NCBI GenBank assembly: GCA_021234155.1
Contig: JAJEKV010000071.1
Location: forward strand, 4,958,483-5,022,482
Reading direction: 5' to 3'
Length of the DNA stretch: 64,000 bases
DNA from: Isoetes taiwanensis
Lineage: Eukaryota; Streptophyta; Lycopodiopsida; Isoetales; Isoetaceae
Shown: piece after piece, positions 1 to 64,000 of the stretch
Position numbering within the stretch: position 1 is the stretch's first letter
Layout of the letters: each line of letters opens with the position of its first letter
Position numbers and translations under genes: made by a program
Notes under the pieces: generated by a model
Database searches by the model: none
What the model was told of the DNA's origin: nothing
What the model saw: the letters and a program-made list of their open reading frames with translations, nothing else

Positions 1-840
1 CCTCCATCTTGCCTCTAGCCCCGTTGTGTGATGCTGAGTCACATCATAGCTTCCATAGCCCGGTGGGTTCCTATGCACAGGCCGCAACTAATAGGAACTA
101 AAGGATCTACTCTAGGAGCATACTACATATGGCCCCAGGTCTCTACCCCCCTTCCCAACACAAGAGGAGCACATGATCAACCAATATCACATACATCACA
201 TCATGATCAATATCAATATCATATGAACATCTTAACCTAAACATACATAGCTAACTACCAGTTAGGGTTCCTGGATTAGGGTTCAAGATATTCAACAAAG
301 GATCTAGGGTGGCTCTACTCTAGACAGAATCACTATCCCATCTGGAGTGCTAACTTCCAGATGAACTAACATGAACTCTACTCAACCTACCTCCTCCAGA
401 TGCGCTTCCTCCCATTCCTGGCGTCTCCATGCTCCTAGACGTGGTTCGAAGGCCTGCTCCCTCTACGATCATACACACCTTCCAGGGGCTGCTGCTCCAG
501 GCTAGGCTATGACGAACGGTGCTCGAAACGGGGTTTCGGGCACGTGGATGAGAGTTCAGGTGCTAGGTCAGGGAAAAGGGTCTAGGGTTAGGGTTAGAGC
601 TCATATAGGTGTGGGTCCACGTGGGATGCCACGTGGCACCACTAAGATGAGGCCGTGTGGCGGTTGCCCAATAGGATAAGGCCATGTGGAAATGGGCCTT
701 ATCCTAAGGTTATCTAAGTTAAACAATTAACTTAGATGTGCACCCCTTGCCACTTATCCAAGGCATACAAGGCTACCTAGGTAGACTTGTATGGTGACGG
801 GTCCAGGAATATACGTATTTATGGCGTATATTCCCTTGGA
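1..840. other. no gene recognised; short telomere-like motif
   Basis: I see no coding region of recognisable family here. Around 581-600 the plus strand has two and a half TAGGGTT-type units, the plant telomere repeat sense, which is too short to be more than an interstitial motif. Confidence 0.4.
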
Positions 841-846
841 ACGTCA

Positions 847-1280
847 CAATACATCTTCTAAACTATGGATGATTTCAAAAAACTATTATATGATTATGGA
901 ATTCATGTAATTAAACATGATATAAACTATTAGTGATTTTGCTAAATCAATCTACACTTAAAAACAACCTTATGAACTAATAATGATTTCTAGAAACTAG
1001 TGTAAAATTTTGAATTAGTACAAAAAATATGGTATTAGCCACTATTGTTTTTTCAAAATCAATATATGCTTAAAACACCTCTTCTAAACTATTGATGATT
1101 TCAAAAACCTATTGTACAATCGTAGAAGTCATGTAATTAAACAGGATATGATTTTGCTAAATCATTGTACATTAAAAAACAATAATACAAACTAATGATG
1201 ATTTCTAGAAACTACTGTAAATTTATGAATTAGTACAAATAATATGATATGAACCACTATTGATTTTGCAAAACTAGGAA
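847..1280. repeat. two diverged ~225-bp tandem units, subterminal region of a CACTA-like element
   Basis: A block starting with CTTCTAAACTATGGATGATT near 850 is repeated, diverged, from about 1,078. Both copies contain runs such as GATTTTGCTAAATCA and GATTTCTAGAAACTA. They lie just inside the CACTA-like terminus at 1,371-1,386. Repeated short motifs near the ends are typical of CACTA subterminal regions, so I infer this is the right end of a truncated element. Confidence 0.55.
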
Positions 1281-1370
1281 GAACACATGATTTTTCTTTA
1301 CATTTTGTATTGTCGTATAAAAAAATCACATATATACTGGTTTTCATGCTAATTTTTTATACAAGTTCAT

Positions 1371-1386
1371 TTTTGGGGGCCTTGTG
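1371..1386. mobile_element. orphan right end of a CACTA-like element
   Basis: The sequence TTTTGGGGGCCTTGTG is the reverse complement of the CACAAGGCCCCCAAAA terminus at 2,552 and matches the terminus at 8,581-8,596. No matching left end was found upstream, so the element is truncated or its left end has decayed. Confidence 0.55.
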
Positions 1387-1730
1387 TCTGTTGTAGCTCC
1401 AAAAGGCATGACCATTACTGTCATCCCAAGCAAGCTTATCTTCTCAGCTACTACGACTACACTCAGCTTTCAAGTCCATGTGTCTGCTCCCAGCCAAAAG
1501 TCTAATACCTATTTATCTGGTGGGGTGCTGACTTGATCAGATGGTAAGCACCTTGTTAGGAGCCCAGTTACACTCTGGTTCATTTAAATATCACTGTATA
1601 TACCACTAGATATATATACATCTACTATATATCAAGCAAAATAATTTCACAATTCAAGTTTGAATTTGAATCATCCTCTCCATATTTCAGAAAAGAAAGC
1701 ACTTAAATGGGACATGGCTTTATCTTTGAA

Positions 1731-1759
1731 CTAGTAATGGTGCCCAGCGTTGCTGAGTA
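1731..1759 (-). mobile_element. Helitron-like 3' end
   Basis: Read on the minus strand, an imperfect GC-rich hairpin (arms CTCAGC / GCTGGGC) is followed about ten bases later by CTAG and then T. Plant Helitrons end in a short hairpin followed by CTRR and insert before T. The same layout recurs at 29,393, 45,255 and 45,357. No 5' TC end could be assigned. Confidence 0.6.
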
Positions 1760-1974
1760 TAATTTTGGAACTTGTGAATGTTGGAAACCTATGCATTTGC
1801 ATATACGGTAACTTGATGACTCGACGTTTTATTAGATTCTATGATAGAGATTCTTATAAGAATCGTATCACTTTTTATTAAAAACAAACAAAAACCCTTC
1901 CTTCTTTAAGCCTTTAATTGGGGGAGGAGTAAGTAGAAGTGTTGATGAATGATATAAAGGAGACCTGACCTTAG

Positions 1975-2046
1975 ACTAGGCGTAAAGGGCACGTAGGCGG
2001 TGAATCAGGTTGGGAGCGAAAGCCGCCAGCTCAACTGGCGGAATGG
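1975..2046 (+). pseudogene. rrn18: mitochondrial small-subunit rRNA (rrn18) fragment, organelle insertion
   Basis: The block contains GGCGTAAAGGGCACGTAGG, followed by GCGGTGAATC and a GCCGCC...GGCGG stem, which matches the conserved 530-690 region of plant mitochondrial 18S (16S-like) rRNA. Only about 70 bases are present, so it cannot be functional. It is best read as a NUMT fragment. The next 200 bases hold an 82-codon open frame (2,000-2,248) that begins inside the rRNA match and has an organelle-like style, but I could not identify it. Confidence 0.75.
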
Positions 2047-3419
2047 GATAACTGGAATGACCAGAGAACGATTGACCTTCGCTTCAGTCGGCGGTGTTGT
2101 AAATGTTAATGGGGCATTAGTTAAGGTTAGTCAAGAGTGTAAAACTGTATGGACAGAAAAAGCTAATCGGGCTGCGGTAAAAGCTTTTTCTCTAGCTCAA
2201 TCTATTTCAACTGGTCAAAAAATCTTATTATTCCATAAATTTATCTAATAATTTTAAATAAAAGAAAAAATCAATTGATAATATGTAATTTGTCCTTTAG
2301 GATCCGACATTGATCCTCTCATACCTAATAATTGGTGAATTTGGGATATATTTCCTCGGGCCTCTAGGCCATTAAAACTATGCACTTAATGTTTAGACCA
2401 TTAAATCATTTTCGAGTTCAAAGAGCACTAATTTTGCATGTCCCTTTTTTTTTCAAAAGATTGTTCTATTGTTGATATCGAATCAGCTTGATTGTGTGAT
2501 TTTGAAGGGTTATGCCTTGATAGGGGTCTCTACGGGGCATATCAACAACAACACAAGGCCCCCAAAAATTAACTTGCATTCATAATCATGATGGAAACTG
2601 GCATAAGAGTGATTTTTACTACATGTAACTCAGAATGTCAAGAAAAACCAATCACTACTAGTATGATCATAGTTCTTATACTAATTTTATATCTAACAGT
2701 AGTTTCTTAAAATTATTACTAGTTTAGGAGGTGGTTCTTAAGCGTGCATTGTCAATATTACAATTTAAGATGATTTTACATATGAGTTATCACCATCATA
2801 TGTAGTTTCTTAACTAGTTTTAATCCTCCCAAGTTTTTGAAAAACCATGTGTGATTTTGCAAGTGTGCTATGGTTTTTGGCACATGCTTATTTACTATGC
2901 TTGTAAGCAATCTATTATATTGGTTTATGTGGTTGTTTTTTTAATATACTTGTTTCAATCCTTAATGTCGCCACTGACTTTGTACATAGTTTTTTACGTT
3001 AACTAGTAATTCCGACTATTATATCTAATTTTGTCATGCATTTAGAGTGTGATCCTCAATTGTAATTATAAATTTATATTATTTTCATTGACTTTTTTAC
3101 TGGTTGCATGGTGTCTATGCTTTGTTTCTTGTTTCCTACCATTATATGTAGTGTAGCAGCCTTAAGCAACTTTACATCAGCGTCAAGCAGTCTCCTCGAG
3201 CAACTATGTCAAATTCTTTCACTACCAACATGTATCATTTCATTATGATAAGGGGCTTGTAATGTCCAATGTAAAACTCTAAATAATGTTGAGAATAAAA
3301 CTTTGATATTCCTTAGCACTGTTAAACTTTGAGATGTGATGTGGAATGGCAAGAGAGAGGCCATTCCATTTGTGGCAGGGCTTGCTGGCTACTGCCACCA
3401 CCACCAAGATAAGGTAAGC

Positions 3420-6400
3420 AATGAAATTGGATTTAAGCCCAGATTTTGACGGATTCAGACTTCAATTCTACCAAGCAACTCAGATTCAGACTTTGGTTCA
3501 AGTTTTGTGCTTCAGTTATGGTGCTTCAGCGAGGTTTTGTGCTTCAGCGATGCATTTTCGGCGAGATTTTGGAGTCATTATGGCATCTCCAGCTTCTTAT
3601 GCCCACCATATCCACCATAGCCATAGCAGGGGTTCGAAAATCCAGCTCCAGCAACCATAGCCACAACGGAGTTTTTTAAGGCAGGTAACAGATCATTCAA
3701 GAATGTAGGTTTTCACTCAGGTAACATGCTATAAGAGGTCATTCAAGAATGTTGTACTTATTTGTCATTCTTGAATAAAATGGTCACCATATGGCAACCT
3801 CCCACTGGATAATTAACCAGAATGAATAGCAATCTCAAGAATGTACATTGATCTTGAACGATGAAAATTTTAGACACAAACAATATTCATATCCATTGTA
3901 TCATCTAGCATTAAAACTTTAGATGTTCAAATAAGTAACTTCGGGTAGGCAACAACTTAGAACAATGTGCTTCACTTAAATTCAATAAGCGAGACTTACT
4001 ATAGCAAAGGGAAAATGCAAAAACAAGCTGCAACGTCTTGTCTATGCAAAAAAAAATGTATCTGATTTTTCCATATCATTGACCACCATCTGTACCCTAG
4101 TTTCTTTCTACGACAATTGTGGCTTCGGCCCTAAATATAGAACCCCTTACAAGGATTGACTTGTATTCTGAAACTTCACCTCCAGGAACATCCACAAGTA
4201 AATGAACCCCTTGGAGCCATCGTTGTTCATCAGTTTGTTCGAGCCATCACAACGGGGCTGGTTTGGAACAGGTGCATGGGGAGGGTTTTTTTGTTCTCCC
4301 TTTTTGGGTCTCTCTTCGAACCCTTAACGGAACCTTCCACGCAAGCTCTCAGCCACTTCAGAGGCAGGGAAGGCTGGAAAAATAGAAACCCTACATATTT
4401 AGTGGGGTTTAAGTATCGAGGTACCAAAACAACTCCGTTTGTTAATTCCACTATTCAAAGGGTAGCTCATTGGCCCAAGAAATCTCTCCGAAAAGAAAAA
4501 ATGGACATCCACCACACGAATGTGCTAACCCCCAAATTTTTCCCTTTCAGGACATAGGGACACAATGGGAAAATGACATGTTCTCCATTGTGGCCACTTT
4601 AGCAAGCTTGAATGGGGTTTTGACTTCACGATGAGTCCAAAGGATCCACCATCTTAGGGACAAGCATTACACTCAACGTAACCAAACTTAATTTGGCATA
4701 CAGCAACTAATCTAATTCGGCCATAATAACCACCTTTGCATGTGTTTGACAACTTTGCCATGCCAGTTGTCGATTTCTTTTATCCTAGAGGTAGCATAGA
4801 ACTTGAACATGGTGACGCTTTGGAAGCGGGCCTACTACATAGTTGTTCTAAGAGGGAGTATGAGAAGGTAACCATAACAACTCTAGAACTCAAATCTAAC
4901 TTTGTCAATAGGTCCGAAATGTTGAGGCCACCCATGAACACACGTTTGCAGGGTTCTCAACTCTGAGCTTAACGTATGTTGTTGCATTTTTACTTGCCAC
5001 ATTGGGTGTTCAAAGATAAAATATGCAATTAACTGTCCTACTCTTCCCCAAAATTTGTAGTCATTAAACATGGCATGTATTTATTTTAATGACCACTTCT
5101 TTCCACATTTCAATATGTAGAATGAATTGGTGACCTCTCATAACAGGTGGTTGCCAATGGCATCATATGTGGTTCACGAAACATGGCTACACGTTTGCAA
5201 CATGCCTGAATGGATGAGCATATCATTGATATGCTTTTACCATACCTCGATCTTTGAACCCTCTCCAAATTTAGGAAATGACTTTTACCTTATGCCTTCA
5301 TTCCCAGCGTGGCTTCAAGCCATGTTCTATCCTCCAAGCGTTGCTTCAAGCCATGTTCTATCCTCCAAGCTCCAGCAGCCAGAGCTTTGGGGCTATTTAT
5401 GATGAGTCCGTCATACTCTATTTTTGCGGCTGTCTATGATGAGTTCGGCATGCTTTATTTTTTTCCTACTTATTTCCCTTGCCTGGACAATGGTTGGATT
5501 TGCCGTTTTGCACCATTGCAACTTTCCGTGGAGTGAGGGTAGGAAAAAAAATTGAGTCAGACCATGTGTTCAATCGAGACTATTGCAATTTGCCGTCATT
5601 TTTCGTCTCAAAATCCTGGGGGACACAGATCTGGAATGACAAGCGAAAGATTCCCAAAATCAGTGGCTCCCATGGCCTCCCACCACAAAACCCAAGAATA
5701 TACATAATATGCATATATGGCATAAACTCACCTAGAGGTGAAAAAAATTCCAATGAAAATGAATTTCTAATGGTAAAACATGAAATTGTCCATATTTAAT
5801 ATTTATGAACAAATTAAATGAATCATACGTAGGCTTTTTGGTACTGTGTAGTTTTTGGGACTCTAGAGGTATGGCGCCAAAATGGCCGCCTGTTTAACAT
5901 GTCGCTCCAACACAGGTATGGCAGAGTCTACTGGATGTCCAATGCTCTAGCCAAATATCTTTCGGAGCCCTAAGTGCATGGGGCCGCAAAACCAATGGCA
6001 TTTGCTTATGGTAAGTATTTGATATTTCCATATTTGCAAAAGAATAGACCTACGACTTGCCATGCCGGAATAGGCATTTTTATCTATGATTAAAGAGTTG
6101 AGATATGCCTCTCTAATGCTAGATGCGGATGGTACTGATGCATGTCATTTTGTTTTAGGTTGGAACTGGCCGATTTGCTCTAAGGAGTAGTTAAAGATGA
6201 TTCATTTGCTCTAAGTTGGAGTTTACTAGGATATGAGCAAAGACGAATTTGCTCCAGCAAAAACAAATCTGAAAGAAGACCTTGAAATGGTCGACTGTAC
6301 GTCATAGGCTGGATATGAGCAAAAACGAATTTGCCCTTATATTTTGATGTTGTGATGCTATGGATTGAATGGAAGTGGCTTGAATGTTCTATGCTATCAG

Positions 6401-6600
6401 AATAGGAACATCTTTGCTACATGACAATATCGGACTGAGGTGTTTCCATACAGCAAGAATATCTAAATTTATTATTTTCAATAAGTCCTTCATCCTGCTA
6501 TAGATGCCAAAATGTTGAAGGGATTATTTTTAAGATGATCAGGCTATGCTCAAAAGGCCGCTCATTATGCTGACAATCTTTCGATTAGGTAGAAATATGG
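3420..6600. other. interior of the CACTA-like element, no identifiable gene
   Basis: Several open frames of 60-130 codons occur (for example 4,156-4,557 and 5,127-5,402), but none shows a family motif I recognise. A 31-base unit ending in ATGTTCTATCCTCC is tandemly duplicated at about 5,306-5,367. A keyword-like motif TTTGCTC recurs at 6,172-6,335. Confidence 0.35.
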
Positions 6601-6687
6601 AGCGACATCAATCAGGTTAGATAATATATTGTTGAAATACTTTAATGTAAGTAATCATTATGCTGACAATCTTCCTATTACGATCGT

Positions 6688-7770
6688 GGCAGGAGTGTTG
6701 ACACCCTTTTTTGCTTATGAAATGACTCAAGTTCTGGTAACATATTACAGCCTGGACAAGCATTAGATAAAAAGGAGCTGGAGAAATATGTTTTGTACTT
6801 TCTAGGTGCATCTGTGTTATCATTGGTTGCAAACATGCTTGAACATTATTTTTTTGGTTACATGGGAGTGCCTAACCGTGCGAGTCAGAAGCATGATGGT
6901 TGGAGGTATGAATATTACGTAATGGCCTATAGGTTTTGTTTGTTATTTCTTATTTGAAAGAATTTTCTGTGCAGCAATATTGCGGAACGAGGTAGGATGG
7001 TTTGAAAGGGAGGACAATTACAAGCAGTACTGGTTGCATCTAGGCTTGCTACAGATGCAACAATGGTGAAGGCGGCGGTCGGTGACCGCATGTCTATCTT
7101 GACTCAAAATCTAGCACTAATTCTTGCGGGTTTTGTGTTGGCATTCGTGTTACAAAACTCTCATTGTTCGGCACTTTTTCCATTCATGATCAGTCGCATC
7201 TTTGGGGAGGTATAGCTTTTTTGCTGCGGTGTTAAATAGATTGAATATCATTGCCCCTCATGTCCCTGTGCTTTTTGCAGCATTTCTTTATGAAAGGATT
7301 TGGCGAATCGGCAAAGGTTTATGCTAGGGCAACCATCGTGGTCGGGCGAAGCAATCGGCAATATACGTCTCGCAATATAACGCATTGTTTCGGCCTTTTT
7401 TCTTTGAGAGAAAAAGTGTTGGACCTATTTAATCAAGAATTGAAGAGCTTAAGGAATAACCGCTTCATTGGTAGCCGGATTCTGGGGCTTGCTTATGGGG
7501 TCGCGCAATGCTCATTATCTTTGTTCTTATGGGTTGGCCCTCCGGTATGCAAAGAAAGTTAATAAGAAATGGAGAGTCATCATTTGACCATGTTATCAAA
7601 TGCTTTGTTCTTCTTATGTTCATGTCATTTGAGTTGCGAGACATTAGCATTGGCCCCCGATCTTATGAAGAGTTACGAAGTGTTGGCTCAGTTTTGATAT
7701 TCTTGTGGGAAGACGTAAAAATAGATCCGTAAGACCGAAGGCAAAAGATGTCAGCAAAATCAAGGGACCC
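6688..7770 (+). pseudogene. ABCB-type (P-glycoprotein) transporter, captured exons, decayed
   Basis: Three exon-like blocks encode part of the second transmembrane half of a plant ABCB/MDR transporter. Block one (6,688-6,905) reads TPFFAYEMTQVLVTYYS and, further on, MLEHYFFGYMG. Block two (6,975-7,209) reads ILRNEVGWFERE, then RLATDATMVKAAVGDRMS and QNLALILAGFVLAFVLQ. Block three (7,281 to about 7,770) reads FFMKGFGESAKVYARA, EKVLDLFNQELKSLR and GLAYGVAQ, then in another frame NGESSFDHVIKCFVLLMF and finally DVSKIKG. GT and AG borders remain at 6,906, 6,974, 7,210 and 7,280, so genomic DNA with introns was captured rather than a processed copy. An in-frame stop in block one and frameshifts in blocks two and three disable it. 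The nucleotide-binding domains are absent. It lies wholly within the CACTA-like element, as expected for transduplicated host sequence. Confidence 0.85.
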
Positions 7771-7881
7771 GAAAGCAAGCCCCGATTTTGAAAAGAAATG
7801 TTCCATGCACAACATGCGGAAATAGACCAATGAATTAGTAGATATCACGATATGGAATCAAGTGGAAAAGATCATGCGCCA

Positions 7882-7975
7882 ACCCTCAAATTTTATTGCT
7901 TTAATATACTAAGGTAGAATATTATGGTACCCTCAAATTTTATTGCTTTAATATACTAAGGTGGAATATTATGGT
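7882..7975. repeat. 47-bp tandem duplication
   Basis: A unit starting ACCCTCAAATTTTATTGCTT is present twice in a row with one base change. It lies in the right subterminal region of the CACTA-like element. Confidence 0.85.
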
Positions 7976-8905
7976 CTTTTATCGTATCACTAAACTTGTC
8001 ACATGAAGCACACTTAAATACTAATACTAAAATTATGTATGCTTACAACTTTCTATAATCCATGAAAACAAAAGCACAATAATTTTTCACATTCAAAATT
8101 AGATATATTTACAACATTCTTTAATTGTATTGGTACCATGGAAGAAAAAACATACTAGTATATCTAAACCAAACATAGTTTTATTGATAATTAAGCACAA
8201 TAAAATATCATAATAACTAGGCACTTAAAATTACGAAGATGACTAATCACTGTACAATATCATACCAATTACGCACATAAAATTACAATGTCAATAAACA
8301 AAGGATAATAGATGTGATCAAATACTATTCCGATAAACTTGATACATTAAGTAGTAGCACACATCATACATTTAAGTTGTCATAAAAAACTAACTATAAA
8401 TTATCATCTTTAAGTACCATGTGAAGAAACAATATTTGTTTGTCACGTTGTGAAATTGCATCATTGAACTGTATTGTATAACTAGATATGGTTTGTAAAC
8501 TTTTTGGCCCACATACCAGTATTGATTTTAAGAGTTGGTTTTCATTAAGTAATCATTAGAAAAAAATCATACTGATTCAATTTTGGGGGCCTTGTGCAAC
8601 AATTTGCCTTTTTTCCTATAATCTTAAAATTCAAATTAGTAACGGGTAAAAGCACGCTGTGGTGTATCAAAAACGTGCATTTTGACGCCACATTTTGGCA
8701 CCACCTTTGTGGTAGAATCGGGTGGTGCATACCGAAGCGGAGATTGCGGGAGTGCGAATTAATGAGCGTCGGTTATTTTGAATTTTATGCCACGTCGTTG
8801 TCCACCTTTTTGAATTAAGAAAGAATCACCTCTTCCTCTGTTTTTTTGCCGCTTCTTGCCGATTGAACCCTAATGGAGTCGAATTGAACGCCCACCGGTT
8901 ACACG

Positions 8906-10314
8906 ATGAAATCTCTCCTCAAACAAGAGATTGTGCCCTACGAAGATCTAAAGAAGCTTTGGGGTGACAGAGTTCCAAATAAATCTGGCTACAGGTATTT
9001 TCCCCCAAATGTTTTGTTCAAACTGAAAAATTAAGGCATATGTTTTCTTGTACAAAGTTGAAGAATCGAGCAATGAACAATACAAAGAGTTCATGCAAAT
9101 TTACAAAAGAACGAGGAAGCCACATACATGGGGTGGAATGGCTCCCTGGAACACAGGCGTTGGCTTATTATCGCATATAAAGGGGAGGCTGTTAATTGGA
9201 AGAGCTTCTGGATTATTGTAAAACTCAGATGAGAAAGCCGAGGCCAGTTCTTCTAGACCCAAGAGAAAGCATAGGCAAATCCAACCTGACGAGGAGGAAA
9301 ATAGTAAAAGTGACAGGGATGATGAAGATGATAGGGAAATAACCAAATCAGGTTCCTCTAGACCACACATTCAATCTGAACTCACAATCAAAACAGAAAA
9401 AGCGAGCAATGTTCGAGACCAAAACATGTCATTAATGCGTTCAATTATTAGTTGTCTTACAAAGAAAAAAATCTCAAGCTTGATCTAGATTGTTTCTATC
9501 AACACGAAAAAGGTAACATCAAATCCACTTCAAGAATCAGGTATGTCTACTAGCATTTTGCATCATGTTGGTCGTGTTGTCATGTTGTGTCTCTATGATG
9601 CTAATGGATGCGAACGATAGATGAGGTATGTGTGGTGGTGGTGAGTTGTTGGCATCCACCATGTCCCACACCACACCCCATGATCTCCCACCACTACACT
9701 CTACCATCTCCCACCGCCCACACTCCCACACCACACACCACCACCACACTCCACCACCACCACCACACTCCACCACCACCACACCACAGACTCCACCATG
9801 TCCCACACCACCTCCACCACCACCACACACCCCATCACCACCACCACCACACCTCACCACCACCACACACACCACCACCACCACCACACCCCACACTCCA
9901 CCACCACCCCATCACCACACCCACCATGTCCCACACCACACACCACCACCACCCACCACCACCACCACCACCACCACAGCGTGTTGTGTGGTGTGTACTG
10001 TGCAGCGTATGTTGTGTGGTGTGTGGTATGTGGTGGTGTGTAGAGACTACCTTGTGTTGTGTGGTGTGTGATTGTGGTTTTCCATCGCGACGCGGGTTTA
10101 CTATGTTGGGAGGTGACATATACGTAGTGTTTTGTTTTGCGCACTATGGCGGACTTGTGAAGGAATGGTTGGTTGAAACATCAGCTAGGTTTGATAGATG
10201 CAAGCAACGATTGCAAGCAAACGAGGATAGGAAAAATGATATCAAAAGAAAGATTGAGTTGATGGAGCATAAAGCATCGAAATTAGAGCTGATTTGCACG
10301 GATGGCAATCAATC
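8906..10314 (+). pseudogene. 5' part of the plus-strand transposon gene, unidentified
   Basis: A start codon at 8,906 opens a short exon ending at a GT donor at 8,995. It encodes a charged peptide containing EIVPYEDLKKLWGDRVPNK. A following stretch (about 9,058-9,480) encodes EQYKEFMQIYKRTRKP and a very acidic, serine-rich linker (DDEDDREITKSGSS) with one in-frame stop. After the CAC-rich array, 10,147-10,314 encodes a predicted coiled coil (EWLVETSARFDRCKQRLQ, then NDIKRKIELMEHKASKLE). I do not recognise the family. By order and strand it is probably the amino-terminal part of the gene whose later exons encode the phosphatase and protease domains. Confidence 0.4.
9640..9980. repeat. CAC/CCACCA-rich low-complexity array
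   Basis: About 340 bases of interspersed CAC and CCACCA units on the plus strand, followed at 9,980-10,060 by a GTG-rich stretch that could fold back on it. Long histidine/threonine/proline-rich open frames here follow from base composition and are not evidence of a gene. A mirror-image array lies at 19,376-19,970. Confidence 0.9.
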
Positions 10315-10844
10315 ATGACAACAAACCGAAAGCCAGAGGGTGTTCGGGTTGTGTTTAACTAAAGGATGAAGAGCTAAATGGTACGATGTTGCCCGGGGCT
10401 GAAATGATTAAATAAGGAATTAACAAAACTGAAATTGAGCTAAAGGCATGTGAAGACTTACTGCAAGATTTGAGATTTTTTTCGGCGTAGTGGTCATGAC
10501 ACTCCTTTAGATCCCTGCACTTCCAATGCTTCCGAGGCAGAAGAAGAGGGTGATGAAGGTTGTCCATTTTGTGGACGTTGTCCGAAATGGGAGGGTAAAA
10601 TGTTGCCGGTTGTGATAGCAGAATATCGCAAATACCGATATCACATTCCATGTCTATCACACCATTTGAGGTAAATATTATCATCTCTAACCCTCGTCTA
10701 AAGACTCTATTGATTTTGAATTTGTTTTTGCGTTACTCTAGAACCCTGCAGCCCGGCCAGGCCACATTATGATCCCGGAGACATGGCTTTTGGCTTTTTG
10801 GTGTTCGAAAGTGGTACCACAAGAACCAATAGACACAAGTAAGT

Positions 10845-10910
10845 CCAAAGAGGGGGTGAAAGCAAGGTTTGGGAAGTCTCGATGCTTGTACCGTGGGTCT
10901 CTTTCATCTG
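10845..10910 (+). repeat. half copy of the foldback repeat found at 37.7-39.1 kb
   Basis: The stretch AAAGCAAGGTTTGGGAAGTC followed by TCGATGCTTG is nearly identical to 37,957-37,987, the right arm of a foldback repeat. Only one arm is present here. It shows that the repeat family is dispersed in different elements. Confidence 0.75.
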
Positions 10911-11027
10911 GCTTAGTCTCTTCCATCCCGGCGGGCTTAGTCTCTTTTGCTTGTCTCTTTTGCAAACAATATAGATTCGCCGCAAAACAAGTGCCTTAAC
11001 TAATGTTTTTCGATGTTGTCACAGGTG

Positions 11028-11240
11028 TCTACCGACTTAGTGTTTGCAGAATTGCGTAAATTTGAGACCAAGGATATCCAACAGTTATCCACGCCTCGAT
11101 CAGTTATGAGACGCGCAAGATACCTCCTGGGGTTGTACCTAGAATTCACCCCATTTGATACTCAAGTCAATCCCAAACCGCCGACGGCATGGAGACTCCA
11201 AAACGAAATTTGGATAGTCAATCGAATGCGTCATTATCAA
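11028..11240 (+). pseudogene. exon-like block of the plus-strand transposon gene
   Basis: An open frame encodes TDLVFAELRKFETKDIQQLS and PRSVMRRARYLLGLYLEFTP, continuing to IWIVNRMRHYQ, where a strong donor CAA|GTAAGT occurs at 11,239-11,245. The family is not recognised. It lies between the coiled-coil segment and the phosphatase domain, in the same orientation. Confidence 0.4.
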
Positions 11241-11569
11241 GTAAGTACCGATGCCACATACATGATTTATTTTTTGTATTTTTCGTGGTCTTCCTCATTT
11301 CAATTATGTTGCGAGAGATAAATGCTACCGCAAATGGAAGCCATGACGAAAAAGATTCCTAGTGCATCTGATTTAGGGGGAAAATTAATTCCTTGAGATT
11401 CATTCTCAGCGGGGTCCTTCACCGAAAAAAGTTTTGGTCTTGAATATGAGCCAAATGCGGATGCGGTGATGAAGTTGACAAAGAAACCCCGGATCCCGGA
11501 CAAGATGCGGGCTCAATGAGTCCAATACAACCTCAACCAACAAAACCAAGAGGTTAACCTGAAATTCTC

Positions 11570-12180
11570 CTTGTTCGGATTTTAATGGGGTTTTAGGCAA
11601 GTTTTATGACTTGAAAGAGAGGATCCCCCATTGACCGAGCGCAGTGACCATCCGAAATTGAACCATCAAAAAGTGATTTCAGGCCCGGATTTCAGGAGTT
11701 CTTAGAATGGTGTTTTTCAAAATTTGAGATTGCATTGTGGTCAAAGCATGGCTAAGAGTAATGTTGACTTGTTGACGACGAAAGTTGCTGCAGGAATATA
11801 AGGGCGATTTTTTTTATTTGGAATCGGGATGACTGCACCAACACAAAATTAAAAGTGGTTAATAAGCCAATTTTCCTTAAGGATCTGTCCAAAGTGTACC
11901 AGAAATTTTGGAGATACCAGGTGACAAACACATTGTTGATAGATGACAAGAGATATAAGGGTTACGCCAACCAAACCGAACACAATGATATGTCCAAATA
12001 GTTTTGCTCCGACAAAGTTGGATTCAATTTCCTTTTGGAGCAACTCAAACCATGGTTTGGAGGGACTTCTGGTCGCTAAAGTGTGCCAGCTTATGTGAAG
12101 GAACATCAAATGTGGAACATGTGGGATTCAAGAGTCAGCAGAAAGCGCATGAAAATGCTCGATAAGTATTTTCATAAATG
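11570..12180 (+). pseudogene. FCP1/NLI-interacting-factor type HAD phosphatase domain
   Basis: Members of this family remove phosphate from phosphoserine, classically on the RNA polymerase II tail. Landmarks of the fold are all present in order. HAD motif I appears as SDFNGVLGKFYDL (aspartate codon at 11,578). Next comes RPGFQEFLEWCFSKFEIALW (from 11,681). Then FIWNRDDCTNTKLK and KPIFLKDLSKVYQKF are followed by the acidic motif NTLLIDDKRYKGYANQ, ending near 12,000. The first two motifs are in different frames and stops intervene, so this copy is broken. Motif I has the DxNGVL form seen in plant NLI-type proteins. It lies directly upstream of the Ulp1 domain on the same strand. Whether both were once one polypeptide is inference. 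Confidence 0.72.
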
Positions 12181-12286
12181 AATCTTGTAAAAACTCTTTG
12201 AAAGTCAATATAAGTAAAAGAATTTCTATGATATGTGTTGTACTTTTCAATTTAAAATATTTGAATGGATTGTGAGCAAATGTTCG

Positions 12287-12803
12287 TGTGTGTTTAGAAC
12301 TAGAGATGATAGAGCTTCGGCAGTCCCACGACTATCTAAAAGCCAAATACACATCGAAAGTGGTGCTGAGTGGAACTGAAACCGTCGTGATTAACTCCAC
12401 CGACATCAAAATTTTGGAAGTCGACACGCAGTGGTTCAATGATCAATTGATCCTCCTCTTCTCAAGGTGATACTTTCATCTGATTTGTGATCATCAGGAT
12501 TGTGCCAGATGATATGCATATGTTTGCAGATACATGGAATACTACTTGATTCTCCAAGGAATGAGCCATCCCTTTCATTTCTTTGACCCTCTCTTTCACT
12601 CGACATTGTCCAAGGACACAAATAGTTACAAAACAATAAGGAAACATGTGAATCTGGATAAGTGCCAGTACATGTTTTTGCCTGCTTGTGATGGACATCA
12701 CTGGACCTGTTTTCTGATTGTAAGCCACACGTGTCTCGCACAGAGATATAAACCAGGGATATATCACTTTGATAGCTCGGGCTTGCATGGCAGAAGCAGA
12801 CAT
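12287..12803 (+). pseudogene. Ulp1/SENP-type cysteine protease (C48), 5' part
   Basis: C48 proteases process SUMO-like modifiers and recur in plant transposons. The first exon encodes VDTQWFNDQLILLFSR, the usual W-x-N-D entry motif of the fold. A canonical 61-base intron (about 12,469-12,530, GT...TTTGCAG) restores the frame into a second exon encoding HHWTCFLIVS with the catalytic histidine (codon 12,699-12,701) and IYHFDSSGLHG with the catalytic aspartate (codon 12,771-12,773). Reading then stops being homologous exactly at CAT 12,801-12,803, where a CACTA-like element has inserted. The rest of the gene continues at 16,693. No stop or frameshift is seen within this half. Confidence 0.82.
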
Positions 12804-14499
12804 CACAAGGAGCCTAAAAATAAACTATTATATTTAACCAATGTCGAATCATCCACAAACCATGATATATGTGGTTTTTTATGCATGATTTTATTGTGTA
12901 GAAGAAAACCATGTATCATAGTGGTTTGTTGGAATCAATAGTGGTTATGAATGTTGGTTTTAAGTGTGATAGTGGTTTGTTAAAACTAGTTATGGTTTAT
13001 GAGATTGTTTCATGCATATTATAGTAGTTTATTAAAACTATTAATAGTTTGATAAAACCACTCTATGACTTATAATATATGGTCTAAAAACTAGCTTTAT
13101 TATACCCAATATTACTCAATGTATTGAATATTGAATCGAATAGAAAGGGTTTTATTGTCATATTATCCCTGCAGGTTCTATGACTATATATGCATAGTGT
13201 GAGCAAAGGTTCAAAGACCAATAATGATAGTAGAACCTCAATATCCTGGTATCTATCTTGGGGTCCAGTTCATTACTTTAGAATACAACTTGGCGCCCAC
13301 CTTGGTGCCCCTAGCAGTGACCGAGCCACACTATCCTGATGCCCAAATTAGTTGCCCAAAATAAGTGAACATTGCTGGTAGATCTACACAGTCCTGGTAC
13401 CTAATAGTACTGTCCAATGCCAGAGAGCTGCATTGCCCTGGAATTTTTGGACTTTAGGTAATATATGGATGACATAGAAACTTTGATGACTAAGATAATG
13501 ATGACATCAACTTGGTGTTGTGTCATGATGATGTAGGTGTCTCCTTGTAATGGCAAAGCCGCACGATCCTGAGACCCATATAAAATGCCGAATGGTTTGT
13601 TTTCTGGTGTTCGAGCCGGGATAGAACCACACTAATCTAGACCAGGATTAAAAAAAACTCACCCCAAAGGATTTTTGAGGACATCTTGCTTTGAGGATGC
13701 CAAAGTTGTCTTTGCATGTTGTAAACTAGAAGAACGGAATTGCTAATGAAGAAGGATGTCCGATCAATGCCAAAATTGTCGCGAATTGTAAATTAGAATA
13801 TGATATTTCCAACAAAACCAAACACTTTGTTGTAGTTGACAGGTTATGCTCATTTAATTTGTTTTCTAAAACACTTATAGAGGAGAATAAGATTTGTCCA
13901 ATGAACTGGCATAAGATTTGTCCAATGAACTGGCCAGATTTGCACTTGGGCAAGTTTCGATTGGCGATTCGCAGGAACGTTTTCTTAGAATAGAATAGAA
14001 TGCTAAAGAATGAGCAATAGGTTTGTTTTGTGTTTAGAATGGTAGACGTCCAAATATACTCGAAATAGTTCATTGGACCGCCAGTTGTAGTGGCTGCATA
14101 ACTGGCATTATTTTTGTTGTTGTCGAATTTTCATTCTGTCGGGCAATAGTGCCCAGTAGAATAGAATTTCAATGGCAGTAAGAAGAATGCACAACTAAAA
14201 ATAGCTAAAAATCAAAGGTTAGTTTTTCCACGATTTCCATATTAGAAGTCTTTGGAGTAGAAAATGCGGGGAATTCCAAAAAAAATTATGCTACCGTACG
14301 TCATTTTGAAACCTACCGTTACTGAAAATCCGGCCTTAGTGAAAATCTGGCCTTAGGTAAATACATCTAGATTACCATTCAAACAATTACATGCTTAAAG
14401 TGTGAAACAACATTAACTAGTCGAAGATCTAATATCAAGGTCATGAACGGCTATGATTGTGATCTGCCCCTTGAAATTTTATTGGTCCAATGTGGCAAA

Positions 14500-14760
14500 A
14501 AAAAAGGGGGAAGCCATACACTTATTTTTGCTAGGGTTTTCGCTGCCGCGTCCTCCTTCAGAGCGAGCAAAACTGGATCGATCCATTCCAGTGGCGCCTC
14601 CTTCAAGACAGGTTTTCGCTGCCGCCTTCAGCCAAATATGGATTTTATTGCGCCTCAACCCAGAGATGGGTTATTCTATTTCACTGTTCTCCATTGTTTT
14701 TCTATTCCTTTCAGGTATCGCAGCTACAGAGACCGCGGCGAGAACTTGAAAAATTTTGGG
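14500..14760 (+). other. GC-richer captured-looking segment upstream of the ARF exon
   Basis: This stretch has higher GC than its surroundings and contains overlapping open frames of about 100 codons, including QPNMDFIAPQPRDG. It resembles leader sequence of a host gene, possibly from the same capture as the ARF exon. No family motif was identified. Confidence 0.3.
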
Positions 14761-14812
14761 CACGATATTTTCTTAAGCATTGCTCTAACCATTTGAAAGT
14801 TTTGGCTTCCAG

Positions 14813-14903
14813 GCCAGCCACGCCGTCATCTTCTCACGACAGGGTGGAGCGTGTTTGTTAGTGCCAAGAGGCTACAAGCTGGTGATTCTGTCTTATTTAT
14901 CAG
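14813..14903 (+). pseudogene. auxin response factor B3-domain exon, captured
   Basis: The exon encodes [20 protein letters not shown] and then [10 protein letters not shown], which is the conserved second half of the ARF B3 DNA-binding domain. It starts just after an AG acceptor (14,811-14,812) and ends at a GT donor (14,904), matching the usual ARF exon boundary after VLFIR. The reading frame is intact across the exon. No neighbouring ARF exon was recognised on either side, so this is an isolated captured exon inside the nested CACTA-like element. Confidence 0.85.
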
Positions 14904-16692
14904 GTTTTCATCTGCTTCATTCTTCTCTGTTTCGTAGTTTTAAGGTGTTGTCTTCTTTTTCTAAAATCCCCTTGCTACAGAAAGCATGTTTCGCTTCCTC
15001 CTTATTTTATTTTCTTCTTTTGCTTCGTTTCACAGCTCGTTCTTTTTCTTTTATTGAACTGAAATGAAATGATAGAATATAAGTGGATTAAAATATCCCT
15101 TTCCTGAAGTTGTGTTCTTCATTCATTTGGTTTGGGCACAACACAGGTCTTGAGGAAAGGAAAACTGCTTGCTTGGTTGTCGCAGTATGAAGATAATATC
15201 ATGCCTGAGATATCATCCTGATCTTTTTCATCTGTATTATTCCTTTCCATACTCGCATGACTCGTCTCATTGAGGGCTTCAACACTTTTACTTTTAAATT
15301 AAACTTTGATGCATGGATATCTCCATTAGGAGCTGACTATATCAAAAGAAGGCCAAAGGAAAATTGCATGTTGGCCCATCCTATCTAGGACATATTCTAT
15401 CCTGAATTGAACTAAATGCTTTATAGCCTTGGTTTTCAGCGTTTCTTAATTGCTTGCATTCAATCTAGAGTTGTTGCTGAGCATCAATAAGTTATCAAGA
15501 ACAATGCACTGCAATGACAAATTATCCATTATGCTATTAAATGGGTAAACGTGTTCATTCTCACTTGGCTTGCATCTTATTCATGTTTAACAGCAAGAGA
15601 TAATTTTGTCTCACTACTTGTTTGATTGGTTGTGCCTAATCAATATTTCAAAGCCTTCTGGACGTGTATTTGGGTTCGATTCCCAAAAGGCAAAGCTAAG
15701 AAAAACAACAATGAAAACAAATGTTTGGGAGAGGGCAGTATCATATGAATAAATAAATAAATAAAAGAAGAAAAAAAAAACGAAAAAAAATAATTATTCA
15801 TCACATGTCCATAATTTATTACGAATGTAATAATTTACTACGAATGTAATAATTATTCTTCGCATGCCATAATTCATTGTGAACGTTATTTATCCTGGAT
15901 AAAGATAAAAAGGTTGATGACATTACTTATGACAACTAGCAATCATCTATAATACTTATAACGTTTGCGATGACATTACTTGTTATAGATGGCAATCATC
16001 TCTAATAATGCCGGAGGTTACTTATCACGATGGTAATCATCTCTAATACTGGAGCTTACTTATCACGTTTGCATGAATCACGTAAAAAAATAAGAATTTA
16101 ATTTGTGGCATATACACTAAATATCAAATACATTGGGGAACAAAAAAACACTAATAATGTGACCCAGAAACTCATCAAAGTTTGTGAGTTGAAATGGCAA
16201 TGGTTTCCAACTTAAGTATGCCTCATTTTGTTCATTAAACCAACATCAATAAAGACAACAAATATTCACTTTCTTAATGCAAAAACTATTGGTAGTTAGT
16301 CGACGTTCTATGATAAAAAACTAGAGCATTTTATTGTAGGAAGCAAGGTTAGTTCATATCAGATAAGGTAGGTAATTTCATTACAAAAGCACTTTAAGTT
16401 ACACAATCATTTAAAGCGAAAATCATTAGTGGTTTCAGGCATACCTTACTTGTTTAAAACTGAGCAATAAAGTGCTATTACAAACCAAATAGATAAATTA
16501 TCATAAAGAACCATGCTGCTTAACTGCAGTAACAAACTAGAATGATAAGTCATATATAAGAATCACACCATGTAGCTAGTAGTGGTTATTCAACACATTA
16601 ACCCACTTAGTGACATCTCCTTTTTATAGTGGTTTCATGTAGAAACTAATGTGAAAAACTAATAGTGATTGTTTTTTGGGCGCCTTGTGCAT

Positions 16693-17129
16693 ATTGAGAG
16701 GTTAGTGCTTGCTCATTGCATTTTGCTGTTGTGGCACAATGACAACAAACTTTGAGTGCAGGTTCCTGGAATTGCTTGGACACAGTAATTTCAGCTTTAC
16801 AACCTCAGATGTTGTGAAAATTTCCAGAACGCCTCTTCAAACCGATGGTCATTCATGTGGCCCTGCCGTATGTTCGTTTATGCACAAATTTGTGAGGGGG
16901 TACTTAAAAGGAGTGAATATATTGTTGCCTGATCTAGTAAGTCAACTTAAATGTAAAGAGACAAACCAAACTTTGTTATTGACAAAGTGTGGTTAATCAA
17001 GCAGTCGTGGACATTCGGCACCGGGATCTAGTTGATGTTAGAGTGTTCATGCTTGAAGTTTTAAGATTAGAAGCAACAAAAGTCGGAACCGAGAGGAACA
17101 TATGTATTGGGAAGTATGTAGGTGCATGA
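16693..17129 (+). pseudogene. Ulp1/SENP-type cysteine protease (C48), 3' part
   Basis: After one copy of the CAT duplication is discounted, the reading frame of the 5' half continues as IERLVLAHCILLLWHNDNK. A frame change or small intron follows. The catalytic glutamine and cysteine then appear in TPLQTDGHSCGPAVCSFMHK (Gln codon 16,838-16,840, Cys codon 16,856-16,858). A last segment reads VVDIRHRDLVDVRVFMLEVL and ends at a stop at 17,127-17,129. All four C48 active-site positions (His, Asp, Gln, Cys) therefore survive across the two halves. The element-borne insertion, plus the frame change, makes the present copy non-functional. Confidence 0.82.
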
Positions 17130-17329
17130 GTCATCGTGTACTTAAATCATCAGATATCTTTCTTATGTACATAATTGTTATTGTAACCTCGATTCATTTC
17201 AATGAAAATTCATATTCAATTCATCTCACAAACAAAGGAATCAAGTGTTTTAAGAATTCAAATCTTCAAAAGAAATCAAAACAAACTCATTTTCACAAAA
17301 TTGAAGCACAAAACTTCACATGAGTTCAG

Positions 17330-19250
17330 AAAACTCTGAGAATGGTTTTACATTTCATCATCATCGGAAAAGAACTTGGTAAATTCTCGTAAAATTTTCT
17401 CCTCATCTAAAGGATCTGACCTATATCTGATCTGCTTTTGACATTTAGTTGGTGGCATGTGAAGTCCGATTGCACAATGACCAGGTTGTGAATACTATGC
17501 CTAAAGCCTTTTCTTTGCAAAGATCATAGTCGACGGTTGATCTTGCGCCCTTCTTGTAATACATACCTTCTATGACACTATCACCGGTGAGATACCATGT
17601 TCCATTGAGTTGGAAGTCTTTCTCCACTATCCATTTTGGTTTTGTGCACATCGGAATCCAAAATTCGGAACCCTCATCATTCCCTTTTCGAGCAACAATG
17701 CAAAATTATCACCAACTCTAAGTGCCTCGCTAACATCGTGGGATTGAGGAGAACAAGGACTCTTTGGATTTACGGCCCTCAATGTCGAGATGCACATTGG
17801 AGGATGGTACAATAACTTGAAGTTTCTAATCATCAACGAGTGCTTGTTCACACAACCGTCCCACATGCCATCCAAGCGTAGTGCAGAAGCATGAAAGTTC
17901 CCTCGGTGTGCAACTACAATGGAGATTCAGATTGAATGCATGTACACAATGGATCCGCCTAGTGTCCAAAATCCTTTCTACGCACCCCATGCTTTCTTTC
18001 TATCTATATCCTCCACCTTGACTTCCCAAAAGAACCTTTTTATATTCTTCCTCGACTCGGTTTTGGATGTGTTCATCCCTTTCGGATGTTCCACAAGTAA
18101 ACATCTCTTCGGCAACTTCTACCACTTCATGAGCATTACCCAATTTTATCTGCTGTATTTTAATTGCGGTTGTCTTAACCATCTCTTCAACTCAAGAGCT
18201 TTGCCATCGTGTTCACCTTTCCCGTGGTTAGAACCAAAAAATTCCACATCATATAGACATCGATTTGTCGTTTGTGTACCTAGCCACAAAGTAAAATGGT
18301 CTAGAAGCCTTGAATTGAGATGTCGCACCATCCGAAAACACATAATGTCTCTTTGGAACCCTTCCTTTACGCTCCGGATATTTGTGGTGCTTCATGAATG
18401 TTGTTACCACGAACAAAGCATCGTGTTCCCTATCATCGATACATAGTAATGTGTTTCCTTGATAATCTCATCCGCCAATCGAGTCATACCGATATGTTAT
18501 TTGAACCAAAATGGTAACGGTTATTGACCCAAACAAGATCGATCGCTCCTCCTCTTGTTCCTTGAATGTATAGTTCTCTGCAAAATCCATTTGAGAGACA
18601 TGCATCGGGAGATTCTCCGAAGCTCCTTAAACTGCTTTTGCTCGCCATTGGTACCGAAATTATGCGATTGGAAAGATTTTTAGACGCTCTTTCGGTTTAT
18701 CGAAGCTCCTTGGGTTACGGTCTCATTGTCTTGATGAGTCGGTCTCCTACGAGAACTTCGAGACATTGTCTTTTTTCATAGTCAATGTACTCCCATTTCA
18801 CTTTCCTCCGCCACTTCCTTCCATGGGACAGTGTCAAAACTTCTTGATTCCACACTACCACAATTTCCAAGGATGCACGCCTTCTTGTGAAACTCATCTA
18901 ATTCACTCTTTGGACACAATATAGATCTCCACAAGCTTCCTCAGACTTGCAATTTTATCTTTGGTGCCCCTGCATTGACCAAGTTCATGTGATCTACAAA
19001 CATCGAGGTGCAAGTGCAATTCTTTGGATGTTTGGTTCTCATCCCATTGAGTCCATCCACTAGCATTTGCATCCTCACGTCTTTGAATGCAATAGCAACT
19101 ATTGAAGTCCTTCAATTTCACAACAAACCAGGGTTTTAGCTTCTCAAAAGCTCGAAGATCGAATCTTAATTTACGGATGTTGGTCCGAAACCTCTTGAAC
19201 AATAGCATCTGCATGAAATGAACACTAAACCTGTTAGGATGTATACCACA
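17330..19250 (-). pseudogene. DDE-like transposase (DFAENY...SDG...HGKGEHDG family), decayed
   Basis: Conserved blocks read in order on the minus strand. KPWFVVKLKDFNSCYCIQRR lies near 19,080-19,140. QMDFAENYTFKEQEE lies near 18,555-18,590 and holds the first candidate acidic residue. HDALFVVTTFMKHHKYP lies near 18,370-18,425. RHYVFSDGATSQFKASRPFY (18,287-18,346) holds a second acidic residue, and EFFGSNHGKGEHDGKALELK (18,187-18,246) a third. The spacing of the acids (about 82 and 38 residues) fits an RNase-H-fold DDE nuclease. I remember this motif set from unnamed hypothetical proteins in plants and animals but cannot attach a superfamily name. Frameshifts and stops separate the blocks. It converges with the Ulp1 gene and is the best candidate for the enzyme that moved the 13.4-kb element. 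Confidence 0.65.
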
Positions 19251-19375
19251 CCAAACCATGCACCATACCATGCCCCACACTCATCATATTCACCGAATCC
19301 AGCACCTTAATAGTCTTTGTGTACATTTACACACACACCACCTCACCCCACCACACACCATACCATTCACCACAC

Positions 19376-19970
19376 ACCATGTGGTGGTGGAGTGTGGTGG
19401 TGGTGGAGGTGGTGGGGTGGTGGTGGATTGTGGTGGTGGTGGGGTGTGGTGGTGGGGGGGGTGGTGGTGGTGGATTGTGGTGGTGGGGGGTGGTGGAGGG
19501 TGTGTGGTGGTGGTGGGGGTGGTGGTGGAGTGGTGGAGGGTGGTGGGGGGGGGTGGTGGGGGTGGTGGTGGTGGAGTGGGTGTGTGGTGTGGTGGTGGGG
19601 CGTGGTGGTGGGGGGTGGTCGTGGTGGAGTGGGTGTGTGGGTGTGGTGGTGGGGGTGGTGGTGTGTGTAGTGGGTGTGTGGTGCTATGATGTGGTGTGGT
19701 GGAGTGGTGGTGGTGGGGTGTGGTGGTAGGTGGTGGTGTGTGGTGGAGTGTGGTGGTGGTGGAGTGTGGTGGGGGTGTAGTGGTGGTGGTGTGGTGTGGT
19801 GTTGTGGATTGTGGTGTGATGTGGTGGTGGTGGAGTGTGGTGGTGGTGGTGGTGGAGGGGTGTGGCGTGGGATGTGGTGGGATGTGTGTGCATGTGGTGG
19901 TAATGTGGTGGTCGCAAAGATGTGGTGGTAGTCTATGGTGGTGGGATAGATGGGGTGTGGTGGGGTGAGG
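19376..19970. repeat. GTG/GGTGGT-rich low-complexity array
   Basis: Nearly 600 bases of GTG and GGTGGT units on the plus strand, including several runs of five to eight G. It is bordered by CAC-rich stretches at 19,320-19,380 and 19,985-20,100. In the sense direction of the minus-strand gene it reads CAC, just as the array at 9,640-9,980 reads CAC in the sense direction of the plus-strand gene. The overlapping long open frames are compositional. Confidence 0.9.
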
Positions 19971-20129
19971 GGGAAGATTCGCCAGATCATACATTAACAT
20001 GCACACACCCACATGACACCATGGACATAACGCAACCCACACCACACCACACCACAAACCACACCACACCACACCACACCACACCACACCATCACGACAC
20101 CACACATCACATCACATCACTTTTATCCT

Positions 20130-21600
20130 ATTTCGTCTGACATAAAAAATATGCCTAGCCTCCGCTCTCATAAACACTTTGAAATTGTTACACCCCGATA
20201 ATAATTACATTCCTCTTCTAATCATTAGAAAAGGATCGGGTCCTAAATCATGTTCCTACGCCCCGATTTTTGGCGCTTTCATTCCAATTCGCGCCAAATC
20301 AAGAAGTTCATTCCGCAACATGGTAGGAGGGATGTTCGGGAGATCACTATGGCTATTGTAGGGTGAGCGAGGAGGGCATTCAAGCACATGTTAAATAGGG
20401 CTCGTGGATAAATCTCAAGGTGGATATGCCTAAATCCACCTTCTTTGCTGATTTTGAATCCAACCTAAAGGCATACAATAGACCGGATGTCGGGCCTTCA
20501 ATGGCTATGCTTGGAGTCGATTGATGTGAAGAGAGCTCTTAGACAGAGTTCATGAGCTTATGTTACATGTTTGCCGCAAGGGCTTTGGTATATTTGTTCT
20601 CACTTGTCCGCTCGACTCGCAGAATGAATGATTTTTCTTGGCACTATTGCATTTACCACGGGGGATGCGGGAAGCACCGGCAAACCTCATCCTGTTAAAT
20701 TACGGGATGATTGCAGAAAGCTTAGATGCTTTAGTGCGTAAAACAATAATTTTGATGCACCAGTTCTCGAGCGATCATACCAAAGATTTCTCGTTGTTTA
20801 GAAATCATGCATGTAAATTTAGTTCGGGGTACGTAGCTTTCAATGGAAAGCCAAGTTTTGTAAAGCCAAATTTTGGAAGATCCTTTTTTTAATATATCAT
20901 ACTTTCCAACAGTTGTCTTTATTCAACAAAAATTTGTATCTCAGGATCAGTTAGTTATAGCTACACACAATTCACATGCCGTGATACAAGATAACAACAA
21001 TCGCATACAACACAATAACCACCACATGCACCACCATACTAAGCACCATAACTAAGAAAACATGATTAATGTAAATAAACTAACCCGTGATTCCTCCGGA
21101 TAGTGGGCGACATGTTCTTCTCTTACATTAACATCCTTTGTGTTAGGAGACACTCCGGTGTTCTCAATCCAAAATTTTGAATCTTTTCTATATGTTCATC
21201 TGAAATTGCATCGAATCTTTTTAGCCCTCTTGTAAGAAACCCATTTCCCACCATTGTAATCGATCTCTTCCCTATTTTTCTTTTGCCTTTTTTGAGGTTT
21301 CTTGGGTGAACACCTAATACCTTTCCAAGATCTCATTGGCTGATTTTGTCACTTGTTTCAGAATGCACGCGGCGTGGTACTGACATTGCAAAGGCAGCCT
21401 ATTCTTGGTCGCTAGGGATCATTGCTGGTAGAGAGTTTGATCCGCATGGAGTCCCGTGAGGCTCCTTATAACAATGCTCTTGGCTTCCAAATCCTTTAAT
21501 TCTTCACCTATGAATTTTTCCAATGTTTTATCCCTCAAAAATCAAGTAAATTTTCTTTCTTTCGTGCCATCCTCCATTCTTTTGGTCTGTTTATGGAAAA
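20130..21600. other. right arm of the 13.4-kb transposon, no gene recognised
   Basis: An 84-codon plus-strand open frame at 20,638-20,892 encodes HLPRGMREAPANLILLNYGM and a methionine-rich tail. Minus-strand frames are broken. I see no recognisable domain. An A-rich CAACA-type tract lies at 20,985-21,055. Confidence 0.3.
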
Positions 21601-21604
21601 GACG

Positions 21605-21820
21605 TTAGCAAACTAAGGACAATACGGCGTTCATCGCTTGCACTTCTTGATGAACCGGATCCTTACGCCACCCTACGCAAGCTCCAATTTTTCTTCTCTT
21701 CTTTTTTCCTCCGGGCGCCTTTTCTTCAACATTTCTTGTTCCTTGGTTCTTCTTCGTTTTCTCCGTGCGAAATGCCGGTTTTTGTGTACAGATTACCTCA
21801 TTAACATCCATATCCATAAT
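21605..21820 (-). pseudogene. basic amino-terminal exon, right-arm minus-strand transposon gene
   Basis: A minus-strand start near 21,818 opens MDMDVNEVICTQKPAF and leads into a lysine-rich, nuclear-localisation-like segment (EEKAPGGKKKRRKIG) and WRKDPVHQEVQAMN before a stop. It sits about 250 bases inside the right terminal repeat and points inward, so it may be the first exon of the transposase gene or a separate accessory gene. The family is not recognised. Confidence 0.35.
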
Positions 21821-22267
21821 GGATTGGAGCTCGCAGCAGGGAGGGAGCCAAAGAACAGGACGTAGGCAAAGAACAGGAAGGGGCCAAAGAATAGGAATTT
21901 GAATTTGAATTTTAGTTTTTGAAATTAGAATTTCCCCCACAGCTGAGCGGGACTCTATTCTTAAATATCGGCAGCTGAGCGGTGCCATAATTATACTTTC
22001 ATACCACAAAAGTGGTGGATGCAACGCCACATTTTGGGGGGACAGGGGGGACAGCCGAATTGGAACACCACAGCGTGCTTTTACCCTAACAACTGCCTTT
22101 TTTCCTATAATGTGACGACTAAGAGTTTCAATTAATTGTTGATGCATGTAGTTGTCCCTGAAATTTAGACAATGTAAATAACATCTCTTAGAACTTCTAA
22201 AATAGTGAATAGCAAGAAGTTCCTGAAATGTTTAGTGTTGCTATGTTAGACAATGTACATTAACAAT

Positions 22268-22500
22268 CTAAATAATTCCTATTAGCCAATGTACATAACT
22301 CCTAAAGTGATGAATAAAATGTGCTTTCTCTGTGGCATTTTGATCGGGAGTGAGAGGCACAGACTTATACTTACATCCTCGTTCCAGCTTCTCAAATTGC
22401 AGAGTAGAAAGCCATTCTCCATCTTGACCATATTCTGCAATAATTGCACCCCATGACATGGCATCTCGAGTAAATGCCTCCAAAGTATCATGTGCCTCCT
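22268..22500 (-). pseudogene. PPR-type repeat fragment
   Basis: The frame encodes RDAMSWGAIIAEYGQDGEW, matching the RD-x2-SW-x2-IIAxYxQxG core of plant PLS-class pentatricopeptide repeats, then drifts. PPR proteins bind organellar RNA, usually for editing. Only one repeat is recognisable, so this is a remnant. Confidence 0.5.
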
Positions 22501-22639
22501 TCAGGCTATCACATTGGCATAGATGTGAATAAGGACAGCTTTCAACACATCATCTAATGCAATAGATGCTACATCGTGAATAAACGGCCCATCTTCTAGA
22601 CACTTTTCACATCTACATGCTGTCAAAATGATAAACAAT

Positions 22640-24160
22640 GTTATTTTGGTTGGCTTTATTGCCTTCTGCTGTTGCATTTACAAAAAAAAAAAAAAAACCT
22701 TTAAACCTGTTCGAAGACAGATTTCAATCTACTTTAGACCTTTGCAAGAACTAAAATATGATTCAACATGCAGTCCTTGTATTTAAATAGGTGATTTTAA
22801 ACAACAAGGCCAAGATCTGGTTACTAAGAAATAATAGAAACAATATTTTATTGTAGAAAATTAGAACATGTAATACTCAGAAAATTCTGATCAGTAGGAA
22901 GTTTTTTCAAAAATATAAGATGGATAGCCATATTTATCCACATCTTGTCAGCTTAAATCTTCAAGACCAATTCACCAGAAAGAATTCACGCTCATTGCTA
23001 ATCTTCCATCTTTTGAATAAAACAATACAGGGAGTAAAAAGTCCTGTTACCTGCACCCAAAAAAGACAAATACAAGCATTAGAATGGTCGCAATGCCTAG
23101 GGTAGCAGGTGTCATGGGACTTTTTAGGTTTATAGCCCTTCACCCTGCTTGTTTCACAAACATATCATGGGGTACGGACATTAAAAAACAAACTGGACTG
23201 TTATCTAAAGCTATATGCAGTCAGTCCAAATAAAACTTCAAGTTAAAAATACTTAACAATGTTCATACTATAATCAAATATCAATTTTAATAGAGAACCT
23301 TAGCAGTTGTATGCTTTTCAGCAAATTATTATGGATGCATAACCTTTCAGCTTCAATCTTCATATTACATGCTGCTGGGATAACATATTCACCAAACATC
23401 AACATATGCTCAATTTCCATACTAAATCGGTCTAGCCTTTAGATCAGCAAATCTATTTAATACAGCAAGCCACATCTAGTTATATCCATGTGGCTAACTA
23501 TAATTTCATCTTATTGTGTTCATAAATCCAGCAGTGAGGTGATACCAATGTGCCTATACTTTTAATCTTAAATTTACACTTTACATACTATTGTAAATAT
23601 GCCTGGAATAAAGAATGGATGACAATATATCATTATTTCTGTTAAAAACCAGATTTATTTTTATCCGACCTTCAGATTATATGGATCAATCTTTCCTTAT
23701 GCTTTTCTAGCTCTACACAAGCTAAATGCTAGCATATTCTGTTTCTGCATGTCATCCTAGCCATATGCAGACATTATAAGAAAGCTTTTCTAAATCTTCC
23801 ATAAAATGGCAACCCAAACTGGAAAGATGTGCAATAAGAACATGCAGCAATGAGAAAGTTTATCATATATGTTCTTTCATTTAAGCAATTAAATAAATGT
23901 GAAGATGCAGACAAACATAGTTAGCAAAATCAGCCAATAAGACAAAATATGCCTCATGTGCAATGATTAAGGAGGCAACAATCCTGTTTAGAAGGGCCAT
24001 TTTACATTTCCTATAGATGATCAAGAGTTTGAGACATAAGTGGAGCATCATTAGGATTCAATAGAAAGAAGAAATGATCTGTTAATGAAGTCAAAGAAGT
24101 GCACAGCCATAAACAACTGAGTATTTAGATAATCTTTTGCTCTCAAGAAGAATGATTAAT
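22640..24160. other. AT-rich intergenic sequence, no gene recognised
   Basis: No frame longer than about 60 codons and no recognisable motif. There is an A tract near 22,681. Confidence 0.4.
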
Positions 24161-24164
24161 CTAT

Positions 24165-24482
24165 TCAAACCTGAGTGGTGTGCTCCATTCCACTGGATTT
24201 GCCATGAATTTCGTCAGCAGCTTGCTTCATGCTTGTAGATCCCAATGCTTTGGTCATTGATAGACCTTTGTCCATGTCTTTTTCAGCTGTGCTGGTTGTA
24301 GCATTCACCTTCTTACCCCCAGCAGGCAATTCATCTTCTTCATTTGCCAGCCCATCTAGTGTATTCAGATTGCTCACAATAGCATCAGAGCTAGACACTG
24401 GCCCAGAAACTTTTGCTATCTTATGATATTGAAACAGATTTTTCTTGCAGCTAGTATTGAGCCAGCCTCTTTCTGGTGGCAT
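24165..24482 (-). CDS. unidentified open exon-like frame
   Basis: A 105-codon minus-strand frame contains LFQYHKIAKVSGPVSSSDA and ELPAGGKKVNATTSTAEKD, and ends next to a possible CAG|GTTTGA donor at about 24,168. It is hydrophilic and low in aromatic residues. I do not recognise it and see no adjoining exons. It may be a gene fragment. Confidence 0.25.
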   Translation of the reverse strand: MPPERGWLNTSCKKNLFQYHKIAKVSGPVSSSDAIVSNLNTLDGLANEEDELPAGGKKVNATTSTAEKDMDKGLSMTKALGSTSMKQAADEIHGKSSGMEHTTQV

Positions 24483-25189
24483 AATTCAAGTCCCCTTTCT
24501 TTCTACCCATCTCTCTGCTCATGAATGGGACTATTAGCAATTTGATAAACCCAAACGCAGACTGAATTAAGCCGTCTACAAGACTCAGATCTGTATCTTA
24601 AATAAACTTTCGGATTTACCGACAGTCCTTATGCTGGAAGCGTTTTAGATGAAAGCACATTTCTGGCATTTACAACAAGAAGTCAGGGTATACCTTATCT
24701 TTGCATGCTCTTTTAGGACTGGAAGTGCCGTGGCCAGAGCTTTTCTCTGGCCGGATTTCCCTAGTTAGCTGGCCGGATACCTGTATTCTTTGCTGCCCTA
24801 AATTTCCATGTAAGCCATTTAGGTTAACTTTTATCAAACGAACATTTAACCCAATGTGTCAATAAATTCGTATGCCATATCTCTCTAAGGTGTTTACCTT
24901 TGTATTCCATCATAGTAACAATATTTATTTATCCCAATAGGGAATTTAAAAAAAAAAACATGTATTCCCATGTTTCACCTTTAAGCTATGTCAAGTTTCC
25001 AATAATATTTTAAGGCCATCATTTTTAAGTCTGTACTCATTAGATACACATAAAAAAAAAAAAAAAAAAAAATCTAAAGCAAGACAGCTTAACCCTGGCC
25101 AAGCATGTCCACTAATGATTGCATTCTAGATCATAATGTTAAGAGTTGTAAATTTGTAGAAGAGTTGTCAATTTGTAGAAGACTGCATC

Positions 25190-25640
25190 ATGCTTTTTCG
25201 CCACACTAACATAATATCTATGAGGCTCTATGCAATAGCACGTGATATGGCACTATCTTCGATAATTTGTGCATGGATTAATCATCCTCCCTCTATCAGT
25301 CCTACGCCAGCACAAGCCCTTAAGGCATTTGATAATACAATTGAATCTGGATTTATGACATCTTCTGCCATCTTTCTGAAATATTCCAATGTGAGAAGCC
25401 CAGCTCCATTGTGCAATTCCTACAATCAACACGCCCCATGCAACTACATTCCTGTTCGACAACTTCTCAAAGATTTTGCATGCCTCATTCAGGCACCCAA
25501 ATTTGGTATACGTGTCTATGAGGTTACTTCTAAGACACATTTAGTTGCATCTCATCTTGTACAATTTCGTCCATGGATGAGCCTTGCTTGCATAATAGGT
25601 GATCCTTTGCACATGCTCTCATAAGTGTCGCATATAGATG
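25190..25640 (-). pseudogene. PPR protein pseudogene fragment
   Basis: On the minus strand the region encodes YATLMRACAKDHLLCKQG in one frame, then SNLIDTYTKFGCLNEACKIF and NRNVVAWGVLIVGIAQWSWA in another. This is the classical order of a plant PLS-class PPR tract (SNLIDMYxKxGxLxxAxxxF, RNVVxWxxLIxGxxQ). At least one frameshift separates the two parts, and the rest of the gene is missing. It is probably a decayed member of the large organelle RNA-editing family. Confidence 0.75.
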
Positions 25641-25659
25641 TTTGTCACTTTTGATTCCT

Positions 25660-26940
25660 TCAGAGTCCCATGCTGTGGCACAATTCAATAGCCAGCCTAG
25701 ACTCCTCTAGCATAGCATTCGCTTGAAAAATTTGCACTCCACCACATACTTTTGTATAACTTGATGAATGTTTCATTTGCCTCCACCAGACATTCACAAA
25801 AGGAATAGAAGAGAATAAGACTTCCAGCTAAATGGGAACCCTGAGCAGCATAATTGTTTCTTCTGTATTTCAATCATACTGGAGAATATAGACCTTAGTT
25901 AGGGGTGTTACCTTCTTATACTTGGTACTGGGGTCTGTCAAGTAGATGATGCCACAAATTTCAACATCATTTTCCGAAAATGCCCTCTTCCTTCTTTGTA
26001 AGATTTTTTGCCTGACCACCATTTGGGCTCAAAGGAAGCCCCACGTATGTATCTAACATATACAGATCTGATGTCTGCACGCATGCTCAAGCTTGAAATT
26101 GGGTAGAGATGGCATTTTAACTTTGCATTCCTCCCTCCCTATTAAATAAAATTCTGAAGCAAATCAAGATTACAAAGCTAAAAGATATGATTATGATACT
26201 GTTTATTCAAAGCAATGATGCCAATTTGCATGAATTTGTGCTATCAGACCATAGCCGAACTGTCACCATCTGTATTTGATGTCGAAGATGCTTGCCATGA
26301 AAACATTTCTGACACTTTCCTCTACCCTAAATTCGTATGATGATACATCTCTTACCAAATGTGCTCTTGTGTAAAGCCTGTTCTTACCATGATCCGCCTA
26401 TCGTTTTCTAATACCTTAAAGGCTTCCCTAATTGCCATTGCCAGATCCACATTTAAAAGAAGCCGATACATGCATGTGATCTGTGCTTACTATCCCTGTG
26501 GAATCATCATCTCATTCCGATCCATATGGATGAAGTTCCTTCTTAGCAAACTCCTCGAGAATGAAAAATCTATATGAATTTTTTTTTTTTTTAAGTTTTT
26601 TGAAAAGAATTGCAAGCTTTGAACTGCCGAGAATGTCAGCTTAGAATACCACAAGAACCCAACATAAATGGTTGATAGAAGACATATATTATACGAATGT
26701 GGTTCATCAAAAAGCACTGTGGGTGTATATCCTCCCAACAAACACTTCTCTGAAGAAGTGCCAAGGTTAGCTTTTTTGTATCTAAAATTTTTGCAACACC
26801 AAGTACCCAAGATCTACAAAGATGGCACACTGTTTGAATGCAGGTCTAAACTTGTGTTCTCATCATATAACTTAAGAGGCAAGAATCCATAAATTCATAA
26901 ATTCCAAGAGCAGACGCTTCTTCTAACAGTGTTTGTTGCC
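25660..26940. other. no gene recognised
   Basis: Open frames up to about 106 codons occur on the minus strand (26,490-26,810) without a recognisable motif. Weak PPR-like or kinase-like impressions on the minus strand were too broken to support a call. Confidence 0.3.
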
Positions 26941-26946
26941 AAAGAA

Positions 26947-27330
26947 CATTTTTACGTGCAGATGAGGATGACTAAATTCAAATGTAAATAGCATGTTCTT
27001 CAAGTCTGTTAGAATTAAGGCCAATTTCATATTGGCTTAGAGATTGATTTCATGCATGTGAGGACCCAATGAACTAGAGCTGTAATGCCTTTATAGGTTA
27101 GCAAATAAAAATCATGTATGCAAGCGATATAGATGGTGGTTGTGGAAAGGAAATCGACATGGCTGAGGCATCATTTTTCTACGTAGCAACCACCTCCCAT
27201 GGAGTTCCTCTGGCATTGTTAGCTCCCTCTGCAGATTGTTTGAAGCTTCTACGCGATTGTATGCTCTACTATTAGTGATGAGGAGGTGGCATTTTGGGGA
27301 ATTGTGATTGGATGCATAGAAGCAATGGCA
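26947..27330. repeat. copy 1 of a 0.4-kb direct repeat
   Basis: The segment from the ATTTTTACG context through GATTGGATGCATAGAAGCAA matches 28,111-28,530 closely. It is separated from copy 2 by about 780 bases and is in the same orientation. Confidence 0.85.
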
Positions 27331-28110
27331 CTAACAATCTCTGTATGTCTGGCATGTTGAAGCCTCCAAAGAACTAGCAAGAATATCAGAGCCCATATCC
27401 AACGTAGCCATGCCTAGTCTATTTCGAATTTGTTATGCAATGTACTGGCATCTTTGTGTATTGCAGCACATTTTCATCCAGTTAGGGTTTGAATCTATGT
27501 TGCCTTTCATTTACAATTAACGGTGAATAGATTTCTCTGTATGCAGATGCACTTACAGGATGAGGAAGACCTATATGTGTATAAACATAACTTTGTAGTT
27601 ACCCTTTTTGGCGTGGCAAATTTCCGTGCTTTTCAACGACAAGCTATATAGTGGAAATATCCTCCAAGTTTATGCTCCTTTGATATACTGCTCTTTTAGA
27701 ACTTATTAGGGAAAAGTAGCAAATTAGTCCTTGGAGTAGCAATCACTGTTATTGATGATTGCAGTAATAATGTTGTGCTAAATTTTGCCGGTGGATTTAT
27801 TCTAAACTAACTTATGATCTTCTCTCAGTTGCAAAAGATACTTAGATACTTCCCGAGGTAAATGGATAGGATTATTCTCTCCATAAAATCACCGTTGCCA
27901 TTACAAAAGTCCATGTTAACAAGGTATATTTCAATGTGTCAGCTTTGATACGACCATGTTTATAGTTCTTCTTTGCTCATGAGCTGGAATATGATTAGTT
28001 AAAACGTCTAATGTGATGATTTTGAGACCAGATGGCATGATTGCACTCTAGCTTGCTTCGAAAGAATTTCTCATAGAGACAAGTCTGTGGTTTTTACATT
28101 CATGGCTGCT

Positions 28111-28530
28111 ACATTTTTACTGGCAGGTCAGGATGACTAAATTCAAATGTGAATAGCATGTTTTTCAAGTCGGTTAGAATTAAGACCAATTTCATATTGG
28201 CTCTCTTAGAGATTGATTTCATGCATGTGAGGACCCAATGAACTCGAGTTGTAATGCCTTTAATGGTTAGCAAACAGAAATCATGGATGCAAGCGATACA
28301 GATGGTGGTTGTGGAAAGGAAATCGACGTGGGCATGGCTGAGGCATCATTTTGCTACGTAGCAACCACCTCCCATGGAGTTCCTCTGGCATTGTTAGCTT
28401 CCTCTGTTAGCTCCCTTTGCAAGCTCCCTCTGCAGATTGTTTGAAGCTTCAACGCGATTGTATGCTCTATTATTAGTTGTGAGGTGGCGGCATTTTGGGC
28501 AATTGTGATTGGATGCATAGAAGCAATGGC
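28111..28530. repeat. copy 2 of a 0.4-kb direct repeat
   Basis: Second copy of the block at 26,947-27,330. It has an extra 24-base duplication (GTTAGCTCCCT-type) around 28,398-28,430. The ends do not look like LTRs, so I read it as a local segmental duplication, possibly within a Helitron that ends at 29,421. Confidence 0.85.
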
Positions 28531-29392
28531 TTTATTGCAATGAGGTGTCTTTGAATATTTTTTCAACATACCAAAAATAACATTCTATGTCAATGTGTAC
28601 ATTGGCTTGCATGTATTCCATTCTATTTTCTTTCTTTTTTTCATTGAAGGTCGTAATCCGATGCTATGTCTCGATTATCAACATTTTCCAACATTTTAAT
28701 AAAGAAGGGAGAGGTGTATTTTATTAGCCTCACAATAGAAACCTTCACGCGTTGTCAGTTTCGACCTATTGACAATTTCATCTTTACTTATAGGGATCAT
28801 AACTACAACAATACGAATCAATTTGATGCAAGATTTTAAATATTTTCCAATGCAATTGCCCTTCCAACATACAATAGGATATGCCTTGAAGCCTGCATCA
28901 AGCAAAATATCGCACATGCCAATGGATATCATTTTCCTCCCAAATTAAGTAGAACTTGATTGCGAGCAAAACGTTATATATGTGAGGCCTACTTCAGTGG
29001 TTGCACAATTTTCTTGCATTTTGATTGCATGTTACTTGGCGAATCTTATGTCAACATTGCCAAGCACGGTCAAAGTAAACAACAAGGATATAGATGGCAT
29101 GCCAATGATTGGTTTTGAAAATGGAGAAAACCTCTGATGACCACTAAAATGTTCTACAAGTGGTAAAATGCTCTTTCTAAAGCTAATGCTTACCTATGGA
29201 TTAACTTTGACAATAACCAAGACATTGATGCTTGATGGTATCTTTCTTTCAACTTGAAGTCTTAATTTGGGCCGGTTCTAGAACTACAATGTGAACCAAA
29301 CCAACACAATCATAAAGCCATGCAAATCCCATTTCCCTACTTAAACACGTCACAACTTCTATTTTTCCGCTTCCTAACAAATAGTTGCAAAA

Positions 29393-29421
29393 GCCCCGGC
29401 AGCGCCGGGCAATGTTACTAG
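29393..29421 (+). mobile_element. Helitron-like 3' end
   Basis: A GC hairpin (CCCCGGC / GCCGGG, loop AGC) is followed by AATGTTA and then CTAG at 29,418-29,421, with T next. This is the canonical Helitron terminus. The 5' end is not located. Confidence 0.72.
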
Positions 29422-29699
29422 TCTAGCATAAATTGCTTTTCCTACAACACTTTCTCAAGGCCCCGAAGGGGCCGCATTGTCGTCGTCATCGTTATCCTTG
29501 ATAACACAAACCATTACCTCTACACATATATTAAATCCCCCCTAAAACCCCCTTTTGTTTGGATACATATTTATACGAGGAGTGACATAAACAGCGAGAG
29601 CCTCTTCTTTTTTCGTCCTTGTAATTGTACAATACATATATATTCAATTGATATCATTATGTATGTTTGCCTAAAATCTTATGATCTCTCTCAGTTTAG

Positions 29700-29770
29700 T
29701 GTCTAGTCCATTGAGTTGGCAACTAAGAGATCTTGTGTTCAAGTTCTTGGTGGTTTGTCATATGTCCTCA
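29700..29770 (+). repeat. tRNA-like SINE remnant
   Basis: CCATTGAGTTGGCAACTAAG resembles an A box and GTGTTCAAGTTC resembles a B box, about 30 bases apart. No tRNA cloverleaf is evident. Confidence 0.35.
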
Positions 29771-29797
29771 TAGATGCTACCAATGTGGCGTGACTAC

Positions 29798-29890
29798 CAA
29801 TGTGGCGTGACGTAAAAATGCTATCTATCTTCTTTTTTAAAATGGTGTGGCGTGACGTAAAAATGCTATCTATCTTCTTTTTTAAAATGG
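29798..29890. repeat. 46-bp tandem duplication
   Basis: A unit containing GGCGTGACGTAAAAATGCTA and TCTTCTTTTTTAAAATGG is present twice in a row. Confidence 0.85.
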
Positions 29891-30179
29891 GAGGGCGTTG
29901 GTTTTTGTGCCAAGGAACGCCGCATCTTACGCTGCATGCGGCGTTCCCTTTGCCATAAAATACATTCCTTTGGTCGTTTTTGTTTTCTTCAGCCACAATA
30001 CCGGGTTCTTTTTTTCTTATTTTTGAAATGGAAGCTTGAGCGAGCGCAAATCACGACTCGAGCAATCGTTTGGTAAACAAAGCTCGACCTTTTGATGCAA
30101 TGCTGTGATATGCATGGAGCGGAGAGGGAGCTCAGATGATTTTTTGGAGGTTCAAGATTCTTCTCTTTTATTAGGTTTG

Positions 30180-31960
30180 CTTATTTCATTGGTCACTTGT
30201 CATTTTTCCTTCTCAATCTGGCATTTGGCATTTGCGCTTGCTTCGAAGAGTTTATCATTATGTTTTGATTTTGTATAAGTGCAAGAACACCTTTACTTGG
30301 AATCTTGGTGCAAACATGGCATTTTGGCAATCCCATTTGCATATCGGCCAAGATCGTTGCATAAGCTCTACGTTCTGCTGGAGGCATCGTGCAAGGTAAC
30401 CCATTTTTCTGTTTTTTTCCCTCTTATTTGATTTTCCTTTTTTACAGACTGAATAATTTGAGTTCAGCTGTGATACACTTGTGGCTGAGCATTCCTGCAA
30501 GAGGACTAAATTGCAAGGAGTGCTTCTCCATTGCGAAAGTAGAAATTTTTAGCTGGAGGCAAGGCATTGGCAAGGTAACATGTCCCTTTCTCTATTTTTC
30601 TGTCTGGATTTCTCATGCTTGAATAAGCCCATTCTATGCAATGAAAAGACAAAGATTTTTTAGACTTGAGCAGTCTGGTCCGTGTCGTAGTAATCTAACA
30701 TTTGCCATTTCTTCAGCTAAATCTTCCTTTATCAACTGGAGCAATTGAATCTCAGTATACTACAGTATCGATTTACAGTTCCAAAAGCAGGTTAGATGTA
30801 GCCACATCACTATGCCTTCTATTTTATCCAATATCTAATTTGAAAACTTTTTTTGTCTGTTGTTGCTATTTTCCATCACCTGATTGCTAACTATTTCTGC
30901 TTTAATAATCCACTATTTTTTACCCTTCACTTATTTTGGCTTCAACCTGCTTTTTATCTGTGTTTCCATTTTTTAATGATATTCTGTAATTCTGGATTAA
31001 TAGGATTATTTAGATCCAGGGCAAAAAAGAAAAGCAATTTAATTTTGCTGCAAAATGTAACAAATGCAGTTAGAACTTGGAAGCACTACTGTTGGGATAG
31101 TCCTAAAGCTGGATGAAATCCTGTTGTATAAGGAAATCCACCTCCATATGTTGATCTTGGATTTGTGGAGATTGCACACTATGAATATTTCATACTGTAG
31201 ACTGCTCTGACGACTGTTTTTTTTTATAAGGAAGCACCATCAAACGTTATAACTTTGCTTTTAAGCTGAGAATTACCTTGCTGGACAAGATTTTTTGTAT
31301 TATAGATTTATTTTTCTTATTTGCGTTTTTTCTACCTGCAATAGTCCAATTGCTTGAGCCATACAGGATGCTACAACAAACAAATAGAATGGGAGGTTCT
31401 ACCGTAATAATCATGGCAATTGTGGAGGGCAAACAAGCTCCGTTGTATGTAAAATTATTTCTATGGTTGTTCTGCTATTACCTCTATAGAATGTTGTTTC
31501 TTCATGGTTTGTTTGTTCTCCTTTCACATTTCTCAATAGGTAGATTCAAAATGCGAATGCAAACTGCGTCCATGAGCGGCTTGCATGTTATGACAAGTTT
31601 GTTCCTTTTGGAGGCAAATTTTCACAATGGAGTACATTTTAGCTTACTACAACTCTTCTATTGGGGATGGCATCGTGACAAATGCTTTGCACATTTGTAG
31701 ACTATTGCAATGGGTTAGAGGGCAGCGTTCCCAATGGGTTAGAGGGCAGCTTGGGATGTAAGAGCTGGCAATGGGTTAGAGGGTTGGGATGGGTTAGAGG
31801 GCAGCTTGGGATAAGAGCTGGCATTATCCCAAGCATTGTATTACGTGCATTGTTGCATGCTCTCTCCCTCTTCCCCTCTCTCTCTGTTTTTTCATCTTAT
31901 GCTCTTCCATTTTGTACTTGGATTTGTGAAAATCTTCAGTTTTTAAAGCACTTATAGAGG
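30180..31960. other. no gene recognised; small tandem repeat near the end
   Basis: Plus-strand frames of 60-140 codons are hydrophobic, reflecting T-rich sequence, and show no family motif. At 31,710-31,815 the phrase ATGGGTTAGAGGGCAGCTTG recurs in partial tandem copies. Confidence 0.35.
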
Positions 31961-32039
31961 GCTCTTTGTTTAACTTTCTGAGGATAGGTTTCAGACGTAT
32001 GAAACTATTTTTTGGGGCGTATAAAGTGCAAAAATCGTA

Positions 32040-32350
32040 TTTTTGGGAAAAATCATTATTTTTGTATTTAATACTTCTTGGCCGAAAAAAAAAGTTTTAC
32101 CTTCCGTTTTAAACTACCTTGAACTTTCTTCAGCGTAGCGAAGTCTAAGTTTTTAAACTACGCGAAACCCTCACGGCTTTAAGCGTAGTTTAAGCTTTAA
32201 TGTTAAACCAGCGAACTCTTTTCAAGCGTGGCGGTATAAAGGTTAAACACGCGAAACTTTTTTGTTCGGCGTAAAGCGTTTTTGCGTTTAAACTAGCGGC
32301 TGGCGGTTATCGTGAGAAACAAGTTTTTAAACGCCTGAAGTTTTCTATAT
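32040..32350. repeat. left subterminal motif array of the hAT element
   Basis: Motifs such as TTTAAACTACGCGAA, GCGTAAAGCG and AAACCAGCGAA recur on both strands. The same vocabulary fills 42,440-42,770. Such clustered short motifs are the usual transposase-binding sites of hAT elements; binding here is inference. Confidence 0.7.
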
Positions 32351-32966
32351 ATATTTTGAGGCCTTTTCGTTATTTACTTAACAAGGTAAACCACCTGGCA
32401 TACCTGCTCCACAACCTCAGTGCCCTTTGCTTTTTTTTTTTTCATTTTCCCTAGTTTTTAGCCAAACCTAGGTAGTTTTCATTGTTTTTAATTGTAGGTC
32501 TAGGGTTCCTCCATAGTGAGGCCCTTTGCACGTTGCCCCTCGATTGAGGGCGGTGATGATGCAGCGCCTCGACCATGGTTGTTGAATCAGACTGAATTTT
32601 TTTTAAGAAAAATAAAAATAAAAATAAAATGAAATGCAATAGAAATAAAGGAACGAAAAAAAAAAGAAATAGAAAAAAAAGAAAAAAAATTTTTGGTTGC
32701 CTACCCTTTCATCGACAAATGTAGTAGTTAGGTAGAGAGTGATCCTTGGCTAGGTTAGAAGTTCGAGTGATCCTTGGTCGAGGCAAGACCCTGCCGCTGG
32801 CGTGCCACATTTAATTGTGCCATGCCGATGGTGGGTGTCATTGCTGATGTTGAGGATTGCTAGGGTCAACCTCCCATTTAGATGTATAGCCCTCTCCTGC
32901 CGCTTGTTGGCTTCGGTCACGCGGTGCTAAAGGGTGGGTGTTGTACTCTTATGGAAGGTCACCAAG

Positions 32967-33060
32967 AATATTTAATGAGATATACCCTATTTTTCGGACG
33001 GTGTTGTTGACGAAAAGTCCAACACTAATATAGGGAGTGGCGTATATTTCATTAAATATT
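32967..33060. repeat. small foldback repeat
   Basis: AATATTTAATGAGATATACC at the left is mirrored by TATATTTCATTAAATATT at the right end, with an inner CCCTAT/ATAGGG pair. It looks like a MITE or hairpin within the hAT cargo. Confidence 0.75.
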
Positions 33061-33448
33061 CGTGACTTCGATAGGTGGTCTTATGCAATATGTTGAGTTG
33101 AGTGCTGCCAACCTCTATGAGGGAGTTCCCAGTGGAGTCAGTAGCTGGATCAGATCATAAGTTAAACTTGTGGAAGAGAATGAGAAAAATGCATTGCATA
33201 TAACCGTAACTGTCAATCTCAGTAGATAGACTATAGAGTGATTATAACCCTCAACTTGGAACTGAGTAGAGTGCCTAAAACTGTCAAGCTTGAATCGTAG
33301 TAGTTTACTAGAATCTTAATGAACCATTTCACGGCTTATTAACATTCACTAAAGTCGGTTTTTTTTTTTTCTGAGACTCTTAGGTGTTGATCTTTGCTTT
33401 GCTCTGATTGGCATATCGCTATCTATACACAGTTTCTTCTAAAGTTGC

Positions 33449-35232
33449 TATGAATCCACAAGAGTCAGACGGGCTTAGACTAGAAGTAGCAGAGCCTCCC
33501 ATGAGCCCTAGAGAAGGACCTAGGGTAGTAGCAGAGCCCCACATGAATGTAGAGACCGAGCACTCTACTAAGATGCAAAGGAAAAGATCAAGACCCCAAC
33601 AACCATGGTCCAACCTAAGACCTGCTTTAATGAATTGGCTTTGTGGCGACCCTGTGCCGCCACCCCATCCGAAAGTTAGAGTTGATTACCACAAATGTAA
33701 GAAGGATGGCTAGACTTCCACTCGTGGTCTCATGCGAGATCCGAAGAGCTTTTGGGCCTCGAATGATAGACCTAGAACACGAAAAGATTGATTCCGAAGG
33801 TATGCTTGGATAGATGGCAATGTATCCCGCATAACTGGAAACATGATACATGCGCATTAGCAAATCTAACTAGTCCGCTTGCTTGAGAGAGTCTTTGAAA
33901 GATAAGGTCGTGGAATGGAACACAGCTTGACGTAATCGAAAAGCTCAGAAAGGAAACCCATCAACCCCCACCTAGTTAAGAAAGTCTTAGCACGCACTAT
34001 TAGAGCCAAGCGCCCCGGTGAAACCGATAAAGAGTGGGAAGCAAGAAAAAGGGCGGATGCCAAGACTATATGGTTTGCAATGGTGGATTGCTCTCAAATA
34101 ATCAACAAGACCAGAATTGGTTCGGGAACATATGGAACGGTATTCAAATGCAATATCACGGGTTCTAGTTTTCTTAAAGGCGAACCCTATTGTGTTAAAT
34201 TTGAGAATGATGACGTATGCGGTTAGAATGCGGCCAGGCCGATGTGATAGTAAAGGCCATGATGAAAAACATGAGGGAATCACAAATGCAAGGTTAGACA
34301 TGGGTCTATCATACCTTCGCATTGGTAGACAACCGGTTGGTAAAACGGGGTTGATATTTCCTACTTGGAATGGGGGTTCTTGTGCATCTCTTTTTGTGAA
34401 TCATGGAGATAATGAGTTTGCCAAGCATGCATTTAAGAGACTAGGGTATAAACCCACTGCCGAGGTCGGCGTCACGAGAAGCTTGAGCAAACGAAAAAAG
34501 CAAGAGTTATATCTTTGCTCAAAGAATAGAATAGAATAGAATAGGTTTTAGCGTCACGGAGACCAATTGGCCTATAGTGGGTGATCTAACTATGTCGCTT
34601 TTTAAGCGGCTTGCTTAAGCTTCATAAAGAGCACCATTTACACATGGACTTGCACCCGGCAATGTCTTGCTTCATTTTGAATTTGGGAAAGAGAGAGGTC
34701 GCACGGACCCCCGTGGCTTTATATATTGGTATATGTGGGGGGAGAAGAACGGTTAATAGGCACTGTGGAAGTGAAGCGGTGGGCATACAAAAACATGGAT
34801 CTTTGCCGCCAAAAGGCAATTGAGAATGAAAGGCTTGCCTATCCTTACATGCACGATGATTTGTATTGGGGTCCAAACAGAGATGGAACGAAGACGGTGA
34901 ATGCAAAGGTAGACTTTGACCTCTTAGGGCAGCCTACTTTATTTATTACCTTGCTGATTTTGCACGCAAAGCATTCTTTCTTGGAGACCATGGGTACCAA
35001 GGAACAAACCCGTGAGGTTTCAAACATGTGCGATTATTTGAAGCTAATCGTGCGTAATCCCCAATCTGAGACAAGGCACGCAAGTTTGATCCGAACCAGC
35101 TTTGAACACCATGCGGAGCACTTGGAATTGCTCTCAACACATTGCAATAAGACCCCCAAACGGAATCGATTGATTCCTCAAGTTGGGTCAGCGCACGACG
35201 ATGTTGACGACCCGGACCAAGTCACGCTTTAG
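33449..35232 (+). pseudogene. protein-kinase-like gene, captured and frameshifted
   Basis: Kinases transfer phosphate from ATP to protein side chains. Recognisable pieces, in order, are an N-terminal proline/glutamate-rich segment (33,449-33,712), a glycine loop RIGSGTYGTVFKC (34,106-34,145) and a VAIK-like lysine in GEPYCVKFENDD (34,180-34,215). A catalytic-loop region near 34,640-34,670 reads HLHMDLHPA in one frame and continues in the next as PGNVLLHFEFGK. The last open block (34,726-35,232) contains RLAYPYMHDDLYWGPNR and a C-terminal tail. At least three frameshifts separate these. The family within the kinase fold is not identified; the HMDLHPxN form differs from common plant receptor kinases. 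It lies inside the hAT element and is in the opposite orientation to the transposase. Confidence 0.5.
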
Positions 35233-35890
35233 CGTGCCATTTATGAGCTCTCTTGTATGCAACGAAAAAAATATTAATTGAGCAATTGCTTGAAATACTT
35301 TAATAAAACATCTTTGGCATTGCTATGTTTATTTTTGTTGCACTTTTTATTTTTATAATTTATAAGTCATATTGAGTTGTTGTTTATTTCACGATTGGAT
35401 TAACGTGAAAAGCCTATTTCTTCGGAATACTATTGCACAACTTGTCTAGTGCCATGCCAAAAAGAATGTCCGGGAACAACCAACGAAGTTCGCCTCTCGT
35501 GGAAGAGAAGGTGTTGGTGAAACAAAGACATGAGGGCTTAAGGCAGATGAGATCATAGTCCATTTTGAGAACTCGTGAGAAGGAGACGGGCTTTGTATTC
35601 CCTTCCCTACCTACAAAGGTCGAGGTTAGGCACAACAGATTACATGTAAAGCAGAGGAACATGCTAGGATGAATGAGTTGCGTCGAAAAAGAGTTGTTGA
35701 GGTTGAGGGCAATGGCGAAGTGGCTAAGAAACCAGGTGTCACAATTACAGAGGTGCATGGAGTTGCATGTGACATGGGGCGGTAGGCCATTTGCCGCGAT
35801 GGAGCCGATTTTGAGGGATACCGAGGCCAATTTAGACCAAACAGTTTGACAACGACCGCCAAGCTGTGAGAGAGGGTAAGTATAAGGCAT

Positions 35891-36121
35891 ATGACCTGCA
35901 AGATCCCTGAAGTCCGAGCTAGAGCTTTGGAGAGGTGGGTGCAAGTGAAAGGAACAATGATAAAAACCATGAATTCAAAGAAGACATTTGCCAAGCAAGT
36001 GTACTATGAGATTGTGAGAGGGGAGGTTGTAAATTATGCCAAAGAGAAAGTGGAAACAAGGAAGGCAAAGGGTAGCAGCAAGAGAGTGAAGCTTGTGGAG
36101 GATTCCAAAGCCTCTTGGTGA
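35891..36121 (+). pseudogene. basic open frame in the hAT cargo, unidentified
   Basis: A 76-codon frame contains RARALERWVQVKGTMIKTMN and ends in a lysine-rich tail (AKGSSKRVKLVEDSK). It may continue the region 35,640-35,880, which has frames with KxNRLHVKQRNM-like charged text. No family is recognised. Confidence 0.25.
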
Positions 36122-36349
36122 TGAGCCCATTACTATAACTTATTTGCTTCCAAGATGCCATAAAACTTTTAGACGAAGGCGTTGCAGCAAAAAAAAGAAA
36201 AGATTGACATATGAGGTAGATGTGAAGGCTCGTTAGAGAATGAAAAGAAGTCGAAACCTCACTTTGTCGAGAGGAAAACATGCGCTTAAAAGATCGTGGC
36301 AAATGCTCATGATGTGATGGTCGCAGTAATTACTAGCCGAGAAAGAATC

Positions 36350-36800
36350 GCCTTGCGCCTTTGGGTAGGGAAAATACGGTGTTGAGAATAGACAATGACC
36401 ATATCGCACAATATCAAGAGTTTTAGATTCTCGATCCCCTTAGAGTCTCCAAGGAGTGGTATTTCATACCTCCCTCGAATACCTATATGGCGGTCGGTAG
36501 GATGATGTAAAGAACGGAGACTTTAGATATTGTCAAGTATGTCGCGGGAAAATCTGACCCAAGTTGGTTGGTATGCCTTAGGGTGTGGACATCGTCGATT
36601 TGAGATGTTTGTTGGATTGGATGATGGGCAAGTGGGTCTGGTCCATCAAATGATGGATATATTATACCGAGCGCAATTATGCAATGCTCAACATGCAATC
36701 ACGCGATGCCTCCCCTTGCCACCTATGGTTGCTCGCGGGGAGGGATGGAATGCTTCATCCGATTCCAAACACAGCGTGAAATGGACCTTTGGATGGGGGT
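36350..36800 (+). pseudogene. broken coding-like stretch in the hAT cargo
   Basis: Phrases such as ILDPLRVSKEWYFIPPSNTY and, in another frame, QMMDILYRAQLCNAQHAI look protein-like but change frame repeatedly. I cannot name a family. Confidence 0.25.
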
Positions 36801-37194
36801 AGAAGAACCGCGTGAAGGTGAAGAGGTGCCCGGACATTAATCGGTACACGCCCCGGCTCACGGGCGGCCAGGTGATAGTAGTGCGAATGTGGATGCAGAC
36901 GATTACATTAACCCATGAGCTACTCTACATTATTTTTTTTTGATATTTTTCCCTGAGTTCTCAGATGCACATGAATGAACTAACGTTGACGAGGATTCTT
37001 TTGTCTAAATAACATTTAGGGGGTTGGGTTGCCGCATTGAGTTGTTTGTTTGTGCTGTAGTTAAGTAAAGTAAGTATGTTAGTGAGTCAAAACATCCTAA
37101 TTAAGGATTAGTGGACTTCCTAACTCGAGACTTCCAAGCTCACCCTGGCTTGGTCTCCTTCGTTTCCTGTTTATCGTATCTAATTTGCCCCCTA

Positions 37195-37350
37195 GGATGA
37201 CATCGCTCACTCAGGTGGCGAATTAGATACGTTGAACAGGAAACTCGAAAAGGGAGTAAGCCTTGGATGGTTGGATGGTCAGGATGAGGTCGCTCACTCA
37301 TTTTAGGTGGCGATTTAGATACATCAAGCAAGAAACTCGAAAAGGGAGTA
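37195..37350. repeat. two diverged ~80-bp tandem units
   Basis: GGAAACTCGAAAAGGGAGTA near 37,238 recurs at 37,331 as AGAAACTCGAAAAGGGAGTA, each preceded by CGCTCACTCA and GATTTAGATAC-type sequence. Confidence 0.8.
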
Positions 37351-37700
37351 AGCCTGAATTAGATCGCGACCCTCTTGAATGGTTGTCAAGTCACTAGGCC
37401 TTATATTCTCCATGGCAAACAATATAGACTTCTCAAAATTCTTGTTACCTCCTTTATAAGGAGCGAGCTTTGCTCTGACTCTCTTCTGCGTGTCTCAGTG
37501 TCAATATATCTTAGATACTTTGCTAGGTTATATTACACAAAGACGCGCAAAATGGGGGTCGGAGCAGAAATCGTTCGTTCTAAAGGAGGTTACAAGGTTT
37601 TTGAGTACTCTATTTTTATTGTGACCACGGAGGATATAAGGCCTAGTGGTTGCTTGCGATTCTGTGGGTTCATTAGATGTTAGTGATTGATGAGTTCAAG

Positions 37701-37818
37701 CATCGAGACTTCCCCGTTTTTCTTTCCCCCTGGCTCTTTGGGCAATGTAGCTTAGTTTACATGCTAAGTTCCATTGTCCAAAGAGCCGGGGGAAAGCAAA
37801 GATTGGGACGTCTCGATG
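37701..37818. repeat. foldback repeat, copy A
   Basis: Begins CATCGAGACTTCCCC and ends ACGTCTCGATG. Inner arms CTCTTTGGGCAATG and CATTGTCCAAAGAG enclose a short TTAGTTTACATGCTAA spacer. It is a near-complete palindrome, consistent with a foldback MITE. Confidence 0.85.
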
Positions 37819-37870
37819 CCTGGACCCAGGTCTTCGGGTTAATTGGATGTTAGTGAGTGATGAGTTCAGG

Positions 37871-37984
37871 CATCGAGACTTCCCAATCTTTCTTTCCCCT
37901 CCTCTTTGGGCAATGCAACTTAGTTTACATACTAAGTTCCATTGTTCAAAGAGGGGTGAAAGCAAGGTTTGGGAAGTCTCGATG
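37871..37984. repeat. foldback repeat, copy B
   Basis: Same family as copy A, about 90% alike by eye, with arms CATCGAGACTTCCCAATCTT and GGTTTGGGAAGTCTCGATG. Confidence 0.85.
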
Positions 37985-38535
37985 CTTGTATTCAGGTCTC
38001 TTTCATCCTGGCCTGGAGCGTGACTTTCTTGAATGGTTGTCAACTCACCAGGCTTTATATTGTTCGCTGCAAACAATATAGACTTCTCGAAATTCTTGTT
38101 ACCTCCTCTAGAAAGAGCGAGTTTTGCTCTGACTCTCTTGTGTAGTCACTCTGTGTCAATGTAGCTTAGTCACTTTGCTAGGTTATATTACACAAAGAGG
38201 CTCACAATGGGGGTCGGAGCAAAAATCGTTCATTCTAGAGGTTGAACTTGCTATGACGTCAGAGGTGAGAGCGCACTCTAATTTCAAGTCAAAGTGGTGC
38301 CTGGGTGTTGTCCATCTATATAGCGGTTGTTAGGCACCAAATCATGGAACATCCTAACTCCCACTATTGATGGAGAACCTTGAGCATCACTATGACTTCA
38401 AATTAGAGTACGCGTCCCCTTTGGCAACGTGGTGGATTGTAGGTAACAAGGTTTTTGAGTACTCTATTTTTATTGTGGCAGCGGATGATATCAGCCTAGT
38501 GGTTGCTTGCGATTCTGTGGTTGCACGCCGATGGC

Positions 38536-38700
38536 ATGCCAAATCGCCATTTGGATGCCATCTGGACCTATAATTTGTACCTCCATTCCTTTGGGTGGCA
38601 CATGCCATGCAAACCCATTTGGGTATTCAGAGCATGTGCCACCCAGAGGAATAGAGTACAGATTATAGGTCCAGATAGCATTCAAAGCCCAATTTGGCAT
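38536..38700. repeat. 165-bp palindromic element, different family
   Basis: Starts ATGCCAAATCG and ends CCAATTTGGCAT. Internal mirrored blocks include CTGGACCTATAATTTGTAC and its counterpart near 38,660-38,680, and GGTGGCACATGC against GCATGTGCCACC. It looks like a foldback MITE. Confidence 0.85.
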
Positions 38701-39010
38701 ACCGGGTTATTCCCTTTATTCCGACTTGGGTACCGGTATTTTGTGAACCCAGGATGGATCGATTCGTCCGGGCTGGTCCGGAGGTCTGTTTGCCCCCTTC
38801 TTCGCGATGCGTAGATTACTTCTCATCGAAGCGGGCGCATGCTAAGAGGCAGTGCAACAACGGAGGTCGAGGACGGGTCTGATCCAAACGAAGGTTTTCA
38901 GGGCACTGCGGTTACACATGAAAGAAACATAGAAAGAACTATCATACATGAACCCAGGTCTTTGGGGGTAAGTTCGACATAAAATAAGATAGCTCAGTGA
39001 TTGACGAGTT

Positions 39011-39130
39011 CAAGCAACGACACTTCCCACTCTTTCTTTCCCCGCCTCTTTGGGCAATGTAGCTTAGCTTGAATGCTAAGTTCCATTGTCCACAGAGGCG
39101 GGGTGAGCAAGATTGGGAAATTCTCGATGC
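39011..39130. repeat. foldback repeat, copy C
   Basis: A more diverged member of the family at 37,701 and 37,871, with the conserved core CTTTGGGCAATGTAGCTTAG and CTAAGTTCCATTGTCC. Confidence 0.8.
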
Positions 39131-39559
39131 TTTGACTTTGATACCCGGTCGACTGATGTTACAAATGAATGAAACATGGACGGAAGTTACATGAACCATC
39201 ATACAATACATGAAAGAAACATCATACATGAAAGGAAAATTCCACAAGGTAACGAAATATATGGAAGACAAAAAACTTGTAACAAAAAAATTTTACTTTT
39301 TAATTCATAGTGCCGGGATGGTTACAATAGTTTTGAACATCCTCATACACGATTACAATATAGGACCGAGGGTAGTCATCACCTCCTCTCTCTAGACATC
39401 ACCGTCTTCATCAATTTCATCATCCGCACTTCCGTCTTCTTACGCGGTGGCCTAGGCTCAACCTCCTCCTCGGCCCTTTCCCTTCTTGGGCGCCCCTCGA
39501 GATGTGTTCTTTCGACTCGTTGTTTGTTTGTGCGGGTCATTGGCATTGAGAGTCCGCTA

Positions 39560-41992
39560 GCTCGCGTACCATTAAGTCCTCGGGCTGATCTCTTGTATTA
39601 CTTGGACACGGCCTTTTCGTATCGACTCCTCTTACGTATCTTATTTGCGTAAATGAAGGTTGTCCGAGAACATGTTCTTGTCTAAATCATCTTCAAAGAT
39701 CGACAAAATGGGTACGTTGAATGTCCTCGTCAACATGGTTAGCGGCATTTCTGAGCAAGCGGCTCGTCCTCCGCTTGTCTTGAAGTTGTCCTCTTCCGCC
39801 GAATCTGCATCCATGAAAGGGGCGCATCTTATCAACTACGGCTGCACTCTTTGCTTGCGATTCAAGAGGCCTTGATTTGAGAAGTTATATACAAGTTTGT
39901 CGGCCTTCTTATCGCGGGAGGCGATTTCATGTGTCACACTATGTATATATTCATAAGCACTCCAGTTTCTCTCACTTGCACTATTGGAGGATACCAAGGA
40001 GAGGATAGTCATTGCAAGGGCTGTGGCGTATCAAGAACCTTTGTCCATGGGCTTGCCACCATGCATAAGATTCCATATTTGGTTCCTTCTTGTGACTCTC
40101 CGATTGCATCGTGAAGCTCTTCATCATCCACCTTCCACTCAAGTTCTCGGTATTGATTAACTTCGGCAATGAAAACTTTGTAGTCCGGCTGTTGGGGTAA
40201 AACATTTTTGCAACCTTCTTCAATGAACCCATCACTTCTTTATCGTATGCTGGTCCATATCATGGTTTGTGTGGGTCTAAGGCATGTAGCGGCGCCATGA
40301 AGATCATTGTAGGACTTCTTCCATCGTTCATTGAAGTCTCTAAGCGATCTTCAGCGCGCTTAGCATTGTCAAAGGGTGCATTAGGGCCATCAGCGTTCTA
40401 GAAAGGATTGAATGGAGTGCCGGCACCTCCACACCTTTCGGGCTTGCCTTCGAAGAATCAAGGGTTTTGATGGCATGACAAAGCGGGTTGCATGCACTTG
40501 ACAACATTCTTAACGCCTCTCCAAAATGTCTCGCCCAAGCATTTCAAGAAGAAGCGGCTGACTTCTTTGCCGGTGTTTTGAAGCATTTTTCCCTTCGCCT
40601 CCTCTCCCATTCAAAGAACTTTATGGTTGAAGGTCGAGATAATCGAAGTCGCGACACACGAGCACTCTTTCAAGACAAATGTAATTGGAACCAAACCGGT
40701 CGCCCGGGATTCATGAGTGCAAAGGGCCAACCGACAATAATGACTTGTATATGGCGTAAATTGCGGCTTCTTTGTGATGAATTTCCGCGAGGCGGCGGGC
40801 CTTTTGAATGGGATCTTTGAACCAAGCGTCTTCGTGAAAACCAGTCCTTCAAAGAATAAGTTTAGGCAATGGCATTGGCGGTGGTCGCATGCAATCACGG
40901 AAATTGGACTCCAACATTTCACCCGCTAACTTACAATTAGATGCATTGTCCATTCGACTGAAATATTCTCTTGGTCCAAAACTCTCTATCACGACCTTTG
41001 TCTTTTGAAAAATCCAATCTCCCTGTGACTTGGTGAGTTTTTGGTTTCTACGGTTTTCAAGAATACTTAGCCGGATGGATATCGATCATGAAATTTATAA
41101 GATGGTCCTTGTTTACATTGCTCCAACCATGGTGACTAGAGAGGTGGCACGGCTTGAAGAACACGACTTAACCAGTTTCACCCTCTCGACCATTCTTCCA
41201 TGAATTTCATCCACCATTTTGTTATTCGCATGTTTGTATGAAGGCAATCTAAAATTTGGGCCTGCTTTGGCAACTTCTGGAAGGCTTCTTTGATTGCTTT
41301 GTGCTCCAAAAATATGTGGAGACAACTTCGGCATATAGAAAGGCCTCTACAACCTTCAATTTGCGTCTTCTTGGTTGCTCACGAAGTTAAGCACTGGTCA
41401 ACCCTCCGTTGCTTAGTCCGCTCTTTCCACTATCTGAATTGTCTACGCCATTCTTTTTCGCCTGCGTGCTTAACCCACCTATCGACCCTAGTCCACCCTC
41501 CTCGTTGGTTGGTGCGTTACCGGCTGCAGGAGGGTGGTGTAATTGATCTCTTCTTCTTGGCATGGTGAAGGTTCTTGGCTATCCCTTTGGCTGTGTTCTT
41601 ACGCTTCTATTCTTTTTCGACCCAACACTTCAAGTGCATCTTGTCGTATGTCGCCAGATGCATTACATGTTTGCACCCCAATTCTAGGATCCCGTAAAAG
41701 ATGAGCTCGTATATTTGTCGCGAATCCATTTATTGACGATGTACCCACAAAATACACATTGCCACTCATTACGACCAAATTCCTTCACAAATCCCCACTC
41801 GGGACCTCTCTTTGGGACCACCGGGATTTCGGACATATAATTCTTCCCGCGTCTTTGTTCCGGCTCCCGTAGCCTGCCATGGCCAGCGCAATGGTTGCGC
41901 ACCCCTAGACGATGATGCATGACGCCGGCGGCGCCGGATGTGGATGCATGGCCGCGGCGGCACGATGTAGATGCATGACCGGTGGCATCCAA
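39560..41992 (-). pseudogene. hAT transposase (BED, DUF659, dimerisation domain), decayed
   Basis: Read on the minus strand, an N-terminal BED-like zinc finger appears as GPEWGFVKEFGRNEWQCVFC (about 41,740-41,830). EVAKAGPNFRLPSYKHANNK (about 41,210-41,280) is typical of the segment before DUF659. RMDNASNCKLAGEMLESNF (about 40,910-40,960) carries a catalytic aspartate, followed by DPIQKARRLAEIHHKEAAIY near 40,770-40,820. The hAT dimerisation domain is clear as NSASERNWSAYEYIHSVTHE and KKADKLVYNFSNQGLLNRK at about 39,850-39,985. Stops and frameshifts break every section, so no product is expected. This is the transposase that identifies the surrounding element. Confidence 0.82.
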
Positions 41993-42439
41993 GGGCCGCT
42001 AATATGCTATCTAAAATTATTGTCCCTGTTTTAGTATGCTAAAGGGTAAAGACTCATAATCGTCCAAACTAAAGGCGAGGTCTATATAATGAAGAGCAAG
42101 CTCACTGCGCATATGTTACATTGACGTCCGGTTGAACGTAAGGAGTGAAGGGCGGGAACCTATAGGTCTCTAAGGAACGAGGGTAGGAACCCAAGATTAG
42201 GAAAACTTCGTGAAGGAGGAATCTCACTTCACAATTCGGTCGAGCCCCGGGGACGCAAAAACCCACACCTCAAAGGTGACCGTTTCCCAAGGAGTATGTG
42301 GACTCAACCCGGTGGTCAGCGTTGAGGCGAATTCTATAGCTAAACAAGTTTTCCTTAAATATAATATTTCACACGCACAAAATAGACCCAACGATGATGG
42401 CATAAAAAGTTTTTTCCCTTAGCAAAAAGGCCCAAGATG

Positions 42440-42770
42440 CTTTGCAAAGTTTTGGCGTGTTTAAAAACAAACTGTTTAAACTGCTTGGCGAAGTCCGGTT
42501 CGCAAGTTTTAAACAAGATTTTTTGCGTCTGTGAACGAAAATAGTTTCGTAGCGAACTTGTCTGTTTTAAACTACGCGAAGATGTTTTCGCGTAAAGCGA
42601 AAGCAGTTCATTTCTTCACGTGAAACTATTTACGGTTCGGCGTGGCGAAAAATCTTCTTCGTTTAAAACTAAACCAGCGTAAAGTTTAAAATTTGTTTTT
42701 TAAACTAAAGCGAAATTTTTCCGAAATTTTTAGCCGTATTTTTGACGTATTAAACGTCAATTTTGAGCCG
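42440..42770. repeat. right subterminal motif array of the hAT element
   Basis: Contains the same words as the left array, for example TTTTAAACTACGCGAAG near 42,572, GCGTAAAGCGAAAGC and AACTAAACCAGCGTAAAG, in mixed orientation. Confidence 0.7.
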
Positions 42771-42839
42771 TATCAAACGAAAAATACGTATTGCATATAA
42801 AACGTATACAGTATTGAACCTATCCCTGGTTTAACAACA

Positions 42840-45240
42840 CTCATTTTGTTTTACAGCTTATAAAGGAAATTATGGAGAGTAGACGGAACACGCAATGTTA
42901 TAAAGGGGATTATGGACAGTAAACGAAGCATCGTCTTAAGAAATGGATGTCTTGAGAAATAGTTGCTGCTTTAGAACACTATTGCACATTGAACCCAAGA
43001 TGAAAGAACTGAAGCAAACACAAGGTGTGGTTTCTAAAATTGTTTTTTTTTTGCATTCATTGTTCAGATTTCTGCTTCCAGCCATAGATCTTTGAGCTCC
43101 CTTATTACTTTGTCTCTCAGGTTTTTCTTCCTTGCGGCAGCGCTAGGAGCCTTAAAAAACTGCCCTGGTGGCTGAACAAATAGAGCTCTATTTGGGCTTC
43201 TGTATATCCCAGGTTCGTGCAAGGAAGGACGCAATAGGTAAATGCATTTCATTTGATTACAGGTTTTTCCATGTCCTTTATCTATCATCATTCCTTTTTC
43301 CTTTCATATTCAGGTTTTCGGAATCGGGGACAGCAGTTTATGGGCTTGCAAAGTCACGCGTCTAACGCATGTCAAACACAAGAGAGTGGACTTTGAATAC
43401 ATCTCTTGGGTTGGCGCTGAAGTTGGTATCTTTCGAAATGGATTAATAAATAATGTGCAATAAGCTGGAACAGCACTCATGCAAGTGTTCTTGCTATTGT
43501 ACATGGATACAATGCAAGTTCAAACAGATAATTAGATTAGTATCTGCCTCTTGCATTTCATTCTTTCTTTGTGATTGCATATATAATGCATTCGCTTTAA
43601 GTTATCATATCATTTGAGCTTTCATGTTCTAGGAGAATTTCTAGAGCATAACATCATACTGGTTGTTCTGCTGTCACCAACAGCCATCTATAATAACTCC
43701 TTTTTTTGTGATTGCATATTTGATGCATTCGCTTTGCCATATCATTCGACTGTATGCAGTTGCTTGGGTTTAATCGTTTGGTCTATGTTCATGTTTTGCA
43801 TGCAAATAGTTGGCATCTTTAGGAGGTATCAATATCTGGATCTATTTCAGGGTTTACTTTTTCAGTAAAAGTATGTCAGCTGGAAGAATCTACAAAGAGT
43901 TGATCGGATGCTTCTGACGTGCTCATACATCTGTTGGTTCTTGTCACGGTTTTTTAAAAACCAGAAAGTTATCTTTCCCTTTATTTTTCTTTGAAGCTCT
44001 TAGATACTCTGCCATGTATGCCCATTCCAGGCCATCAATGTCTTGCATATGAATGGAGCAGTCTTGACGCTCTCATCTTATAAGGGCAGCAAGTCTCTAA
44101 TTTAAAAGCAGTCTAGATCCTATTAAGATAATGTGTTCATAAAGTTTTTATGATAGAAAGTGGATGGAGCATGCTTAATAATGAATGTGTGTAGGAGATT
44201 GTTGTTTGTATTGCGGTTTTATTTAAGCAAGGGAGCAAAAGAAGAAATATTCTGGGAGAATTTCGATAATAGCTATTACTTGAAGGGACATTTTTCATCA
44301 TTTCTTTGTAAAAATGTTGCATGCTGCCATATGCCTGTATTTTGATTGTCAAATCCCTCGAAGGTTTCAGATCGAAACATGTGAAGGTACTTTCAATGCT
44401 AGATGATACTGGCAAGGCACATAAAGCTTTCTAATGCCATGTTATTCTACATGCACAGGTGAAGTTCAAATTTGAATGCTTCCAAACATTGATTGTATAG
44501 TTGCGTTGACAGTGGAAGATTTGTCTCTAACAGTGAGTTATCTGTCGCATGTGCAGATATGGAGAAAACGTGGTGCATAGTAACAAGTTTTAGAATCTTG
44601 TGACTTTTATTTTTGTTACACTTCTGGGTCTATTACGTTGTGCATCTGTAGTTCAAGAATATGGCAATGCACAATAAATAGCTATTGAGTTACATTATGT
44701 GTAGACCGTGAGGTGAACAGTGATAAAGGTGCATATTACATTTAAAAGACTGAATTCCTTTGTCCCTAAATGACAAGATCCCTGATAGAACTTAGAATGA
44801 GTTGATGGGGAGCACCACTTTTCTATTGAGGGGCTTCATCTATTTTGTGACAAAAGTAGTATTTTGAAGCCAGGTCAATATAAATTTTATAATAGCAATT
44901 TAATGGCATTCATGTACAACCATTACATCCCATGTCTAATAAGATCATATTTGTAATTGTGTCATGAAGTTTTTACGCACATATGACATGGTTGCTCAAA
45001 ATGACCTATAGAACAATAAGTGACATATACAACACAACATCAAACAAGTTCTAAATTTTGTAAGCATAATCTTTTGGCTCATGTTCCACACACACATAAA
45101 TAAAATTTACAAATTCAAATCAAATTTCTCCCACACTACCATTACCAAGTCTTCATTTCACAAGCATTGACAAAGATAAACTCTAGACAATTCACTACAT
45201 TCCATTCTGCTTATGCACTCTGTTACATTTAACCATTCCA
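42840..45240. other. intergenic or Helitron-internal sequence, no gene identified
   Basis: Around 43,317-43,462 a plus-strand frame reads VFGIGDSSLWACKVTRLTHV and DFEYISWVGAEVGIFRNG, bounded upstream by a CAG acceptor; this looks like a captured exon, but I do not recognise the family. The sequence GTGATTGCATAT-(A/T)-ATGCATTCGCTTT is duplicated near 43,572 and 43,709. Confidence 0.35.
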
Positions 45241-45254
45241 CACATCACGGCTAA

Positions 45255-45283
45255 TGCCCGGCATCGCCGGGCACACATTCTAG
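45255..45283 (+). mobile_element. Helitron-like 3' end
   Basis: A perfect 8-bp stem (TGCCCGGC / GCCGGGCA, loop ATC) is followed by CACATT and CTAG at 45,280-45,283, then T. This is a textbook Helitron terminus. Confidence 0.75.
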
Positions 45284-45355
45284 TCTATCTAATTTTGCTA
45301 TACAGTATGCCCTAAATTGAGGAGCATACACCACAAATAAGGATTTAATGCTAAA

Positions 45356-45384
45356 GTAGTAATAGTGCCCAGCATTGCTGGGCA
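45356..45384 (-). mobile_element. Helitron-like 3' end, opposite orientation
   Basis: On the minus strand a perfect 8-bp stem (TGCCCAGC / GCTGGGCA) is followed by CTATTACTAC then T. The terminal CTAC departs from CTRR by one base. It lies 72 bases from the plus-strand end at 45,283, in tail-to-tail arrangement. Confidence 0.6.
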
Positions 45385-46049
45385 TAAGTTGGGTACATGT
45401 AGATGATCATAGAGAAGAAAAGAGCCAGACATTAACTAACTTTGTAATCTTCACTTGGAATGTATTATAAACTTCAGAGCTTCTTCGTTCGAATATGGAA
45501 ATTCATGAGCAATGTTGGAGACTAAACACTGGTAGCAGTCGATATAGAATATCATATTTTCACCTTTCTAACGTAAAGAACTCGCTTGTGAGAGCATGCG
45601 TACATTTGTACTGTTTAAGTTGATCTACTATAATGTATGGTACTTGATCCACGTCGACACTTAATCTTGATTCTAGATTGGAATTCTGTATCATTCATTT
45701 ACAACTTTATGATGTGACAATTATGGCAATATGAAATTGCTTGGTTCTTGTAATGCAATTTGTAAATTGCTTCTTTGTAAATTGAGCGTTTCATTGCCCA
45801 TTCAACCCTGTATCCTCTTCATAAATTGTTTATCAGACAGTTTTGGATCTGGCCTTGTTGGTAGATCTCCATTGTTGTCTTTAAGCTTACTCCTCTGCCA
45901 CAAGCCCCAATGTTTTGTCCATTTTTTCCAGATGGCGTCGCAACATCAAATTTTTATTGATCTAATTAGGATTCCCTCGATTTTCTTGAAGGCTTATTTT
46001 TCTTTTCATCTTCATCATCCACGTCATCATTCTCGTGGCCTTCTAAAAG

Positions 46050-46645
46050 AACTTATTTGGACAAACTCTCAAAAGTTTTCCACTTGCCTGAAAGAGCCTT
46101 GTTAACCTTTAGGACGCTGCTCGACAACCCAATGCCTTCTGTTGCTGCAGAGCATATATCATTTGGTCAGAATATGGGCTGCAATAAAAAAATTAAGTTA
46201 GTTGAGTCCTTCCCAACGCAGGACTCGGACGCAAGGACTAGTGAAAGTTGGCTAAAGAAAATAGTAAGGGGAAGAAAAGGCAGAGGAAGAGGAAGACTAT
46301 TGATGATTCAGATGAGGATATTGAGATAATAGAAAGGTTTGAGGCAGAACAGGCAGAACAAGAACAAATGGAACATGTAGAACATGAGTTGGCAGACAAC
46401 CAACTTTCACCTAGGCCATTACAGTTGGAGATTCAGCTTGGTGGTGAAAATGATTGTGAAGAACCAAGTTCTCAAGTCCGTGTGCGGGGGACCTCTTCCA
46501 AGGCGATCAATTAGATGGCAGTGATGAGATTTGTGGTTGTTCACTTGAAGACACACATATCTGCAGCTATGATGAACATTTGAGGCGGAAGAAATTAAGG
46601 GCACAAAAGTTTCGTGTCCCGATTCCGAAGTCGATGTTCACGTGA
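46050..46645 (+). pseudogene. charged nuclear-type protein fragment, unidentified
   Basis: Three frames in succession give FHLPERALLTFRTLLDNPMP with GCNKKIKLVESFPTQDSDAR, then KGKKRQRKRKTIDDSDEDIE with a glutamate/glutamine-rich helix (RFEAEQAEQEQMEHVEHEL), then DEICGCSLEDTHICSYDEHL with RRKKLRAQKFRVPIPKS. The basic KKRQRKRK run resembles a nuclear localisation signal and the acidic stretch a regulatory linker. I cannot name the family. The frame changes suggest a pseudogene or missed introns. Confidence 0.35.
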
Positions 46646-46719
46646 GAACGAAAATCCATGGCTTTGGATGACCTGCGAGAAAGGAAGCTAATCTTCATTT
46701 AAAGTCTCTTGGACTGTGA

Positions 46720-47780
46720 TTGTAATCTGAAGTATTCTATATTTTTTTTTTTAAGCAAGTGCGGTTATTATGATGAAAGCCTTGACATATTATGTAACTT
46801 ATCAGTTGTGAAGCTAAGAGATATAATTTTTGTAATTTTATTCACCGTAACTTTTGCTGAACTTGTGGACCATATGTGGCATCTTTCTTATGTTATTTCT
46901 TGTTCAATGGTAGGGCTTCTTGTATGCACTTTTGTAAATGAATGGCAAGGGTATTCAAAGTTGTGCAGATCAGAGTTGTGCAGATCATGTATGTTTCCTT
47001 GTTCAATTCACCTTTTCCCTAAACCTGCCATGTAGCATCTAAAGTATGTTCTTATTAAATCTGAAATGTTTTTTAGATGCAAAGTTGTGTGTCCACAATT
47101 CTTCCTTTGGACAGCTTGTTACTTCATTCCACAAATAAGGTAAGTATATATCTAAACCTTATTTTATTTGCAAACTTTCATAAAAACCTGCCATGTCTGA
47201 TCATGAAGAATGATTTTATCAAAGACATGGCTGGTTTAGTAAGGCTGGAAGCGCTGAAAGGTTCAACACCTTTCCTTATGTTCAATTCATGTTCAATTCA
47301 AGTTTATGCATCACACAATTTGGGTACTAACAACCCACTAGTTGCAGTTGCAGATATCACCATTGGGGTTCTTGAAACCCACAACTGCAGTTGTAGCTAT
47401 CACCATTGGGGTTCTACATATGAACAATTGCAGGTGCAGCACATGCACAAGCAACATTTTGTTGTGATCAATTTAGGTACAGCCAGTGCACCATCAGGGT
47501 ACTTTGTTGTGATCAAATTAGGTGCAATAAGTGCACCATAAGGGGTATCGGACTGCACCACTTAAACTGCACCATTAGGTTCAAGGTATCACCATCATGG
47601 TACTTACACCCCTCTGTAATCTAGTTAGATTATGTCACCTTCAAATTTTGATTTCGTATTTTTTCTTGTTACAGGTTGTAGTGGGCCTTGTCGGGCACAA
47701 GTTCACAAAAAAATGGGAGCAATTTGGGATCCAAGCTGCAAATTTACGCCAATCTCTCCTTAACTGCACCATACACAGGC
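46720..47780. other. no gene recognised; short internal repeats
   Basis: At 47,340-47,560 short phrases recur (ATCACCATTGGGGTTCT twice; GTTGTGATCAA(A/T)TTAGGT twice). A 154-codon open frame at 47,077-47,541 lacks any motif. Confidence 0.35.
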
Positions 47781-47857
47781 ACCTCTCCTTAGCTTACTAA
47801 TGCTGAAGATAGAGATGTGTTTCATGAGCACATGCTGGAACTCAATTGCATTGCACC

Positions 47858-48054
47858 GAGAGTACTAAAATTCAAATATGGGATGCCACTCTGTCTAAGC
47901 AGGTTGGGCTATTGGTTTTATGCAATACTATTGATCTTATGGTCACTTTAATTCAGCCCTTTAATTTCCAGGTTAGGAAAGCATGTGGCCATTCTTCAAG
48001 CGTTGGAAACCTAGCCTGGAATGGCTATCTTCCACATTTCCTTTCTGTCAGATG
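47858..48054 (+). pseudogene. CDC20/FZR-type WD40 fragment
   Basis: STKIQIWDATLSKQ ends at a GT donor (47,903). After an intron ending TTTCCAG, VRKACGHSSSVGNLAWNGYL follows. This matches the repeat pattern V-Q-I-W-D-A...GH-x-x-R-V-G-x-L-A-W-N of CDC20/Fizzy-related activators of the anaphase-promoting complex. Only one blade-and-a-half is present and the usual arginine before VG is serine, so it is a decayed piece. In the second copy (53,983-54,170) a stop replaces part of the first exon. Confidence 0.6.
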
Positions 48055-48328
48055 AATTTTGATATTGTACTGAGGGCAAGGCAGTCATTTTTTGCAGGTC
48101 TTCTGATTCCAATTTTTTTTGTATGAGAATGATTAATCGGCTGATAATGTTGTGTGCGGTACCATTTACGGAACTTTTGCCCTGGGCTGCAATGATGATG
48201 TTCTTCCAGCATCATCAAGAATAGGTTGTTAGGTGCACATGGGAGCTAGCATATGAGCAGATGCTTTCCTTGTACTGAACGTCGTGTATATTTTATCTTC
48301 TCCATTACTGCTGCATAAACGATCGTGG

Positions 48329-48492
48329 TATTTAACAACCACTGTCATGTTTGAACCAAAAAAAATACACGAGGTTTTTGTGGACTTAACGAATTTTTTA
48401 GTGAGTGTCATGTTAAAGCCAGATTGAGAGAAAAAATACACGGAGTTTTTTTTATTCCATGCTGGTTCAAACATGACGGTGGTTGTTAAATA
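48329..48492. mobile_element. 164-bp MITE inside duplicated block
   Basis: Terminal inverted repeats TATTTAACAACCACTGTCAT and the mirrored ATGACGGTGGTTGTTAAATA extend for about 29 bases with one mismatch. The second copy of the duplicated block (54,440 region) lacks it, so it inserted after the duplication or was lost from copy 2. A target duplication could not be defined because the flanks differ. Confidence 0.85.
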
Positions 48493-49223
48493 AGACGCTC
48501 AATATTTTATGGTATATATTAGACGGTCATTCATCTCAACCAGCAGTAGGTCCCATTGGGATTCCTATCATTTCCTTACTTTCCTTTGGCACATGAGGGA
48601 CGATGTCCTGTCCCACAAGAGAGGCATCTTTTGGGAAGAACAAACACTTCTAGTGCTCCAGATACAGGACACAGCTGCTACTGTTAATGTTGTGAATGTT
48701 CCCGAGCTGGTACATTAGCTGCCTTCCTTGTTGTCTAAAGAACATCTGCAAAGATAAGATGCCCACCCTACAACTAAGGCTGCTCATTCTTATGTATAAT
48801 TCTATGTTTGAAGCCCGAATTCTATGTTTGCAGAATTATTGGTTTTCTTTCTAGAATGTTGGCATAGAATGTCTGGCAAATAATGAATTACTTGAGTACA
48901 TGGAAAAGGTCAGGGATCATATTTTGTTCCTCTGTATATTGGCAAGCAGTCATTACAGTTGTTTAAAATCTTTTGGGTGATGCAGGTGGTCTGGTACACA
49001 TTGCATTCTGTGCATTGTTCAGGGACTGTTACTGTGAACCAAAGAAGTTTGATTTAAAGGCAAAGATTCAAGATAAAGGGAAGTATAGTATCCGTCAAAT
49101 CCAACACAAAAACCATGGAACTTTTTCGGTTCTCCATTCACTTTGTGTCCTTAATCCAACACAAAAACCAAACTTTAGCCTTCAGACCTTATCACCAAAA
49201 TAGTTCTCTGTGCATATGTCTGA

Positions 49224-51293
49224 CTATCCGCTGAGATGCATAAGGGGAACATCGCATCTATCGAAATTACTACTTATTCCACTACTCTGCCATATAGATC
49301 CTCTAGATTGAGAAAGCACAACAGAATTCAGTTGGCGATCACCAAAAAACATTGTTGGTTTTGAATTGGGGAGATCTGGAAGAACAGCTTCAGAATTGAG
49401 TATCTGACAGCATTTTCTCATGCTAGGTCTCATATCTGCATCAGGGTGACTGCAAAGCAATCCTAAACATAAAACAATCCGCATTTCATCTTGATCATAC
49501 TCTGAGTTAAGCCTAACATCAGCAAGTCCAAGTAAATTACCCCTCAAATGAGCTTGCCAAACCCAGTCCCACAGAAAATCATACTCTTGGGCCTCATATG
49601 AAAAATTAAGAACAGATTTTCCACAAGCTATCTCTAGAAGAAGAATGCCAAAACTGTATATATCTGATTTCTCGTTTGCCCTGCCCATGTATGCCAATTC
49701 TGGTGCAATGTAACCCCAGGTGCCTGCCTGTGTCATGGTCTGTTGTGTTTTATTGTTCTCCATGAGTTTTGAGAGTCCAAAATCACCTAAGCGTGCTCCG
49801 AATTTACTATCTAGAAGGACATTTGCAGCTTTGATGTCCCTATGCACGATCCTTTGTTCCCAACCAGCATGCAAGAACAACAATCCCTCTGCAATGCCCT
49901 TTACAATCTCATATCTTTGACTCCATGACAACATTTTTTCTGATGAAAATAAATGTTGATCCAAACTCCCATTTGGCATGAAGTTATAAACCAGAATCAG
50001 CTTTTCCTGTTCATAGCACCAGCCTTTAAGGGCCACTAAATTTTTGTGCTTTAGACGACCTATTACAGAGAGCTCTGCTAGGAATTGGTTTAGTCCTTCT
50101 GCAGCCATGACCTTAACAGCCACCATGGATCCATCGCTTGGCAATATTCCTTTGTAAACGGTTCCATATCCTCCCTTTCCGAGCATCTCATTCTTGCTAA
50201 ACCGTTTGGTGGCGATACTCAGATCTGCAAAGCTATATCTTGGAAGAGGAATTTCCAATTCAGAGATTTGGGGCAAAGTCTCATGTCGCTTTTTTCTGGT
50301 TTTGGCCCTCTTGATGCAGATCAAACAGGTAATTAAGACACTGGTGAAGATGATAACAACAAATATGATGATGAGAATGACTGACAGGGTAACTTTTTTG
50401 GATGGAGATAGAGTATTATTTCTAGAATATGGAGATAAAGTATTATTTCTAGAATATGGAGATCTTAGAGTATTATTCTTAGATGAAGAGGAATATGGAG
50501 GTGGAGCAGACAGAGGATTTTCAAGGTGGGTAATATTGAAGCTCCAAGAGTAAATTATATGAAGTTCTGATGCAGTACCGGTTGAGGCAGACAACCCAAC
50601 GTGCAAGTAATCATCGTTACTAAAAACTGTTTGCAGATCTACATTCTGAGCAGTGACAATAGCTTCAGAAGGACGCAAATCACTCTCGTTGGTAATTCTT
50701 AATTCCAGAACTTGAGACTGTGCATCAAAGTCGATCCATGCTCGCTGAGTCCCACTCAAAAGGTTGGGGTAGCAGGCATACCTGAAAGAATTCATGTCAT
50801 CCAAATCGATGCCAACGTGAGAACAACTTCTGCTACATGCTGCTGGGCCCGAGGATGGACGTCCACACTCGATGTTAGAGTCTGTGTGGCTAGCATGATC
50901 GTCGTTAATGTAAGTGTCAAACTCCACTGCAATAAATCGGTTAGAGGAATTGCCCTCTATACCCAGCAGCGCCCCATATGGGGTTGATCTTGGATCAGCC
51001 TGGATGAAGAAAGCCATGCCATCCCCAGGACACTGAGAAGCCGATGCATCAATCTGGAAGGAGAAAAACGTAGAGAAGGATGCAACAGCAGTTGCGTTCT
51101 TGAATCTAAAAGACTCTGCGTAGTAAACCTTACCGTTATTCCTTGTACCGTTCTGATTTTTCACGCTATTGTTGGTAAGATCGGAATCAATGTGGATGCA
51201 GGCGTTGTCGTCGTTGGTGAAAGGATTCAAACTAAAATTTGCACAGGCCATGGTGAAGAAGAGGAGGAGAGAGATGATCCGGGAGAACGCCAT
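49224..51293 (-). CDS. L-type lectin receptor-like kinase
   Basis: A single-exon, 689-residue plasma-membrane receptor kinase. Residues 1-18 form a hydrophobic signal peptide. Residues 19-255 form a legume-lectin domain, with GDGMAFFIQAD (90-100), the metal-site strand VEFDTYIN (123-130) and HVGID (159-163). A Cys-containing insertion (about 140-158) sits before HVGID. A serine/asparagine-rich stalk (262-300) has three NNT glycosylation sites in a tandem repeat. A transmembrane helix spans about 301-327, followed by a basic stop-transfer. The kinase domain (about 365-635) keeps the glycine loop GKGGYGTVY (372-380), Lys394, Glu407, HRDIKAAN (484-491), DFG (504-506) and APE (530-532), so it should be an active RD kinase. 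Length and order match plant LecRKs, which sense extracellular ligands in stress and defence. No introns or lesions are seen; the ligand is unknown. Confidence 0.95.
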   Translation of the reverse strand: MAFSRIISLLLFFTMACANFSLNPFTNDDNACIHIDSDLTNNSVKNQNGTRNNGKVYYAESFRFKNATAVASFSTFFSFQIDASASQCPGDGMAFFIQADPRSTPYGALLGIEGNSSNRFIAVEFDTYINDDHASHTDSNIECGRPSSGPAACSRSCSHVGIDLDDMNSFRYACYPNLLSGTQRAWIDFDAQSQVLELRITNESDLRPSEAIVTAQNVDLQTVFSNDDYLHVGLSASTGTASELHIIYSWSFNITHLENPLSAPPPYSSSSKNNTLRSPYSRNNTLSPYSRNNTLSPSKKVTLSVILIIIFVVIIFTSVLITCLICIKRAKTRKKRHETLPQISELEIPLPRYSFADLSIATKRFSKNEMLGKGGYGTVYKGILPSDGSMVAVKVMAAEGLNQFLAELSVIGRLKHKNLVALKGWCYEQEKLILVYNFMPNGSLDQHLFSSEKMLSWSQRYEIVKGIAEGLLFLHAGWEQRIVHRDIKAANVLLDSKFGARLGDFGLSKLMENNKTQQTMTQAGTWGYIAPELAYMGRANEKSDIYSFGILLLEIACGKSVLNFSYEAQEYDFLWDWVWQAHLRGNLLGLADVRLNSEYDQDEMRIVLCLGLLCSHPDADMRPSMRKCCQILNSEAVLPDLPNSKPTMFFGDRQLNSVVLSQSRGSIWQSSGISSNFDRCDVPLMHLSG
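50404..50484. repeat. three 27-bp tandem units within the receptor gene
   Basis: GGAGATA(G/A)AGTATTATTTCT units, two near identical and one diverged, encode the repeated SRNNTLSPY peptide of the stalk. Each adds one N-glycosylation site without breaking the frame. Confidence 0.9.
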
Positions 51294-51640
51294 TGCCGAG
51301 TGAATTGCTTGCTAACCAGTGCCGTCGTTTAAGCATGAGCCCGTATCTCAGGCGGGTTTCGCACGAAGGAATCTGGAGGAATCTGGAGCCTGAGCCTGAA
51401 CCTGAGACCTGAGACCTGAATGCTCGGTCTGGAGGAAGGTTTCCGCGTTCCCATCGATCAGCAGACCTGAAGCAGACCTAAAGGTGTTTTTTTCAAATAA
51501 TAAGGATCATTCGGAAACAGGGGAGATGATTCCAGGGGGTCCCGCGACCGGCGGCAGCCGGGAGCGAGTCCTGGAATCAGCGACCCTGTTTCGTCCCCCC
51601 ACAATATGACAACCGGGGAGGATGCAAAATTTGATCCATT
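51294..51640 (-). promoter_or_regulatory. upstream region of the receptor kinase, no clear promoter elements
   Basis: The first 350 bases upstream of the start codon are GC-richer than the surroundings and include a short CCTGAG(A)CCTGA-type tandem stretch at 51,384-51,420. I do not see a convincing TATA box at a usual distance. Confidence 0.3.
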
Positions 51641-51840
51641 TACCTGTTCTTCACCTGTTGAGCGGAATCAAGCCCGCCGCTTTCCATTCCGGAGGCTGAA
51701 TGGGCTCCCCAGTTGCCATGTTGTATCTTGGCTGAAACGTTTGCATCTTGTTCCACCGATGTAACAATTCTAGGCTTGCTTCTCTTATTATAACCCACCT
51801 AAAACATTATGTATAGCTCCCATAATAGCTATCGTCTCAA

Positions 51841-51966
51841 CAAGGAATCCTTGACTAGAGAAAACCTCCAGGTTCGATAATGGCCATGGAATAATGGCCA
51901 TGGAAAGCCCCATCAAGGAATCCTTGACTAGAGAAAACCTCTAGGAATGCCCATGGAAAGCCCCAT
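51841..51966. repeat. 73-bp tandem repeat
   Basis: CAAGGAATCCTTGACTAGAG with AAAACCTC at 51,841 recurs at 51,914, each followed by ATGGAAAGCCCCAT-type sequence. Confidence 0.85.
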
Positions 51967-52428
51967 TATATGGGGCTCGCCACACAAACCGACAAAAAAG
52001 GGGATGCAATGTTGTGCCTTCATGTCCTCCTTATCACTTAATTCTTAAATCACAGGTCTTGAATTCTTAAATCATAGGTCTTGCATGATCTCATGTTCGT
52101 AGCCATCCGCTCAAGAGATGCCTTACAATGTGGAATTTGGGGTAGATGAAGATTATCACGATGATATCTTTGAGATAATCTTTTAGAATCTACTAGTTAA
52201 AAACTGCCCATGTAGTCTCGTTTCGTCCCTCCATGTCCATCATTTTACTTAGCTTTCAACCTTCATTTGTTGGTGTCTTCCTTTCTTCCTTTGTTTTTTC
52301 CACCAATCTAAAAACTATAACAATATAAAATGCAAAGACATGACTCTAACCCCAAAGGACAAACTAATCTAACTGAGCACAACCATCTGTCTATGCATAA
52401 GAATGAATCTGAAGGTAAATATTCTAAA

Positions 52429-53870
52429 TTAGTACTTTCTTCTCTTGATCAAGAGAAGAGCAATTATAAGCCATAACAATCTTTTTCTGTGTCCATTGAA
52501 GAAGAGTCTCATCTGTAGTGTCCATGCTCTTAGAGATATACAATCTCCTCCTCTTCCAAATCGACCATAGAAGCCAACCACATGCACAATGAAAAGCTCG
52601 TTTTTGTAGTTTGGGCCATCATCAAGGTAAATAGCGAGCAGAATTTCGTGGCTAGATCGAGAGGTGCCAAATAGGGTGAACAGCCAAGACCATGCCTGCC
52701 GAAGCCTCTCACAAGGAGAAACAATGCTCACTCTCAAATCCTTTGCTTACACAAAAGACGAAGTTCTTAAATTCTTTACAGAGCAGCCTATGTTGACTTT
52801 GAGACATCTATGGATTATTTGCGATCATAGAACTGCCACTTTGGAATGAAGAAGCTTATCCCACACCCATACCCAAACACTTTTACACTGTGGCTGAGGA
52901 AGATGCCATTTATTAAATGAAGGTGGTTTTGGAATGCAGAAGCAATTTATAAACAGAAGATACAAAATGCCCTGGCTTGATGCCCTGATGGCACCCCCAT
53001 CCATCAATTTCAATTTGTGGACCTGAATCCGTGGCAACAATGCAGCAATACTAGTCCAAATTGCTCTATTCCACCATTACAACATGAATTTTGTTCTCAA
53101 TGCTGCCCATGATAGGAGATGACCTGACTTATACTAGGCTACAATGCTTATACAAGTTGCTACCCATTGGCTCTATTTCTTTGGATGAACAATAACACTC
53201 AGAGGTACATTCTTTGTAGTGTCTTGCAAAGGAATCCACCAGCACAAAATATACAACTGAAGACACACCTTAAGATTGATATAAAAAGAGACCTGACAGA
53301 TAGGAGAAAGCATTAAAATACGGATGCATAGATAAAAAAAAGCCCACGGAAGGAGGGGCTTAATGGTAGCTTTATAAAATGGAAGACAATGGTGAATTGA
53401 CTGCCTCAACAACTCAAACTAGGAGAACTTCCTTACCAATGAGAATCTTCCAAATAAACTTTGATATCATGACCTTACTTTAGAGGTAAAAATCCAATAT
53501 ACCAAGACCACAAGCTGCCTTAGGTCTGATGCACTTTGCCCAAGCTACATTGACTACAACTCTCTCCTCATTCTACGATACGCACAATCTCCTCCGTCTT
53601 ACACTGAGAAGCTAGAAGAGTAGATGCCTTGTAAATATGAGTTTTACTAAGAACACATTTAGCTACAGTGATTCTACCAGGCATGGATAGTTTAGCAATA
53701 TTTCGCCAAAATAAATGCTTCTGCAAACCTCTAATAATTTCATACCACGAATCTGAAGTGGAGATGTAGATTCCAATAGGGATACCAAGTAACTTCGTGG
53801 TCTTACACTGCAGTAGAAGCTTCCATGGATAGTTTAAAATATAAAGACAACTGTCCAACGTCCTCATGCT
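52429..53870 (-). pseudogene. LINE-type retrotransposon, reverse-transcriptase C-terminus
   Basis: The minus strand encodes KLLGIPIGIYIS and then LFWRNIAKLSMPGRITVAKC followed by VLSKTHIYKASTLL, which is the conserved segment after the reverse-transcriptase core of plant non-LTR elements (LGxPI, then LSxAGRxxLxKxVLxxxPxY). Further on (52,429-52,737) a diverged RLRQAWSWLFTLFGTSRSSH segment resembles the C-terminal zinc-finger region of the same elements. Many stops intervene. The 5' endonuclease part is absent, as usual for truncated LINE copies. Confidence 0.75.
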
Positions 53871-53910
53871 GTCTATTTATGGGATGCTCAGACTAGTGGA
53901 AATTAGTAGA

Positions 53911-54634
53911 CTTACTAATGCTGAAGATAGAGATGTGTTTCATGAGCACATGCTGGAACTCAATTGCATTGCACCTAGAGACTACTAAAATTTAAAAATG
54001 GGATGCCACTCTGTCTAAGCAGGTTGGGCTATTGGTTTTATGCAATACTATTGATCTTATGGTCACTTTAATTCTGCCCTTTAATTTCCAGGTTAGGAAA
54101 GCATGTGGCCATTCTTCAAGCGTTGGAAGCCTAGCCTGGAATGGCTATCTTCAACATTTCCTTTCTGTCAGATGAATTTTGATATTGTACTGAGGGCAAG
54201 GCAGTCATTTTTTACAGGTCTTCTGATTCCAATTTTTCCTGTATGAGAATGATTAACCGGCTGATAATGTTGTGTGTGGTACCATTTACGGAACTTTTGC
54301 CCTGGGCTGCCAATGATGATGTTCTTCCAGCATCATCAAGAATAGGTTGTTAGGTGCACCTGGGAGCTAGCATATGAGCAGATGCTTTCCTTGTACTGAA
54401 CGCCTTGTATATTTTATCTTCTCCATTACTGCTGCATAAAAGCAATTTCTATTTTATGGTATATATTAGACGGTCATTCATCTTAACCAGCAGTAGGTCC
54501 CATTGGGATTCCTATCATTTCCTTACTTTCCTTTGGCACATGAGGCACAATGTCCTGTCCCACAAGAGAGGCATCTTTTGGGAAGCACAAACCCTTCTAG
54601 TGCTCCAGATACAGGACACAGCTGCTACTGTTAG
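53911..54634. repeat. duplicated block, copy 2 (right of the receptor kinase)
   Basis: Direct copy of 47,793-48,686, without the MITE and with a small number of substitutions. It follows immediately after the LINE remnant. Confidence 0.92.
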
Positions 54635-54677
54635 GATTGCTGACTTTGAACTATGATTTAAGCCCCTTCACCCTCCG

Positions 54678-54782
54678 CCCATGGAGGGCAACCCTTTGCG
54701 CGCACAGACAATTGCAGCAGCCTTTGGAGATTGGGTGTTTGAACGGGGAAGAGCAAAAGATCATGCAGCTCGACGTGCATAA
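54678..54782 (+). pseudogene. short coding remnant, possibly pectin-acetylesterase-like
   Basis: A 34-codon frame reads MEGNPLRAQTIAAAFGDWVF and then ERGRAKDHAARRA. The AxAxGDWxF pattern recalls the C-terminal part of plant pectin acetylesterases, but the following cysteine motif is missing. This is a weak resemblance. Confidence 0.25.
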
Positions 54783-54799
54783 CACATTATGAAGATCAA

Positions 54800-57700
54800 T
54801 GGCTTTGACTACGTCTAAAATGCCACTGCTTCAAAAATGCCACTGCTTCAAGATGCACATATTTATGCCCTCTTATAATACTCACCCTTGGCATGGAAGT
54901 TGTCATTCTTGCCAGAGTCAAGGGTCATGTTAATCTGGCTTTTAAGCCAAAATACATACAACTCTGATTTCATTAATTTATAGATGTGAGAATATGTACA
55001 ACGTTATTTAATTTTTGGAGGCATGGTGCATACGATCATTTGATTTCTATGTGAGTGTTAGTTAAGTTGATGTGTAAAGGATCATTATCATGTTAACTTC
55101 AAGAAATTTCCATGTTAAGCCAATAATTGAATAAATCTCAAACCCATAATTGGCCAACTGTGACTAACCCAACAGCCACAAATATAAAGAAACGTAACTA
55201 ACTAGCCAACGTAACAAAGATGTATATAAAATCTAACCTCATATGAACACGTGTAACATAACCAGAGAGAACACCTCATCACCTATCTCTTAGCATTCTG
55301 ATCAAAAGCCTCAACCAAACAAATAACTCGCAAAAGATGCTTATGTGGAGAGACCTCCCTAGCCTAGAGGCTAACATAACCAACAACATGTATATATTTA
55401 ATTCATGTGAACAATATCTATAGACAAATGACATCATGAAATGTAGATATAGGAGTTGGACGGACAAAGAAATGATTATGGCAAAATGATCAAAAACCGA
55501 ACACATGGCATCCCATGCATATTAATAACCCAACCCATGCACTTTCAGCATTTTCTCTTGAAAAAAGGCCGATCATAGCAAACCATGTGAGGAAAACAAT
55601 GCATCAGGATAATAAACCAAAATGAATCTAATGGTGCATACGAAGCCACATGGTGCAAGTCCTAGCACCTTATGTCGAATGAGCAAACATAATAGGATAA
55701 TGCGGGATCCGAGCACGAGAGACTACAACATCTAGTGTCAGCAAATGTTAATTCTAGGAAACCACCACAGTGAAATAACGAGAAACCATAACCAACTCAA
55801 TGACCATATGACGCATAGGATAATGCAGGATCTGAGCTAATGAGAGACTACAACATGTAGTGTCAGCAAATGTTAACTCTAGGAAACCACCACAGTGAGA
55901 TAACGAGAAACCATAACCAATTTGACAGCCACATGATGCAAGCCCTAACACAAGTCCTAAACGTTGAATAATGCAACATGCCGAGGTTCTGGGAAATGAT
56001 AAAACAGTAAAGTTCAATCAATTTATTCGATATAACCCTCAAAAATCTAAGAAATTCCAATTCTATGATGACAAGAAAAATGCTGATAAAAATGCATCTT
56101 TGATATCAAGTTTACAGATCTATATAATCCAATGCTATTATGGAAAAGGACAACAAATGCGTTTAATAAGAGAGTCTATGTGAACAACCAACAAATAAAA
56201 CATGACTAGGGAGATATAATGCATGTTTGCAAAGATCACGAAGAAACGAGAGTACTATTGGTTTTGGATATAAATGATGAATGAGATCCCGATTTCCATG
56301 AAAACAAAATATATAATCTAGCGCATGATTATGAAGATGATCAATGAGGATATCAAAACACAAACATGTAGTGGAAATACCGTTGTCTAGTTTATGCCAT
56401 ATAAACACAAAAGAAACTCAAGAAAAAAAGAAAAATTATTTTGCCATTGGAGGGAATCGAACTAACAATCACAAGTTGCAAACCATGAAAGCTAGCCACA
56501 AATCCGACAACAAATTCTTAGTAAAAGTAATCAAGTAAGAGATTTAAATGGGTTGTGATACCAGGACCCAGTATCCCCTAACAAAAACCTCTCAGGAAAT
56601 GGTGGCCGCCAAAGATGACGCTAATTGGGCATGTCGCCGGAGAAATGGATGGAGGTTTCACATAGCTAGACGAGAACTTGGAGGATACAAAAAACCTAGA
56701 CCAAACCGAGCATATCAGCTCAAAATTCAGAGAGCAATGGACGGGTCGTTTCACAATCCCTACAGTTAGCAAATCTAGTGGGAAGTCGAATTCTAGTACT
56801 CAAGAATGCTGGTTCCACTGTATAGAGCCAAAAAACCTCTTAGATCGAATTCAAAATGATTCATCACCGCAAATCTTTAAGAAACAGAAAAGCATGAATC
56901 GAGTACACATACTACTGATCAAGTACGACAAGAATCAAAAGAAAAAGCAAATTGACAACTACAAGAAGGAATATCTAGATAAGAACAAAAAACATTAATT
57001 AAAACAAACTACCACAATATGCTCTACCTTGTACAAGACTCTGCCTATGACTAGGAACGCATTTCTACCTTGTGCAAGACTCTGCCTAAAGAAAGCATCT
57101 TTAACAACAAACTAGGAATCCCAACATACTTAGAAGGACCAAACCATCTGAGAAATGGAAAAGTAAGAAGATAACAAAACTGATTTCAACCAGCTTGGCG
57201 ATGCCGGAGCAATTGGATAGGCTGGGTGCAGGTCAAGAAGGGCCTGCGATGGGAAAAAAAGAAGGCAAGAGAAAGGCAAAGGTAATCGCAGCCATGCTAT
57301 AGAAGGAAAGGAAAGGCTGAAAAAACAACAGAGAATGGGAGGCCAAAGAGCTGAGGCGACTGATAGCAAGGTCGATCTGCAATCAAGACCCGGAATGGGA
57401 CGGTTGACAGATCGCAGGATGCCCACAACGGACATGCAAGATCAAGAAACACATAGATAAGCAATCTAGGAAGGAGAAACGCAAAGATAAGAGGCAAGCA
57501 CAGACAGATTTATTAAGGAATCAGCTCATCAGGGCGGTACCATCGACCCATGAGGTGCAGGCACCACCCTAAGACCAATCCAATAGATGCATGACCAAGC
57601 AGTAGTACATGTGCTAGGAATTTGATGAAGTAGGAAACTCCTACTTCATCCTATGGCATAAAGCAAGAAGGGCAACCAAAAAGCATTATGCTATAAAAGA

Positions 57701-58850
57701 CGCACCTCTCAGCTACCAACTACAAACCTAACAAACAAGTCTAAGCAACATATCTTAACATGACCCACGCCAACTAAAGGCAACAAAACCCCAAGCAACA
57801 ATTTGGTCAACTATAAGTGTAACAAAAAACTCCAAGATATCCTAGGCGAAGTTGCATCCTCAACAACAAATTTCCAAGGCATCGAAGGTTCAAAGACTTC
57901 GCCTCGATTCCAGGGTTTTCTCCTCGCTTCCAAGGTCCAAAAACATCGTCAACAATAAAAATAGAAAATACTTCTCATCCATGAGTTGATATCCATAATG
58001 TCTCAACAATAACAAACCAATTGACCAACCAATACATCCACACAATAAGATATTAATTTTAAATTAAATGACCCATCAATATATCCATAAAATAAGATAT
58101 TAATTTTATAAGCTAAATCACTATTTTATCGTGGTTACTTTTACAGAAACCTATCAAAAAAGAAACTTGTACACAGACGCAGTCACCTCCCATGGATCCG
58201 AGCTGCTCAAAAATGGCGACCCACTCACTCGAAGCAATGTGAAAAACCTAGAGAATATGAAATGCATTGCCGCTCCCAAAAAATCGAGGTAAAAGGCCTG
58301 GAATCCAACCCAAATTTGTTCACCAGCAAAAAACATGATACCCCAACTCCAAAATCCACAAGCAATCAACAGCATCTCAAAATTAGTAATGAAAGGGAGG
58401 AAGGAACAAAGAAATTTATGAAACAAGGTGCAAACCTCAAAAGACAAACTGACCAGGGAAGTCGTCCATAGCCATCCATCTTCAAAACTGCATGACAAGC
58501 ATATCCGACACCAACACCACCTATAACGGCAATTTTTAGGTCGCAGATAAACACAAGCAATCAAGGCTGGGTCCCAATGCATATGGCAAAAGCTGAAGAT
58601 CATGACAGAACCAACAAGATATGCTGATGTTGGACTCCCAACTCCAGCCCATCCAAACCCAAGAAACCACCAAACGAGGAAGCGATTTAGGATTTTGGAA
58701 AAAATTGCTCAACAAAGGCTATGAATCCGCTAACAGTGAGGATTACAAATTGTGCCAGAAAAGCTTGTGCATTGATGTGGAATTAAGAGGGAGATGATTT
58801 AGTAATAAGTAGAAACTAAAGAAATTGCATAGAGAAGAAGGAGAAATCTA
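54800..58850. other. intergenic sequence, no gene recognised
   Basis: Open frames of 60-150 codons are scattered on both strands and show no recognisable motif. At 56,440-56,500 the minus strand has a B-box-like GTTCGATTCCCT preceded by TGGCTAGCTTTCATGG, a possible tRNA-like SINE remnant. Confidence 0.4.
55692..55925. repeat. two ~123-bp tandem units
   Basis: AGGATAATGCGGGATC at 55,692 recurs as AGGATAATGCAGGATC at 55,817. Both units continue with GAGACTACAACAT, GTGTCAGCAAATGTTAA and AGGAAACCACCACAGTGA. A partial third unit may begin near 55,930. Confidence 0.88.
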
Positions 58851-58859
58851 GCTAATGAG

Positions 58860-60200
58860 AATGGTTGATATAGGAATGCCACGGTTCTATTGTGGCAGCA
58901 ATAGAACCGACATTCCTTGGATGGGGACGTTCTCCTTCACGTCTCCTATTTATTCAGCCTCTTGTCTCATTTCTAGTCATCGGCGTTCTCTTGAGCTCCC
59001 TTTCCTGTTCTCTCTTCTTTGGCTCCTCAAGTTTGCTCCCTTCTCATGAAGCGTTGATGGTCCAAGGTTTTCAGGATGGGCGATCCATGGTTTCCACGGT
59101 GGGCGATCCATGATTCATAGTGCTGGGTTTCAGGATGGGCGATCCATGGTTTCCATGGTAGGCGATCCCTGCGGCGGTCTGATTGGGAAAGCATCTGGGG
59201 TTTGGATTGAGCGGGCTTGGTGTGCCTCGGATTCAGATCCTCCGCCGGGCCACTTTTGCTCGATTTTGGGTATTTTCAGTTTGTTTTTCTTGGTTCTCTC
59301 GTATCTTCCTTCCTCTAGGTCGGCTTGTTCCCTATCTACATCCAGGATGTCTTTCTGGAGTCAATCGATCCTTTGCAGATTCTAACTGAAATAATCCGTG
59401 CTAGTATGATCCCCATCGAAGTTTAAAGGCGATGCTCTTTCTTTGGGTTTGGCGGGCCTTTTCCGCCTTTCTTTGAAAAGGGCAGAGCTCAGCGCCGCTT
59501 AGGGATGGCATGACCCATGGGTTGGGCTATTCATGGTTCACGTTGTTGGGTTGCGGCCGTATACAAGTTTTGGATCTCTTGATCACCGGGCCGGTGAGTT
59601 TTTCAGATTGTGGTTCTTGGGACTTGTATTTCATGCACTTTGTTGCAATAGCGGCTTTGATTGCCATTTCTTTTGCCTCGATTTACGCCTTTGGGGCATA
59701 TAGCCCAACTTCGATTTGGATTGGGTTCTTGTTGGTTTTTGTTTTATGCAGATCTGTTGTTTGGGGAACATCGGGCGTTGGTTTGAAGCGGGCTTGGCAT
59801 GCCTCAAATTTAGATCCTCCGGTCGGCTATCTCTCGCTCCAATTATTGGGTCTGGCTTGGTTTTGTATAGGTTTGAGTTTTCTTGGCTCTCACGGTATCT
59901 TCCTCGCTCGGGGGCGGTTTTGTTTTCTATCCGCCGACTCAATCGATTGCTTTTGCGTAATATATCCGAGTCAATTAAAAGGCTAAGATGATCAAGGTCC
60001 AGCTGAGGCGATGATCTTATTTGGTGCGACCAATTTTGCTGCCCATATTTGATGATGAAGGGCAGAGTTCAGCGACCTCTCAGTTCTTTGCTTTGGGAGG
60101 GGATCTGGGTCGCGGCATCCCACTATTCGGTATTTCAAATTTCCTTGGTTTTGGTTAGCATGGTCTAGGTTTTTGCATATGCCCATGTAGTTCCTTTATA
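58860..60200. repeat. repetitive non-coding region with short and ~0.55-kb repeats
   Basis: GGATGGGCGATCCATGGTTTCC recurs in variants at 59,075, 59,130 and nearby. A larger diverged pair is 59,190-59,330 against 59,770-59,920 (AGCGGGCTTGG, CAGATCCTCCG, TTTCTTGG). Open frames here are not conserved between the two copies. Confidence 0.65.
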
Positions 60201-63120
60201 TACATGGTTCCCTGCCTAGTCTTGTTTTGGCATGATAGGTGGGGTTCTTCTATTCTCGCCGCTTTTATCGGGTTTCTTTCGCTATCCCATGTTTTTGTGT
60301 CTGATGTCTTGCATTTTTATGCTTTCTTCCTCTTCTCAGGATCCCAAAACTATGTCATCCAAAGCATTACGTTTGCTTTCTTGTTTGTCTTTTTTCGTCT
60401 CGCAGTTTTTCCTTACCTCTTTTTGTCTCACTTCTCTTTTCCTTACCTCTTTTGGTCTCACTTGTCTTAGTTTTTTCGATTGTCATCTCTCCTTCATTTG
60501 TTCATCTCATCTTTTTGACTCTGGCGTTCTCCTTTCCGCTTTGTTAGTGTCAGGTTTGTTCGGCCTTTTATTCTTGTTTGTTTTAGCTTGGTGGGCTTCC
60601 CCACGTGTTTTCTTATTTCTACGTGTTTACATATAATTTCTTAGCCCTTATACATATAATTTCTTAGCCCCTATGGTTATCTCATATTCTAATTTATCGG
60701 GTTACATGATTTTTCCAAGCCACCCTATGGTCATCTTGCTCTTTTTAACCTCGTTTGCTCATATGATCGAAGTTTTTTTTTGCTTTACATTTCCTTCCAT
60801 GTATCTCAAAGATATCCCTTCGCTTGTTTCATTTGATATCTTCTATTTTTATGCTTTGATTTATCTTCCACATTTGTCTCTAAGCATGACATGCTCCTTT
60901 TGTTCGAAGTCGCCCTCCGTGATCTTGTCCACCTTATGAATATGCTATCTTGGTTCTCACTCTTGTCATGAATTATTGTGCATGTCCTATAGTATGCTCT
61001 ATTTCATGGTTTTTCTCGCTAAATAGATCAACTTATTTAACAACTTTCTATGGTTTTACGGCATGTTTTCGTTCTATAGAATGCTATCTCTTCATATTCT
61101 TTTGATATGTTCCAAAGGTGCAATTGTCGCTATGGTTTACTATAGATATTTTTTTTTGTCATGCGATGGGGTTTTGCCCGAAGCGCCATTTCATTTTTTC
61201 GAGAGTCGCCTCCTTCTTTTTCCATTTAGACTCGCTTAGCTAATTTGTTGGTTACGTAAATCGCCTCTTCTATTGTTTTGCATTATTAGTATCTTTCTTA
61301 GGGTCGCTTTTGGACATGAATGTTCTTTCTTTTCATATCGCCATGAGTGTTTCCTTTCCTTTGAATGTGTTATCCTCTAGTACTCGCGGATGCTTGCTCG
61401 ATGTCTCCTTTGGGGTTTTTTTGGTCCCCTTGTGAATACTTTCTCCCAGATATGGCTCTTGTTTCCAATGTTAATGTGGTAGGGTATATGCTCTTTTCCC
61501 CGTGGTGTTCGGGTGTTACGACTGCAAAATTGTTTTTCGGTTATGGTGTTGGTCGTATGTATTCGCTAGATCGGTGCATGCTCCTTTCTATAGCTTCTTA
61601 GCTCTTGCTCATGGAGGTCTTTGAGGGCCCTGTTCTTGCTCTTTCCTCGTGTTTCTCTCATGGTTGCCTTTGTGGGCTTGTTTTGGCATTGCATTATAAC
61701 GTCCCCACGTTATGTGACTTTAACTATGTTGTCCCTATGTCTTTCTCTCTGCTCACGATCCCTTTATTTTTCTTGTTCTTTTCACCATTTATCTTGTTTG
61801 TCTCCTTGTATTGCATGTTGATCCTTATCTCTTGATCCACACTCCTTGTTCCTCCTATTTTCTCTCACGCACCCTCTTGAAGCGCCTTTGGTTTCCATAC
61901 TGGATCATCTAGGAGCATTGTTACAGCGTGATACACAAAGGTCTTATTTCTCGTGGTTTTGGCAGCCTTTAGTCGGTTTGTTTGCAAGCATGCTTTCTTT
62001 GATCCCATATCCACTTCTCGCATGATGTGTTTACAATGGGTTTTAAATCAGTTATTTCTAATTTCTCTCATGAGCATATTCTCTTTGATGTCATAGTCGA
62101 TTTCTTTGCCACATACTCTCTTTGATCTCATAGTCGACTCTTTTGCAAGCATATTAGCATAACTTCTCAATTATGTAGTTCGACATCTAGTTTATTTGTG
62201 TATATTGGCACAATTATCTTTCTTTAAGTATCTTATGTGTGTTGATTCAGATTTTCGATATTGTTCGCTTTGGCGCACATTGATTTGTTTCTTTGAGTTT
62301 CGCTTCATTCTATTTTCCTCAGATCTTGAGTTCACAATCATTGCTCGATTGTTTCTGCTTTTTATGTTTGAGGTGTTTGGCCTGGTAGGAGCATGTTTAG
62401 CCCCATTGTCTCTTGTCTTCCTTTATTTCATGTTTTTTCGTTGGATTCCTCAACTTCCGTTACTCCTTCCGTTTTTATTGCTCCATGTTGCCCCTTTTTG
62501 TCACCTTTGATAATATGGTTCTTCTTACTCTCCGACATGCGTTGTGTTTTTTCAATCCTATTAGTTATTTGTGCCCCATTGCGAGATACCCCTTTTGCCA
62601 CCGTCACGCCTTCTCTTATTTCTCTTTTTGACCTTTGCTTTTCGGGTTTATCTCATTCATGTATTGCCATTACATGCTTCCACATTTGCCTCTAGGCGTT
62701 ACGTGCTTCTGTTGTTCTAGTTGTCTTTTGTCACTTTTCCATGGTTTTACTGGTATTTTAGTAATAGATTGTTATCTCCTCGAATTTCTTTTGCGGTTTA
62801 CAATTGTCACTATGGTTTACTAGTGCATGTTGATTTTGTTATGTTATGGAGGTTTATCTCATGACACCTTTTCGCTATTTTAAGAGTCTCGTCCTTTATT
62901 CCTTAGGTTCTTCTGGCTCCTTTGCCTGTTTTTACGTAAATCGTTTCTTCTGTTGTTTTTACATTATTAGTATCTCTTTTTACATGGGTCGTGTTTCTTT
63001 CTCGGCGTGGCCCTGGAGCCTCCAAGTCTTCTTGCCTATGGCATCTAACTCATTGACGGGTTATTTTTCTTTCAGCCTTGATTCTGCAGGATTGTTTAAG
63101 GTCTTGTGGTTGCCATAGTG
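60200..63120. repeat. pyrimidine-rich region containing a ~1.7-1.8-kb diverged direct repeat
   Basis: The plus strand is strikingly T/C-rich. Matching landmarks recur about 1.7-1.8 kb apart in the same order: CATTTGTCTCTAAGC at 60,871 against CATTTGCCTCTAGGC at 62,683; CACTATGGTTTACTA-type at 61,127 against 62,806; and ACGTAAATCG...ATTATTAGTATC at 61,254 against 62,934. The many 60-130-codon hydrophobic frames follow from the base bias. Confidence 0.65.
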
Positions 63121-63299
63121 CATGGGGTCGTGCTTCAACTATTTGCTTGGGTTTCCTCGGAACCTAAGAAGGCGTGGTTCTTCTTCCCGATGAGGAGCAT
63201 TCACTGAGTCTTCTCACCTTTGCATCGACCAAGTGGCGGATAAAACCATCTTTTTCTTCAGTTTCATAATGCTCTCGATGATTGTCTAGTTTCGGAGCA

Positions 63300-63600
63300 T
63301 TTAAAGTTCATATTTTCAAATTTATCTATCCCTAGTGAGGGATCCATTTGTACTCAATGTTTTACAAAGCTCAATGAGAACTTTGTTATAGCACCATACA
63401 CATATACAATTTAAGAGCTATATAGTACTCTCTATAAGTATCATAGACCATACACACAATAGACAGTAACCAGTAAACCAGCTAGAGGATTGTATATAGT
63501 AAATAGTACTCTCTATTAGCACCATACACAATCTTTGATATACTGTCTATGGCCGGGTTTGAACCCCTAGAAAAGCTCAATGGTAGAACTTAAAAGCTTA
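63300..63600. repeat. short repeated AT-rich motifs and a B-box-like site
   Basis: ATAGTACTCTCTAT(A/T) with an adjoining ATACACA motif occurs at about 63,420 and 63,505. GGGTTTGAACCCC at 63,555 is a reverse-oriented B-box-like palindrome. Confidence 0.4.
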
Positions 63601-63910
63601 TACATGTCCTCCACTTTGGCTGCTCGTTGGCAGTGGGACAAAAACTAGCTAGTCTGTCAAAAGACTAGTCTAGACCAAGAAAAGTTGGTTTACGTGACAT
63701 CGTGGTCTGGTTTATCGGTTACCGCCTAAAAGCCCCCTCGGGTCCTAGGGATGCCCAAAAAGTCATATGTGGCAGCTGGCACTAGGCGGGTGACGCTTAG
63801 GTTCGGGCGATGCCCCTAGAGTTGCCCCCTAGGATCCAAAAAACTTCCTCAAGGTGGGATTTAATCCCCGCCTACAAAGTGTGCATGTATGGCCAAAGTT
63901 TTGCCCAACG

Positions 63911-63985
63911 GATGTGTGGTGAGTTGGTATAGGCCTAGTAATGCCAAAATAAATGTGCACTTGGTCTGGGGTTCAAACCCGCCGG
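63911..63985 (+). repeat. tRNA-derived SINE head (A and B boxes)
   Basis: TGTGGTGAGTTGGTA (A-box-like, 63,915-63,929) and GGTTCAAACCC (B box, 63,970-63,980) lie about 40 bases apart, the spacing of an internal RNA polymerase III promoter. A complete tRNA cloverleaf is not evident, and the element runs to the window end. Confidence 0.5.
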
Positions 63986-64000
63986 TGTATGTTTATATTT

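Follow-up and report, generated by a model that had tools for sequence, protein, structure and literature searches.

Positions 8644–22086 of the 64,000-nucleotide stretch of Isoetes taiwanensis DNA analyzed here (the window) form one copy of a repeated family of DNA transposons with terminal inverted repeats. From sequence comparisons, we consider it likely that these elements combine an RNase H-like DDE/D transposase with a convergently oriented cargo of N-domain, RING-like, NIF and Ulp1 segments. The gene set was found in three divergent families of the same genome, with Ulp1 undetected in one and decayed in another.

Element ends and copies in the Isoetes genome

The window copy measures 13,443 bp, ends in inverted repeats of 22 bp, and is flanked by duplicated TAAC. 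The sequence GGGTAAAAGCACGCTGTGGT is found exactly at 8644–8663 (+) and 22067–22086 (–), with zero occurrences expected from 100 shuffles, and the identity between the two ends runs over 22 bp. A first-pass annotation of the window had described matching inverted ends and a shared TAAC at both borders, and both were recovered; the right border, placed there at 22088, lies at 22086.

8640–8643, no strand: left target-site duplication, TAAC (single TAAC at the related empty site)
8644–8665, + strand: left terminal inverted repeat, 22 bp, exact match to the right end
12804–16689, no strand: nested CACTA-like element, 3,886 bp, with CACAAGG ends and a CAT duplication, interrupting Ulp1
22065–22086, – strand: right terminal inverted repeat, 22 bp, exact match to the left end
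22087–22090, no strand: right target-site duplication, TAAC, bordering the right end

We fetched 10 sister copies and found both ends in five, each with a 4-bp duplication; for the other five, the right end was not found within 20 kb. Together with five further end pairs and the window copy, 4-bp duplications were present in all 11 copies examined at both ends, as had been proposed, and no other length was seen among them. The duplicated sequences were TAAC, ATCA (twice), AGTC, GGTA, TTAG, ATGC, AGTA, AAAA, TCAA, and AGAT, the AAAA case, one of the further end pairs, having its last base changed. A check on empty sites agreed with this: a related empty site (L053; 87% over 217 bp) carries one TAAC. 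Among 785 candidate left ends in the host genome, 40 were scored and all 40 matched at 96–100%.

The five sister copies with both ends measured 9.6–9.9 kb, and for five copies the span calculated from the coordinates of the ends ranged from 9.7 to 19.7 kb, showing variable length. The window copy owes its greater length to the 3,886-bp CACTA-like element, which lies within the Ulp1 gene of this copy; the insertion, flanked by a 3-bp CAT duplication, is absent at the same place in the sister copy C1035. The reported 13.4-kb transposon is thus a genuine element with terminal inverted repeats, but its length is inflated by the nested one. Full-length sister copies align across the gene-bearing length.

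Cargo and transposase genes

Two convergent gene sets meet near 17.3 kb, close to the 17.2 kb given by the first-pass annotation. Domains in the window were placed using tblastn with sister-copy queries.

9027–9413, + strand: N-domain of the cargo gene (first ATG inferred at ~8906); tblastn 76%, E 3e-52
9729–9978, + strand: CAC-rich minisatellite
10112–10335, + strand: coiled-coil-like segment, recognized by eye, with no significant Pfam family
10474–10647, + strand: RING-like zinc-binding segment, placed by tblastn; RING models below cut-off on the piece from family C1030
11578–12127, + strand: NIF/FCP1-like HAD domain with motif I DFNG; tblastn E 3e-61, PF03031 on a sister copy
12166–12297, + strand: predicted GT-AG intron whose removal would place NIF and Ulp1 in one frame; identical boundaries in six of six copies
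12360–12803, + strand: Ulp1 protease, first part, with His and Asp motifs; tblastn 83%, E 1e-80
16706–16954, + strand: Ulp1 protease, second part, with Gln and the catalytic Cys motif LQTDGHSCG; tblastn 99%, E 8e-53
17348–19208, – strand: transposase exon 2 (boundaries inferred), with Cys-rich region, RNase H-like core and C-terminal part; based on natural ORFs of relatives and on fold
18585–18587, 18330–18332 and 18206–18208, – strand: core Asp residues of the transposase
19209–21084, – strand: transposase intron (inferred GT-AG), holding a GTG-rich minisatellite (19381–19880) and ORF3
20240–20754, + strand: ORF3, putative protein opposite the transposase intron; 193 amino acids in the sister copy C1056
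21085–21817, – strand: transposase exon 1 (boundaries inferred)

In sister copies, NIF (PF03031, E 9.4e-15) and Peptidase_C48 (PF02902, E 1e-5) scored above the Pfam cut-offs, while the C48 piece of the window alone was below (E 0.094). The Ulp1 segment has the motifs HHW, HFD, and SCG of the His-Asp-Cys series, and its phmmer match to SENP5 (PDB 9gnn; E 5.7e-4) spans the WND, HW, and D regions; in contrast to SENP5, the segment is predicted to be linked to NIF and RING-like segments within a transposon. The NIF domain was collinear with, and weakly similar to, CTD small phosphatase 2 (PDB 2q5e; E 0.54). Active members of the NIF/FCP1 family have DxDx as motif I, whereas the motif is DFNG, with the second Asp missing, in the window, C1056, and the divergent families C1030 and C1076. 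The FCP1/NLI-type phosphatase and C48 protease of the first-pass annotation stand as domains, but phosphatase activity is doubtful because of the DFNG motif. For the RING-like segment, nine zinc-finger models, at least seven of them RING-named, matched a hand-joined piece from family C1030 (E 5e-5 to 0.08); none reached its cut-off.

NIF and Ulp1 are probably parts of one fused, spliced protein. A GT-AG stretch of 132–136 bp with 24–26% GC occurs at the same place in six of six copies, and its splicing would remove a stop and thereby keep the NIF–Ulp1 frame. Two separate genes, one for the NIF/RING region and another for Ulp1, would fit the unspliced NIF frame of C1056, which ends in a stop of its own, and the nearby upstream ATG of its Ulp1 frame; given the constant position of the predicted intron, we regard this arrangement as the less probable one.

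The transposase core was located in the window with E 5e-65 (tblastn, sister-copy query). The blocks MDFAENY, SDG, and HGKGEHDG, from which a DDE-like triad had been proposed, occur in this order on the minus strand. MDFAENY and SDG share one frame, with a stop between them, while HGKGEHDG is in another. Across 10 of 10 aligned cores, D38, D122, and D163 are invariant, and so are E161 and E168. The predicted structure of the core has the order β-β-β-α-β-α-β-α; strand 1 contains D38, D122 follows strand 4, and the helix after that carries D163 and E168. Foldseek placed a poxvirus resolvase and Argonaute as the top PDB matches (E 1e-4 and 8e-4), followed by RuvC, RNase H, and Mos1 (E 3e-3 to 1e-2), with TM-scores of 0.3–0.4 and large rmsd for several of them; the models themselves are weak (mean pLDDT 53.1 and pTM 0.50 for the core, 40.8 for the whole exon). 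The predicted fold is compatible with the minus-strand gene encoding an RNase H-like DDE/D transposase, the third catalytic residue being a candidate only. Scans of 10 relatives gave no Pfam match for the transposase and, in PHROGs, weak unnamed families only (best E 0.0025, in 5 of 10). The NCBIfam scan led to no assignment, a PDB sequence search only unrelated weak matches, and no relatives in viral-contig and genome-contig collections were confirmed by tblastn.

The frames are broken in the window copy and in most sister copies read. Differences between copies concentrate at CHG and CG sites: pairwise substitution is 10.8% near sites of this type and 1.75% away from them, and the differing bases form scrambled clusters, with indels, at CAG, CTG, CCG, CGG, and CG. 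Because of this clustering, many of the broken frames are probably nanopore miscalls, and PMC8566536 describes the host genome as a nanopore assembly. A family long dead, its frames truly broken by mutation, would fit the broken frames of the window and sister copies; at CWG sites, moreover, the most frequent single changes are C-to-T and G-to-A (65 and 66 cells), as expected from deamination. However, the middle CWG base changes too (T>C 69 and A>G 65 cells), many transposase matches lack any stop, and an intact 695-codon frame is retained by a receptor kinase gene that looks single-copy and contains 80 CWG sites. Real decay as the main cause is therefore judged unlikely, and we favor miscalls; our literature search on nanopore CHG errors found no direct source.

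For ORF3, 150 of 1,103 candidate matches in the genome were scored, and no Pfam family was found at E ≤ 1. An Rfam search gave zero matches, and a large inverted repeat suspected at 52–64 kb of the window was not found.

Recurrence of the gene set

The genes are repeatedly found together, in counts that are lower bounds as each co-location list consists of the best 150 matches. Within 6 kb, NIF was accompanied by Ulp1 in at least 65 of the best 150 matches, 63 of them on the same strand. The transposase was accompanied by Ulp1 in at least 53 of the best 150 (52 on opposite strands) and by NIF in at least 50 of the best 150 (49 on opposite strands), and both partners were present in at least 33 of the best 150.

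The same set extends to the divergent families. Family C1064 has NIF at 54% (E 7e-56; PF03031 E 5.8e-12) and Ulp1 in weak broken pieces (tblastn E 0.05–0.17, together with reading by eye). Family C1030 has the N-domain (E 1e-12), a RING-like segment, and NIF at 41–43% (E 2e-32; PF03031 E 5.6e-4, just below cut-off), while Ulp1 was not detected; it has ends of its own, with terminal inverted repeats of ~40 bp containing small gaps and, in one case, a 4-bp CTAA duplication. In family C1076 we found the N-domain (E 8e-9), NIF at 35–36% (E 9e-16), a RING-like segment (E 0.013), and Ulp1 pieces (E 6e-6 and 1e-3). Synonymous change is saturated between the divergent families, and the dN/dS of NIF is 0.17 and 0.19 in the two of three pairs where it is defined.

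As the pairing recurs in divergent families, it is probably a part of the element's life and not a chance passenger, and we consider transposase and cargo likely to form an old functional partnership maintained by selection. Plant genomes encode their own NIF and Ulp1 proteins, and gene capture occurs in plant transposons; NIF and Ulp1 might thus be captured host genes that ride in some copies without a role, and the family without detectable Ulp1 would agree with that. Against capture, order and strand are constant in most co-located matches and in families with saturated synonymous sites, the NIF dN/dS values are low, and the DFNG motif is common to three families; we judge passenger status quite unlikely and retain the selected partnership. 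The recurrence also means that the window element represents a larger group. To this extent the first-pass annotation, which saw a representative of a superfamily with SUMO-related and phosphatase accessories, was borne out, although its status as an unnamed superfamily is tentative.

Relation to known transposons and proposed role

MULE, CACTA/CMC, Ginger, piggyBac, Kolobok, and PIF/Harbinger were rejected as assignments. MULE and CACTA elements with Ulp1 are known in plants and, as DNA transposons with a C48 protease, resemble the present element but differ in duplication length, ends, and transposase; we know of none with a NIF partner. MULEs make 8- to 11-bp duplications, in contrast to the 4 bp found here, and no MULE family was among the Pfam matches of 10 relatives; CACTA/CMC ends start with CAC, and those of the element with GGG. 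The TTAA duplication of piggyBac and Kolobok contrasts with duplications whose sequences vary among the 11 copies, and the 3-bp TWA of PIF/Harbinger with their length. KDZ/Zisupton elements, likened here by general features, are of the DDE type with reported Ulp1 but have 8-bp duplications. Ginger1 elements make 4-bp duplications. PMC2836005 describes Ginger1 transposons with Ulp1, so a cut-and-paste element carrying Ulp1 is common to both; the present element has no integrase-like Pfam match among the 10 relatives scanned, and its ends differ, and Ginger was rejected.

Sola is the best named candidate, by its described features. A passage of PMC10741241 describes Sola elements as having a DDD triad, 4-bp duplications, and sizes of 2–9 kb, some above 15 kb, and as occurring in the moss Physcomitrella while being uncommon in flowering plants; the Isoetes element shares the duplication length, a DDD-compatible triad, a size of several kilobases, and a nonflowering host. 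We give roughly even weight to the possibility that the element is a Sola member in which only the cargo is new. The invariant D38, D122, and D163 agree with this, but E161 and E168 are equally invariant, and the likeness is one of general features. The literature searched showed no NIF/Ulp1 cargo set for Sola, and searches for Sola in Isoetes and for any transposon with NIF and Ulp1 gave nothing relevant.

Ulp1 genes in transposons have had an unclear role. In the model proposed here, the transposase would bind the element ends, excise the element, and reinsert it with a 4-bp stagger, while the NIF–Ulp1 protein, as parts of one spliced product, would act on SUMO- or ubiquitin-marked or phosphorylated factors, either the transposase or host silencing and repair proteins, and thereby help element expression or movement. 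An anti-silencing or transposase-regulating role of the cargo is tentative. Similarly, we would advance only with caution the wider reading of an unrecognized superfamily with a long-kept RING-like/NIF/Ulp1 protein editing SUMO, ubiquitin, and phosphate marks on such factors.

The broken frames carry a message for annotation in nanopore assemblies, as miscalls at methylated CHG and CG sites can give plant transposons that are young the appearance of dead ones. For the elements themselves, the lineage seemingly kept Ulp1, phosphatase-like, and RING-like domains, probably in one protein, over a span in which synonymous sites became saturated, and it offers a defined system for asking what transposons do with SUMO enzymes.

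Inverted ends, target-site duplications and copy length

The first-pass annotation had placed in the window a 13.4-kb transposon with matching inverted ends and a shared TAAC, and both of these features held: GGGTAAAAGCACGCTGTGGT occurs exactly at 8644 (+) and 22086 (–), with none expected by chance, the identity between the two ends extends 22 bp, and TAAC borders both. The terminal sequences were used as queries against the host genome (G000; 1,658,258,908 bases in 1110 contigs, including the window). The 307-bp left-end query returned 785 candidates, with all of the best 40 scored at 96–100% identity; the 297-bp right-end query returned 525, the best 40 scoring 98–100%. Among 10 copies fetched as 20-kb stretches, 5 had both ends, flanked by duplications of ATCA, AGTC, GGTA, TTAG and ATCA, and the right end was absent from the stretches of the other 5. 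Five further end pairs, chosen from the left- and right-end match lists, showed duplications of ATGC, AGTA, AAAA, TCAA and AGAT; in the AAAA copy the final base of the element end is altered. The predicted 4-bp duplication was thus found in all 11 copies examined at both ends, window included, and its target sequence is not fixed. Searching with the joined window flanks recovered an empty site, a related locus (C1041:9778640–9778824) carrying a single TAAC, with 87% identity over 217 bp.

The length of 13.4 kb proved true of the window copy (13,443 bp) but mainly because of a nested insert: the five two-ended copies measure 9,587 to 9,934 bp, and the coordinates of the five further end pairs give spans of about 9.7 to 19.7 kb. 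The insert, at 12804–16689, is a CACTA-like element whose ends read CACAAGG and whose duplication is CAT, and it is absent at the corresponding place in the sister copy C1035. It sits within the Ulp1 gene. An end of similar sequence, GGGGGCCTTGTG, is found around 8587–8598, just outside the transposon, in a 97-bp flank that recurs in the genome. Each half of the element contains a minisatellite, CAC-rich at 9729–9978 and GTG-rich at 19381–19880, mutually inverted; the sister copy C1056, unlike the other five, has its left array in flipped orientation, as if exchange had taken place between arrays. Elsewhere in the window, 55000–63000 shows a strong AT-skew switch, A-rich until 59 kb and T-rich until 63 kb, and a search there for a long inverted repeat found none.

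The transposase and its affiliation

For the minus-strand gene, a core query taken from the copies found 8135 candidates in the genome; the best 150 were scored, at 60–94% identity, many with stop-free frames. Ten natural frames from several subfamilies, 47–62% identical to the first over the exon and 58–76% over the core, matched no transposase family in Pfam. In the predicted core model (mean pLDDT 53.1, pTM 0.50), three strands lead into a helix, after which come two strand–helix pairs; D38 lies within strand 1, D122 immediately past strand 4, and both D163 and E168 in the helix that follows. Two PDB structures matched with E under 0.001, a poxvirus resolvase and Argonaute, followed by RuvC, RNase H, terminases and Mos1 (E 0.003 to 0.03, low TM-scores); some matches were other ATPase-fold proteins, e.g., hexokinase. 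In a viral structure library, 17 matches had E ≤ 0.001, several of them annotated as RNase H. From the model we take the gene to encode an RNase H-like DDE/D transposase, in line with the original DDE-like reading; the third residue may be either D or E.

Sola, described as DDD, several kilobases long, with 4-bp duplications and found in moss (PMC10741241), agrees with this family when compared by description alone, and a bivalve study counts Sola1–3 among 17 DDE/D superfamilies (PMC10294476). We consider membership in Sola an evenly balanced proposition.

The accessory genes and the constancy of their pairing

The plus strand had been assigned a phosphatase and a C48 protease. The domains stand: the copy C1056 retains an intact 323-codon frame with a NIF/FCP1-like (NIF) domain (PF03031, E 9.4e-15; Pfam), pieces of C1035 match C48 protease (E 1e-5; Pfam), the Ulp1 part matches SENP5 (E 5.7e-4), and the NIF part weakly matches CTD small phosphatase 2 (E 0.54). 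Phosphatase activity is less secure, as motif I of NIF reads DFNG, where active family members have DxDx, and the domain may therefore be catalytically inactive. The remaining cargo is as follows:

Upstream of NIF, same strand (+): N-domain, coiled-coil-like segment, RING-like segment

RING models applied to a piece from the divergent family C1030 reached a best E of 5e-5, none above its own cut-off. A 132–136 bp stretch of 24–26% GC with GT–AG ends occupies the identical place in all six copies; its removal would put NIF and Ulp1 in one frame at the junction. In unspliced C1056, a stop follows NIF and an ATG precedes Ulp1. Opposite the transposase intron lies a further plus-strand frame (ORF3; 20240–20754, 193 codons in C1056), conserved and recurring in the genome, for which no Pfam match was found. 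Two alike short proteins (MARxKxTxR... ERLLEM ... DLHxEL) occur in two families, at L039:2888–3235 (+) and L040:5094–5567 (–), their orientation differing between the families; no Pfam family was found for them.

Co-location was counted among the best 150 matches of each search (transposase, NIF and Ulp1), making all counts lower bounds. NIF had Ulp1 inside 6 kb in at least 65 of 150 cases, 63 on the same strand, with a median offset of 812 bp. The transposase had Ulp1 nearby in at least 53 of 150 (52 on the opposite strand), NIF in at least 50 (49 opposite) and both in at least 33. The expected recurrence of the gene set was borne out in part: the N-domain and NIF persist in the divergent families C1030 (NIF 41–43%, with the RING-like part) and C1076 (NIF 35–36%; RING-like part, E 0.013; Ulp1 pieces, E 6e-6 and 1e-3), but Ulp1 was not found in C1030 and forms only weak, broken pieces in C1064 (NIF 54%; the reading covered its NIF and Ulp1 regions). 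The C1030 element measures 14,144 bp and is bordered on each side by CTAA; its gapped ends (GGTTTT...) are its own, and its borders are supported by matches beginning at base 1 of the 5′ end in 40 of 40 scored rows and ending at base 200 of the 3′ end in 38 of 40. At G000:C1030:11767649 and its copies, most of the best 40 of 2222 candidates match the initial 139 bp of the 5′ end at 100% identity, a pattern that numerous shorter, non-autonomous derivatives would be expected to produce.

Most pairs show saturated synonymous sites. Transposase dN/dS, defined in 4 of 15 pairs, was 0.08, 0.08, 0.12 and 0.84, the last from a near-identical pair, and NIF dN/dS, defined in two of three, was 0.19 and 0.17; together these argue for long-term selection on both genes. 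No paper describing a transposon that combines NIF and Ulp1 was found in the literature searched, and the wider literature may differ.

The ends, duplication, copies, gene order and domain matches are the demonstrated parts of a mechanism in which the DDE/D transposase would act by cut-and-paste with a 4-bp stagger and the cargo would yield one RING–NIF–Ulp1 protein. That this protein alters SUMO, ubiquitin or phosphate marks on the transposase, or on host proteins of silencing or repair, is a tentative and rather doubtful further step.

Broken frames and base calling

The Isoetes taiwanensis assembly is reported as 1658.30 Mb in 204 scaffolds and 909 contigs, built from nanopore R9.4.1 reads with racon and pilon polishing (PMC8566536). 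Across the six aligned copies, differences fall in clusters. After masking of satellite stretches, which left 8528 of 9648 positions, mean deviation was highest at CAG (0.199), CGC (0.197), CTG (0.194), GCG (0.182), CCG (0.177) and CGG (0.169); its minimum was at AAT (0.019). Positions within 2 bp of a CWG centre made up 43% of the strongly deviating versus 6% of the invariant, and mean pairwise substitution was 1.75% away from CHG/CG sites versus 10.8% near them. The commonest changes of the CWG C and G were C>T (65 cells) and G>A (66 cells); the middle base was also altered (T>C, 69 cells; A>G, 65 cells), which deamination leaves unexplained. One gene of the window, an intronless L-type lectin receptor kinase of 695 codons at 49224–51311 (–) with Pfam Lectin_legB and Pkinase, contains 80 CWG sites and has an intact frame.

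Our literature search found no paper stating nanopore miscalling for CHG sites. The broken frames are best read as nanopore miscalling of methylated cytosines within repeats that short-read polishing could not correct, and the family would then be younger and less broken than it appears. The clustered CHG/CG scrambles, probably miscalls, would likewise affect the annotation of other repeats in the assembly.
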